A stretch of 64,000 nucleotides of DNA from Tachypleus tridentatus (Eukaryota > Arthropoda > Merostomata > Xiphosura > Limulidae): NCBI RefSeq assembly GCF_004210375.1, contig NC_134830.1:169391874-169455873 (forward strand). Direction: 5' to 3'. Below the pieces are notes generated by a model, which was not told where the DNA came from, searched no databases, and was given only the letters and a program-made list of their open reading frames with translations. A program made the position numbers and the translations under genes. Of the stretch, positions 1-64,000 are shown in pieces. The number at the start of each line of letters is the position of its first letter. The first letter of the stretch is position 1.

Positions 1-2520
1 TAAACTATGTTTTGATATCAGGCTCATTGATATACACTGATAGTAAAGTAACTTAATGAAATTCTGAACACAATCATAATAAAAAAAAGGTTGTTATATA
101 TGAACTTCAACCCTTTTGTATGTGTAGGGTTTATCATTTAGTTTCATGAACCACAAAAATATCCCGACCAAGATCAGTTTCCAATCATTACTGTTTTTGA
201 TTATTCCTACTAGTTAAGTCTCAAATCTGAATAATCTATTAGCTGAATTTAATTAATGAGCTTGATAAATAATTGATCAGCACATTCCACTAATCTTCCA
301 GCTTTTATTTTGTTTATATATATTAACTTTGTATGATACTCTGTAAGCACTTGAAAGATTGATAAACTGTTCACTTGGCTACAAAGTTCTTAACATTCCA
401 GTAAGCTAGTGAAACATCTTTGACATTATTTGATCTAATTAGGACTTACTCAATACTATCCATAACAAATAATTTTACTTTGCAATATATAACTTTGCAT
501 TAAAATAATATCATGAAATCTGTGTATGTATATTTGAAAACCACAGTAACAAGTTAAAAATGTAAGAAGTTCACTCTTTCCATCTGCTTTTTCTTAGTCA
601 AATTTTTTTTCAGAACTCTTTAACAAACCTCTAATCATGTAACGATATGGTCTACGTCTAAATGAGTACTACATACAGCTAATTTAAATAATTCAAATTT
701 AATGGACATAATTCATAAAAATACTGTTTCATGCACTGGATGTAATATTTGGCTGAAGACATAAAAGAAATTAATACTTAAATATTCAAGTTATGTAAAA
801 ATATATGCAAAATTAAAATTACAAAACTATTGTATTTTTTATACACTAGACCCTTTATATCAACTCGTGGTTTAAAAATATGAAACCAAGCAACAGTATT
901 ATCTTTTCCATCATTTTTTATGACATCACTTAAACTGTGTTTATTGATAAAAATAAGAATGTTTTTACTTTGCAAATAGATTGTTGTATTCCGTAAAGAT
1001 ATTGGTGATATATAATTTTGTACAAAAAAAAATTTTATTACAACTAGACTGTACGTTAGTGACATCTACATTAAAACTCTCTTTTTACCCACACATTCTC
1101 AACAAAGTAGTCCTCTGTAAAATGGTCCTAACAAACAACATTTGCCAATTTAGATATATATACATGTGGCAATAGTATATCACAAACATGTTCCACCCTT
1201 CAAAGTTTGGCCTTAGTGCAATGTTCTCCGATTGTAAAATCAACATTTTGCTTTCAAAAGTATACTTAACTAAGTAAATAATGTGGAGGTATTTTCAACT
1301 TTATACAAATTCATTAAAATCCAGCCACAGTCTCTTTAACCTTCTCATGATATTGTGAGCTTGGTATGAGAGTGCACACCTGCAGTCTGTTAAATGTTTT
1401 TTAAAACTCTTACAATTCCTCTACCCCCTCCCTCAGTTTCAATGCAACTTTATTCAGTTTTTCTCATGTTTCACATCTACCACAAATTACTAAATTTATT
1501 TCACTATTAATTTTCCCATATTTCTAGTTTGTTTTTTATCCTGTGATTGTAAATAGAAAAACAGACAACTAATGATATGATATTGCTGGTAATTTTTAAT
1601 AAAAAATTTTTAAAAAATCTTCAAAATCTAACTCGGCCTGAAGGTTACATACATAAAGAAAACTACACTTGCAATGGTTAGATGAAAATAAATAAATTTG
1701 TTTAGGGAAACCTATGGGTAAACGTCTACATTAGCAAGCACTCTTTTAGGCCTACTAAGGTTTACTTTCTCCAACCTTTCAGTCAAAAATGAACATACAA
1801 ATCAGACATAGATTACCACTATATTCTGTAACTGACAAGTGTGATAACAAAATGCTTTCATTTTTAAATAATTCTTTAATTGCTTAAAAAATAAGCAAAG
1901 TATGAAAATTATTAAAATCCAGATGCCAAAATGTCTTGAAGTTGGTGAATTTCATAAAGGTGGTTGCAATTTGCAACATATTTACGTTGAAACAATCACA
2001 TTATTTGGACATATTCAATCTTCAGTGCAAAGTACATTCAATCATAAAACACTTTAGGAACTTTATAGTTAAGTTTTCAAAAAACATTCAGGCTGACATA
2101 TTTTCACTTGTCAGGTTTGTGAAACTCTCACTGTACCAAATTCTGAAAACATTAAATATAAATTTATGATAAATTATAATTTCTATGTACTTTTTTTACT
2201 TTCTCTTGAGAGTACATATAAAAAATATTAACGAATTACATTACATACTGTTACAAATCACTTGTTAAGGTTAAACCAAAAGTAAAATGGTACCCCATGT
2301 AATTGTTCTTTGATTTGTGGTACTAGTAGCTGAAAAATTTGTTACTTTAATTTTTGATTTAACTTTAAGAAATTAAAATATACATAAAATTAGAGTAATA
2401 ATTTATAAAACAAAATGAATTACATGTGGTACACTTGTTCAAAAAATTTTAAAACATCAATTGACGAACTAAATATTAAATAAAATGCAAACAGCACTGT
2501 GATGATAACAAGAAACTTCA
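1..2520. other. AT-rich non-coding stretch
   Basis: I see no convincing exon, SINE or transposon here. Short open frames exist on both strands, but they have no recognisable domain, poor composition and no paired splice sites. The DNA is strongly AT-rich with many poly-A and poly-T runs. It could be intergenic or intronic. Confidence 0.5.
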
Positions 2521-2530
2521 CAATCTAGCG

Positions 2531-2680
2531 AATATGTAACTCAAGACGGCTGCTATACGTATTAAGACTTTTATTAAATAAAGTAGAGAACAACGTTTTG
2601 ACCTTCTTAGGTCATCTTCAGGTTAACCTGAATTATACTTTAATAAAAGTGGTAATACCCATACCAGTTCGTCTTGAGAT
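2531..2680 (-). mobile_element. Solo Penelope-type terminal unit with hammerhead-like core
   Basis: Two roughly 45-bp arms (about 2531-2577 and 2638-2680) are inverted copies of each other, both containing CTCAAGACG and CTTTTATTAAA-type blocks. Between them, on the minus strand, lies CTGAAGA, then a GACC/GGTC stem with loop TAAGAA, then AAAACGTTGTTC. This is the layout of a type I hammerhead ribozyme whose stem I is the long arm pair. Similar units lie at the ends of the Penelope copies elsewhere in this window. The conserved GAAA is AAAA here, so this copy may be inactive. Confidence 0.55.
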
Positions 2681-3468
2681 ACATTTTTACTTCAAGTGGG
2701 TCTCTTGTCATCATGAATCTAGCAAATATACTCCCTGTCTTCATACTAATAACAGAAAATAAAAAATATACAAATTATACAGTCGTAACCTGTAGGCCTA
2801 AAAAAAAAACGCTAACAGATGATCCTGTTGCTAATTGTAAAGCAGAACAGATATTATGACACTAAAGTGGTTCATATAGCATACAAATATATACCTAAAA
2901 ATTCATTTTCTCCGTTACTTAGGCAAGTTTGTTGTTTTTATCTTCAACCAAAAATTTTATAAACACATTTAAAGTTAAACATGCTGAACGAACGTATTAT
3001 GTTGTTGGGTGGAGCTTCTTTGTGACGTTTACCAGCTATTTCTGTATCTGCATCGATATTGATTAATAGGATAGTATATCGCGTACATGGAAAAGCAACT
3101 TGAAGTTTCAAAATGCCAATATAATTCCATAATATTTTTCAAACTCTATACATCATTTAGACTAGTTGTCTTGCTGAAAACTTGTATATGAAACAAGGAT
3201 CCAAAATATGTTTTGCACAACGAAAATACACGATATTTTGTGTGTTTTTAGTTATTTTATTTCCTGATGATATTCCTGCAAAATACATTAATCGGTGCAA
3301 TTTTTTTAACGTAATGTTTAAGGTATATAATAACACTATATCACAAATCCCCACCAAAGATAATCTAGAGGTCAAAATACCGCGTGTACAAACCCATCGA
3401 TATTTTGCTGTACTTTAACCGAGTCGGAATGATACATTTAGCAAGTCACGTGATCCGATGACATCGAT

Positions 3469-3564
3469 GGAGGCCAACATCAAGATCTGCGATTGTCATC
3501 CCACAACGAGTCAAACTGGTTCTTATAGTGAAAGTGAAGATGGAGTTCAACAATTGACACGATA
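3469..3564 (+). other. Short open frame, possible 5' exon (31 aa)
   Basis: An ATG in a fair context (gacatcgATGG) opens 31 codons ending in TAG. The peptide is rich in Ser, Thr and acidic residues. The surrounding 100 bp has more CpG than its neighbours and includes a CACGTG E-box at about 3447. It could be a small upstream exon or a promoter-proximal ORF. I recognise no family. Confidence 0.2.
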
Positions 3565-3637
3565 GTAAACGAGGTACGAATATTCTTTAGAAAATACTGA
3601 AGCAAACGAATATTTGTTTGTTCTTTGATCACAAAGT

Positions 3638-3718
3638 TACACAATGTGCTGCTACCTGCGCCGTGCGCACCACGGGTATCGAAATCAGGTTTTTAGCATT
3701 ATAAGTCTTCAGGCGCAG
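3638..3718 (-). repeat. SINE-C (tRNA-like) fragment
   Basis: Minus-strand copy of the short SINE whose plus form reads ...GAAACCNGGTTTCGATACCCGTGGTGGGCAGAGCAC. The B-box-like GTATCGAA and the GCNCACCACGGG block are seen here in reverse. Confidence 0.55.
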
Positions 3719-4114
3719 AACAAATAAAATAGAGAACAGTTTGATAAATCTGACTGGTAAGTATGTTACATATATTATCAAAATTTGATCGTAGCAGTCC
3801 ATTTTAAACGGGTTCCCGCTCATAATTTATTATTAGTATATGCACGTTACAATTTGTTAGTATTAGCCGTGTTTACAACAACAACAACAAAAGTGTATTC
3901 CAAGACTCAGAACAGCAGGCCTATTAAGAAAAGTAAGTGTTCATTGTATTAACTATACCTTTCTGTGATGAAAAATATTTTTATTTTTAATTTCGCTGAC
4001 GCCTTTATCCAAGGCCTTACACTGGGGAAGGGGAATTTACATATATTGAAGTAAAATATCGAACTCATATAAAAAGAAAAAAATTGGGGTCATAATTAAG
4101 ATAACCTATCGTTC

Positions 4115-4597
4115 TCAAAAGTATTTTATCATTTTATTTAATAAACATAACTGATATACTTCTTTTAACAGACAGAAAAACCAAGGACTCGCCTTACTGT
4201 GCTGTCTTTTTCCGTACGCTCTCCGAGGCCTGTTACTCTGTCGGCGAAATCTCATTGTTGACCGCACTGATACTTTAGTGTTATCTCCATCTGCTCTTTT
4301 GAACTTATATTTTGATACATCTCTACTATAAAATATTGTTGGTATTGCATCTGGTTTTAATTTATTGTATCCTCCTTGATACCCAATTCTAGCCATATCG
4401 TCTACATGTTTTTCATAGCAGTCTCGTTCAAAGTGGTCCGAACACAACCTGCTGTATTTGGTTGGAGTGAAGTTAGCCCGATTAATATTTTGCGTCCAAA
4501 TCTTTCTTCTTACGGGGTCAGACGGGAAATTGAAGAAACTAATCCCCGAACCCCTCTTGCTTCTGTTATGGCACCTATAAGCCACACAGTATACCAT
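4115..4597 (-). CDS. THAP-domain zinc-finger protein
   Basis: The predicted 160-residue protein starts with a THAP DNA-binding domain (residues 1-89). The C2CH zinc ligands are C4, C9, C52 and H55. The conserved Trp is W34, the FNFP block is residues 22-25, and the closing AVPTIF-type motif is AIPTIF at 84-89. The start is the Met just before the first zinc Cys, as is usual for THAP proteins. Residues 90-135 are basic and low in complexity. A consensus donor, ACA|GTAAGG, lies at 4198/4197 after residue 133, so the last 27 codons may be intron and the true protein may continue in an unseen exon. THAP proteins are sequence-specific DNA binders, either host transcription factors or P-element-like transposases. 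I see no transposase domain. The frame is intact. Confidence 0.75.
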   Translation of the reverse strand: MVYCVAYRCHNRSKRGSGISFFNFPSDPVRRKIWTQNINRANFTPTKYSRLCSDHFERDCYEKHVDDMARIGYQGGYNKLKPDAIPTIFYSRDVSKYKFKRADGDNTKVSVRSTMRFRRQSNRPRRAYGKRQHSKASPWFFCLLKEVYQLCLLNKMIKYF

Positions 4598-4749
4598 CTT
4601 ACCGCTAAATTCTCAAAATTAGTAATACGACTACTCACACTAAGATCAATGGCTGTTCTGATAGCTGGCTTATGCGTTTGACTCCCGTGACGTATCCTGC
4701 CGAAGATAATCGAGTATTTTCGGAACATATTCGTATTTGAAGCACAGCT

Positions 4750-6400
4750 AAGTACCGAGAAGTTTTCACTATTTCATTGGCCTTCAAGCGTTGAAATCAC
4801 ATTCGTTACCTGTTTCACTTTCTGAAGATATTCTTGCCCTAATATCAGAATATGTATATGATAAATATACATATATGTTTAATGTTTGAGGTTTAACATT
4901 AAACGCATCAATTATCAATTTGGAAAGTTTAAATGGTCTCACATTTACAAAAAAAAAAAAAAGATAAGAAAGCTATTTAAAGGCGACCCTCAAGGAATAT
5001 GAACATTATTCATACAATAACATCGAGAGAACCTATATATAAGTATTTTATAACGTGCCTATAATATGCGTTTTTCTTACAGTAAAGCCAAATCCGTCAT
5101 TTTAGAGTTGTTACCGCTGGGTAACCGTTTCTTTGGTAACTTATCGCAGACGCAGCTGTATTTTTCATAGCTAGATGGATCACGAATAAATTTTTAATTC
5201 TATCTGTGTTAATTTGTTTTCAGATAGCTTGTTTTGCACATGATCTATGTTTTTCAATAGTCCACTTTCTTACAAGAACAAACATCATCCAAACTTCAAG
5301 AATCCCAGAAATCAAAGTTATTAAAAACTTTAAAAAATATAGTACTTTGTTGTTCTGAGGGGAGGGTATTTCAAATATTAGAGGTCCTTCTAAGATTTAG
5401 CCAGTGTGCTACGAATGCTCTGTCTGTGTTATTTATCGAAGGCCATCACGTTCGTGTGAAATTATGTGACAAATTTGCTTGCTGTTGAATTGTTTCACAA
5501 ACATTTTTTATGAACCTGGAGATTTCTCGTTTATTCATTTTTATATAAACAGTAGTTAAATACATCAATATTTCATTTTATCAAATATGTACTTTGTTCT
5601 TCGTTTAAGAGTAACAGGTAATTATATATATATATATATATATATTGTAGAAGAACAAGTTGTATGTGGAATTAGAAAGAGTAAAGTTATCAGGGTCCAT
5701 GTTTCTAGATTTATAGGCTAAAGAATATATTTACTACCATATTTTGTTAAAATTTAAACTTTTTTCATAACTTTTAGCTGATGCGAAATCTTTGACTTTG
5801 AAAAATAGACTCAGTTCCCATAAATTTCTTTTATCAATCCACTATGTTTTCATTTGAACTAACTTTTCACCCCCCTACTCTTCACATATGACAGTCGTTC
5901 AAATTACGCCTCATTCCGCGTCGGTTGAGTGATATCTTTTGTTGCTATAGTGCAATTACCTTCACGACAAATGATTAAGACAAAATCGACACCAACTACT
6001 AAATATTACATTAAGCTTATATCAGTTTTCATATAAGGATTGAAATAGTGTTTTTTAAGTTATATATTTGGCTTTATCACCGAGGTAAACTTAATCTTAC
6101 ACATTTAATCTAAACACACCTTTCAAAATCGCCCTCACTGGGAAATTCAATTAACGTTAGAAACTTGCAGTTTTATTTTAGTACTAAAGCCAAACAATAA
6201 ACACCTACGCATCATTTCTTTAACACTACCAAGATCAGTATTAAAATTCACTATAATACAAGTTTTAAGAAAACCCGTGCATCCTTCGTGTTGAGAAACA
6301 AAATAAAACTCACAACTCTGACTTCTGTACTGGTTTTGACACAGTTGTGTAATAACAAAAAAGCATTTCCGAATTTTTCATCTAATAACCTGGGTCAGTT
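4750..6400. other. Non-coding stretch upstream of the THAP gene
   Basis: No exon or transposon is supported here. A (TA)n microsatellite sits at about 5623-5645. The DNA just upstream of the THAP start (4600-4800) is less AT-rich and is the likely promoter region, but no clear TATA box or initiator was identified. Confidence 0.4.
5623..5645. repeat. (TA)n microsatellite
   Basis: About eleven uninterrupted TA units. Confidence 0.8.
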
Positions 6401-6406
6401 CTTTGT

Positions 6407-6540
6407 TTTTTTTTAATTTCGCGCAAAGCTACACGAGGGCTATTTGCGTTAGCCGTCCCTAATTTAGCAGTGTAAGGCTAGAGGGAAGGCAGCTACTCAT
6501 TACCACCCATTGCCAACTCTTGGGCTGCTCTTTTACCAGT
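6407..6540 (-). repeat. SINE-A, truncated copy
   Basis: Minus-strand 3' body of the main tRNA-derived SINE, starting at aatttcgcgcaaagctacac and stopping at the ttttacca block. The tRNA-like head is missing. Confidence 0.75.
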
Positions 6541-6544
6541 TTGT

Positions 6545-8945
6545 GCACACGTCAACATTAGTAATCATTAACATAAATGTCTTGCAATCATGTTCCTTGT
6601 CTGTTATGTAATTCTGTAAACTTCAGATAAGCTTGTATTTCTCTAACATAAATTGCAATTGAGGTGACCACAAGAAGTGATTCTCCCTTTGTGCCATACA
6701 ATGTCATTTATTAGCCATAACTACCTGTCAGATCATTAGAATTTCAGCTGTGTAACCAATGCTGGTTTAACTCCTTAGGTAGTAAAGAAAATCTTTGTAT
6801 TCTTTAGTCACAAGCCTGAGCTATCTCTCTTGTTTGTAAGAAATGTTTCTCTGAATCATTCTCTCCAATTCTTATTATTTACCGTTCCAGGGTACAAAGC
6901 ATGCAAATGTTATTGTAAATTAAGATATTTTGATGTTGAGATCCGTTTTAATTAAATGTGATTTTTTTCACATTGTTTCTTACTGTTTGTTTCAATCTTC
7001 AGTATTTTATCCAATCTGTTTGCAGTACTTGTATAGTGATACTATTTTCTTTTCTGTCTTTTATCAAATATATAATATGTCAAGATTCAAACATTTCCTT
7101 TAAAATGTTGTATCTCTAGATATTGTTCAAAGCTCAGCCTGTTTACTCACAGTTCCCTGACACTTTGTCATTACGTACAACAGAATTTTTGTGTTAAATT
7201 TTAGCATTATAAGCCCATATGTTTGCTGCTGAGCCACTAGAGTGAGGCGAGGGAAAAAGTTTCCCAACAGTCTCACTTGTATGTTCTCCAATGTCAAATA
7301 ATGGTGTTTTTCCATAAACTAATTATAGTTAGTCCAATGGTTAGATAACAAATTGTAGTTGTTTAAGTAGGTCTTTTGCTCTTTTTATCACATTTTTATA
7401 TGTTGTTTGTCCAAGCTATACCAGTTATTCTTATACACAGACAGATAAGTTTTTTCTGGGTAAGTGTTAGTTTGCCAAATACTCTTAAATCATTTGGAGA
7501 CGGTTAACCCCATGATACACACAGCTTACTCACCTTTTTTTTTTATTCAGTACCATGAATAATTGTTTACCTGAAGCTATTCAAGTTAGTATCATAATGG
7601 CTTCTTTTGTTACCTTGGTCTTTCAGTTTTATTCACTGAACCATCAATTAAACAATCAAAGATTAAAAACTAATAACGTAACAATATGATCAATCATTAA
7701 CAATAAATCATTAATCATCATTCAGAAAGAAAACTCAATCCTTCTGGAATCCAGTTCAGTCTTTTTTGCCATCATTTAGACACAATAAGTCAATGTTATC
7801 TTAAAATACATATTCAATCCAGAAGACTAGGCCTAACTGATCTCAATTTCATTTCCACCCCAGCTGGTATGGGAACAGCTGTATTTAACAAGTGGTGTTT
7901 TTTCAGTATTTCCATTGATGGAAGAGGTAAAAGAGGGAATCACAATCACGCACATCAAACGAAAGAACAGAAGGTGTGTGGAAGATGTTAATGGACTATA
8001 TCACATTCTAGATACAGTCAGATCTACACACACGTGTGCTGATAAGTAATAACTTGCAAATTTTTATCACGTGATAACAAACATGAAATTCGATGAAGTG
8101 ATTTTTTTTTACTTGCAGAAATGTGGTGCTATGATGAATTGAAATATTTTCTCAGTCAACTGAAAACTTAACGTATAATTTTTTAGGTTGTTTAAAATTT
8201 CTACTTATCTGTAGTCAAAGCATTCATGTAAATTATAGAGATTTAAATATTTATAAATAACGTGTATCCTTCACCACGAAAATTATCAGTTATCGTACAA
8301 AAATACGAAAAGGAGAAAGAGGCTCGGTTTATTCTTGGATTTGCTAAATGTCACTGGTTTTTATGGAGATCCACTTCACCATCAGTAATCATGGATAAAA
8401 GTAAATAAGAATAAGATTATATTTATGATGAATATAAGGTAACTGAAACACACTCACACTTAAAGTTACTTTAAAACGTTCTGAACATATTTCCTAGTTT
8501 TGTTAAAATGAAAGTTATAATAATAAATAAGTGGAATGGTTAATCTAATATTTATGTATATTCAAATGTTTAGTGCATGCTTTAGCTCCAAACAACGAAT
8601 CGGAAAGAAAAAGAGCGATGTCAGAATTGCACTACATTTAACTTTGACATTTTCAAATTATATGTCCTTCACTTCCGTTATACGATAACAGAATCTCAGA
8701 CACAGATCAAAGTATCTTTATTGGATTAAAATACAAATGTGTTTGTAGAGGAGTGCCAAAAAAAATAGAAACACCTGCTTGTTTTAATAGGGACCTGAAA
8801 CCCTTTCTGTTGTAGGACACGTAATACACTAAACTCGTAAATTACATCTCCAGAAATCTCTGTGTGTTTATACATATATTCATATATTTACCACCTTTTT
8901 TCTTTTTTTGTACTTCGTTGCCAGATATCATGTCCTTCAGATAGG
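6545..8945. other. Non-coding stretch
   Basis: No supported gene. A decayed SINE-C-like block may lie at about 7195-7255 (minus strand). The rest is AT-rich unique-looking DNA. Confidence 0.4.
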
Positions 8946-10026
8946 ATTTATCACACGTTGAATGTAGGATAATAATATTTTTCAGAATTTCCATGCAAAG
9001 GTACACAAAGGGTTATTTGTGCATAGATGTTCATAAGTTTGAACTGACGTAATGTGAATCCAGCAAATCCAGCAATTGTATCGTCGACTAAACCTACATA
9101 ACGCACATTTAGTTTTTTCAACCACGTTAACTCTACATACCCCAACATTAAGTTAACCTGTGAACTGGAAAAAAAAACAACTAACCAAATAGCATTTCTC
9201 AATCTCAAGATCACAAGAACCGATATACAATTCAAAGCAGAAATCCACAGAAAAATCAGTGCTGGAACTCAGCACATGAAACAAAACAAAAACTCGGCAT
9301 ATTAAAAAACTAAATAAACACAGCCACAAAACTATGCTCACCCGATAAAATTAATGATGAAATCAACAAAATAAAACAACACTTCATCAACAACAACAAA
9401 TTTCCTCCAAAAACCGTTGAAAAAATTATACGCACACATCTAGATTAACAACAAACAATAATAAATCCCAAGATGCAACAAACTACAAACCTTACATTGC
9501 TGCATACCATATATTCCTGACATCAGCGGAAAAATAACCAACATTTGTGAAAAAACATATAACAAAAAACAACATTCTAGTAAACACCACATTTATTGAA
9601 AAACCAAGTACAAAACTAAAGTCCGTATTAAGTAAAAACTACTCAATACGCCATCAACATTATTTATAAAATACAATGTAACAACTGCCACGACTTTATA
9701 TTAGAGAAACAAGTAAAAAATGCAAACCAGATTCAAAGATCAACAAAAAAAAACATTTTTGAACACTGCAAATCAAATTAACACAATATAACTATAGAAA
9801 ACATCCAGATACTAAATAAGGAAACAACTATAAACAAACGTAAAATCAAAGAAGCACTACTTATGCAACGACTAATACTAAAGTTAAACCAATATAAAGG
9901 AACACCTTTGTACCTATATTAATTAATAGCCTGACATCTAACTGCAACGCACCCCATAATCCCGCACCCGTTTATACTCTCGTCTCTAAGACGTGCCAGG
10001 CAACGGTCAGCTGTATTGTTTTGTTT

Positions 10027-10295
10027 TGTTTTGAATTTCGCACAAAGCTACTCGAGGGCTATCTGTGCTAGCCGTCCCTAATTTAGCAGTGTAAGACTAT
10101 ATGGAAGGCTGCTAGTCATCGCCACCCACCACCAACTCTTGGACTACTCTTTTACCAACAAATAGTGGAATTGACCGTCACAGTATAACATCCCCACGGT
10201 TGAAAGGGCGAACATGTTTGGTGCGACTGGGATTCAAACCCGCGACCCTCAAATTACGAGTCGAACGCCTTAACACACTTGGCCATGCCAGGCCA
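10027..10295 (-). repeat. SINE-A, full length, with target duplication
   Basis: Full minus-strand copy running from the 3' tail to the tRNA-like head (ggccatgccaggcc). It is flanked by ggtcagctgta (10005-10015) and ggtcagttgta (10296-10306), an 11-bp target duplication with one mismatch. It interrupts the 3' part of the Penelope copy. Confidence 0.85.
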
Positions 10296-10323
10296 GGTCA
10301 GTTGTAAACTCTCTCTTTGTTAA

Positions 10324-10361
10324 CATGAAAATGAACTAAAAAAGGTCGAAACATTGTTTTC
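10324..10361 (+). ncRNA. Degenerate hammerhead-like core of Penelope copy
   Basis: The order is ATGAAAA (degenerate CTGANGA), a stem/loop remnant, GGTCGAAAC at about 10344-10352, then ATTGTTTTC. This matches the core seen at 27277-27312 but with the first catalytic block mutated, so it is unlikely to be active. Confidence 0.35.
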
Positions 10362-10723
10362 TACTTTATTTTAGTAAAAGTTTTAATACCCATACTAGTC
10401 GTCCTGATATATACTGCACTAGTAGTTTCGTTTCCTAATATTATAAGTAATCAAACTTAATAACAGTAATGTATTATTGTCTCTCGGCTAGCTTTTATAC
10501 TAAGTAGGCGAGATTCTCGATCGTTCAACAATATTGGAAGATACGCTAGTGTTTTCTTTAAACATATTTTTGATTCTTGCTCTCGAGAATCTTCTACAAA
10601 TTTAGAGAACAGGCGGGACTTGCGCAATACACATCTAACAATATACGTCACGTGCATCAAACTGAAACAAACGCATATATTAAAATAAAGGTATAACAAA
10701 ATCCGTTAAGAGTCATAATAATT

Positions 10724-10980
10724 GGCCTGGTATGGCCTGATGGTTAGGACTCGACTAATAATCTTAGGGTTGAGGGTTTGAATCTCCATCAATGAACATG
10801 CTTGCTCTTTCAGTTGTGGTGTCGTCATAATATGACAATTAATCCCACTATTCGTAGGCGAAAGAGTAAGTAACTCAAGAGTTAGCGGTGGGTGGCGTTG
10901 ACTATTACTGCTATGTTAGGGACAGCTAGGCAGAGAGCTTTCGTGTTGTTTTGTACGAAAATTGACGAAAACAAACAAAA
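10724..10980 (+). repeat. SINE-A, diverged copy
   Basis: tRNA-like head (ggcctggtatggcctgatgg) followed by the usual body (cccactattcg, gtgggtggcg) and the ...acgaaaacaaacaaaa tail. Confidence 0.75.
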
Positions 10981-11789
10981 TCATAACGATCAGTACTATC
11001 TTTGAATTTTATACCAACGAAACTGTTTCAATGCTTTCACAAAAGAAATTACTTAAAGGTGTGTATGCGTTTGGTGTCACATAAAAAAACTAACCCCATA
11101 TTTTTGTATTATATATTTTTGTATTATATATTTATAACACAGCTGCCTGCTGTGTTTTACGTTTTCTAAATAGTCTCCATTATTTTGATGAAGTATTCGC
11201 GTACATGTACATATATAATAGTCAGTGATTGAAATAGTTAATACACTATTGTTGTACAGAGTTGTTTAAATCAGTGATATAATTTAACAACTAATAGCTA
11301 CTCTGCATCTACATGGTACAGAACTTTACTGTAATAAAACATATTTAAAATTAATTTAGGCTAATTTCCTCTGCACTGATACAACAAAAATTATGATTTA
11401 TTGATTTTTCATAGGATGTTTGTGGATTTTGTGTGAACAGCCAAGCAGCTGTTTAAATTATGTATCATGAAAAACTCCTTCCAGATTTTAATTAAATGGC
11501 TTTTTTTTTTTTTCAAATTTTCCCTCCCCAGACCATAACAACAAAAAGAATTTAGTTGCTACACGCGTAATTGTAGCATCCATAGCATATTTTAAACTTC
11601 TTTAGACGTCGGGAACTATTCATAGAACACAATTCAATTTACTACACAAATCAATGTGTGTATTAATAGGTAAAAACATAAACCTAAAAGTAAGTGAGCA
11701 AAATACAAGTTGTTTTTTAAGCATAACTTATTGACTGCAATATTTCTCAAAATGTGCAGGGTTTGATAAAAAAAAAGTTGATATGTTTG

Positions 11790-12056
11790 TTTTTGAATTT
11801 CGCTCAAAGCTACACGAGGGCTAGCTGTCCTAGCCGTCCCTGATTTAGTAGCGTAAGACTAAAGGGAAGGCAGCAAGTCACCACCACCCACCGCTAACTA
11901 TTGGGTTACTCTTTTACCAACGAATAGTGGAATTGACCGTCACATTATAACGTACCCACACCTGAAAGGGCGAGTATGTTTGGTGTGACGGAGATTCGAA
12001 CCCGCGACCCTCGGATTACGAGTCGAGTTACTTAACCACCTGGCCATGCAGGGCCT
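11790..12056 (-). repeat. SINE-A, full length
   Basis: Minus-strand copy from gaatttcgctcaaagc to the head block ctggccatgcagggcct. The B-box appears reversed as ggagattcgaacc. Confidence 0.85.
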
Positions 12057-12479
12057 ATTAAATAGGTCTCTACGTCATTCACGAATTCTTTCGTACTTCT
12101 CACTAATTTAATATATCTTAATGGAGAAAGGAAGAATGCACAATAAACATCATTTACACTGTAGAATATTATACTGAGATTGTATACGTAAATTATTTAT
12201 TATTTACGGCTCGGATTATTAATTGAAATGGTAGCTTAAGTAACTCCTCAATAGGTCACGAGAACTTCACAATACTGTTACAGTGTCTCCCTATAGTTAT
12301 TGGAATATCTGCAAATATCGCGACAAAACATTTGAATTTCATGTTAATTTTTGTTATGCTTCTTTTTTTATTACATGTATAACTGAAGTACCCGTCCCCT
12401 GAATGGAAGTTATGTTAATTCGTGATTATCTTAGGACATTGAAAGTTGATTCCCTTATATGCAATTGTAAAAAATACTG

Positions 12480-12725
12480 CAAAACACAGTGTGAAACCAC
12501 GAGTTTTCTTGTATTTCCACATGGATCTAAGAATCCTTCATGCCAAGTTTAATGAAAATCCATATACATAGGGTGAAGTAGTGATAGAAAAAGCCAATTA
12601 CCCATGCATACGCAGAATTGAAAAGCTAGTTGTATGTACTTCTCCATGGATCTATTGAATTTTGGAGCGGATTTATCCACACCCTGCAAAGTAGTAACAT
12701 GGACAGACAACAGACAGTACATATA
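12480..12725. repeat. Possible dispersed repeat of unknown class
   Basis: The segment has the phrases tgccaagtttaatgaaaatccat and acatggacagacaacagaca. It resembles a widespread invertebrate repeat that ends in cagacagacagac tracts. I see no TIRs or target duplication, so this is only a suggestion. Confidence 0.25.
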
Positions 12726-13094
12726 AATTTCTCAACAAGTGGGTTTCTCGACATCACTGAGTACTATTATGTTTATATAAATAAGCAATATATGCCACAT
12801 ATCAGTATAACTGTATAGTTGGTATTATAACTATTCTATAATATTACAACAATAGTGAAACAGTTACAATAATCTGTACATTGTTTGACGTATGTTACGG
12901 CAGACTCAAGAAACAGAACATTACAAGCAGTTTTATAATTTAACTAGCGTATAGCTCGTCATATATGTAGGGGCAAGTACTACTACCTCCACTTCATAGT
13001 ATGCCCTAACCTCACACTTACAGTTAACTGAAATAAATAAATTTTCCAAAAGCAAAGTGAAGCTTGACGAACAAAGAGGCAGCTTTTTTTTATT

Positions 13095-13218
13095 GATTAT
13101 TGTTTGGAATTGAGCATAAAGCAAAACAGCGGGTTATCTGCGCTCTGCCCATCACGGGTATCGAAACCCGGTTTCTATCGGTATGAGTTTGCATACATAC
13201 CGCTGTGTCACCGGGGGA
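13095..13218 (-). repeat. SINE-C, near full length
   Basis: Minus-strand copy: ggaattgagcataaagc, gcccatcacgggtatcgaaac, ccggtttctatcgg, ending in the head ataccgctgtgtcaccgggg. Confidence 0.7.
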
Positions 13219-13869
13219 CAAAGAGGCAGTAAAACGTCGATAAATTCCTTACTGAACGAATCAAATTTGTCATTCATTTATGAAATGAATTAGTGGTGTA
13301 TTTATACAATAATTATTGGTAAAACAAACAGGTTAACAGCTGATACATAGAAACGCGAGTGCGTTTTGATAACACTAAGTTCCAACAATGTAGATTAGCA
13401 ACAAAATTATAACCTAATATTGTTGTTAGAAATCAAGGTAGTGGTAAAAAAATCTCCCCAAATAAAAAATATATATAAATAAAACTAAATTTTTTTCGGG
13501 CAATAGCTTTTCATTGGGTTACAAGTGACAATGAAGCTGTTCTTTTTATAGTTATCTGGATTATAAAGGTCGTTTATTTTCTAACCTTATCAAAATGTGT
13601 GAATTCCTACATTACATACTACATTTTTTGAAACACAGATTTAACAGAAAGTTACAACATGTCAAACATTTTTGTCATAGGTCGGTAACTATATTATTGC
13701 ACTACTTGCTACTGTAATACTTATACTTTCTCTCTGAAGGTGGGTTATGCATATAGTACTTCCTGTAAATGACCACAGCTGGGTTGTACTGTTTGTCTAG
13801 CAAACGTAACTGATAAGGAAGCGCCTCTTTCTCATCATATTCAGCTTGCAATTAAGATCTTTAATTTCG

Positions 13870-13875
13870 TATAAA
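13870..13875 (+). promoter_or_regulatory. Possible TATA box of the RPS19BP1 gene
   Basis: TATAAA stands 55 bp before the ATG at 13930. If used, transcription would start near 13900 and leave a leader of about 30 nt. No other core element was identified. Confidence 0.25.
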
Positions 13876-13929
13876 GGAAGCGTTGGTCATTAAAGGCCTC
13901 ACGTTGGATATTTCAACGTTCTTTGAAGA

Positions 13930-13993
13930 ATGTCAGCTACTTTGGTGAGAAAAACTCTCGACCTTGACCTTTGTACTAGCAATGAAAAATCAG
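13930..13993 (+). CDS. RPS19BP1: RPS19BP1 exon 1
   Basis: Initiator exon: ATG at 13930, 21 codons plus one base, then the donor TCAG|GTAAGT. It encodes the conserved MSATLVRKTLDLDL start. Confidence 0.8.
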
Positions 13994-16900
13994 GTAAGTC
14001 TAATAATCATTTTTATACCTAATTCACTGAACAGAGAAATCCTGAATTTGTGGTTGAAAAATGAATCTTTAATTTGAAAACTAAAAGGCATTGATCAAGC
14101 CCCAGAATGGCAAAAATCTTAACAAATTAATTAAATCAGTCATAGCGGAATGCGTATCATTTTAGTAAAAATAAGTAAGCTTGTGTCTATATATATGAAG
14201 CACATATAGATAAACCATGTCCTACGTATTTAATTTTGAGAGATTGACGGTGTTAGTCATACTATTACTACTAGTAGTGATAGGCCTATCAATGAACCGT
14301 GGGCAATCATTACCATAAAATTGAAACAACGTGCTTATTACACATCGTTTGCAATCGCAGCACTTTTCTTTAATTCTGCAATGATGTGCTGATGCTGTAA
14401 GTTTTAATTCATGCCGTGATCTCGCAAAGCATTAACGTAAAACTGAAATATTACTGTCAATTAGGTTTGAGTATAATTTTGACAAAACACGAATACGATA
14501 GGAATTTTATTATGACGACTTTTATTCAACATACTGTATCGTATGTTAATTATTTCATAATTACGTAAGGCCTAAATCAAATGTAGAACCTGCTGCTCAG
14601 TTCACTTTTGCACAAATATCCATGTAGACATTTCATTTGCAGTTGAATGTAAAATGTCAAAACAGCATAAAGTATTTCCAAACAGGCCATAAAATATTTA
14701 TTCGAAACATTAAATTTCAAGCTAATTTAGTCCCCCACTGAGACAGCAGTAGGTCTTTGGATTTACAATGCTAAAATCAGAGGTTCGATTCCCCTCGGTG
14801 AACACAGCAGATAGCCCAATGTGGCTTTGTGATAAAAAAAAATGCAACACACACGTGTGCACAAGCTGGTCCAGCATGGCTAGGTGGTTAAGGCATTTGA
14901 CTCATAATTTGCGGGTTGTGGATTCGAATCCCTGTTACACCAAACATACTCGTCCTTTCAGCCATGGGGGCATTATAATTCTACAATCATTCCCACTATT
15001 TCTTGTTAAAAGAGTAGCTCAACAGTTGGCACGGTGTGGTGATGACTAGCTGCCTTCCCTCTAGTCTTGCACTGCTAAATTAGGGACAGCTAGTGAGATA
15101 GCCCTGGAGTAGCTTTGCATGAAATTCAAAACCAAACTCAAGCTAATTTAAACATCAAAATTCATGTGTAGCCACCTGGCATGTTGTCCTCTCCTTTTTA
15201 AAAGTAAAAATAACATAATAAGAAGCATTCAAATGAATCATTTAATGATGGTTTATTGATCCCTTTCTGAACTTGTTGAAGTCCATATGGGATATGCTTA
15301 GGTATGGATCTTATACCAACCAAATCTTGTATATTCACAGTGTTGTTATCAACACAGTTTTAGGAACTGCTTGAACTGGTGCATTTCCTAACTATTTGGA
15401 ATATGTATATTCCAAAAATAGTTATAGGCTAGTTATTACTAGCCCAACTTTGTGTACATAATCTATAGCAGTATCATTGGAAACTTAAAATATGTCTTTT
15501 CTGTACTGCATCTATTATGAGACATAAGTAATGTTTTGTCATTTTTATGCCATTTTCCACAACTGCAACTAGATTGTTACAATTGAACTTCTGAACCATG
15601 CTTTCCTCGCAGTCTGTTCAAAAACTGCAATTTTGGATGTTGGAAAGTGTTGCAAGCACCTTATTGTGTGTGGACAATGGATCTTAAATAGACTGAAAAC
15701 AACAACAGAAAGATGGTTATCATACTTGTTCAAACTTATGGAATTTCAAACAGAAGAACCACAAGAAGTCATTTATAACTAAATGTAACATCATCAGTAA
15801 TTCTAGCATAACCTCTATAGATGTTTCAACAACAAAATAGTTATTTAAACTGTAGGTATTAAAACTATTAGTATTAAGTATTGATATGTAATATGTGTTT
15901 TCATTTATAAGGTTATTAGAATGTATTTGGTAATTATTAGTTTTTAACATTTTGAAATAAATCAAGGCATGCAGATGATTATTTAATTACATGAATAAAA
16001 ATTACATTTGACATTAAAACACTGCACTTTGAAAATGTAAATTTTAACATTAAGTATTTTAAAAAATTAATACAAGTAAATAGTTTAACCATTAAACGGC
16101 AGCCATCATCAGTTGATGGTTCTACCTTCAACATAACTTTTGATTATGGGTTAAGGAAGAAATATAATGGAATAAATTATGATTACCTCATCACATGCAA
16201 ATGAATCAGTTATACAGTTGTAAATATTCTTGTGGCATAGTTGCACTTCTGTTGTCAAGAATAAGGTCTGCAAAAGAGTAATGAAAACACTGCTATCAAG
16301 TCATCTCTTAAGTAATGTCTGATTTTATGTTAAGAAAAAGAGAAAGGATTTAAAATGCTTTTAATGTTATTTAATCAATAATGTATGTTCCATTATTATT
16401 AATTACTTCCTGCCAATGATTCACAGGCTTCTGAATGCCACTTCTATAAAATTCTTGGGATTTAGAGGAAAAGAATGTAGAGAGGGTTGTTTTGACATCT
16501 TCGTGTGTTTGAAACTCTTTTCCATAGATAGTTCTGCATACTTCGGAATAGATGATGATCAGATGGGGCAAGGTCTGGAGAATAAGGAGGATGTGGAAGT
16601 TTTTTCCCAGACTAGCTTTTCAATCTTTGCAGATGTGATCCTTGCTGTATGGGGCCGTGCATTATCTTGGTGTAACACAAGACCTTTACGATTGATCAAA
16701 GCAGGCCTCTTTTCTTTAAGTGCAACATTCAAGCTCTCTAACTGTTGACAATAGAAATCTGATGTAATCGTTACATTGAGTAGCAGCAACTCAAAGTGGA
16801 TAACACCAACAATATCCCACCAAACACTTAACAAGACTTCCCTAGGGTGGAGGTCCATTTTAGGCTGTGCTATAGCCAGTTTACCTGCACTGAGCTATTG

Positions 16901-19900
16901 TCTGCAGTGCTTAACGTTTTTATAAAATACCCATTTTTCATCTCTAGTCACTTGTTTGTCCAAAAAAGGTGAGTTACATTCACGAGAGTGCAGAAAAGTG
17001 CAAATGTCCACTCTTGCTCCAAGGTTAGCTTCTGTGAAGTCATGAAGGACCAATTTTTCAAATTTTGACACCTTTCCAAGCTGCTGCAGATGACGGTGAT
17101 CTGTTGAATGGGTTGAATTAAGCTTCTGTGCTAGTTCAATTGTTGCAGCACAATCTTTATCAAGTGCAGCCAGCAGCAAGTCATCATTAAACTCAACAGG
17201 ACGACCTGAACGTAGCACATCACTTAAGCTGTAGTCACTTGATCTGAACTTCTGAAACCACCTTTGACATTTTCTTTCATTGAGAGATTCAGCACCATAA
17301 ATACCTTAAATGTTTCATGTAATTTCTGCTGCACTGTTGCCCCCTTTTTTAAACTTGTAAAGCTTTATATGCCTAAAGTGCTCCTCGGACTCTTCCATCT
17401 TCATAAGGATTTATTTGATTAATGATGTGAAAACATGGAGTTGGGTTAGTTTCTTATATTTCTCTGAGTATTTTTTTTTTACATGCCCTACTACGTATTT
17501 TAATCTTTAAAGCCTACAATAACAGAAATGATGATGCACTTTCTATATTAAGTTTTTGGACATTACTTATAGGATGACTTGAGATAATGAGTTGATTTGT
17601 ACATGTTCTTCATGTGGTCTCATACTAACAACACTGATGTTTTAAGTGTGTATTATTAATGACTTCAGATGCCAACTGAACATTTGTGATTTTGTGGTCA
17701 TAAATGTTGCACATAGCTTCCTTTCAAGAATGATCTCTAATTTCAAAACTTTTGCCAGTTTTTTTCACTGTAGTGCAAAATCATCATGCATCTGGCCATT
17801 AGGGAAGAATGAACAGTCTCGGATGAGTTAAACTGGCATGGAATGTTTCAGAACAGAATATTTCATTTTGATGATTCAACCCCTTGGCATTTCTGGTTGT
17901 CTGAGTGAAATGTCAAAGGATCACAAAATAGGGTTCCATCTTGTTCAAAATATCATTATAACCACTGGTTTTAAATATGATAAAAAAAAAAAAAGCTGAA
18001 ACATTCCCACAACCATCCAGTCTCTGTGATTGTACAAAGACATTTTTATCATATAAAAGACATTTACTAAAGCTGCTACATTGTATGATTTTCACCGCGT
18101 TTCACCCAAAGAATTTATAATCTGTGCCTTGAGTGACATTCATGTGTCATTTTTCACAACTTTTAAATTGTCATTCTTTCAATCATGATCAGAGAAAATG
18201 AAGTTGGGAAATATGTACTAAAACTACTATCTAATGTGAATTTCGCTACATATCGGAAGTTTAAAAATTATGGGATAACATGAAAAAGTTAGAAAATAAT
18301 AATAGGTGTTACAGTATTTCAGTTTTAAATTTACTGTACTGAAAAATGTGACTTATGTGCAAATCAACAGTAATTACACCTTCTGTGTGATGTGTGTGTG
18401 TGTAATATATAAAAGTCAAATGTGGAGTGGCTTTGATACCTGGCTAACCACTTTTAAAAGGTAAATAAAAGTGAGTTTGATAGTGTACCAAAAACAACCA
18501 CTAATAAACTGAGCTTCTTGCAGAATGTTGAAAGAATAAAACTTGAGAAATAAGAAGTTTTATTTGTGATTGGTGATCTCTAGGTTAAAGTAATAAAGAA
18601 TATATTTTGTTTCGTAAATAAAGAACTTTATATAGTATAATTTATTCTGCTTATGTATTTTTAATTATGTATATGGTACAATGGCGTGACTTAAAAATTA
18701 ACAGATTTGTAAACTTATAACAACATTTATTAGAAGAATGTGGAATTTTTTCGACATACTGTATGCTAAAATTACAACAACATGAGTGGTTCTGGTATTC
18801 ATTACTTTTTGGGTTTTAAAAACACAAACATAACAACATTCAGGAATTGTTAATGAAAGTTAACATTTTAAACTAGGACTAAGACAGTGTAACTAAGCAC
18901 ACTGATGAAAACCTGCCAAGTTCAAAATTCAGTTCTTCTAATTGATATTTCTGTTTTGTTGGTTTTTTGCCCACAATTTAATAGGGATAAACATTTCTTT
19001 ATAACATTAAAGAAGTTTAAAAAGAAGAAAAATGCATAACCTTTTGGAAATTATTCATGTAGCTGTGAAGTATCCTGTAGTACATAGTTAAAATTGATGC
19101 TGCTTTGAAACCAGAAGAAATTTTGTCTCCAACTGCAATGCAAAGAACCTGAAAAATAAATCCATATTTTGATTCCATTTCAGATGCAGTCTGTTCAATT
19201 ACTTGTTTTTTATCTGCAAGATTAGTGGTGATATGTGGGGTAGAATGCAGTCATTTAGTACAGCGAGTCCATTAATATTTTTTTCTAATTGTACTTTTGG
19301 GTTGTCATACCGTGTTTCTCCGAAAATAAGACAGGGCTTATATTAATTTTCACTCCAAAATATGACACTAGGGCTTATTTTCGGGGGGATGTCTTATTTT
19401 GATATATTAAAAAAATGAAGTTACAAAGTAAAACTATTAAACTAACCATTTAAAATAAACTATTATTAAACTATTAAACTAACTGATTAATACTTAAACA
19501 AACTAATTAACTAACTATTAAACTAATTAATAAATTATTATTTTTTTTATTTCTTTCCTCTTCCTGCCACTCTTAACTAGGGCTTATTTTAAGGGTAGGG
19601 CTTATATTAAAACTATCCCCAAAAATCACACTAGGTCTTATTTTATGGGTAGGTCTTATTATTGGAGAAACACGGTATTGGATAATCATACTTTTTTGTA
19701 CTAATGTCTCTGCACATTTTTTTTGTGATGACTGCAAGTTGTTTTTGTTCTTTGTGCTAAAACTTAGTTGTGGTTTAAAATAAGCTTGTTCACATTTGAA
19801 TGAATCCAAAAGATCTGAAGACATTAATGTATTTGGAGTGAAATATGAGCCATTATTAAACAAAGTTTTTCTAAAACTAAATGTGTAGCTTACTTGTAAC

Positions 19901-22900
19901 TCTAGGTTCACTTTCATGGTGAGAATTTATGCCTTTTTTTAGTTTCAGTTTTTCAACAGATATTAAGTGTATTGGTGGCTCCACATTTTTAGAAAAATTG
20001 TTACAAACTGATATCCAAGTTGCTCGTTTTACAATATTTGGTAAAGAAGGAAGCTGCAAATGCTTGGTTCATCTAAAAGCTGTATATGTTTTGTCTTTTA
20101 AACAAGGTTCACAGACATAAATTGGAGGATATTCTGATTCACAAATAGAAATATCTAAAAATGTTTATATTTTAGAAATAATTTATTTGTTTTGATTTTT
20201 TTTCCTTTCTCCATTAAAGCAAGATGGTCACCAACTTGGATCAGAGCACGTTAAACGCCTTCCTTACATAGTTATTTTACAGAAGCATCTACATCGTTTT
20301 TCTTGTGAGAGTTAATTTTCCTTGAAATAGTTTGGTCACATCAATCAGAATATTTGTCCCCTCCTCCTTTTTAAGCCCTCATTAAGTACAACATACTATT
20401 AAACAAGTGTCACTTTCAGTAAATATTTTAATCTATTTCTGTGTGTGTTGAACACATGCAAATTTATAACAAAGTGCAAACATATCCCAATTTTGTTTAT
20501 TGCACACTGGTCTCCAGCTATTGAGGATGATTAGTAATTAGTAACTTAAATGATAAAAGTATCTAACATTTTAACTCTAACAGATTGCCATAATGCTTTT
20601 AGATAGATGTTTATAACACACATTAAATTGGCAACAAATCCTGAAAAGTTAGATATCCAGTGTTGTTTGTTTTACACACAAATGTACAAGTGGAAGAACT
20701 AATTCACGTTATGATTATAAAATGTATTCTAAATAAACAATTGTAGGGTATAGAAGCAAAGCGTACGGTAATTATCATTATTAGTGTACCAAATAAATTG
20801 GCTTTTAAGGTATAAACTGTAAGACTGATTTGAAAATCTTTATTGGTTACAAAATATGGTCATACTTATTCAACTCAAAACATGATCTCATCAGAACTGC
20901 ACAAAAATCTAGAAGATAAACTGATCTTACACTTGGCTTCAATTGCACATTTGTGCTTTTATTACATTAGTACTCAGTAATTTCCACTTTATTAATTGTG
21001 TGTACAATGATATAATAAACAGTACTTTCTTCAAACTTTGAACAATATTCCAATTTCAGCATTTCATACAGATGTAGAATGTTTGTTTTTTTGGTAAAAC
21101 CTACTCACATGTATTCACACACTGAAATATCTTTAAGTTGCTTCTACATGTGTAAATTATCTACTGTTTTGTGTGTGTTTTGTTATTGTGATGATTATAT
21201 TTACTTATTCAAATGTTTTTTATTAAGTGAAAGAAGAAACTTGTATGAGCTATACATTGTATCAAGTACATGTTTTCTGTTGATAAAAATGTCATTCTAA
21301 CAATAGTTTTAAAGTATGTAAATCAATTGTTGCTGGAAATAGTTATAGTCTTTTTAATTTTCAAAGGACCTGAAAATAAAGAAATAAAAGATGCTTTGCC
21401 CACCACAAAGAAAGGTTTGAAAAAATTTCGTAAAAGAATGATCCAAGACAAGCAGAAAAATTTGAACAAAGGAATATCAATGGCTAAAGATAAGAAACTG
21501 AAGTGCATAATAGGTAGTAACAGGATTTGTTTTGGTACACTTATTGGGAACTTAATATTGTTTGTAAAGAACATTAATGGATTTGTAAATTAAAAATAAT
21601 ATTTAGTAGAAGAATGTGAAATTTTCTGGACATACTGTGTATTAAAATAACATGAGTGCATCTAGTATTCTCAATCTTTGAGGTACTAACAACACAAGCA
21701 TAGCATTTGGGAATTTTTTAATGAAAATGAACATTTGAACTTTAACTTTGAGACAGTAAAACTGAGTACATTTATTCCTAATTATCATTTTCTTTATAGG
21801 AGATCTTTGAAATAGGAACTTAAAGTTAGTCAAGTGTCAAAGGAGTGCAATCATTATAACTGAGTTTAGGTGGGATCAGGGTTGTTTAAATAGTTTGTTT
21901 TAAAATTATATCTTTATTTACAGATATGTACTTGTTTAAAGGAAGTAGTACAGAGGATCACCAAGTAAATCTGGTGTATTTAAAAAAGACCTAGAAACTA
22001 TAACAAACTAACTAAACTACTGTGGCAGGGGTTCAGTTTAGAGAGAGAGAAATCAGAAGAGTTCTCTCTCCAACTGGGGTGTTCAGGAACTTTGTAGTTC
22101 CTCTTCGTCCCCTTACATGAGAAATGTTTTAAAATATCCGTGGAATTTTTACTTTATTTTTAACATTTCAAAAAATGGAGTTGTGTATTTGTGAGTGAGA
22201 GGAAGGACGGGAGAACTGGACGAAAGCAGCGAAAGTGAAGTGAGCCAGACCTTGGCTCGAGGATGGAGTACCCTGGCGGCTGGCGAATTGATTTTTTAAA
22301 ATTTACTGTAATTGATTAGATACCCTTGACTGGATAAATGGCCCTTTTCAGAATGAGGCTGGGACCTACAGGTCCGATGCCAGAGATTTTGCTGTGGGGG
22401 GGGAAACGGGAGTACCCCGAGAAAACCCACTTTCACGGCCTGGGCGCCGAATAATCTACCCAGACCGTGCCCGGAAGTAGCTGGGAAGAAAGAGAAAAAA
22501 CAAACTGATGAACAATGTTGGTGGTATACGTGGAAACTGTTAGCTGCAGTCTTGTAGATCGGGTGGTAACTTCATCATGAACTTGTTTCCACACTTGAAG
22601 CCCATTGGTGCAAGTGAGAAACGTGGTCTTGGTGGTGGAACTACTGGCTGTTCTTCGGTGAGTTGTTCTTCGCTGGTCTGTGATGCTTTATTTCTTCTCG
22701 AGATTTTGGTTTGAGTTTTCTGCGTGGAGGTAGATTGTTTTTCAGTTTGTGCTGTCGCCCCGATGGTTATCTTCGTAATGGTTTGAGTCTGGCTGGTTGT
22801 TGAATTCTGTGGAACTAGGATTGAAATCTGGCAGGAACTGTCCTTTTTCTTTCTTGAACTACTGGAACTTGGCGTGTTGCTAACAATGGGTTTTGTCGTC

Positions 22901-25900
22901 TTCCGAGTCGGGTTGTCTGAATCCGTCTTCATGTTTCTTCTAATACGGTCTGGACTCGGCGGTATTTTGATATTTTCATGTTGGAAGATTTCCGTTGGTT
23001 GTTTGCGATATCTGGGTGCTTGGTTTGAACCATTCTTGAGTGATCGTCGATGTGGGCGTTCGGCTCTAAAATGAAATATATGATAATAACAGCCATCTTG
23101 TAAAATACAGTCGGCACTGTACTTCGATGTTGTCACTATCTTCATGAAGTGTGTGGGATGATTACTGTTCTTAGAATAAATTCGATGAACTGCGTATACC
23201 TTGGCTTGTATTTGGGGTTCTATGGTTTGTCTAATTTCTTCTGGTTGAATTGATGGGTCGACGCCCCTGAGGAATACAGAATAAAGATTCACTGGACTTT
23301 TGGTAGGGGAACAACTTACTTTAAATTCAGTGTTCCATAGCTGGCACAGATAGGTTTGGTCTGCAGTAGTGGCTGGTTGGATGAGGATTCCTCCCCGGCG
23401 TAAAATACAGGTCCTGGACGGTTTGATGGTTGCCCCAGGCTTGGCTCGGGCGATCAACGTTGCGACTTGGTACGGCGTGAGGTTCAGCGGTAAGCCGTCG
23501 ACGATTACAGGCGGCACTAACGGCCTGACTGGCGAGGATGAACGTTTTGTTCTGAATAGCATATTGGCACGTCGTTTAATATACTAACCTTTATTAGGGG
23601 GTAAGTATGAAACTATAACACTTCTGGATAGTTCCTTATAAAGGGTCATTTTTACTCTTGAAGAATTACAGGCAACTATTTAATAGCATTTGTTTCTGGG
23701 TTGTTCTGAAGTCTGAGTTACTAGGGATACATAACACTCGTAACTTTCATTGCTGATATTGACATAAATCATGCATAAGACATGCCCGCCACTGCAGGTA
23801 TATGCAATAAATTCAGAAGAATCCACAAATTTTTAATTTTCACTGTGCTAAAAATATTTCAGATGTTTTGCACATTTGCATGATGGGTAACCACCAGCAG
23901 AAAACTAGTAAATAATAATAATTAATGTTTCCACTACTAATTGTGTCTTTATTTACAGATACCATTAAATTCCCATTTGATCTTACTAATCCAAAGGAGA
24001 ACATTCTACAATGTATTTATCATCCTCTTATTTGTAATGAGACTCTGCAAACCTTTTAATGTGTGAAATCTTACTATTTTTTCTAACTTTGGTGGGGATG
24101 GACATAAAGAAACCTTTTATATATTTGTAAAAACGGCTTGTTTGGGTTGAGAAAATATTTTACATAGAAGAGCGAACAACTTTTCAACCTTCTTCGATCA
24201 TCGTCAGGTTCACAAAGAAAGAGGTAACTGACTGAAAACTGACCAGAAGCTGACCACATGTTTGGAAGTGGTTGTGTAACTGAGTGTCGGAATATAGAGG
24301 GCGGTGTTAGATGTTTGAATATATAATTTTATTTATTTTATTATAGGTATAAAGGCATTCCTTTGTATTGGTTTATTTTGGGTTTAAGTTGTTGTATAAG
24401 TTAGGCTTCTTTAATTTTGCATTTGTTTATGTTTGTTTCTTTATTTAGTATTTGAGTGTTTTCTATGGTTATGTTGTGTTTATTTGACTTGCAGTGTTCG
24501 AAAACGTGTGAAGGTGAATTTTTATGTTCTTTGAATCTGGTTTCCATTTTTCTACTTGTTTCTCCAATATAGAAGTCGTGGCAGTTATCACATTGTATTT
24601 TATAAATAATGTTGGTGTGGTGTTTGTCAGTGTAGTTTTTTACGTAGAAAAGGTCTCAGTTTTGTGCCTGGTTTTGAATAAATTTGGTATTAACTGGAAT
24701 GTCATATTTTGTTACTAGTTTTTGCCAAGTGTTGGTTATTTGTCTGCTGATGTCGGGAATATATGGTATGCAGCAGTATATGGTTTCGTGATTTTTTGAT
24801 TCGTGAGATATATTTACTTTTGTTGGTTGATTTTGCTTTCTGTCTAGGTGTGTGTGTATAATGTTTTCTTCAGTTTGTGGAGGAAACTTGTTGATGAAGT
24901 GTTTTATTTTGTTTAATTCATCGTTAATTTTATCTGGTGAACATAGTTCTATGGTTGTGTTTATTTGGTTTCTTAGAATGTTGAGTTTTTGTTTTGTTTC
25001 ATGTGCTGAGTCCCAAGGAATGTATAGTCCAGTATGGGTGATTTTTGTCGTGTTTTTTCTGTTGTTTGCATCTTAGTTTTCATAGTTTTTTGTTCTGGCA
25101 GATCTTTTTGTCTCTGTCGTTCTAAGTATTGATTTGGTTTATGTTTCATTGTCCATGTTGAACACAAAATACAAAGAACTACATGACTTACAAAAACAAA
25201 AAAATGAACATAGACCATCAACTGGCATGCTGCATTATACCAGAGATTTACGGATCTAGTCAGGAGACTTGTGATACTTTCTACAAAAACAAGAAAACAA
25301 CCAAAACCAACCAACAGATAGAAGACAACTTAGATAATTTTATTGACATCCAACAGCCAAACTTCCCAGGTAAAATTAAAAATTTATATTTTCCAGAAAC
25401 GCCTAAAAACAACATCTTAGACAATTTTTTCAAAGACTTTTCTCACAAAACCATCAACATAATTTCACAAAACAGAAAGCTAAAAAACAATCTTACAAAA
25501 AGAGACATTAATTCTATTAAAATCCTAAAACAAGACAAAAACATAAAAATTCTAAAAGCAGATAAAGGTAACGCTATAGTCATAATGAATACAAATGAAT
25601 ACATCCAAAAAATGAAGAACATCCTATCAGACACGAACAAATTTAAACCAATACACACAAATCCAACAAAGACGCACGAGACGCAACTGAACAAATTACT
25701 ACTAAAAATGAAAAAAGCCAACACAATTTCACAAACACTTTATTCTTACCTACGTAAAACCGACTCACGCACACCACAAATATACGGTATCCCCAAACCT
25801 CATAAACCAGATTGTACATTACGACCAATAATGTCCACATATGAATCGTTTAATAGCAATCTTGGTAAATACATAGCATGGGCATTCTCTAAATATGTAA

Positions 25901-28683
25901 CATCAACCAGCTCATTCATCAAAGACTCTTTTAATTTCAAGTCTAATCTAAATCAACTTAATCATAAAGCCTTAATGGCCAGTTTCGATGTTATATCCCT
26001 CTTTACAGAAGTTCCAATCACTGAAGCCTGCAAGATAGCCTTAGAACTCTATATCCGAGAGCCTAACCCAACTATAGACATTCCCAGCAACCCTCGTAGA
26101 ATTCACCACGATAAAGACAAACTTCATGTTCAACAGTCACAACTATATACAAACAAATGGCCTAAGCATGGGCAACCCAGTATCACCAGTTCTAGCCAAT
26201 ATTTTTATGACACAAGTTGAAACACAAGCAATTAACACAGCATTACATCCACCACTATACTGGTACAGATGCGTATGTAAATGACACGGTTGCGGGATTC
26301 AAATCTACAGAACACGTACTTAATTTTTTTCAATCACATTAACTCTGTACATCCCAACATTAACTTCACATGTGAACAGGAAGAAAGCAATCAAATATCA
26401 TTTCTTAACCTCAAAATTACAAGAACCGACACACATTTTAAAACAGAAATCCACCAAAAAATCACCTATACTGGACTACACATTCCTTGGGACTCAGCAC
26501 ATGAAACAAAACAAAAACTCAACTTACTAAGAAACCAAATAAACTATGCTCACCAGATAAAATTAACAATGAATTAGACAAAATAAAACAATACTTCATC
26601 AACATCAATAAGTTTCCTCCACAAACTGAAGAAAACATTATACACACACACCTAGACAGAAAGCAAAATCAACCAACAAAAGTAAATATATCCCACGAAT
26701 CAAAAAATCACGAAACCATATACTGCTGCATACCATATATTCCCGACATCAGCAGACAAATAACCAACATTTGGCAAAATCTAATAACAAAATATGACAT
26801 TCCAGTTAATACCAAATTTATTCAAAAACCAGGCACAAAACTGAGGTCTATACTATGTAAAAACTACACTGACAAACACCACACCAACAGTATTTATAAA
26901 ATACAATGTGATAACTGCCACGACTTCTATGTTGGAGGAACAAGTAGAAAAATGGAAACCAGATTCAAAGAACATAAAAATTCACCTTCACACGTTTTCG
27001 AACACTGCAAGTCAAATAAACACAACATAACTCAAATACTAAATGAAGAAACAAACATAAACAAACGCAAAATTAAAGAAGCCTAACTTATACAAGAACT
27101 TAAACCCAAAATAAATCAATATAAAGGAATGCCTTTATATCTATATTAATATAATAAAATAAATAAAATTATATATTCAAACATCTAAAACTGCCCTTTA
27201 CATTCTGACACTCAGTTACACAACCCCTTCCAAACATGTGGTCAGCTTTCGGTCAGTTACTTCTTTCTTTGTGAACCTGACGATGACTGAAAAAGGTTGA
27301 AACATTGTTTGCTTTTCTATGTAAAATATTTTCTCAACCCAAACGAGTCGTTTTTGCAAATATATTTTTCTACAAGTGGGTTTTTGGGACATCACTTAAA
27401 GAAACCTTTTGAAAACAACTATGCCATTGTCAAGTGTGTTCTGCACTTTGAGGTCAAGGGTGAATTGATCAAATAATTTTATTAATAATTATTGCAGAGA
27501 AATTAAGAGAAAATCAACAAGGAGATATGGTACAGGAAAATATTAAACTGCTGAAAAGATTTGGAGAAATGAAGACAAAAGCTGATACAACGAAGCAGGT
27601 GAGTTTAAGCCTTTCTTTTTAGTTTTCACTACTTCTCTGGACATAGTTAAAGCTCTTTTTGCACACAACTATGTAGTAAGAAAATAATTAGCTTTTAAAA
27701 TTAGAAATTGTAATTATTGCAGTTTCCCAAGCAAATAATATTTAGAACATTTAACTTTAAAAACAAGTGGAATTTAATTCTTTATATTCTTAGGGGAATT
27801 AATAGACTGAACTTGGTTACAATATTTAAAATAAATTCATTCAACAAGAACCATTCAAATTTCTTAACTATAAAATTTTGTAGTGAATTAGCCCCTAGTG
27901 GCACAGGGGACAAGTCCTGAAAGCTTCTAATGCTACAAACCAGGTTTCTATATTCATAGTGGGCACAGCACAGATGACTGTGGTTAAGCAGAAAGTAACA
28001 AGATAGTGAATTAGTTGTTTTTGTATGGGTTGTGCATTTTGCTAATTTTATTTTTAAAAAAATTGTAGCTAAAGAAAAATTGGACTAAATGTTATAATTC
28101 TGAGTTGTACAGTGGTGAGTAGTTGAGATGGTTACTACAGTAAGTGAAATTTAATTTCTGCATTAATTGGATAAAAATAAATTTCCAAAATTTCTGTTTA
28201 GATATAAGAACATTTTATAATGAACATTTGAAGGTAAGCATAACACAATCTAATTTGCTGTGAGCTAACTATTAGTATTACATTTTTTGTTAATTATTGT
28301 GTTTGAGCAAGTGATTTTGTTACATTTGTTTCATGCGGGTGATAAATGTTTCTCTCCAGTTACAATTTTAAGCTCTTTTGATTTGATGAGAGCAGGAGAA
28401 AGTTAATATACAATCAGTAATATATACATTTATCTTTTGATAGAAATCGATAAGGTCAGAGGGATCGTATATTTTTCACTGTTTACTTCTTTAAACATGT
28501 AGAAGATTTTCTTCAGTAATTAAGGTAATTGTTTTCATTACTTAGATCTTAGGAAGAATGTCTAAAAATCAACCTCCAACCCAGAAGGAAGAACAGTCTA
28601 CTGTGTTTACTGACAAGGATTTTGAGTTATTTGAAAGAGAATATATGTTAATAAAACCCAAGAAGGAGTCTTTTTTTGATTGA
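13930..28683 (+). CDS. RPS19BP1: RPS19BP1/AROS homologue (four-exon gene, whole span)
   Basis: Exons 13930-13993, 21367-21513, 27498-27598 and 28546-28683 join in frame (phases 1, 1, 0; 450 nt) into 149 residues, close to the human protein of about 136. The N-terminus MSATLVRKTLDLDL matches the family's MSAxLxRxxLxL start. The C-terminus carries TVFTDKDFELFEREY, matching the family's TVFTxxDFxxFxxEY ending. The middle is Lys-rich and helical, with TTKQILGRM at the place of the family's SQQILRQ. The family binds ribosomal protein S19, acts in small-subunit assembly, and in vertebrates activates the deacetylase SIRT1 in the nucleus and nucleolus. All donors are GT and all acceptors AG. Introns 1 and 2 (7.4 and 6.0 kb) are full of transposons. 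I assign this from remembered family ends, not from a search. Confidence 0.85.
14731..14866 (+). repeat. SINE-B, 5' half of a B+A composite
   Basis: tRNA-like head tcccccactgagacagcag, B-box-like GGTTCGATTCCCC, the body tgaacacagcagatagcc and gtggctttgtgata, then an A-rich tract. It is immediately followed by SINE-A. The pair shares one target duplication (14717-14729 and 15138-15150). Confidence 0.75.
14867..15137 (+). repeat. SINE-A, 3' half of a B+A composite
   Basis: Full plus-strand copy from ggtccagcatggctaggtgg to the tail gaaattcaaaaccaaac. Its right flank tcaagctaattta (15138-15150) is identical to the sequence just left of SINE-B. Confidence 0.85.
15140..16290. other. Intron 1 of RPS19BP1, unique AT-rich DNA
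   Basis: I see no exon, SINE or transposon in this part of the intron. Confidence 0.4.
16296..17584 (-). mobile_element. Full-length but dead mariner transposon
   Basis: Inverted ends are present: left tcaagtcatctcttaagtaa, and right, read reversed, tcaagtcatcctataagtaa, next to TA. The length of about 1.29 kb is normal for mariner. On the minus strand the transposase is broken into several frames: an N-terminal block from about 17400 with stops, LRSGRPVEFND (helix-turn-helix linker), TRDEKWVFY (first catalytic Asp), LHQDNARPHTA (second Asp), and YSPDLAPSDHHLF in a shifted frame (third Asp). All three catalytic Asp codons survive, but stops and at least two frameshifts prevent translation. 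Confidence 0.85.
17590..18695. other. Intron 1 of RPS19BP1, no feature
   Basis: AT-rich DNA without recognisable coding or repeat structure, apart from short GT runs near 18390. Confidence 0.4.
18700..18905. repeat. Intron-internal duplication, copy 1
   Basis: About 200 bp matches 21573-21770 in the same orientation with interspersed changes. Shared blocks include agaagaatgtg, gacatactgt, aacatgagtg and gaattnttaatgaaa. Confidence 0.6.
18990..20345 (-). pseudogene. Decayed unidentified coding block, split by a MITE
   Basis: On the minus strand, long open blocks with protein-like composition follow one another with occasional stops and frame changes: a Cys-containing block near 20150 (YVCEPCLKDKTY), LPSLPNIVKRATWISVCNN, FSFRKTLFNNGSYFTPNT, QLSFSTKNKNNLQSSQKK, and after the MITE VQLEKNINGLAVLNDCILP and ESKYGFIFQVLCIAVGDKI. 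Removing the MITE and one TA joins ...KSMIIQY to DNPKVQLEK in one frame. No family is recognised; it may be an old transposon gene or a processed pseudogene. It lies antisense in intron 1 of RPS19BP1. Confidence 0.45.
19308..19677. mobile_element. MITE-like DNA transposon with TA ends
   Basis: The ends are inverted: left TAccgtgtttctccgaaaataaga, right ggtcttattattggagaaacacggTA. Internal blocks agggcttattttcgggggg and agggcttattttaaggg are arranged symmetrically around an AT-rich centre of attaaactaac-type repeats. The 370-bp element has no ORF. TA flanks suggest a Tc1/mariner-type source. It interrupts the decayed ORF on the opposite strand. Confidence 0.75.
21367..21513 (+). CDS. RPS19BP1: RPS19BP1 exon 2
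   Basis: Acceptor ttttcaaag|GACC and donor ATAG|GTAGTA. The 147 nt encode a very Lys-rich segment (PTTKKGLKKFRKRMIQDKQ) that fits the basic central region of the family. Entry and exit phases are both 1. Confidence 0.8.
21573..21770. repeat. Intron-internal duplication, copy 2
   Basis: Partner of 18700-18905. It starts about 60 bp after exon 2 of RPS19BP1 and carries the same ordered blocks. Confidence 0.6.
22006..23608 (-). mobile_element. ORF1-only (half-LINE-like) retroposon
   Basis: A 1603-bp insertion is flanked by perfect 12-bp repeats gaaactataaca (21994-22005 and 23609-23620). On the minus strand it has a leader of about 46 nt, one intact 340-residue ORF1-like gene, and a 3' region of about 530 bp including gggttttctcggggtactcc and a tail of tagttt-type repeats. 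It encodes no endonuclease or reverse transcriptase. It is clearly more GC-rich than the intron around it. It lies antisense in intron 2 of RPS19BP1. Confidence 0.75.
22540..23562 (-). CDS. LINE ORF1-like protein with PRE_C2HC-type fold, no zinc knuckles
   Basis: 340 residues, intact. Residues about 18-80 begin VIVDGLPLNLTPYQVATLI. Residues about 95-165 (FLRGVDPSIQPEEIRQTIEP, then VYAVHRIY, KIVTTSKYSADC and HIFHFRAERPHRR) match the plan of the PRE_C2HC domain of jockey/X-element ORF1 proteins (RGLPxxxxPEEI...V..vhRi...v......i..l......v..e.y). The CCHC knuckles that normally follow are absent. Instead there is a Ser/Thr/Gln/Lys-rich tail (residues 185-310) and a Pro-rich C-terminus. ORF1 proteins of this type bind RNA and nucleic acid in the retroelement particle. 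No ORF2 follows. The family name is inferred from the pattern. Confidence 0.65.
   Translation of the reverse strand: MLFRTKRSSSPVRPLVPPVIVDGLPLNLTPYQVATLIARAKPGATIKPSRTCILRRGGILIQPATTADQTYLCQLWNTEFKVSCSPTKSPVNLYSVFLRGVDPSIQPEEIRQTIEPQIQAKVYAVHRIYSKNSNHPTHFMKIVTTSKYSADCILQDGCYYHIFHFRAERPHRRSLKNGSNQAPRYRKQPTEIFQHENIKIPPSPDRIRRNMKTDSDNPTRKTTKPIVSNTPSSSSSRKKKDSSCQISILVPQNSTTSQTQTITKITIGATAQTEKQSTSTQKTQTKISRRNKASQTSEEQLTEEQPVVPPPRPRFSLAPMGFKCGNKFMMKLPPDLQDCS
24119..25075 (-). mobile_element. 5'-truncated inverted Penelope arm
   Basis: Read on the minus strand this is the 3' end of a Penelope-like ORF: the TGLYIPWDSAHETKQK block, CCIPYIPDIS, the GIY-YIG signature (YKIQCDNCHDFYIG), then ...PKINQYKGMPLYL and the terminal unit. 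It diverges from the plus arm by scattered changes including frameshifts. Confidence 0.75.
24172..24210 (-). ncRNA. Hammerhead-like core, left Penelope end
   Basis: On the minus strand: AACCTGACGA (CTGACGA at 24201-24207), a short stem with GAAGAA loop, GGTT, then GAAAAGTTGTTCG. The order CTGANGA / stem II / GAAA / short stem III / GTT is that of minimal type I hammerheads reported in Penelope-like elements. GAAAA in place of GAAAC may weaken stem III. Confidence 0.5.
25183..27148 (+). pseudogene. Penelope-like reverse transcriptase with GIY-YIG endonuclease (broken)
   Basis: The first open block, 25183-26220 (345 aa), carries LKADKGNAIVIM, YGIPKPHK...LRPIMS and RT motif A SFDVISLFTEVPI. After a frame change near 26090, motif B reads TNGLSMGNPVSPVLANIF in another frame at 26155-26210. 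Motif C reads YVND instead of YVDD (26274-26285), so the first catalytic Asp is lost. A further shift in the T-run near 26325 leads to the block 26281-26577, and a GIY-YIG nuclease (SIYKIQCDNCHDFYVGG, RFKEHK) lies at about 26890-26980. This order is diagnostic of Penelope-like retroelements, whose enzyme copies RNA into DNA at chromosomal nicks. It is not functional here. Confidence 0.85.
27277..27312 (+). ncRNA. Hammerhead-like core, right Penelope end
   Basis: CTGACGA at 27277-27283, then a weak stem II around TGACTGAAAAAGGTT, GAAAC at 27299-27303, then ATTGTTTGC, which gives a two-base-pair stem III and a GTT cleavage triplet. The unit precedes the 3' terminus of the element. Confidence 0.5.
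27498..27598 (+). CDS. RPS19BP1: RPS19BP1 exon 3
   Basis: Acceptor attattgcag|AGAAA and donor AAGCAG|GTGAGT. It encodes KLRENQQ...ENIKLLKRFGEMKT, predicted helix, entering in phase 1 and leaving in phase 0. It begins only about 90 bp after the end of the Penelope insertion. Confidence 0.85.
27889..27990 (+). repeat. SINE-C, diverged
   Basis: gcccctagtggcacagggg head, aaaccaggtttctatattcatagtgggcacagcacagatg body. Lies in intron 3 of RPS19BP1. Confidence 0.55.
28546..28683 (+). CDS. RPS19BP1: RPS19BP1 exon 4 (terminal)
   Basis: Acceptor cattacttag|ATCTTAGG. It encodes ILGRMSKNQPPTQK, then STVFTDKDFELFEREY, the family's most conserved stretch, and ends at TGA 28681-28683. The tail after the motif (LIKPKKESFFD) is about ten residues longer than in the human protein. 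Confidence 0.85.
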   Translation: MLGRMSKNQPPTQKEEQSTVFTDKDFELFEREYMLIKPKKESFFD

Positions 28684-28699
28684 ATGTACTAAGTTTTAA

Positions 28700-30270
28700 A
28701 TATTCAAGTGAAACATTTGTGAACTGAAATCTTGTTTTTCAAAATGTCAGTTTTAGATACAGGTGACACCCTCAGTCAAAAGGAATCACACTCAAAACTG
28801 AAAATGATTGTCATTGGCATGTGTATTCTGCACTTTGCGGTCAAGGGTCAATTTAAAGAGTAAAGTTCACTTCATGCTATTTGATCAGATAAATGTAACC
28901 CAAAACTTTCCAAAGAGTGTCTTCCCTTTAGTCTATTAGTTTATAATTAGAGACTGTAGCTCCCATGAATAGGTTTATACAAAGGTGTTCAAACAAACCT
29001 AGATTAAAAAAAAAAGGTTTTTGCCAGTAACATTTTCAAAGGGAAATTGATGAACTTTATTTCAGAAATATTACACTACAGAATGGTGTTTTATTATTAT
29101 AATTATTGTTAAGATTATAGGCAAAGATCTCTCAGCATTGCCTACTGCTTTTAAGGTTACTTGTATAATCTAATATTTGGTTGATTGTTACAGTTATAAC
29201 ATTCACATCTGATAAGATAAGCATGTTAAGTGGTACGTTGCAGCTTGAACCTTGGTCCACTATACACCTGTGTGTGATGTCTAATTATGACACTCTTGTC
29301 GTGTAATTAGTAATGTGGATGAATGGATTAATGAGACCCCAATGTTGCTCTCTACTGTTTATCAAAATCACAGCCAAGGGAACAGGCTTTGATAAAATTA
29401 GTGGAGTTATTTGGTAAAACCAAATTTCTGATCATGTTTTAAAACTTTGATTTCAATACAAAGTTTTTTAACTTAAGATAATGGCAAAGAAGATTTACTG
29501 GATATATCTTTTTCAGTTTTAAAACTGATACTTAGGAAAACGTGTAATATTGTTATTTTTTGGTCAATTAGGCTATGACTCGTAACATTTTGTATGTCAG
29601 TGATATAATTTACAGATATCTGTGTATTTGAATTAATTGACAAAATATGCTTTAAAAGTTTTGGAAATGTTATGAACCTACATTTTGTCTCTCTCTTAAA
29701 GATATATAAACATGCATAAATTTGGTCAGCAGAACATCCTAAACTAGAAATGAGAAACATTGAATTTTTTGTAATAAAAGAAAATGTTATAATTGATAGA
29801 TTGTTTTTCTTCTCAAAAAGTATCAGTGTTGTAAGAAATTCTTTTTGTCATAATATAATAGAAATATAGAAGAAAGATGTAGAAATGTATCAAAGTATCA
29901 GTATAGTGAGAAATTTGTTGTTTAATAGAAATGTACAGAAGAAGTGTATCGAAGTATCAGTCTAGTGAGAAATTTGCTTAATACAAATATACAGTAGAAA
30001 TGTATCGAAGCATCAGTCTAGTGAGAAATTGCTTGTTTCTCATACAAGCAAACCCTAAGGATTTTTATAGAATGAGTATAACGACACATTATTGAAGGTA
30101 TTCTAACAACAGATAGCCCATTTTTAAATAAAAACATTATGTCCAACATAAGAAAAATACAAGTCAGATTTTGTTCATCAGTTTTCAAACTCGAGATGAC
30201 CGAAGGTTAACATCCTTTTTACTTTGTACTCATTCTCCTCTTTGAACACAAACTTCAAAAGTAGAACCCT
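28700..30270. other. Intergenic space between two convergent genes
   Basis: Holds the 3' ends of RPS19BP1 (plus) and the calmodulin-like gene (minus). No canonical AATAAA is close to either stop. ATTAAA occurs at about 29003 on the plus strand and, read on the minus strand, at about 29917. Those are only weak candidates for poly(A) signals. Confidence 0.4.
29810..30035. repeat. Short tandem repeat, unit about 55-60 bp
   Basis: Three to four imperfect units share agaaatgtatc(a/g)aag(t/c)atcagt(a/c)tagtgagaaatt. It may lie within the 3' UTR or just downstream of the calmodulin-like gene. Confidence 0.6.
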
Positions 30271-30277
30271 TGTAGTT

Positions 30278-30300
30278 TCAGAGCAGTATACGGACAAATT
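30278..30300 (-). CDS. Calmodulin-like gene, last coding exon
   Basis: Acceptor ttttttccag|AATTTG. Seven codons (split Glu, then FVRILL) and TGA at 30278-30280. It completes EF4: position 12 Glu is formed across the intron. Confidence 0.8.
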
Positions 30301-33300
30301 CTGGAAAAAAAAAGAAAAGTCAGTTTTAATTAATCTCTGTTCAGCCATGATACACTTTGAATATATGAGACAGTATACAACCAGTAAAAATGTTCATATT
30401 ACAAATAAATTGAATATGGTAGTGTACCAATCAGTAACGATTAGCTAAAGAGAAAATGGGTTAGAAGGAAGCCTCTATATCAGTTACAAGTTAGAAAAGA
30501 AAATGTTAAATAACAGTTTCTTCATTTAGTTTTATGATACCAAAAAGTTACACAATAGATTATTGTCACTGTGTATCATGCAGGATAACTGATAATGGGA
30601 GAATTGCCCACACACTAAGTGGCATTTCTCACTTCTCTTACAACACTAGAAGAACCCAGGTTTCAAAACCCATGCTGGTCAGGGTAAAGGTTACGTATTA
30701 TGTAGTTTTGTACTTAATTACAAACAACAACTCACTTTTATAGATATAAGCAGGAATGCAAAAGTTACATCGCACCCCCCAAAGAATGTAAATTAACACC
30801 CTTCAACAGAAATGATACTTCGTACTCAGACAGGATTAGGAACCACAGCTTAGTTGGAAATGTAGTATAATTTTTGAAGCTACTCTTCTAAGAAAATATA
30901 TATTCATACAATGTTCTTGTTACCATTAAATTATTTTAATGCATGATATTTTGTTAAGTGTTTAACATAAAATTTGCATGATTTTTTGGTTGTATATTTA
31001 CACCTTTATATACATACTTGGTGAGTGAAATATTATTTGTTTTAATTTTATAGCTTTGGTGGAATAGTTAAAGATTGGTTGACAATTGCATGCCTTTCAA
31101 CATAATAAATTACATAACAGATGAAGTTCAAATAACAGAATGAATTAATGTACACATTTAGCATATTTTTCTAACCGTATGTTAAGCATGATATTGTGTT
31201 AAGTACAAATAAAGAACATATATACAGATTATTATATTTTTGAATTTTGCCCAAAGCTACACGAGGACTAGCCGTCCCTAATTTAGCAATGTAAGCCAAG
31301 AGGAAAGGCAGCTAGTCATCGCCACCCACTCGTGGGCTACTATTTTACCAATGAATAGTGGGATTGACCGTTATGTTATAATGTCCCCACAGTTGAAAGA
31401 GCGAGCATGTTTGGTGCGACTGGAATTCGAACCCACGATCCTCATATTACGAGTCGAACGCCTTAACCCACTTGGCCAAATTATTATGAAACAAGCCTAA
31501 AGATAACTTAATGTGTTGGAAAAAAACAAACCTTGGTAATTTATTCTCCCATCGTTATCCACGTCGGTGACTTTAATTAACTCGTCGAGCTTTTTATCTG
31601 ATACTGGTTCCCCTATCATCTCCATGGCAATACGTAGTTCATCCTGCAAGAGGTAGTAGTTATAAATATGCAAAGCAATAAATTTTAAATAATATATCAA
31701 TAGTATTTACTTTGTATACGAGCAATATCACGAGCTTAAGACCTACTAACACTGCATTTTCCGTTTGATGAGAAAATCGGGAAGTAATTCCTGTATTAAT
31801 AAAAATGTTTTATGCTTCAAAAGGACAAGTTATACTGAAGTTAAAAACGATACGAGACATTTGTCATTGATACTCATGTTAGACCTACTTTAAAACCACA
31901 CAAACAAACAGTCATGTACAGAAATGTCATTAGGACCTATGTTAATTGGACTTAAAGTATTAGGTTGTCCAGAAATAAATGTGGGAATTCTCACGATGGC
32001 ATTTAGAAGCTGAATATTGGGTAACTTATCGTTGGTTGGTTGGTTTAATCCCACGTATGTCGCTTACAAGGTGCCTTAATTGTCTGCTCTTTCGACTCTA
32101 TTCAGAGTAAGTTTCACAACCCCCAAGGCACAACATGGACAAGAAGAGCTTTCGTCTGATTTTCCTCTGCGACTTCAAATTTGGATGAAAAGCAACCGAA
32201 ACTATATGGAACATCAACCAGGCGTTCAGCCATGGATCTGTTACTGAACGTACAGTTCAGCGTTGGTTCCAAAGGTTTCAACATGTAGATGAAAGTCTTG
32301 AAGTCCACGAAAGTTGTTGAAGGAAGACATCCTTAGATAAAAACACATTAAGGGAAGCAGTTGAGACAGACACTCGCACAACAGTACATGAGTTTGCAGA
32401 AAAGCTAGGCACAAGCAAATCAAGCATTGCCAACCACCTGAGTGCGATTGGAAAGACAAAAAAAGTTGGATAAGTGGGTTCCACATGAACTGACTGAAGA
32501 TCAATGAAATTGGCGTTATGAAACTTGTCAAGGATGATGCTCCAAAATTTGAACGAATTGGGAATCGAGGTTCTGCTTCATCCACCTTATTCCCCAGACC
32601 TTTCACCTACAGATTTTCATTTTTCAAGCACTTTGACAACTTTTTAAACAATAAACACTTTCAAAACCAAGCAGCTGTAGAAGAAACTTTCAGGGAGTTC
32701 ATTGACCACAGAGACTCTGATTTCTACATCAGGGACATAAACAGCATCGTTACATGTTGGCAAAAGTGTGTTGAAGGAAATGGTGCTTACTTTGATTAAT
32801 GCATGTTTTACAACACTGGTTTATACTTTTCCAAACTTCGCAGTTAAAAAAATGACATTTATTTCTCGACAACCTAATAGTGTCTTGACTAAATGTGACT
32901 AAAACCAACTTTCATTGTTTGCTTCAGGCATTTCGCACAAAACTACCTGAGAACTATCTGCATCAGCCGTCCTTACTTTAGAAATGATAAGCTGTAGAGA
33001 ATGCAATTACCAGAAGTAACCATCATCAACTCATGGGTCGCTCTTATCCTATTCCAAAATGGGATTTTACCGTCACTCTAAAGCGCACCAACGGCCCTAG
33101 AATATGGAGTCTATTTTTGTAACAACAGGTTAGAACCATAAATATTGAGACTGACAGCCAAAGTACACTATCCGCGAGGCCTAACTTCATGCAGTCCCTC
33201 TTAATACGCACTGTATTTTCAATATTCTTAATTTTACGTGTTTTTTATGCATTGGCATATTCTTGAGTAATTTTTTTTCATTTATTCATTAATAAAAATT

Positions 33301-36300
33301 TAATCTTCCAACTTTATTTTAACATAATTTTAATGTAAACCTAGAGACATTATTATTAAATTTTATTCAGGGATTTGCAACTATCGCATTAATTCCTTTT
33401 TATTGTTCTATCAGTAAGATCGTACAAACCTCTTATTTGTTAATAAGAAGTTTGTATGATCTTATACCATGGCGTATTTATCTCTTTCTGTGTTTTTCCC
33501 CGTGGGTCAGCGATAAAACTCGGGGGTGGATTCTCCGAGGTAGACCCAGCAGATAGCTTAATGTGGCTTTGCGCTAAAAAAAAAAAGCAAACAAATAACT
33601 ATGTGACTAAATTGATCGAGTGTGTGTGTACATATATATATACCGAGAGACAGATTACGATTTTACTTTCTTTTTATAAATTTTATCTGGTTGTGGGGTT
33701 AACTAACACAGTCTGAAATGCCCACAAAGCGATTATAGAAATGGATTCATAAACCATTTGCTTTAGCACTAATGTCCTTTGTAAATGGCGTGGCATGGCC
33801 AGGGGATTAACGCACTTGACTCGTAATCATAGGGTCGCGGGATCGAATACCCGTCGTACCAAACATGTTTGTTTTTTCAATAATTGGGCGTTATAATGTG
33901 ACGGTCAATCCACTATTCGTTGGTAAAAGAGTAACACGAGAAGTGGCGGTGGGTGGTGATGACTAGCTGCCTTTCCCTCTAGTTTTACTGCTAAATTAGG
34001 GACGACTAGCACAGATAGCTCTCGTATAGCTTTGCGCGAAATTCAAAAAACAAATATATAAATCGATTGAAGAGTCACCTGACATGACCCTACATTTCTC
34101 CATACTGATACAGAGATCCATTGACACGAAGATTGTTTCTCAGAATATTTAAGTTACGCAACACATCATATTGTTAAAATAAGTTTCGCCTGTTTGAAAC
34201 GATACATCAGATCAATTTCTAATCATATGAAATAATTCACAAAATTTACGTATTAGAAATGATGGTGGATATTAAATTTCATTTTATATTTATAACCACT
34301 GCGGTATAAGATGGCATCTCATGTTTGCTACCCTCTCAATTGATATCTAAAGTTTTCGAAATTTCTGTTATCTTTCAGTTCAATATGGATGCAGAGAATC
34401 GCTCAAAAAGAAAAAAAAAAACAGAGCAAAAACATACAACTTTTCCCTACTTTACATGCACACAAACGTGCTCCACTAATTGCTCGTTAAGCGCATTTTC
34501 TTGCAGGTGATTTTAATCCTGATTTCCCGAAACAGACAACTAACTGCCTTTTCTGTCAATGAAATTATGTATCAGCACGTGGTCTTTGTGTTCAAATTAT
34601 ACTGGTTCAGAGTCACGTGTGCGAGGTGCGTATGGTGAGCAACTTGGCTTTGTTTAAGTTATTGTATTATGGCACTTACTAAGCTTTCCCTTGTAAGGCA
34701 GATTCTGTAAATTTTCTAGCTTTTATTCAGATTAAATTTTGTAAAACTGTTACAGAGGTTTTAATTTTGACTTTGTTAGAGATGTATTAAGTAGTTTTTC
34801 GTTTAATTTAGAGTTTGCTTTAGTTTCAATGCGATGTCATTTCAACAGCGTAATTTTATTTTTCGTGTAGCTGACAGAGGTGTGTTTGTGGAGGGCAGAA
34901 CTGAAAAGAATAAAACCGTCATGTACCTTTTAAGCATTGACTTCTTCTTTATGATATATTTGGTCAGAGTTAGGAGAAACATAAACCTATACTCTGTAGC
35001 GTAATATTCGTTAGACCCATTGTTTAGCGAAAAGTAACAACTTGCTTGAAAGAAAAGTCATGAAACAGAAAATATTCTACCACTATCGCCCCCTAGTGAC
35101 ACAGTGGTATTTCTGCGGATTCACACTTCTAGAACACGGGTTTCGATACCTGTGGTGGGCAGAGCATTGTGTGGCTTTGTGCTTAATTCCAAATAATCAG
35201 TATCAATCAAACTCACCACTATATTGACTAATATATCAGTACTTGTCGAGAATATTTAACTTCACATTATTATTTATAACCACCACTATATATCACAATT
35301 ATATCGTTAATCGCTGTGAACATGCCATTTCATATTAGGTTCGGTGTGTCTTGTAGGGTGTTCAACTCACAACATACTGGTTGCTGAATCGAGACCCCCA
35401 CCGCGAGTATAGCGGTAAGTCTACGGATTTACAACACTAAAATCATGGGTTCGATTCCCCTCGGTGGGCTCAGCAGATGACCCGAGGTGGCTTTGCTGTA
35501 AATAAAAAAAGACACACGCTGAATCGAGACTCATAGACGAACATGCTGGCCATTTCGGCTATGGAGACAATATAATTCAATTATACTGTTCGTTTGTAAA
35601 AATTGGCGATAGATGGTGTTAATTAGCTGTCTTTCCTATAGTTTACCACTTCAAACTTAGGATTGGCTAAAGAAGACGGCCCTTGAGTAGCTTAGTGCGA
35701 AATCCAACAAACAAATACAATTTTAAGTAATTAATTAACAGCTAAAACTAAATTGTACAACTGAATAATAATGACATTTAGTTTTCTACGTACTCTCGTT
35801 ATAAAACCGTTTCTGTCTTTATCGAACACTCGAAACGCTGCAAGAAGATCTTCCATGACGTCATCTTCTGTTGATGTTTGATGTTTTGCCATCCAAGCCA
35901 TAAATTCTTCCTCGTTGATCATTCCGTCATCTAACGTTGTGATACAAAGAAATTAAGGTTAAAGATGAATGAAACTTTTATGAAAAAAAGAATACCAAAT
36001 AATACTATAATTTACATATGTGGATAAGATTCACAACTCGTTCACTGACCAAACTTATTCACCACTAGAACCTTACAGAAGTGATTAACGTGCCTGACAA
36101 AAAATAAATGATCCAAGTTTAAGTTTTTGAAATGGTAATATCGGTAGGAACACGACGTAGGAATTAGGTTTTAAATTAAAATTATTATTTATTTTTCAGT
36201 TTTATTTTATTTTTTAGTTAAGATATATTGAGTAATAATTTTACAAACAAAACTTGAAACCTCATGCAACAGCTATATCTTTCAAAATAATGAATCCACT

Positions 36301-39300
36301 TCGAATAATACACAAATAACTCACGGGTGTCATCACAACCGGTGGTTTTGTAGTATCCCTACTTTTACATACGTGACACATAGAACAACAGTAAGTTATA
36401 TTATTATATTAAATTTCTGGAGAACACACCCTCTATATTGAGCTGCCTTTGACAGCACAGAAGCTATCTGCAGCATTTCCTTATGCTTTCAATTACTTTT
36501 AAAATCCACATGTGTAGTCAAGCAGCACCACTTTGCAACTCCTTCCTTCACCCCTGTAATTGATAAGTCAAATTAATGCTAATCACAAGCGACCAGTTCA
36601 CCATTCATGTTGAATTAAGAAATCATTCAAACTTAAATATTAATAATTCCTCTTTTTCAAGTTAAATAATATTTAAAGAAGGAACATAACTGAAACCGCT
36701 CTTTCTTACCTAAAGAGCTATGGTTATTTTTTATCAATTATCTCTCCCGCCAAAAATTGGCAGAGGTTACGTTTTCGCCCCTGTGTGTGTATTTGTCAGC
36801 AAGATTTCTCGAAACCAGCTAAACGGATTTGGACGAGTGTTGGTATACATTTGGACCAACTTAGAAGCGATCCATTTTTGGAGGGTTAAATCAAGAAAAA
36901 AAATTCCTATCCGTTAATATAAGTACCAATTTTGAGACAATTTTTGCTCTGTAACTCAGTCAAAAATGACCAGATTTTGATGAAACTTAATGGACATGTA
37001 GAGCGTATTATTTGTTATTGTACTGCCCAAAATGGTTCGTGTCTGTTAATAACGACAGACATACGGACACATTTTCGTATTTTTTGAGAGCCAAATATGA
37101 ACAACACTTGGCGATGGAGGTATGCGCGTTACCGAGTACTCTCTAGTTTTTGTATCTTTTGGGGGAAAATGTTGAAAACAAAAGAAATAAACATTTTAAT
37201 CACACACACGCACACAGTTATGCCTCATTATCTATTTGTTTTAACTTTCTGAATTAATATGAAATCAAAGCATAAGAAGGATAGACTTACATCTGATAAA
37301 TAAATAAGTTTGTTCCTCGTAAACGATAAACATTTTACCAGTTAATAACTTAACAAATATGCTTTGAAATTATCTCAGATAGTGAGATAATACTGAGATA
37401 ATAGTTCAATCACACAACAGCAGTCTGTTTATCACAATACTGAGATAATAACTCAATCATACTATAGTAGTCTGTTTATCACAATACTGAGATAATAACT
37501 AAATCACACCATAGCAATCTGTTTATCACAATACTGAGATAATAACTCAATCATACCATAGCAGTCTGTTTATTACAATACTGAGATAATAGCACAATCA
37601 CACAATAGCAGCCTGTTTATCTCAATACAAAGAAAATAGCTCAATCATATCAAAGCAGTCTGTTTATCTCAATACAAAGAAAATAGCTCAATCATATCAA
37701 AGCAGTCTGTTTATCACAATACTGAGATAATAGCACAATCACACAATAGCAGTCTGTTTATCACAATACTGAGATCATAACTCAATCATATCAGAGCAGT
37801 CTGTTTCTCACAATACTGAGATAATAGCACAATCACACAATAGCAGTCTGTTTATCACAATACTGAGATCATAACTCAATCATATAAGAGCAGTCTGTTT
37901 CTCACAATACTGAGATAATAGCTCAATCTAACCATAGCAGTCTGTTTATCACAATACTGAGATAATAGCTCAATCATAACATAGCAGTCTGTTTATTACA
38001 ATACTGAGTTAATAGCACAATCACACAATGGCAGTCTGTTTATCACAATACTGAGATCATAACTCAATCATATCAGAGCAGTCTGTTTATCACAATACTG
38101 AGATAATAGCTCAATGTAACCATAGCAGTCTGTTTATCACAATACTGAGATCATAACTCAATCATATCAGAGCAGTCGGTTTATCACAATTCTGTGATAA
38201 TAGCTCAATCATACCATATAGTCTGTTTATCACAATACTGGTTTATTTTGCTGCAGTTCATTACTTGTGGAGCTCACAAATAAAATCTGGAATAGTTTTA
38301 TGTTTATGCCTTTAAGAACGCTAAATGTAAAAAAACTAACCCTCAAAAAATATAATAAAAAAATTATACGTCAGGTGTGTAGTGTTGAGTAGTAATTAAT
38401 GGATAATTGCAATATTGGTTGTATTTGTGTTTACATTTTATGTATGTGATTAATAGCGTCACAAAGTTACAAAAAGTTTGGTGTATATATGTATATTTTA
38501 GATTGTGTGTTAACAGTGGTAGTGGGTCACAACGATAATTCTACGGTTAAGAGCGATCTGCAAGTTAGAAGAGTATAAAGATGCATATTTATGAAAATCT
38601 AGTTTTAAGTGCATTTAGTCAACTACTATCGTCTGCTGCCATCTATAGGGAAATATTTGAATTGATAGATTAGCAGTGTGTGTTATTATCCGACTGATGC
38701 CAACATCTATAGTTTTGTACCTGGTTTTAAGGTTCACTTTACTTTCAGAAGTTTTACCTTATTCGACAGTTTTGGTATGTTTATAGTTGCATTTACGCGT
38801 AAATTACCTCGCCTGTTCACTTGGTGGAGCACATGTCGTATCATACCGTCACTCAACAGAATTCCGAGACTCTCTGACATAGATTTCAACTCGCTGGCGT
38901 TCACTCTACCATCATGGTTTTTATCCATAAGTACAAAAGCTGCCTTCAGTTCTATTACAAAAAGAAAAAACAACAAGTACTGAAATTCAAAATAAGTTTT
39001 AATACATTCCTCAATAAAGGGAAAAATAAGAAGAAATAAATTTAAAAAAACTGAAGCCTAACGTGAAAAGTTTGCAAAAAAAAAAAGGTTATAAAATTCT
39101 CATTTTAGTCTTAATAACCAAGTTAAACCATAGATTATGCAAATCCACTTACTAAAACACTTCGAATTACGAATAGATTATTAACGTTTGCTTCGAATTT
39201 CGCGCAAAGCTACACGAGGGCTATCTGCGCTAGCCGTTCCTAATTTTGTAGTGCAAGGCTAGAGGGAAGGTAGCTAGTCATTACCACCCACCGCCAACTC

Positions 39301-42300
39301 TCGGGCTACTCTTTTACCGACGAATAGTGGGATTGACCGTCACCGTCTGCGCTAGCCCTCCTTGATTTAACAGCGAAAGACTAGAGGGATGCTTTCTCTT
39401 CGGCTAGTCATCAGTACTCACCGCCAACATTGGAGCTACTTTGTGACTAAATAATAGTAGAAATGTCCATCACATCATAACGCCCCCACGGCTGAAAGGG
39501 CGAGCATATTTGGTATGACGGGGAATCGAACCTGCGACCCTCGGATTATGAGTCGATGCCTTAACCACGTGGCGATGCCGAGCCAATTATTAACGTAAGT
39601 AAGATAATAGCCTAATTAAAAACTACAGTTAAAAATAAAAATATAACATGCACAAGAAAAACAACTGTTATTCATAATTATATATATGGTAATAATAGAG
39701 TCAAAACATTGTTACCTAATTATTATGTGCTATGATATTTATAAGTCTAGACTCAAAGCTGTCTTTTAAACCCTTCTTAAATAAAGTATTTAACCAATGG
39801 CTCAGCGCTAAGTCTGTAAGCTTGTGACACTAAAAATTGGATTTCGATTCCCCTGATGGGCATAGCACTAATTGCTTATTGTTCAGCTATGGACTTAAAA
39901 TCATCCAAAACCAAACTTAACCCGAGTAAACTAACAAACTAACAAACACACTATGTAAGTTTATTAAGTGAACATCAAACACAAATAATTTAATATAATT
40001 CTCTCTTCATTATATTTCATCACAGTGAACAAATGTGTAACATGTGTCTGTCTCTTGATATCACCAAATACAAATACATTAATATTAAGCTAAGCTTTTA
40101 TTAACCCAAATGGATTATGAAATGTCCGGTGTTAAGCATAAATCTCTACTCATCACCAATATCTAACATTCCTAAGAATTATCATTGAGCCAATTCACCA
40201 GAGGTCTTTACTTAGGCTAACGTTCTTTTTTTTTCTCAGTTTATTGTTAAGCGCTAAGCTTCACAATGGACTACTTGTGGTGTGTCCACAACGAGCACCC
40301 AAACCTGATTTTTTTTTTAGTTACATGCCTTAATACTCATTTCTGAACCATTAAGGGTAAAATATTTGTCTTATTGATTTGTAATCATGTACAAATCTAC
40401 ACAATGGGCTGTCTGTGATCTGCCCACCACAAGTGTCGTAATCTGGTTTCTTGCGTTGAAAATCCGCAGACTAATTTGTTCTGCTACTGAGGCTCCCCTC
40501 AGGAGAGGGGGCATGACGAAAGAAAAAAAATGTGATTTTTCAACCTGAACTATACCTAATTCGTTGAATAGTTTAAGTGTTATATTCAATATTTTTCATT
40601 ATTTGGTATTTTTATTCTGAAGAACACTGAATATAACACTTGAACCATAAGAAAATGAAAAACGTGTATTAAATTTAGACAATGTTTTATATTCTTTGGA
40701 AAAATAAATCTGCGCCATCGTTATTCAGACTCGATTATATATATCAACAAATAAATAAACACGATGTAATCCTGAGGTACGTATAATAATAAATAATTAT
40801 ATTGTCCTACAATGTGTTGATAACAACCTATTTAACACACAACAGCTGCTAAGCAGCACGAATATTCCTTAATGATTTTACAGAGTTAACAACCAACAAG
40901 AAGAAACATTCAACAACATAGCCACTAAGCAACACAAATATTCCTCAATTAACAATTTGACAAAGTTAGTAACAAACAATATAACCACTAAGCAACACAA
41001 ATATTCCTCAATTAACGATTTGACAAAGTTAGTAACAAACAATATAACCACTAAGCAACACAAATGCTCATTAATTAACGATTTCGTAGAGTTAAAAATC
41101 ACTACGATGAAACATTCAACAATGTAACTCAGTAAACATTCAATAAGGAATTACAAACTTAAATACCAAGCATCACGTAGATTCCTTGGGTAGTGAAGTT
41201 ATTTGGCACAAATTTGAATAACACTACAGCGGTAAATAAACTATTTTGAAAGCTATAAAATCATGTTTGTATATAAATACAACATTAAAACAATTCTAAA
41301 CAGATATAATAGTTTAACGTTAAATCATGTTTTTTGTTTATTTGTTTTCTTTGAATTTTCAAGTGACAATAAAACGATTACGTGTCACATTACATTTTTC
41401 CTTATTCTATGACGTAACCGTATTTAAATTGAAAATAAACAACACATTATTTAACTTTTAACCATTGTGGAATACTCTGAAATAATTAAACCTAGATGAA
41501 GAAGTGCTCGTGCCTTTTGGTGATATTTTGGGATTTTTGCAACTCCATATACGGGTATTTTCAAAGATAAGTAAGACCTGTATTTGTAGGGTCATTACTG
41601 CTGCTCTAGTTAAAATGTTATACAACTATAAACCACATGCAGATAAGTAGGTACCGATTATTAGAAAAATAGCTTAACCTGTTTGTTTTCTTGAGTTTAA
41701 AAACAAGCAGTTACAAAACAACGTGGGTAGGCATTCATAATTTTACTTGTAGTTTTTGATAGATATGTTTCACATCTTTTTTTAATTCTGTAATATTTAT
41801 TTTATATTGGGGTTCAAATATTTAAACTACTTTATCTAACGTTTATACCCTGTCAAGGCTTGACAGTTTCCAGCCGTGAAGAGGTCAGTCTTGTTGGCGG
41901 TTTTCCAAAGTTTTTTTTACCATCCTTTCTCTCTCCATCATATGAATGGAAAACGTGCAGCACGCGATATTACAGTAGTTTGTAAATGGTAAGGAAGTCA
42001 CGCTTTTGTTCGAATATTTTCGAGCTAAAATTTGAATATCCCCAAAGATCAGATAGAAATTGCGTGTACGTGTAAACTGGCAGCGCATTATACAGTTATG
42101 TTTTTAAAAATAAAATGGTCACGTGCTCTAATTCTGCGAAACACGCATACGTAGAAGATGTACTTGGTGTACTTGCAGCCCTCTATGGAGAATGATTTAT
42201 CATGATTACTTTTGATTGTCCCTTTAGTGAATTTCTGGTTTTTTGAACAAGTTCAGATTCACTACGATCAGGATTAATGCAGGAAATCTACTTCCTTCTT

Positions 42301-45300
42301 GTACGAACGAAGTGCAGGACAAGTGAACTCTCGACTTTCAAATTGGTCATTCATATTAATATTGCGATAGACTCTAATAAAAATATTGAAATTACGAGGT
42401 ACGCTTTTCCTTACTCTGTTTGATTTTCTCGTGCTCGCGTGATGACGATAAGTTATTTGAAGTCTCAGTTGCGTCAGGTGTCTCATTAAAACAAAGATGT
42501 CCAATATAACAAGTTTTTGTAACTCTTCTATAAGATATACAACTTCCAGAGACTTGTACCGTTATGTCGCCGCAGAATTACCATCTCGGAATATACTTGA
42601 GAAGAAGGTTGAAATAAGCGTGCTTGAAATAATGTCTAACTTCTTAATTCGAAAACATGTTGGACAAGTTACACCTGAAACGAAGATAGTTTGTCAAGAG
42701 CGGGTTGCAGGAAGCCACTGGTTAACATCAGAAAGAGGCAGACAGTTGGAGATCATTGGATACGTTACGATGAAAGAGGAAATCTCAAGTCTAGTCTTAA
42801 TTGGAAATACTGAAAGAAGGAGAGACCGTGGAAAACAGGCCATGATGTATGTCAAGAGTTTACCCAAATGGATGAATGTATCGACTTTGGAAATATTCTG
42901 TGCCTCAAGGAGAAGAGATCTGTATAAGTCTATGGTTACCAACATCTTGGATATGGCGCATAAAGAGAAAATAGGTCAACATCTACTTAAAATCAAGAAA
43001 TGTTATACAAAGACTTCAACAAATTCATAAAAACCACTTCCTAAAGTATTTTTCTATAGTTGGTTGCTATCACAGTTCCAGGGATTTATTTCATGCTAAT
43101 AGCTAATTTTCTTCAGTTAAATGGTGAATACACGCCATACAAACTTTCTTTTAATTTAAGGCCCGACATGGCCAGGTGAGTTAAGGCGTTCGACTTGTAA
43201 TCTGCAGGTTCGAATCTCTGTCGCACCAAACATGCTTGCCCTTTCAACCGTGGGGGCGTTATAATGTTACGGTCAATCCCACTATTCGTTGGTAAAAGAG
43301 TAGCCCAAGAGTTGGCGGTGGGTGGTGATGACTAGCTGCTTTCCCTCTAGTCTTACACTGCTAAATTAGGGGCAGATAGCACAGATAGCCCTCGTGTAGC
43401 TTTGCGCGAAATTCAAAAACAAGTTACGAAATTATTTGCTAAATTTTACAACACCGTTGTTCTTAGTGGTATATGATCATTGGAGGCTGGAAAGCGAACT
43501 TCGTGAAATATATTCTATTCATTATTCATTGTGAAATGTTATTAATAATGTTTAATGATAACATTCACTTAGTTTATTATCTAAGTATAATTAGTTGTTT
43601 TTTTCTGCTCATCACGGGTGTCGAAACCCAATTTTAGCGTTGTAAGCTTGTAGATTTACCGCTGAGCCACTTGAGAGCAGTGGACTTGAGAACCATTATC
43701 TACCCATATTTTGAAATGTACTTTATAATGTCGTGTCAGTTTCATCTCTTTGGTTAGCAAACGGTAAAGATGAATCTGATACAAATATCCGCCGCTATGT
43801 AGGTTATATATCACCAGGTGTTTTCGGTGTTGTTTCTCAGTGATAAATTTTACAGTTTTTATTTTGTAATTATACACTAGTTAAATTTTTTCTGTTCTAG
43901 TAAACAATTAAATTATTTATTATTCTTAACTTTGTTCAACACAAACTGTAGCATATGATGAGACATTTTTATAAATGTAAATAAATTAACAATCTATGTC
44001 AGCAGAATATTGTCTCACGTGTGGAAAACTGCGCAGCATTTCACACAAAGGACGACATCTACATGATGATGACAACATGAATGGTCAAAACATTGTGATA
44101 AAGTTAAACGAAATTAGAAATAAATAATCCACTCAAAAACTGTACTTGTGAACTTGTATTTAAAACGACAGTTTATTAATCGGGAGGGCTAGTATATAAC
44201 AATTGAGCTTAAACTGGTAATTCAACGGACATCTAGGCCTATAACACAATAGTTTGACCAATACTACACATAAACTCGACCTTTTTGAAATCTTGTAGTT
44301 TCACTTAAATAAAAACCAATGTGTGTCACATTACATTTGATTTTTTTCGAAACAGGAGTTATAAAAGCTAACATGCATTTATTTAGAAAGAATAGTTCGA
44401 ACACTGCCCATTTTTATTTTAATGACAGGGTACAAGAGGGCCAAGGGCATAAAATTGAAAATGAAAGTAAAAATATTGATTCTATTTTTGATTAAAATCA
44501 TTTCTGAATTTAAACTGGTAATTCAACGGACAGCTAGGCTGATACAACATGACAGTTTGACCAGTACTGCATATTTGTCTACCGGGACATTGTTTTATTT
44601 GTTTTCGGAATTTCGCGCAAAGCTACACGAGAGCTATCTGCGCTAGCCGCTCCTAATTTAGCAGTGTAATACTAGAGGGAAGGCAGCTAGTCATCACAAC
44701 CCACTGCCAACTCTTGGGCTACTCTTTTACCAACGAATAGTGGGATTGACCGTAACATTATAACGCTCCCCCGACAAAAAGGGCGAGCATGTTTGATGCG
44801 ACGAGGGTTCGAACCCGTGACCCTTGGATTACGAATCGAACGCCTTAACCCACCTGGCCATGCCGGGCCTTACAGGGACATTTAGAACACACTTGACGTG
44901 ACCTTACCTAACACGACTTGAACTGAACTTGCTTCAAACATTAAAGCCAAGAACGTGGTCTGACACATTTTAACCTATACAATGCTGTTGAAAGATTTCT
45001 ACATAGAGAAGAAACAGCGCTTGAATTTTTACGTGTAGTATGTAACGTGCTAGTTTACCATTCAAAGTCTTTTCATGTTTTTTTATATGATGAGTATTAA
45101 TGAATAATAAAATAAAATATATGCTATTAGTGTGATGCAATTATCCACAATCTTTTCATATTTGTTCAGCTGCAATCTAAATATCCTGGTAGATCGCACG
45201 CTATAGTGGCACCGCGAATTGTTTAGTACGTAACGAACTTCTCGTAGCGCTAAGTAATTCATTACAATACGATTTCTCTATTCACAAAACTGAAATAACT

Positions 45301-45678
45301 GACAAATACCTGATAGAAACAAAAAAAAACACTAAAAAACAAATTCACTAACTCTTTTACAACAGACTCAAAAATCAGTCTAACCTAACTAAGGTCCTGT
45401 AATGTTGAACTAGTTTCCCAAACTCTAAAGAAAAAAAAAATTATAGGCGTTAACCCACGCGCTTCCCGTGGCCTCCAACTCTTTCATATTCTAACAAAAT
45501 CAAACAAATAAACACACAAATTAATACAAAAGTCTAAATAGCCTACAACAATATTAAAGTACAGTTGTTATATATACTCTTTCAGAGATAACAATAATTC
45601 TAAAATAATACCGTGTATTCATATTTCACATTTCTTACCTTGTATTTGCGATTCTGTTAAAGATGCTACATGGGCTTC
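30278..45678 (-). CDS. Four-EF-hand calmodulin-like protein, CG11638-like (5' incomplete)
   Basis: Exons 45639-45678, 38808-38951, 35794-35930, 31532-31643 and 30278-30300 join in frame on the minus strand (456 nt, 151 residues and stop). The protein starts EAHVASLTESQIQELKAAF, like calmodulin's LTEEQIAEFKEAF. Loops: EF1 DKNHDGRVNASE, canonical. EF2 NRRDDGMINEEE, with Arg at position 3 and Asn at 1, so probably weak. EF3 DKDRNGFITRDE, canonical. EF4 DVDNDGRINYQE, canonical, its last Glu split by an intron. The C-terminus EFVRILL matches the EEFTRLLL-type end that I recall for Drosophila CG11638, as does the stretch AFRVFDKDRNGFITRDEL. The likely role is calcium sensing; no target is evident. 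No ATG precedes the first exon, which enters in phase 0, so at least one upstream exon is missing. Confidence 0.85.
31238..31479 (-). repeat. SINE-A with 8-bp target duplication
   Basis: Minus-strand copy, tail gaattttgcccaaagctac to head cacttggcca. The repeat attattat occurs on both sides (about 31229-31236 and 31480-31487). It lies about 50 bp from the EF4 exon. Confidence 0.8.
31532..31643 (-). CDS. Calmodulin-like gene exon with EF-hand 4
   Basis: Acceptor ctcttgcag|GATGAA and donor ACCAAG|GTTTGT. Encodes DELRIAMEMIGEPVSDKKLD and the EF4 loop DVDNDGRINYQ. Confidence 0.9.
31960..32877 (+). mobile_element. Internally deleted mariner with TIRs and TA duplication
   Basis: TIRs ttaggttgtccagaaataaa (left) and its near inverse at the right end (tttatttctcgacaacctaa) are bounded by TA at 31958-31959 and 32878-32879. 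The transposase start (MDKKSFRLIFL near 32132) and the block TVHEFAEKLGTSKSSIANHL are present but with stops. About 360 bp including the first catalytic Asp are missing near 32520-32560. The end YSPDLSPTDFHFFKHFDNFL keeps the third catalytic Asp. Length 918 bp against about 1.28 kb normally. Confidence 0.85.
32925..33185 (-). repeat. SINE-A, badly decayed
   Basis: Recognisable blocks: atttcgcacaaaactacctgag, atctgcatcagccgtcc, gggattttaccgtcac. Directly beside the deleted mariner. Confidence 0.5.
33499..33592 (+). repeat. SINE-B fragment
   Basis: gggtggattctccgaggtag, cagcagatagcttaatgtgg, ctttgcgctaaaaaaa tail. Confidence 0.55.
33790..34057 (+). repeat. SINE-A, full length
   Basis: Head gtggcatggccaggggatta, CTCGTAATC loop, GGGATCGAATACCCG B-box region, tail gcgcgaaattcaaaaaacaa. 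Confidence 0.85.
35086..35196 (+). repeat. SINE-C, full length
   Basis: Head cgccccctagtgacacagtg, B-box region gggtttcgatacctg, body tggtgggcagagcattgtgt, tail gtgcttaattccaaataa. Confidence 0.7.
35340..35715 (+). repeat. SINE-A, decayed, interrupted by SINE-B
   Basis: The plus-strand body continues on both sides of an inserted SINE-B: left part to gctgaatcgagac, right part from catagacgaacatgctggcc to cttagtgcgaaatccaac. Confidence 0.6.
35396..35517 (+). repeat. SINE-B nested in SINE-A, perfect 13-bp target duplication
   Basis: Flanked by gctgaatcgagac at 35383-35395 and 35518-35530. Internal head ccccaccgcgagtatagcgg, B-box GGTTCGATTCCCC and A-rich tail are intact. Confidence 0.85.
35794..35930 (-). 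CDS. Calmodulin-like gene exon with EF2 end and EF3
   Basis: Acceptor caacgttag|ATGACGG and donor ACGAGA|GTACGT. Encodes DGMINEEEFMAWMAKHQ, then MEDLLAAFRVFDKDRNGFIT. 137 nt, entered in phase 1 and left in phase 0. Confidence 0.9.
36740..37150 (+). repeat. Dispersed repeat of unknown class
   Basis: Begins cccgccaaaaattggcagagg and ends ggaggtatgcgcgttaccga, then gtactctctagttt. The phrases gaaaccagctaaacggattt and gaccagattttgatgaaact recall repeats I associate with many marine invertebrate and other metazoan genomes. I see no clear TIR or target duplication and no gene. Confidence 0.4.
37380..38240. repeat. 47-bp satellite array, about 18 copies
   Basis: The unit is gtctgtttatcacaatactg, then agataatagctcaatcat, then accatagca, repeating every 47 bp (for example 37423, 37470, 37517). 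Variants alternate (cacacaatagca or catatcagagca), suggesting multi-unit blocks. Lies in the intron of the calmodulin-like gene about 570 bp downstream (in gene direction) of the EF1 exon. Confidence 0.9.
38808..38951 (-). CDS. Calmodulin-like gene exon with EF1 and start of EF2
   Basis: Acceptor ttgtaatag|AACTGAAG and donor CGAG|GTAATT. Encodes ELKAAFVLMDKNHDGRVNAS and SLGILLSDGMIRHVLHQVNR. 144 nt, phase 1 on both sides. Confidence 0.9.
39193..39589 (-). repeat. Chimeric SINE-A: two bodies in tandem
   Basis: The first body runs from aatttcgcgcaaagctacac to gggattgaccgtcac (39193-39343), then a second body of a diverged subtype (gcgctagccctccttgattt) continues to the head at 39589. The second subtype matches 46142-46357. 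Confidence 0.7.
39796..39895 (+). repeat. SINE-B-like, diverged
   Basis: ggctcagcgctaagtctgta, ggatttcgattcccctgatg, ggcatagcacta body. Confidence 0.45.
40376..40492 (-). repeat. SINE-C, minus copy
   Basis: tctgcccaccacaagtgtcg, aatctggtttcttgcg, ccgcagacta, then the ctactgaggc head end. Confidence 0.55.
40850..41105. repeat. 63-bp tandem repeat, about 3.5 copies
   Basis: ccactaagcaacacaaatat recurs at 40922, 40985 and 41048. As 63 is a multiple of three, the array is open on the minus strand without being a gene. Confidence 0.8.
41110..42490. other. Intron DNA of the calmodulin-like gene, no feature
   Basis: No supported exon. Short minus-strand frames at 41885-42504 lack splice sites that would fit and lack a domain. 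Confidence 0.35.
42497..43030 (+). pseudogene. C-terminal fragment of a LINE ORF2
   Basis: A 177-residue open frame. Its second half follows the plan of the tail after the RT domain in endonuclease-type LINEs: a short Arg/Lys block (TSERGRQLEIIGYVTMKEE), a basic run (TERRRDRGKQAMMYV), SLPKWMNVSTLEIF and a final RRRDLYKSMVTNILD. No RT motif remains upstream, where the frame closes. It is a 5'-truncated retrotransposon fossil inside an intron of the calmodulin-like gene, opposite in strand. Assigned by pattern only. Confidence 0.55.
43160..43425 (+). repeat. SINE-A, full length
   Basis: Head ggcccgacatggccaggtga, GGTTCGAATCTCT B-box region, tail gcgcgaaattcaaaaacaag. Confidence 0.85.
43602..43676 (-). 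repeat. SINE-C fragment
   Basis: ctgctcatcacgggtgtcga, aacccaattttagcg, ttaccgctgagccacttgag. Confidence 0.6.
44211..44280 (+). repeat. Partial copy of a local repeat
   Basis: aaactggtaattcaacggac, ctaggc and agtttgacca match the repeat at 44506-44580 and its inverted copy near 47460-47530. Confidence 0.55.
44476..44592 (+). repeat. Arm 1 of an inverted repeat pair
   Basis: About 115 bp is repeated in inverted orientation at 47431-47551. Both arms are followed on the same side by a full SINE-A, so the inverted unit is about 390 bp (44476-44869 and 47156-47551). Confidence 0.75.
44593..44869 (-). repeat. SINE-A with 12-bp target duplication
   Basis: Flanked by taccgggacatt (44580-44591) and tacagggacatt (44870-44881), one mismatch. 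Full length. Confidence 0.85.
45639..45678 (-). CDS. Calmodulin-like gene, small upstream exon
   Basis: A 40-nt exon: acceptor tttctccag|GAAGCC and donor TACAAG|GTAAGA. Encodes EAHVASLTESQIQ plus the first base of the following Glu. Supported by phase and by the calmodulin-like LTESQIQELK reading across the junction. Confidence 0.8.
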
Positions 45679-46141
45679 CTGGAGAAACAGAAAACACTGA
45701 ATTATTGTTCACTAAGAAAATACAAACTATTAAAACTTAACACGCTAACTTTTTTAAAACTTGACTTTAGGTTCTTACTGTATATTTTCTAAGTTGGGTA
45801 ATAAAAGAAATACCTGATTCATATAATCAAGTTTATAATTAATCGCATAACGGGATTAATTATACCCCCACCCAACACGGTATCGCGTCACGAACCTTGG
45901 TTGTTCCGATTCATAGCTTAGTATTTTAACCCCACTAGGACACGCTAGGCCCACCAACAAACTTAACATACTCTGGGTAGACTCTAAAAAATAACGTTTT
46001 ACATATAAATGAAAGTTTATGTCGCCTAAGAAATTTTGTGCCAAACAAACGCCAAAAAAGAAACAAAGCAAACAAATAAACAAAAAAGTATATCATTTTT
46101 CATTTTAACAGTAAAAATTTGGGATTCGATTCCCTGTGACG

Positions 46142-46357
46142 GACAGATTGGTTTAATTTCGCTCAAAGCTGCATGAGACCTATCTGCGCTAGCCCTCCTT
46201 GATTTAACAGTGAAAGAATAGAGGGATGAATAGTAGAAATGGCCGTAACATCATAACGCCCCCACGGCTGAAAGGGCGAGCATGTTTGGTGTGACGGGGT
46301 TGCGATCTCGCGACACTCAGACTGCAAGTCGAGCGTCACCTGTCCATGTTGGGCATA
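46142..46357 (-). repeat. SINE-A, diverged subtype
   Basis: gcgctagccctccttgattt, cagtgaaagaatagagggat, cataacgcccccacggctga. It has a deletion of the middle body compared with the main type. Confidence 0.65.
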
Positions 46358-46624
46358 GTAACGGACAGCGCACAAAAGGTCAATGTTGCTTTGTAAAATG
46401 AAAGAAACATTTTAACAAAGAAGTTCAGTTGTAACAGTTTATGTTTAGTGCTACACTTCAAGTTACTTAACTACTTTAAATAGATTTACATTTTTAAGTG
46501 TGCAGCTCATTAAATGAGTACGAAACGTAATTTTTACTAAGCAGTGACAGATTTTTTGTTCTTTCCTCAACGAACATAGAGACAAAAGGGTGTCGTCGGG
46601 TCAGTAAAACATGAGAACAACTGC

Positions 46625-46816
46625 TCTAGAGTAATGCTATGGTGGTTACATAATAATTAGTTATATAGTAATGTTATGGTGGTTACGTAACAACTAGCTG
46701 TATAGTAATGTTATGATGGTTACGTAACAATCAGCTATATACCAACGTTATGGTGGTTACATAACAATTAACTATAGAGTAATGTTATGATGGTTACGTA
46801 ACAATTAGCTATATAG
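46625..46816. repeat. 37-bp tandem repeat, five copies
   Basis: Unit agtaatgttatggtggttac plus gtaacaactagctatat; copies differ by single bases. Confidence 0.85.
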
Positions 46817-46904
46817 CTGTGACTCATATTATTGAAAAATGGTCGTTTTTAAATAAAACTACAGTTTAATGGTTAAAAGGAATGTTAATTTTTGAAGTGA
46901 AAGG

Positions 46905-47018
46905 CCTCCCTGGAGGGACAGAGGTAAACCTATGGACTTAAAACGATAAAATCTGAGGTTGGATTCCCCGTGGTGAACGTAACAGTTAACCTAGTGTGGC
47001 TTTGCTATAAAAAAACAA
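46905..47018 (+). repeat. SINE-B, full length
   Basis: cctccctggagggacagagg, gaggttggattccccgtggt, gtggctttgctataaaaaaa. Confidence 0.65.
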
Positions 47019-47155
47019 AGTGAAAGTTACTCAAACACGAATTGACTAATGTTTCTATTTGTTTCTAACAACAAGGCACATGCAGGTTACCATATTTATT
47101 AATAACAGTATGTGTCACTTGACTGAAACAGTTTCACGAGTTTAACTTGTACGAT

Positions 47156-47428
47156 GGCCCGGCATGCCCAAGCGTGTTAAGCGTGCGACTCGTAATCTGA
47201 GGGTCGCGGGTTCGCATCCCCGTCGCGCCAAACATGCTCGCCCTTTCAGCCGTGGGGGCGTTATAATGTGACGGTCAATCCCACTATTCGTTGGTAAAAG
47301 AGTAGCCCAAGAGTTGGCGGTGGGTGGTGATGACTAGCTGCTTTCCCTCTAGTCTTACACTGCTAAATTAGGGACGGATAGCGCAGATAGCCCACGTGTA
47401 GCTTTGTGCGAAATTTCAAAAACAAACA
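47156..47428 (+). repeat. SINE-A, full length, part of inverted unit
   Basis: Head ggcccggcatgcccaagcgt, B-box GGTTCGCATCCC, tail gtgcgaaatttcaaaaacaa. Followed directly by the inverted arm 47431-47551. Confidence 0.9.
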
Positions 47429-47430
47429 AA

Positions 47431-47551
47431 ACAATGTTCCGGTAGACATATATGCAGTACTGGTCAAACTGTCATGTTGTATCAGTCTAGCTGACCGTTG
47501 AATTACCAGTTTAAATTCAGGAATGATTTTAATAAAAAATAGAATCAATAT
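47431..47551 (-). repeat. Arm 2 of the inverted repeat pair
   Basis: Reverse of 44476-44592 with a few changes (for example tcaaactgtcatgttgtatc against gatacaacatgacagtttga). Confidence 0.75.
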
Positions 47552-47552
47552 T

Positions 47553-47604
47553 TTTACAGATAGCCCTCGAATAGCTTTGTGCGAAATTCAAAAACAAACA
47601 AAAC
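47553..47604 (+). repeat. SINE-A 3'-tail fragment
   Basis: acagatagccctcgaatagc, ttgtgcgaaattcaaaaac, then caaacaaaac. Only the last 50 bp of the SINE is present. Confidence 0.7.
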
Positions 47605-47609
47605 ACTCT

Positions 47610-49000
47610 TGTACGACTTTTGAAAACGGCGATATAAAATGAGTAAACATTTTCCAGCGTGACTTGAACGTCTGATTATTGAAATTCAAGCTCGTGATTC
47701 ATTTAATAAAATCAATATTCGTTTTCAGTGGAAATCCACAAACGTTCTTTAGTTTTGATTTATTTAGTTACTTTTAGTTTATTGTTCTGTCCAAAACGTC
47801 GAACTCAGTTGCTGTAGGTCTTATGTTACAGTTTCGTAAACAGTGGCCCAAAATGGCTGACTGATTATATAAAGTATTTTGCGCATGCTCTTTAATTCTT
47901 CAATCTAAACAATGTAACCACCATCAAGTCTGAACGTACTTTAGTACTGAAAGCAGTCAACAATTTAGTTGAGCTTACTACATTTAACGTAGGATAAATA
48001 GCAATTTATAATAATCATGTCTCAGGTTCCGTGAATCATATCTCAGGTTCCGTGCTGCCCTCTGAACTAATTCTGCCATCTCGATCATGTTCAATATGAA
48101 CACAGAAAATGTCTATTGGAGCTTTGGGGTGGAGATGAAGAACGAGGCTGGACAGACTCACGGATGTGCGTATAGAATAAGGGTGATGTTATTTCAGTTC
48201 TCTGGGTCATCTTTCTCTTGAACACAACCGCTGATTTTGAGATGTGGTTGGACGTTCGTCAAGTTTTTGTGTGTTTTGTTTTGTTTTATTCATGTTTGTT
48301 ATAATACTCAGAACGTCTCCGTGTAATTTATTTTTGGATATTTTAAACCCAAACACTCCTCTATAGAATATTTTTTCGTCATACAGAAGTTGCTAGGCGC
48401 TAGAATGGACGAGTGAAGGATGAAAAACAAGACATAAAATGATACGTTCTATTACGTTGTTGTGTTGTGGAAATAGACCTGTCTGTGGTCCCTTAAAACG
48501 GCATAAACCAATTTCTTCTTTGAACAGGATATCTGCTGTTCACGAAAGGAACATTTTATTTACTTTTAAGTTTATTTCAACACAAAATATTGACCGTGGT
48601 TGATTGTTATTGGCTGTTACGATGAAACGTCACACTATGGCAAGATGTACGATCAAACACTTTTTTTATAACTGACCCAAGATGGTTTACCTATAGGCAG
48701 AGTAAATGTATTGTGCTAAGTTGAAGAAAGTCTTTCAACATCGGGGCGGTTTTCACCTAATCTCTTTAAATGTTGAAATTCCACTTAATTCACTAAATAC
48801 ATGTCACTAATTTGTACGATGCTTATAATAGCGGAGCACAGGCCTAATCCCGTTAGGGGTTCGATTATTTTACAAACACCAAGCGTGTAACACCACTTAC
48901 ACTTCTTTTGTTACTGTAGGCCGTCGTGTTTTGCATAGCGGCTTTCAACAGCAAAATTTCAGTTAAAAAGGTTCTATACATTCCTGTCTCTTTCTGTAGC
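47610..49000. other. No gene recognised
   Basis: Mostly unique DNA. 48030-48270 shares scattered blocks with 55120-55475 (ggttccgtgctg or ggtcccgtgctg; gattttgagatgtggttgg or gatttcgaggtatggttgg), suggesting an old repeat. Confidence 0.3.
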
Positions 49001-49281
49001 GACCCGGCGTGGTCAGGTGGTTAGGGCGCTCGACTCGTAATCTGAAGGTTACGAATTTGAATACCCTAACTCCAAACATGCTTGCCCTTTCAGCCATGAG
49101 GGCGTTAAAATGTGACGATCAATTCCCACTATTCGTTAGTAAAAGAGTAGCTTAAGAAATGGCGGTGAGTGGTGATGACTAGCCGCCTTCTCTCTAGTGT
49201 TACACTGCTAAATTAGAAACGGCTAGTATAAATAGCCCTCGTGTAGCTTTACGCGAAATTTAAAAATGAAACAAACAAACC
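49001..49281 (+). repeat. SINE-A, full length
   Basis: gacccggcgtggtcaggtgg head to ttacgcgaaatttaaaaatg tail. Confidence 0.85.
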
Positions 49282-49364
49282 CTTCCTACAAGTAAAAGTA
49301 CCACAGTAAAAGAGAACGTTTAAAACCCTTTTCATCCTTCCCGCCATTTTATCATATCACTGTA

Positions 49365-50175
49365 TATATACCGTACAGCAAGACAGTAGTTTGTACCACT
49401 GCGTGTGTGTATATATATACATATATACCGCACAACAAAACAGTGGTTTGTACCACTGTATATGGCCCGGCTTGGCCAAGCGTGTTAAGGCGTGCGACTC
49501 GTAATCTGAGTGTCGCGGGTTCGCATCCCCTTCGCGCCAAACATGCTCGCCCTTTCAGCCGTGGAGGCGTTATAAGTGATGGTCAACCCCACTATTCGTT
49601 GGTAAAAGAGTTGGCTGCGGGTGGTGATGATTAGCTGCTTTCCCTTTAGCCTTACACTGTTAAATTAGGGACGGCTAGCACAGATAGCCCTCGAGTAGCT
49701 TTGTGCGAAATTCAAAAAACAAACAAACAAACCACTGTATATATACTGCACAACAAAGTAATGGTGTGTACAACTGTTTATATACCGTACAACAACAGAG
49801 GTTTGTACCACTGTATACATACCGTACAACAAGACAGTGATCTGTACCACTGTATACATACCGTACAACAAGACAGTGATTTGTACCACTGTATACATAC
49901 CGTACAACAAGACAGTGAGTTGTACCACTGTATACATACCGTACAACAAGACAGTGATCTGTACCTCTGTATACATACCGTACAACAAGACAGTGAGTTG
50001 TACCACTGCATACATACCGTACAACAAGACAGTGATCTGTACCTCTGTATACATACCGTACAACAAGACAGTGATCTGTACCTCTGTATACATACCGTAC
50101 AACAAGACAGTGATCTGTACCTCTGTATACATACCGTACAACAAGACAGTGATTTGTACTACTGTACACATAACT
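49365..50175. repeat. 39-bp minisatellite, about 12 copies, split by a SINE
   Basis: Unit: ataccgtacaacaagacagt, then gatttgtaccactgtatac. Copies lie before (49365-49463) and after (49731-50175) a SINE-A. The main block has near-perfect 39-bp spacing (49823, 49862, 49901 and so on). 39 is 13 codons, so five of six frames stay open and give 13-residue repeats such as YRGTDHCLVVRYV. These are not genes. Confidence 0.9.
49464..49730 (+). repeat. SINE-A inserted in minisatellite, perfect 12-bp target duplication
   Basis: accactgtatat lies at 49452-49463 and 49731-49742. Full-length copy from ggcccggcttggccaagcgt to an (caaa)n tail. Confidence 0.9.
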
Positions 50176-50457
50176 CACAAGCTGATTTAATATTTACCGC
50201 CCACGTGAATGTACCATACTGTAACAAAAGAGGGTTTGAGGATATCCGGATATCGTTAGTGATTTTTTTCTTCTTTTTTTGAAGTCACGCGCAGGTTGTT
50301 AGTTTAGAACTACAGATGAAATGCAGAACCCATGAACTTTTCAAACACACTTTTATAAACTATTTATGTACTAAATATGTAATAAAAACATTATTATTAT
50401 TATCATTCCATTTAATCCACTAATTCTTGCTCAGGTCTCCTGAATATTTTACTCACC

Positions 50458-50660
50458 TTGTTTGGCCAGTAATTCACACGTATTTGTTTAAACACTCTAC
50501 CAGTTGTTAATGGTGTGAAAATAAGTCTAGGGCGAAAAAGAATATATTCAAGCTCTAACTCTGTAGTCCAACTACCACAGGCAATGATAGCCAAACTGGC
50601 AAGTCTCGAAAAGTTGGGAAATGTATGTGTGTGTGTGTCGTAATATTTACATATACTCAA
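50458..50660 (-). other. Open block ending at a consensus splice donor
   Basis: On the minus strand an open frame ends ...RVNYWPNK at CCAAACAAG|GTGAGT (50454/50453). The phase after AAG is 0, the phase the calmodulin-like gene needs before its 40-nt exon. There is no recognisable domain, so this is only a candidate upstream exon. Confidence 0.2.
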
Positions 50661-50679
50661 ATTTTCACGTTTTGTAAAG

Positions 50680-51540
50680 CCGCAGTATAGCAGCTCGTAG
50701 AACGACTATGAAGTATTGCGAGTTTTTTTATCAAGTACAAACTTTTAGGTTATAGCTCTGTCCCTTAACTGTTTTGAGATATAATTACAGCCGCGGCTAT
50801 TGAGGATTTCCTCTTGTTTAATAAATAAAACAAAGTTTTTTTGCAGCTTTATTACCACACTTGATTACCACGTGAGATTTAAACTTAAGACAGAGAGGAA
50901 ATACACTGTTGATAAGTGTGTGTAACCGAAGGCTAGCTAGACTGTTACCTAAATTATTACTAATCACCCTCGTCGACCTGACAGAGCTGATAAGAACTAA
51001 TGAGACACGAAACCAACGTCCCCGTCCAGACACGGTTGGGTTGTGTAATGAAGTGTGAGCTAATATATTGCACATTACAGCTTGTTAGTGCATGGGAGGT
51101 GTAAAAACTTTACGAAGTAAATACCCAATATATTGTGGGTAAAAAGGATACTCAACTCATATTCACATAGGAAAGCGATATATCAAAATACACTGAATTT
51201 GTTTATGCAACATAATTTATTACTGACACATTTTAATTGATGGGCCTAAACATCTACTTATGTTCTAAGAACACAATCACGAGAATCCTTAAGAATTAAC
51301 ATAATTCTGAAGCTGTGTATCCTAGTAAGATATTTTAAATGGGTTTTTAAAAACTACGACTTAATACAAGCCTGTAATTAGCTCAATCAAAAGTGGTGTT
51401 ATTAAACATCAGTAGCTCAAAGTTTGTGTGATTTATTCTTAAGTTATGGACAAAAATTAAATATTGGTTTTATTGTATACTTTTCACTGAAGAGGCTGGC
51501 TTAGTTAAACCTCAGATCACGCCCGGCCAGAAAATCGTTG
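50680..51540. other. No feature seen
   Basis: AT-rich unique DNA without exon-like or repeat structure. Confidence 0.35.
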
Positions 51541-51547
51541 AGAGTTT

Positions 51548-51895
51548 GTTTATGAATTTTGCGCAAAGCTACACGAATGCTATCTGTGCTAGTCGTCCCT
51601 AATTTAGCGGTGTAAAACTAGAAGGAAGGCAACTAGTGTTTGTTCGTTTATTTGTTTTTTAAAAGTAAAGCCATATCGAACTATCTGCTGTGTCCACCGA
51701 GGGGAATCGAACCCTGATCATTACCACCCACTGCCAACTCTTAGACTACTCTTTTACCAACGAACTGTGGGATTGGTCGTGACGTTGCAACGCCCTCACG
51801 GCTGATAAGCCGAGCATGTTTGGTGTAACAGGGATTCGAACTCGCGACCCTGAGAATGTAAGTCAAGTGTCCCTAACCATCTGGCCATGCTGGAC
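51548..51895 (-). repeat. SINE-A interrupted by SINE-B
   Basis: The minus-strand body is cut between ggcaactagt and cattaccacccactgcc by 80 bp of SINE-B (51637-51718). Confidence 0.75.
51637..51718 (-). repeat. SINE-B fragment nested in SINE-A
   Basis: aagccatatcgaactatctg, ctgtgtccaccgaggggaat, cgaaccctgat. No clear target duplication. Confidence 0.65.
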
Positions 51896-52399
51896 CCTCA
51901 TTATGAGATTTTGAAAGCAAGTAGTGACGCAGAAATATTCTTCAAGTGAATGGTTTGTTTGTTTCGAATTTGGCGCACGAATGCATAAGTATTACCTACG
52001 TTATAGCTCTTGGTGTAGCTTTACTACCAATGTATTTGTGAGAAACAAAGACAAACAAATTATCAACCACTATATCACAATGTATTAAAACTGCAACGAA
52101 ATTTTATCAGAGTAGAGTAATAAATTCGCTGAAATATGGTTCGTGGAGCTGTCAACTCGATTACAGTTTGAGAAAACATTAGAGTAAAACTGTTGTTAAG
52201 AACATTGTAGTTTTACGTTTATTTGATTGTCAGTCTAATTAAACTAAAATTAAATTAATTGTACTTTATATAATATATATATTTCAACGTGTTTTTATTT
52301 CTGAATTGCATATACTTCGATGCTTTATTTTTATTTTTGCATAATTCTCACCATTATGAATTTCCTGTTACTAAATTGACCAACTGTTGTGTTATAGTA

Positions 52400-52551
52400 C
52401 TGGCATCAGCGGGTGTGCTTACATCAGAGAAATGCTGTCTTTCACAAAGTAGCGACTCATCTTCTACACAAACTGTCACGTTTCTGAGGTCGGTACTTCA
52501 ATTGCATAGAGGAAATCAGGAAGTCCAGTTACCCCACTGTGTGCTGTGACG
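52400..52551 (+). other. Exon-like open block, unidentified
   Basis: Less AT-rich than its surroundings and open in one frame (SAGVLTSEKCCLSQSSDSSS, then VTFLRSVLQLHRGNQEVQLP) up to a TGA at 52547-52549, with an ag at about 52398 that could be an acceptor. No domain recognised. It could be a terminal exon or chance. Confidence 0.2.
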
Positions 52552-53063
52552 TCAGAACCCTGCAATTTCAAAAGTTACAAAATGATACAGCAAAACCGTA
52601 ATAAAAAAAGGAAAGAAAAAACAACAACAAGCAATCATTTGAATCTCTCCACAAAAACTATAAAAAATTATGATGATTGAAATCTTATCTTTTTGATTTT
52701 TGTGTTTTATTTATAATTTTGTTAAAACCTTAGTTGGTATTATTTTGCCTTTAATTGTTAACCCTAAAAGTCAACTTTTTGTTCTGAACTCGGACCCTGG
52801 TATTTAAAATTGTAAACTTAAAGAAAGTGTTACTTAAATATTGTATGATAAGATATTTGTGCTAATAAGGAATGATAAAGAAAACGTATATTGTATTATT
52901 TTATTAAAAACCAAAAGTTTAACAACGGTAATAAAAAATGTGTTAATTTTTTGGGTTAAAGTTATCAGAATTACAAAGTAAGAAATAAGTAAAAACGTGT
53001 TTCTAGCACCTGTTATTAGTGCTAAAAATTACTGTTCATTGACTAATCAAATAGGTCGGTCGA

Positions 53064-53310
53064 GGGACTGGCATGACCAGCTGGTTAGGGCTCTCGACTC
53101 GTAATCTGAGGGTCGCAAATTCGATTCCGTGTTACACCAAAGATGCTCGCACTTTCAGCCATGGTGGCGTTATAATGTTACGGTCAATACCACTATTCTT
53201 TGTAAATGAGTAGCTCAGAAGTTGACAGCGAATGGTGATGATTAGGGACAGCTAGCGGAGAGAGCCCTAATGTAGCTTTGCGCGAAATTCAAAAACAAAA
53301 CAAACAACAC
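53064..53310 (+). repeat. SINE-A, diverged
   Basis: gggactggcatgaccagctg head to tttgcgcgaaattcaaaaac tail, with a deletion in the 3' body. Confidence 0.8.
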
Positions 53311-53479
53311 TTAGGGGTATCTAAAATCCAACATACCCAAATACCCACTACGAAGAAGCAACTTATGGTTATCTTTATCACGTATGCAGTAACATTAAAA
53401 TAAGTAATTTTTGTACTATTTTCTCGCGAAATAATTTAGAGAGCTGTGTAGGAGTTAATGTTTCCTATGTTGTCTTGTA

Positions 53480-54960
53480 AATTTTGATCATATTAGCCAC
53501 TACTGCTCCACTATTATTGCATGTTAGACCCCCAGCATGGTTCGTGCGTTGCCAAACTTTGGTTTCAATATTGTTGAAGTGTTTCTTCACCCACGTTAAT
53601 TTTGATTGTACATTAGTCTTAAGGATTCTTTTAATGCATTCTGCAGAAGTTGACCCGGAAGGGTCAGATGCAAATTTGACTTTTCACCCCTCGACTGTTA
53701 TTTTAATTGAGACTTGCACTTTTTTTTCCTATTTATCCTTTTATTTTGAGGGGTATGTCCATGAATGTCGTCCTATGGCTGATGTAAGTGAAGCTCTGGA
53801 ATAGGGTGATTTTTTATTTGATTTCAGGTATTCTATTACTTGATTGTGTAGTATTTAGGCTTAAGAATAAGTGTGTAATGTGTAAAACAACAGGTATAAG
53901 GTGCTGTTTAGCTATTTTTGTTAAAAGTGTGAACCCGTCTATATTTTCATGGGCCTTCTGTGGTGTTGTATAAAATGTAAGAATGTATTTTTATTGCTCC
54001 ACAGATGGGATTTGTTTTAGTTTCAAGTATGGTTATTATTTATCTTTCCATGATTTGATTTTTGTTTTGTTGTACGTTTGAATTGTTAGGTTGTTTCTGG
54101 ATTGGTTTTGTTGGCTTTTAGTGGTTGTGATCGTGCTCCCTCTGTGCAAGCGTATGTTGTAGTCTGTACGAGTGTATTGTGTGTTACCGGTGTTAATAAT
54201 ATTGGTGTTTTTTTGTTAGTCTTTATTTCCGAATGGTATGTATGTGTTTAGTTTGCTTTTAATTATCTAGTACGTTGTAGATTTTAGTTTTGATGTCCAT
54301 ATATTTAGAATATCTTTTATAATAAGTTAGCTGTGTGTTGCTGATGGTAGTTACAGCAAAGAGGGTTACTGTGATGTTTCGGACGTTCTCAGTTGTGGTT
54401 CACATCACACACAACGTAGGACAGATTTATACGCTGCAGGAACGAGTTAGTATCTTTAACATGTAACACTGTGTTAAAACCAGGGCTTGTGTTTTCGCTT
54501 TTGCTACCGAAATCTGAGATACTACGGGTATTATATGATACTTTGATCATGTTGATTGGTGTGTTGTTGTTTTTTTGTCGTTGTTTTACTTCAAATAATG
54601 TGTTCCATTTTTGCGTATGTTCTTTTCGCAGTTTCTCATCATCGATGATTAGACCTGGTAGGATTGGGTGCACGTGACCTTTCCATCCCCTCTGGTAGAT
54701 GGTTGCTGTTTCATAAGATTACAAATTTAAATTCTGCATGAGAACCAGAATATCCCACGCTTAACCTGACCATTTTCAGGACAATGCCCATGTAGGTACT
54801 TACATTTATACACTTGTAAGTAAATACATTTTATCTTTATTCGGCGTTACGAAGTTTGCATCTGGCGAATAGTTTTGTGTATGTGCCGTATATTGGGATT
54901 TCAATGAATTGGTAAGGAGTATTTATGAGTTTCGAGCCATTCTCCGCCTATTGTTACTAA
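53480..54960 (-). other. A/C-rich decayed coding-like block, possibly a retroelement
   Basis: The minus strand is strikingly A/C-rich, like the sense strand of the Penelope copies. One open block at 54389-54720 reads TATIYQRGWKGHVHPILPG, then LIIDDEKLRKEHTQKWNTLF and SYNTRSISDFGSKSE. Downstream only short open pieces separated by stops remain. I cannot name a family. Confidence 0.3.
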
Positions 54961-55519
54961 GTGATGGGTCAACAATGTTTTATTATTATTATTATTTCGT
55001 CAGTACCTCTCACGTTGTCAACGAAATTACATTACGTTACAGTCTCGGTGAAGTGGTTAAGCCGTAAACAGTATCTTATAGCATACACACAAGCAACTGT
55101 TTATAACATTAATAAATGTTGTTGCAGGTCCCGTGCTGACACTGGAACTACGTTCTCCATCGTCGATTTACTTAATTTATTGGCCGTGATTACACATTGT
55201 GACTTGATATCGTATCTTGCGCTGTAACAGCTTTGGGAAAAGACGAAAATTTCAATTTTAGATCACCCAACTTAAAAACCTTCACCAGACACTTCACTGT
55301 GTAAATACGTCGGCTCCCAATACCGTATTAAGTAAAGCCACAAAAGTTCGTACGACCTGTATTAAATATATTTTACAAACCAGTGATCAAATAAGGTTGC
55401 TGAAATTCCAGTTTCTTCACGTTTCCAATGTAAACAGCCATTGATTTCGAGGTATGGTTGGTAGCTTGTGAACTTTCAACTCGTGAGGCTTTATTAATTT
55501 AAAATCCTTTATTATATTT

Positions 55520-55848
55520 TGATTGATGTCAGGAGGCACGCCCATCTTCATAGATTGATGTCAGGAGGCACGCCCATCTTCATAGATTTGATGTCAGGAG
55601 ACACGCCCATCTTCATAGATTGATGTCAGGAGGTACGCCCATCTTCATAGATTTGATGTCAGGAGGTACGCCCATCTTCATAGATTTGATGTCAGGAGAC
55701 ACGCCCATCTTCATAGATTTGATGTCAGGAGACACGCCCATCTTCATAGATTGTCGTCAGGAGGCACGCCCATCTTCATAGATTGTCGTCAGGAGGCACG
55801 CCCATCTTCATAGATTGATGTCAGGATGCACGCCCATCTTCATAGACA
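55520..55848. repeat. 32/33-bp minisatellite, about ten copies
   Basis: Unit gatgtcaggaggcacgccca followed by tcttcatagatt; 32 and 33 bp variants alternate, and a gtcgtcagg variant occurs twice. Confidence 0.9.
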
Positions 55849-56117
55849 TTATTTTTTGAGGGATTAGAAGTTTCTCTTTCTTAATCATAACATCTACTTT
55901 GAGGTTGTTTTTTCGAACTGACCTGCTGTGCAAAGTTTTCGTTTCATCGAGGGGGTTTAAGTTATTGTATTATTTGGATCTATATCTCGCTCTAGCAATC
56001 TTTTTTCCTTTTCCTTCTAAAAAGTACTGTGACATTTTCCTTCAGTCATCAGTCATCCTGGCAAAATGTCGAATAGTCAATTATTCGACGTGAAACAAAT
56101 ACATAGTTACATGGCAC

Positions 56118-56350
56118 CATTCCTTGCACTTTTGAGTGCCTTAACCACCTGATCATGCCGGTCCCCTCTATTAACAGAAAAAACCAAAACTTTACACTAT
56201 TGTAAAGCCTATAGAGGTATAGGGCTAATCACAGTCACACGATAGCCTTTAATTCTTATTCTCCTATTCCCTCTAATCTTATACTCCTAAATTAGGGACG
56301 GCAAGCGCAGATAGCCCTCGTATAGCTTTGTGCGAAATTCAAAACAAACT
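56118..56350. repeat. Two SINE-A remnants in opposite orientation
   Basis: A minus head (gccttaaccacctgatcatg ccgg) at 56140-56165 and a plus tail (attagggacggcaagcgcag, ttgtgcgaaattcaaaac) at 56245-56347. Confidence 0.6.
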
Positions 56351-56794
56351 AATCTGCGAATAGCGAGAACGTGTAACATAAGAAAACTCATCGGGCAAGA
56401 GTTTATGAAATATAACATAACTAGATCAGCTGAATTAGCAGTTAATTTAAAAATCACAATTCCTGAGAAAGCACTATGTAAATTATATAAGTTATAATAA
56501 AGTTTTTTGATGGGTATGAAAACTAAATATCGCTCTTGTTGCCAGTGTGTGTGGATTAGTTTAAGTCGAAATAAAATCACTTTCGATAATCATTTGTATA
56601 AGTGATGTACACGCGCTTCAAATTATTTCGTTTAAATTTGTTTTTAAAGTACATAGCTGCAAGTCTCATGGTATATGAAATCATTTCAAAAACATAGTGC
56701 CAATTATGTTCAAAGAAACACACGTACACTGTGTCGTAGCAGTTTAACTAGTGAACATCGTAGTGGTCATTCGTCTCTGTAAACAGGTTCTTGA

Positions 56795-57510
56795 ATAAAT
56801 TAAAATGTCATTTCCTGTAAACATTTTCTCCAATCTTTTGTATAGTTAAATGTCATTTCTTTATAAGCAGTTTCTGCAGCCTTTTGTATTGTTAAAATCT
56901 CATTTCTTTATGAACAGTTTCTCCAATCTTTTGTATTGTTAAATGTCATTTCTTTATAAGCAGTTTCTGCAGCCTTTTGTATTGTTAAAATCTCATTTCT
57001 TTATGAACAGTTTCTCCAATCTTTTGTATTGTTAAATGTCATTTCTTTATAAGCAGTTTCTGCAGCCTTTTGTATTGTTAAAATCTCATTTCTTTATGAA
57101 CAGTTTCTCCAATCTTTTGTATTGTTAAAAAGTCATTTTCATAGCAAGCACTTTCTCCAGTCTTTTGTATTGTTAAATGTCATTTCTTTTTAAGCAATTT
57201 CTGCAGTCTTTTGTATTATTAAAATGTCATTTTTATTGCAAGCACTTTCTCCAGTTTTTTTGTATTATTAAAGTATTATAATTTTTTATGAACAGTTTTA
57301 CCAGTCTTTTGTATTGTTAAGTTTCATTTCTTTATAAGCAGTTTCTGAAACTATTTGTATTGTTAAAATATCATTTCTTTATGAACAGTTTCTCCAGTCT
57401 TTTTATTGTTAAAATGTAATTTCTCTGTAAGTAACTTCTCCAGTTATGCGTGTGTGTTGTTAAAATGTTATGTAAGCAGTTTATCCATACTCGTGTACTG
57501 TTAAAATATT
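56795..57510. repeat. 46-bp minisatellite with 93-bp higher-order unit
   Basis: Two versions alternate: attgttaaatgtcatttctt, tataagcagtttctgcagcc, ttttgt (46 bp), and attgttaaaatctcatttct, ttatgaacagtttctccaat, cttttgt (47 bp). The pair repeats nearly perfectly three times at about 56850-57125, then units drift. About 15 units in all. Confidence 0.9.
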
Positions 57511-58073
57511 ATGCTAAACCAAAACTAATACGAAAGAATTAAATAAATTCGTCTCCATACAATAAAAACAGTGAGTTGTTATATTATTTTAAGATACCCA
57601 AAGTTACGCATAACCTAAGAAAATAAACTAAGTTTTATCAAAACAAAATATTTATTTTCACTGGAAATTAACTTACGCGTAGAAGACAAGCAAAACACAC
57701 TTGACATACATCAATACCCTGGAGTACGGCTATTTTACGACAGTGAACGTACATATCAAGTTTGTTTTGTTTTCGTAATTAAGCTCGAGAAATGCTAATC
57801 TTCGTACCTAGTCATTATCGTTTCCGTAAAGTATTGCTTCAGTTTTACAAGTGAAGTAATCTGTGAGTGGAACAATCTGGTTTCGGTAGGTAAACTATCA
57901 GTTACGAAAATAAGCATACTTCTCAAAACACGTGAAGGTTGAGACTAAATGGGAAACACACAATAAAAGTGTAGTAGCGTGATTTTCAAATACTACAATT
58001 TCTTCAGTTATTGCTGTGAGCATAAAATCAGAAATTATTTTGAAGAAAGACCGAAAACTTTCGGAAACATAAT

Positions 58074-58098
58074 GTATGTATATATATATATATATATA
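58074..58098. repeat. (TA)n microsatellite
   Basis: About twelve TA units. Confidence 0.75.
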
Positions 58099-58544
58099 AC
58101 AACTGTTATGGCTGAACGTCTTTCCTAAGGTGCTGAAGTTGCTTCCTCAGCTCAAAAAAAAAACACGAAACATTCACACCATGACAATTGATGCTGTAAC
58201 AAATAATCTTCCAACTAATACCATGTTTATTTTCTCTGTATTGAGCGAAACGCGTCGTCGTCAGCATTGGTTATGACGGACATAGTTCGGTTGAAATACT
58301 ATTATTTACGCTTCTTGAAATTCCTGGAAATAATTGAATAGAGGATATTGTGTTAAGAAAATTTAATATGGCATAAATATCAATGTCTTATGACACAAGG
58401 GGAACTTTCGTTAAATATTGTATCAATACATTAAAAAAAAATGTCGAAAGCCCATGGAAGCAGAACCAAAATTTTATCATCTTGTGATAATTTTAACAAT
58501 CCTGCGGTGATCAGAAAATAAAGCGATCAATAATGGTGTAGTGG

Positions 58545-58800
58545 ACATGACAATGGAAACACAGTTTTGAACACCTCGTTATAACACTAGAAAGATGTTG
58601 AAAAATTTCAACACCTCGTGAAAAAAGGTACAATGTGATTAAAACAATGTTTCAACACCACGTGATAACACTAACAAAGTGATGAATACATTTTCCAATA
58701 CCTTGTGATGACACCAACAAAATAATGAAACATTTTACAACACCTTGTGATAACACTAACAAAGTGATAAAGACTTCTTTCAACAACTTATAATGATAAC
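58545..58800. repeat. About 48-bp tandem repeat, five imperfect copies
   Basis: caacacc(a/t)cgtgataacac, taacaaagtgatgaaaac, attt. Copies are diverged. Confidence 0.7.
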
Positions 58801-58809
58801 CTCGTTGTA

Positions 58810-59175
58810 TTTGTTTGTTTGGAATTAAGTACAAAGCTATTGAAACTCGGTTTATAGCGGTGTTTGTTTGTTTGTATTGGAATTTCGCACAAAGCTACTC
58901 GAGGGCTATCTGTGCTAGCCGTCCCTAATTTAGCAGTGTAAGACTAGAGGGAAGGCAACTAGTCATCACCACCCACCGCCAACTCTTGGGCTACTCTTTT
59001 ACCAACGAATAGTGGGATTGACCGTCACATTATAGTGCCCCCACCGCTGGGAGGGCGAGCATGTTTGGCGCGATGCGGATGCGAACCCGCGACCCTCAGA
59101 TTACGAGTCGCACGCCTTAACGCGCTTGGCCATGTCGGGCCGGCGGTGTGAGTTCATATACATTGGGGAGCGGGG
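58810..59175 (-). repeat. SINE-C interrupted by SINE-A
   Basis: ggaattaagtacaaagctat and aactcggtttatagcggtg on the left, then gcggtgtgagttcatataca on the right, form one SINE-C split by the SINE-A at 58861-59143. The repeated gcggtgt at the edges is the target duplication. Confidence 0.65.
58861..59143 (-). repeat. SINE-A nested in SINE-C
   Basis: Full minus copy, aatttcgcacaaagctactc to ggccatgtcgggcc. Confidence 0.9.
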
Positions 59176-59654
59176 GGCAACCTCGTTGTAAAAACAGAAC
59201 AATGTAACCCTAATTTTGAATATAACACAAAGAAATGTTATGAAGCCACAATACTGAACACCTTTTGATATCGTATAAAGTACTTTCCCACAACAGACTG
59301 GATACAGTGAATGGCAAGATACATTCGAACAGCGACATCTGCCTTTATTGTTATTATTTTTTTCTCCACGTGTGATGCCTTTAGGTAGAAATTAAGTCTC
59401 ATAGTCAATGCATCTCTACCGTTGTTTTGGGTCCAATTTTGATAGACACCACTTTAAGTCAGGATACCTCCAACTGTACAATATTAATATGGTAGCGATT
59501 ATAAAAGCGAAATTGGTGAGTTAAACTACAAGAAAAGGCAAGAAATATGTGCATGTCTCATAGTTGTGTCTAACTTCTTATGTTATAAGAAATATCTCAT
59601 ATTTTTATTAGTGTATAAAGCATAATACACTGGCAGGAGTTTAAAATCTGTTTG

Positions 59655-59935
59655 TTCTGTTAATTAAATTTCGGACAAAGTTAGCTCCTAAAAATTATCT
59701 GTATTAGCTGTCCTTTATTTAGGAGTGCTAGTCTAAAGAGCAGGTTGCCTGTCAACACCAATCACCATCAAATCTTGAACTACTCTGCTTTAATAGTGGG
59801 CTTGACCATCACATTATAAAACCCTCCCTTCCCACGTCTGAAAAAATGAGTATACGTGATGATGGGATTCCATTACAAAGAATCGAACCCCGAATTTTAA
59901 AGTTCTAAGTTCGTAAGATTATTAATGATCCACTG
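59655..59935 (-). repeat. SINE-A, decayed
   Basis: atttcggacaaagttagctc, gtattagctgtcctttattt, ggcttgaccatcacattata. Confidence 0.6.
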
Positions 59936-60204
59936 GAAGGATATTCTAGAATCTCGTGTGAAAAGTAGTTTACGTGTGTATTACCTTAAGAAATGTAAGA
60001 ATTTAAAATTATAAATCAAAGCGAATCCTACGACTCAAATTTTAATCCAAATGGAACTGTATTTAATAAAGATATCTCAACAATCAGAAAAGTCCAGGGA
60101 ATATTGAAGGGCCAGTGGCTCATTGACTAAGAAGAGTATGTTAAGGGAGGTTATGTGGATTTTGGTGCATTATAGTGCACAGAGTAATATTGTTTTATTT
60201 TGTC

Positions 60205-60258
60205 TTTTGAATTTCGCGCAAAGCTGCACGAGGGCTATCTGCGCTAGCCGTCCCTAAT
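60205..60258 (-). repeat. SINE-A, 3' fragment
   Basis: gaatttcgcgcaaagctgca to cgtccctaatta; cut off after about 55 bp. Confidence 0.7.
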
Positions 60259-60439
60259 TACACTCTTTTATGATTTATGTTATGTATAACATGTATAAAG
60301 CTGGCATTTTTTCGCATTTTATTTGTATAACACAATTAATTGGAGAGACTTAATATTTATTGTTTCCGATAGCGAAATAAATGAAGGCTTCCAGATAATT
60401 ACGGTGTATATTAAGAATGGTGAAAGTATTCGTTGTTGT

Positions 60440-60714
60440 TGTTGTTTTTTTTGAATTGCGCCCAAAGCTACACGAGGACTATCTGCGCTAGCCGTCCCTA
60501 ATTTAACAGTGTAAGACAAGAGGGAAGGCAGCTAGTCATCACCACCCACCGCCAACTCTCGGGCTACTCTTTTACCAACGAATAGTGAAATTTACCGTCA
60601 CGTTATAATGCCCCCACGGCTGAAAAGTCGAGCATGTTTGATGCGACCGGGATTCAAACCCGCGATCCTCAGATTACGAGTCGAACGCCTTAACCCACTT
60701 AATCATGCTGGGCC
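60440..60714 (-). repeat. SINE-A with target duplication
   Basis: tattcgttgtt on the left (about 60428-60438) and tgttcgttgtt on the right (about 60719-60729) flank a full minus copy. Confidence 0.85.
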
Positions 60715-61119
60715 GAGTGTTCGTTGTTTCGTAACTGTGCTCAACCTCCAATCACATAATTAGACATGGACGCCCATCCGTACCGACGTTTTATTTCATT
60801 TTACTAGCCCATTTTTAGAAATGTTGATAATTGGCATAAGAGCACTCCGCAGTTCGGGTACTTTTATTTGGCGCTCTGCGAGAGTGAAGTCAAATCCCAA
60901 TAATAGGTTAAAAAATGGAAGCCTAGAAGCATCTCTTTTGTCTATTAGTTCAAAATTAAGAACGATTTAAGGTAAATAGCTCTTGTATAGTTTCGCGCGA
61001 AAATTCTGATCAGAGAAAGTTATAGTTTCTCGGAATGAGTCAGACAAGGTGTTGGTATTACTAAAGGTATAATTTTTCGGGCTGCTGTTCTTGCCTTTAT
61101 CATATGTACTCTTATTTTA

Positions 61120-61146
61120 ACAATGTTTCCCCAGTGTCTTCGTCAG
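61120..61146 (-). ncRNA. Hammerhead-like core, left arm
   Basis: Minus strand: CTGACGA (61140-61146), AGACACTGGG, GAAAC (61125-61129), ATTGTT. Order and spacing fit a minimal hammerhead; stem II is weak. Confidence 0.4.
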
Positions 61147-61344
61147 GTGTTATATCAGACATTTTTTTATGCGTGACATCCAGAAAGATTTCGGTGGAGT
61201 TATCAAGATTCGATTCCCGAATCTGTAGTTAGAGTGCTCGTGTTTGGGATCACAGGCTCGGCGGTTCGAATCCTGGTAATTTCACTAAAAGCTTTCTAAT
61301 TTTGCCGCATAACAAAATGTCTGATAAAACAACTGAAGATTAGT

Positions 61345-61591
61345 TTCCTTGTTTTTAAATTTCGCGTGAAGCTACACGAGGGCTATTTGTGCTAGCCGTC
61401 CCTAATTTAAAAGAGTAAGACCTAAAGGGAAGGCAACTAGTCCATCACCAATCACCGTCAACTCTGGGCTACTCTTTTACCAATGATACATTTTAACCCC
61501 CGACGGCTGAAAGGGCGAGCGTGTTTGGTATGACGGGGATTCCAATCCGCAACGCTCAGTTTGCGAGTCGAATGCCCTAACCACCTGGCCA
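61345..61591 (-). repeat. SINE-A inside the palindromic unit
   Basis: Minus copy from aaatttcgcgtgaagctaca to ccctaaccacctggccat, with small deletions in the body. Confidence 0.8.
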
Positions 61592-61599
61592 TAAAACAC

Positions 61600-61640
61600 C
61601 TGATGAAGATCGGAGACTTCACTGGTGAAAACGTTGTGAA
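61600..61640 (+). ncRNA. Hammerhead-like core, right arm
   Basis: CTGATGA (61600-61606), a longer stem II region, then GTGAAAACGTTGTG. GAAAAC carries one extra A compared with GAAAC. Confidence 0.4.
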
Positions 61641-61899
61641 AATAACAGTACACATAATAAAGATAAGAACAATAGTGCGAAAAAAATAATACCTTTGGTA
61701 AAACAAAGTATTCTTTAGTTTTACAAGACTGTGCTCAATTATTTAACTGACACAATATATGATGGCTCTTTCCAAACGTTAAGAAGCAATGACCTGTAGC
61801 TTATGATTCTGTAATCCTAAAAACTGGCAAAAAATAGTTTTTGAAATCAAATTATAAATTACTGTTTTATGTGTTATGCCTCAAAATTGCCATACACCC

Positions 61900-62015
61900 T
61901 CTTCGATGGCACAATAGTAGTTTGCGGACTCATACCGCAAGAAACCGGGTTTCGATATCCATGGTGGGCAGAGCACAAATAGCCTATTGTGAAACTTTAT
62001 GCATACCTACTGACA
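61900..62015 (+). repeat. SINE-C, full length
   Basis: cttcgatggcacaatagtag head, gaaaccgggtttcgatatcc, atggtgggcagagcacaaat. Confidence 0.7.
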
Positions 62016-62105
62016 AACAAAGACTCGGAATTAAAATATTATAAACTATTTTTTGATTTTTAATTATACGATACCATTCACTCTCTTACCCTGATCGTAC
62101 CTTAC

Positions 62106-62359
62106 CTGTGATCTTTTCCACTGCAGTGTCCCTCTTCAACAGATTACCAAGTTCCGCAATTTTGTTATTTGTATTTAGAGTATGAATGTCAATGGACACA
62201 ATCAACAGATTGATTAAAATCGAGGATTTCTACAAAAATATTCACAATTTCTTTAATCACCCTGATGGCTGTTTTCACTGATAAACAAATATCCTTACCG
62301 TTACCAACGAAACTACGACCAAGACTTTTCTCTCTTTTTTCTTCTGATTCACTGATTAA
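62106..62359 (-). pseudogene. Frameshifted coding exon, family not assigned
   Basis: On the minus strand, after an ag at 62361-62360, an open frame reads LISESEEKREKSLGRSFVG, then NGKDICLSVKTAIRVIKEIV and NIFVEILDFNQSVD. It breaks near 62190 and continues in the next frame as IVSIDIHTLNTNNKIAELGN, then LLKRDTAVEKIT, up to the consensus donor ACAG|GTAAGG at 62106/62105. The composition is that of a helical protein. One missing or extra base is the only lesion seen, so it may be a pseudogene or a sequence error in a real exon. I recognise no family with confidence. Confidence 0.4.
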
Positions 62360-62944
62360 CTTTTAGTATAGTTTGAATATTATTTATTTCATGGTGAGGT
62401 TTAGATTAACGACGTGTCTAAACGCAGATATTTGTTAAGCTGGATAGAACAGCGACAATAATTCAGCACACGAAAATCTGATCTCCGCGAGCAAAAACAA
62501 AGAATGACTCGTCGCACGAAGGAAAAAGTAACTAGTGTAGTGGATACCGCTGACTTGGCTAATTTCCAACTGTTGTTTTTTCTCCGTATACTGCTTTTGT
62601 AAATTCGTGGCCTCTGCTGGTCTTGACTCAGTAAAAACCTTTCATAGCGTAAAACATTAAATAATCATTAATCTTATTAACAGAAAATCACATTTCAAGA
62701 CAACCTCTTGAATAATCAACACCACATTATTCGAATTTCGAAAGTTACGACCAAATAACCAACGCACTCAATCTAACGACTTTCTACGGATATCTAATAT
62801 TCATATCTTAACTGAAATAAGCTTTCTATGCTTACTTTAAAATCGGTTTGCTTTTTTGTTGTAACTGTCTTTTTTGTTTTGTTTTTTCAGAATACTGAAA
62901 AAAATTTAAACTCGAAAACCATAAACAATTTAAATAACTTTACA

Positions 62945-63072
62945 GAAGATTTGTTTAACCACCAAACACAGGGACGTATCTAATTAATGTTTAGATAACA
63001 TTTATTTAACCACCAAACCCAGGGACGTATCTAATTAATACTAAGAGAACATTCATTTAACCACCAAACTCA
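62945..63072. repeat. About 51-bp tandem repeat, 2.5 copies
   Basis: tttaaccaccaaacacaggg, acgtatctaattaat, then a variable ta-rich spacer. It abuts the hAT end. Confidence 0.7.
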
Positions 63073-63321
63073 GCAGTGGCGGCGCCAGGATATTTTCGTT
63101 GGGGGGGGGGACCGAGGTAAACTGTGGAGAGACTTTTCAAAATGCCATCAATATGAAGTATAGATGGTAAATTATAATAATGTAACTGCCAAGGTACATT
63201 TCAGAAAGGTGTGATATTTTGAACTGCGTTTTCAATGCAGTTGTCATTGGAAACTCATACTCTAGTTAATAATTCACTATTACAAATTAGAAATAATCTG
63301 TTTATGAATGTGTTTGTGTGT

Positions 63322-63411
63322 TTGTGTTTTTCTAATAGCAAAGCCACATCGGGCTATCTGCTCAGCCCACCGAGGGGAATCGAACCCCTGATTTTAGCGT
63401 TGTAAATCCGC
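63322..63411 (-). repeat. SINE-B inside the hAT element
   Basis: agcaaagccacatcgggcta, cagcccaccgaggggaatcg, aacccctgattttagcg. Confidence 0.75.
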
Positions 63412-63658
63412 TGTTTATGAAAATAAGCGTATATGTAAAAGAGGAAGCTCACCTAAATTCCACCCAAGATAATACATAATAATAAAGAAAATCAAGATTA
63501 GCTTAGATTGAACATTTGATATACCATTAAGAGTAAAGCTACAAATCAAAAGAAATATAACATAAAGACGCAGTTTACATAGCAGAAACGAATTATCCCA
63601 TGTGAAGTTAATACACTCTGAGGAAAAGTAAGGTCACTATCAAACTAACTATCTTTCA

Positions 63659-64000
63659 TCATGTTGTGTTTATAGTCAATATTACTTCAAAACAATGTGC
63701 CTGGTTCTGGTGATTGGCAGCAAACGTGTCTATAACAGTATCAATATCGAGTTGTTTTGCCCTCCTGGAGTTTACTGATATGATAGCAAGGTTTCTGGTG
63801 CGGTTGTTACTACTGCTGTTGTGCAAGTACGTCTTGAGAAGCTTCAGACATGAAAAACTTCTCTCACAGACAGCAAAAGTGACAGGCAGGGTCACAGCGA
63901 TACATACAAGTTTGTGGAAATCCATGAAGGCATCCTTGTATGGCTCCAGCATGGTTGCAAGCTCCAATGGTGTGGATACTTCCTGCCCCTTGTCTTTCTT
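63659..64000 (-). CDS. hAT-family transposase C-terminus (ZMYM1-like), partial
   Basis: The frame is open to the window edge (the reading continues above 63967 through KGQEVSTPLELATMLEP) and ends at 63659. It carries the hAT dimerisation block: LVCIAVTLPVTFAVCERSFS, then LKLLKTYLHNSS, RTRNLAIISVNS and RRAKQLDIDTVIDTFA. This matches the LPVTVAxAERSFSKLKLIKxYLR ... LSxLSIxxxxAxxLD order of TTF-type/ZMYM1-like hAT proteins. The block forms the dimer and part of the catalytic RNase H-like fold (the ERSFS Glu). It is intact in the part seen. Confidence 0.8.
   Translation of the reverse strand, partial: KKDKGQEVSTPLELATMLEPYKDAFMDFHKLVCIAVTLPVTFAVCERSFSCLKLLKTYLHNSSSNNRTRNLAIISVNSRRAKQLDIDTVIDTFAANHQNQAHCFEVILTINTT

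Follow-up and report, generated by a model that had tools for sequence, protein, structure and literature searches.

The retroposon at positions 22006–23608 of the window, the 64,000-nucleotide stretch of DNA that was analysed, is 1,603 bp long and reads along the minus strand. It comprises a 340-codon ORF1 followed by a 534-nt 3' region, without ORF2. Very probably it is a copy of a long-lived, non-autonomous half-LINE that has a working ORF1 protein (ORF1p) and is mobilised in trans. Its copying enzyme is probably supplied by a full-sized LINE that ends in the same 3' sequence.

The insertion and its family

The element is flanked by exact copies of GAAACTATAACA at 21994–22005, on its 3' side, and at 23609–23620, on its 5' side, which agrees with the 12-bp target duplications claimed in an earlier, sequence-only reading. 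Taken alone, the repeat is weak evidence because the window contains many exact 12-mer pairs at spacings of 500–3,000 bp (293 k-mer pairs, tandem arrays left out). It nonetheless counts, because the 3' boundary of the element is also the family's own end. The G+C content of the element is 0.45, higher than in the 2 kb on either side of it (0.29 and 0.32). Terminal inverted repeats were rejected (6 of 20 positions matching), and an Rfam search of the window yielded no match. The 46-nt leader described in the sequence-only reading is composite. Comparison of the copies assigns 11 nt (23563–23573, minus strand; GACGTGCCAAT) to the family 5' leader, while the first 35 nt (23574–23608, minus strand) are a private filler that replaces ~30 nt of that leader and is absent from the other copies compared (40 in all); in each of the 39 others the best match begins at element nt 36 or later. 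Other short fillers are present in several further copies. Over its first 9 nt the private filler is identical to the start of U1 snRNA; the rest differs, and the match was taken as chance.

A search of the 2.17-Gb host genome yielded 2,793 candidate places. Forty copies were scored, the window copy included, and the others are 89–97% identical. The family 5' end, sought as a 28-nt leader piece with up to 2 mismatches, occurs at 188 places, versus 0 for a reversed-pattern control. Besides the window copy, 42 copies were read, 39 of them young and taken from among the 2,793 candidates, the others at three old loci; 40 of these 42 follow the plan of ORF1 to 3' end without ORF2. Two of the old loci (L063 and L064) run from ORF1 through to a 3' end, and at the third (L065) the 3' end that matches belongs to an adjacent unit located upstream. 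The proposed ORF1-only family is therefore borne out as a multi-copy family with the same two ends and a coding ORF1. Target duplications, which differ among copies, were identified by script in 30 of 39 copies and correspond to ~24 separate insertions, a count made with no chance control, in which three duplications are only 8 nt long, that of L020 lies in tail repeats and six rows duplicate one insertion. A natural empty site was found in L062, where the sequence upstream of histone H2B is uninterrupted and contains a single GCCCAAGTTTA; the filled copies at this site contain two. In one copy, on C8 (L055), the 5' end is fused to a piece of large-subunit rRNA (RF02543, E 7.7e-17), seen only in an E-value search of 191 bases at that locus; Rfam at gathering scores listed nothing in ten whole loci, L055 included. 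Template jumping while RNA is being copied would be expected to produce such a fusion.

The ORF1 protein and its conservation

ORF1 (22540–23562, minus strand) is intact and encodes 340 amino acids, as claimed, and its stop-free run of 347 codons was equalled by none of 2,000 Markov shuffles. A pattern search of the element in six frames detected no CCHC motif, in agreement with the claimed lack of zinc knuckles. The PRE_C2HC-type block claimed for the same protein did not hold up: Pfam gave no PRE_C2HC match at E ≤ 10 with the whole protein or with two parts of it. Searches of Pfam, PHROGs and PDB sequences (phmmer for the PDB) with ORF1 resulted in nothing meaningful, no relative turned up in viral or prokaryote contigs scanned at the protein level, and a single-sequence structure model of the whole ORF1 (pLDDT 35) was useless.

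Two RRM-like modules can be proposed, followed by a charged, Ser/Thr-rich tail in ORF1p. The second (amino acids ~92–172; 23047–23289, minus strand) aligns with RRM2 of the partner LINE described below (hhalign E 1.5e-5, probability 79%; blastp 4e-5 versus the LINE ORF1). It is predicted to fold as beta-alpha-beta-beta-alpha, with ten-residue blocks at pLDDT 66–79. The first (amino acids ~17–93; 23284–23514, minus strand; approximate bounds) is a tentative assignment made by eye and with Foldseek, and its hhalign comparison with the LINE RRM1 was not significant. Foldseek superposes the whole predicted segment on the tandem RRMs of HuR (4ed5) with an rmsd of 9.5. Judged from the LINE ORF1 and from the predicted fold, ORF1 is a putative RRM protein akin to RRM2 of the partner LINE. 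As the ORF1 classes are outlined in PMC4120745, a Type I ORF1, such as occurs in Jockey-superfamily LINEs, has at least one RRM, which stands immediately upstream of CCHC. The half-LINE ORF1 contains the RRM and no CCHC immediately downstream; it was not filed as Type I because the CCHC pattern is absent from all six frames.

Within the ORF1-only lineage, near-fixed changes in ORF1 number 7N:17S versus 190N:98S for private ones (p = 6e-4), whereas variants found in two or more copies (43N:32S) do not differ from the private ones (p 0.18). These counts left out six duplicates of one insertion (L015, L016, L019, L021, L022 and L028). Comparison of the RRM with the old relatives gave dN/dS of 0.11–0.17 at dS 1.2–1.4, and the check that the sequence-only reading had proposed for the frame thus points to purifying selection. 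On these sequence comparisons, selection seems to have maintained ORF1 for a long time within a lineage devoid of ORF2.

The shared 3' end and the partner LINE

The 3' region (22006–22539, minus strand) is 534 nt long, close to the ~530 bp claimed, and lacks poly(A); inspection of its six frames by eye revealed no ORF2 remnant. Two blocks on the minus strand are common to this region and the partner LINE: one of 86% identity at 22357–22436 and the terminal one, of 96% identity and with a GTTTAGTTAGTT tail, at 22006–22114. Folding of 22006–22095 predicts one hairpin at 22042–22071 and a terminal one at 22010–22038 (both minus strand), with a z of -2.9 for the whole stretch. The 3' region also contains a short G+C-rich motif of a kind common in animal repeats; it was sought in viral and prokaryote contigs and in the literature, with no result.

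The partner LINE is ~4.9 kb long and comprises an RRM-CCHC ORF1 and an ORF2 with reverse transcriptase (RT). The sequence-only reading had advised looking for a full LINE that ends alike; this LINE does so, and its last ~110 nt are common to both elements (96% identity with the window copy). Its 5' ends occur at 168 places, a number similar to that of the half-LINE. The copy at L048:4509-7844 matches RVT_1 with E 3e-22, and its endonuclease match (PF14529, E 7.5e-5) is below the cut-off. The copy in L062 keeps its 5' end, with TGTAATAGTCA on both sides. A 3.2-kb LINE query is spanned at 27 places including itself, 22 others at 98% and 4 at 95%; many of the 98% copies sit in clusters, and their likeness may reflect duplication rather than new insertion. 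The frames of the LINE copies translated are interrupted. Since the first LINE copy found (C3) starts at ORF2, the LINE was considered as an ORF2-only element with the half-LINE as its missing half; this idea was abandoned when ORF1 was found upstream in C12, L061 and L062.

Over the terminal 100 nt, half-LINE A differs from LINE A by 4.6% and from the old half-LINEs by 19.8%; the preceding 60 nt differ between half-LINE A and LINE A by 39%. These divergences and the 3'-end tree cover 10 of 33 group A copies (L045 was not aligned), and the tree does not cleanly separate groups A and B. GTTTA-type tails occur in most half-LINE A copies and in five LINE A copies, and GTTTGC-type tails in six of seven half-LINE B copies and in the single LINE B copy. 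The exceptions in group A are L026 and L034, with GTTTGC-like tails, and L032 and L042, of GTTTTG type. The matching of tails is suggestive only, because C12 is the sole LINE B copy and the tail was among the criteria used to choose half-LINE group B.

Three other origins were weighed against this reading. In the first, an undetected LINE with the same type of ORF1 and an ORF2 repeatedly throws off ORF1-only elements, and the selection seen acts on the parent. Several separate origins are described for mammalian HAL1s in PMC5753468, and the copies read are only part of the 2,793 candidates. However, in 38 of the 39 young copies the alignment runs unbroken from ORF1 to the 3' end; in the remaining one (L045) ~0.5 kb is inserted in the 3' region. 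Among the loci searched with the RT of the LINE, only L048 and L004, which are copies of the partner LINE, and L051, which is another RT, gave a match, and the three old loci gave no match to the RT and EN pieces of the LINE, a search that a remote RT could escape. Such a parent is unlikely, though the copies read leave room for an older one. The second, a single internal-deletion derivative of a LINE after loss of ORF2, was the refutation named in the sequence-only reading. It would account for 3' UTR blocks that stand in the same order as in the partner LINE, but 39 other copies have the same plan, which excludes it for the family, and the old relatives share the plan at two of three loci. 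Moreover, nucleotide matches between half-LINE and LINE at E ≤ 1e-3 are confined to the 3' blocks, with none in the LINE ORF1, and amino acid identity over RRM2 is just 26–28%. It is very improbable; an ancient one-time deletion at the family's origin is possible. The third, least probable of all, is that the ORF comes from a host RRM gene, captured or domesticated, which multiplied as a processed pseudogene. This would fit the RRM fold and the host RRM proteins that Foldseek matched, but not the missing poly(A), a LINE's 3' end, an RRM2 related to LINE ORF1, the fruitless phmmer search of PDB sequences or the many copies with a common 5' leader.

Proposed mobilisation and comparison with known elements

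In the half-LINE reading, the RNA would encode ORF1p alone, an RRM protein without zinc knuckles that may coat, in cis, the RNA from which it is made. The co-resident LINE would supply the ORF2 protein, which would recognise the ~110 nt at the common end, including the hairpins and the GTTTA-type tail, and use target-primed reverse transcription to copy the half-LINE RNA into a nicked site. A 9–15-bp duplication would result. A more speculative and rather unlikely extension is a durable two-element system in which the half-LINE evolved beside the LINE for dS above 1 and tracks its changing 3' end and tail, ORF1p may also help the LINE, and both insert head-to-tail at the same target sites.

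HeT-A of Drosophila forms head-to-tail arrays, as were also found in the half-LINE system, and its Gag carries CCHC. As described in PMC5537684, HeT-A is a telomeric non-LTR element without its own RT, believed to rely on the enzyme of TART or TAHRE. The half-LINE is likewise an arthropod non-LTR element that does not encode its own RT, but its insertions are internal with target duplications, and not additions at telomere ends. HAL1 (half-L1) of mammals is, in the account of PMC5753468, a non-autonomous LINE derivative that encodes only ORF1p. The likeness to HAL1 proposed in the sequence-only reading extends to a non-autonomous LINE derivative with ORF1p as its sole product. In keeping with the half-LINE plan, the family has fixed ends and separate insertions, and its 3' end is common to an ORF2-bearing LINE of the same genome. 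However, HAL1 belongs to L1, which has an ORF1 of Type II (coiled coil, RRM and CTD, as outlined in PMC4120745), whereas on these class descriptions the half-LINE ORF1 seems akin to the RRM part of a LINE ORF1 that carries CCHC. It is also remote from the ORF1 of its partner, and the element lacks poly(A) and belongs to an old lineage. Compared by ORF1 layout, the partner LINE has the RRM-CCHC order that Jockey-superfamily LINEs with a Type I ORF1 show, whereas the half-LINE keeps the RRM part without CCHC and has no ORF2. By analogy, the half-LINE is best regarded as a variant on the way in which HAL1 and HeT-A work, and itself new.

Half-LINEs raise the question of why elements unable to move alone should retain an RNA-binding protein. 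Here ORF1 appears to be kept by selection, a likely partner is known and the common 3' end is narrowed to ~110 nt, and therefore the cis-preference of ORF1p and its need for CCHC become testable. Of interest for the host is the half-LINE insertion beside the histone H2B genes, which has been multiplied as part of their array.

The half-LINE family and its window copy

As the sequence-only reading had proposed, a half-LINE insertion (ORF1 without ORF2) occupies 22006–23608 between exact 12-bp flanking repeats and contains a 340-residue ORF1; it lies on the minus strand, with ORF1 at 22540–23562. Its G+C content is 0.45, compared with 0.29 and 0.32 in the flanks, and none of 2,000 Markov shuffles reached its stop-free run of 347 codons. 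Because a lone exact 12-bp repeat is not rare within the window, the element ends were fixed by family evidence. The reported lack of ORF2 was borne out, as no reverse transcriptase (RT) pieces were seen by eye in the 534-nt 3′ region. The window holds no further half-LINE copy.

Searching the window's assembly (2,167,478,450 bases, 205 contigs) with the element yielded 2,793 candidates, of which 40 were scored, giving 43 matches. Forty of these were long, namely the window copy itself and 39 others with 89–97% identity, which were fetched for comparison. A 28-nt piece of the family leader (approximately GGAGAGACCTGAGCTAGTCACCGAGCAAGTCAGACGTGCCAATATG) occurs at 188 genomic places with at most two mismatches, and the reversed pattern at none. 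Duplications of 8–15 nt were detected by script in 30 of the 39 copies, a count without chance control. With locus L020 left out and an insertion upstream of histone H2B treated as one, duplications mark about 24 separate insertions, and in three of these the duplication is only 8 nt long. The suspected multi-copy family with different target duplications therefore exists. The best matches of the 39 copies start at element nt 36 or later (nt 1 is position 23608), and therefore the first 35 nt of the 46-nt leader described earlier are private to the window copy, whereas the remainder is shared with the family. On the plus strand this 5′ edge reads as a splice-donor-like GGGGTAAGTAT (23598–23608), which could affect a host transcript. 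The copy at L045 has an insert of ~0.5 kb in its 3′ region, with split matches at C12:81227828–81227978 and 81228468–81229877.

A single insertion lies upstream of the H2B start codons in L015, L016, L019, L020, L021, L022 and L028, and its empty site is present in L062. This insertion multiplied together with the gene array; the downstream protein is one that we take, from its 125-residue translation, to be histone H2B. At L055:9600–9790 a large-subunit rRNA fragment (RF02543) is joined to the 5′ end of one C8 half-LINE copy, and by reading of the locus a LINE is inserted in this fusion.

The half-LINE family is new and has a likely partner LINE. Its plan is already known in kind; it stands out as a variant by the CCHC-less RRM ORF1, the age of and selection on this ORF1, the 3′ end shared with the LINE, and the arrays in which both elements are mixed. 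In the open-access literature searched for ORF1-only or half-LINE elements, mammalian HAL1 turned up (PMC5753468) and no arthropod case was noticed, HeT-A papers being found separately (PMC5537684); nor did this literature yield a prior description of the present family.

ORF1 domains and selection

Pfam gave no PRE_C2HC match in ORF1, so the block of that type claimed earlier was not recovered. The claimed absence of CCHC knuckles was upheld, the pattern occurring in no frame of the window copy. The second RRM-like module (RRM2) aligned with the second RRM of the partner LINE by hhalign (E 1.5e-5, probability 79%, 28% identity) and by blastp (E 4e-5); in the partner LINE this RRM directly precedes the CCHC knuckles. 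An ORF1 model from a three-row alignment had a mean pLDDT of 48.7, and its RRM2 showed ten-residue blocks at pLDDT 66–79 in the order β-α-β-β-α. Three Foldseek matches reached E ≤ 0.001, and each was an RRM entry, the best being the HuR tandem RRMs (E 4.6e-4; loose fit, rmsd 9.5). The first module, RRM1, was assigned by eye and from this loose match. An RRM is named, or presumably present, in most of the 50 Foldseek matches listed.

The 340-residue frame with unchanged ends is kept in 11 of the 39 copies, and by reading five more (L014, L023, L024, L034 and L045) have an uninterrupted ORF1 with changed ends. Pooled ORF1 pN/pS is 0.36 (66 pairs). Between the young subfamilies, group A (27 copies, duplicates removed) and group B (7 copies, chosen partly by tail), near-fixed differences (majority state in ≥80% of A copies and ≥60% of B copies) comprise 7 nonsynonymous and 17 synonymous single-step changes plus two multi-step codons. 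Private single-copy changes number 190 nonsynonymous and 98 synonymous (Fisher p 6e-4 against near-fixed); those common to at least two copies (43 and 32) do not differ from the private ones (p 0.18).

A divergent ORF1 from L049 located 25 dispersed places with 72–80% nucleotide identity, three of which are the old relatives L063–L065, whose ORF1 keeps 49–60% amino acid identity. The family 5′ start is matched directly by L064 and L065, and by L063 via L064. L063 and L064 continue to a 3′ end; the 3′ end that matches at L065 belongs to a neighbouring unit immediately upstream. The RT and endonuclease pieces of the partner LINE gave no matches in the three loci. Against the window ORF, their RRM regions give dN/dS of 0.11–0.17 at dS 1.2–1.4, approximate values given near-saturated dS and neutral changes in old copies. 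The contrast between near-fixed and private changes, together with the low dN/dS to the old relatives, thus indicates purifying selection on ORF1 in a lineage without ORF2, barring an undetected parent that carries ORF2.

A likely partner LINE and mixed arrays

One half-LINE copy is adjoined by a LINE that matches RVT_1 and, below the cut-off, an endonuclease profile. The 3′ UTR of this LINE and the window copy have two blocks in common, one of 81 columns (86%) and a terminal one of 110 columns (96%); the terminal block of the LINE matches other half-LINE copies at 93–99%. This full LINE with the same 3′ end is likely the partner of the half-LINE family. A 3.2-kb query from it yielded 2,992 candidates; the 40 that were scored gave 45 matches, among which the whole query was spanned at 27 places (itself, 22 at 98% and 4 at 95%). 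The L062 copy, ~4.95 kb long, has the 5′ end, ORF1, ORF2 and duplications, with interrupted frames. A 28-nt stretch from the 5′ end of the LINE was matched at 168 genomic places, and the control pattern at none. In both elements AGACGTG, presumably a downstream promoter element of jockey-type LINEs, begins at about nt 32–33 from the 5′ end.

Over the terminal 100 nt, half-LINE A differs from LINE A by 4.6% and from old half-LINEs by 19.8%; over the preceding 60 nt half-LINE A and LINE A differ by 39%. GTTTA-type tails are found in most group A copies (L026, L034, L032 and L042 depart from this tail) and in the LINEs of C3, C13, C8, L061 and L062. GTTTGC-type tails occur in six of the seven group B copies and in the LINE of C12, a single copy.

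Contigs C8, C11, C13 and C14 bear 36 half-LINE and 64 LINE 5′ ends, drawn from the first 100 listed of the 188 half-LINE and of the 168 LINE places. Eighteen same-strand neighbour pairs one unit apart were present among the places listed (LINE–LINE 10, half–half 3, half–LINE 3, LINE–half 2). On C13 the same duplication sequence stands before a half-LINE, between it and a LINE, and after the LINE; in L062, TGTAATAGTCA stands between two LINEs and again after the second. These recurrences suggest that elements inserted more than once at a single site; alternatively, the arrays themselves may have been duplicated. Among the places listed, C14:8.2–9.55 Mb forms a dense cluster of LINEs and half-LINEs with two head-to-tail runs, each of five LINE 5′ ends ~4.95 kb apart.

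Other features of the window

By eye, 24119–27365 is a Penelope-like element with two ORFs between inverted repeats of 0.93 kb (24119–25063 and 27365–26442, 89% identical); the second ORF weakly matches GIY-YIG (E 0.023, short of the cut-off), and a related 75% copy lies at 9090–9928. An abundant dispersed repeat of ~275 bp, SINE-like by eye, has copies mostly 75–92% identical at 10015–10295, 11778–12055, 43160–43422, 44594–44869, 47156–47430, 58863–59141, 60436–60714 and others. A THAP domain ORF (PF05485, E 6.4e-20) occupies 4118–4612 on the minus strand. Minisatellite arrays are located at 37389–38240, 49731–50172, 55521–55846 and 56800–57431, and the 39-bp array among them has long repetitive ORFs on both strands.
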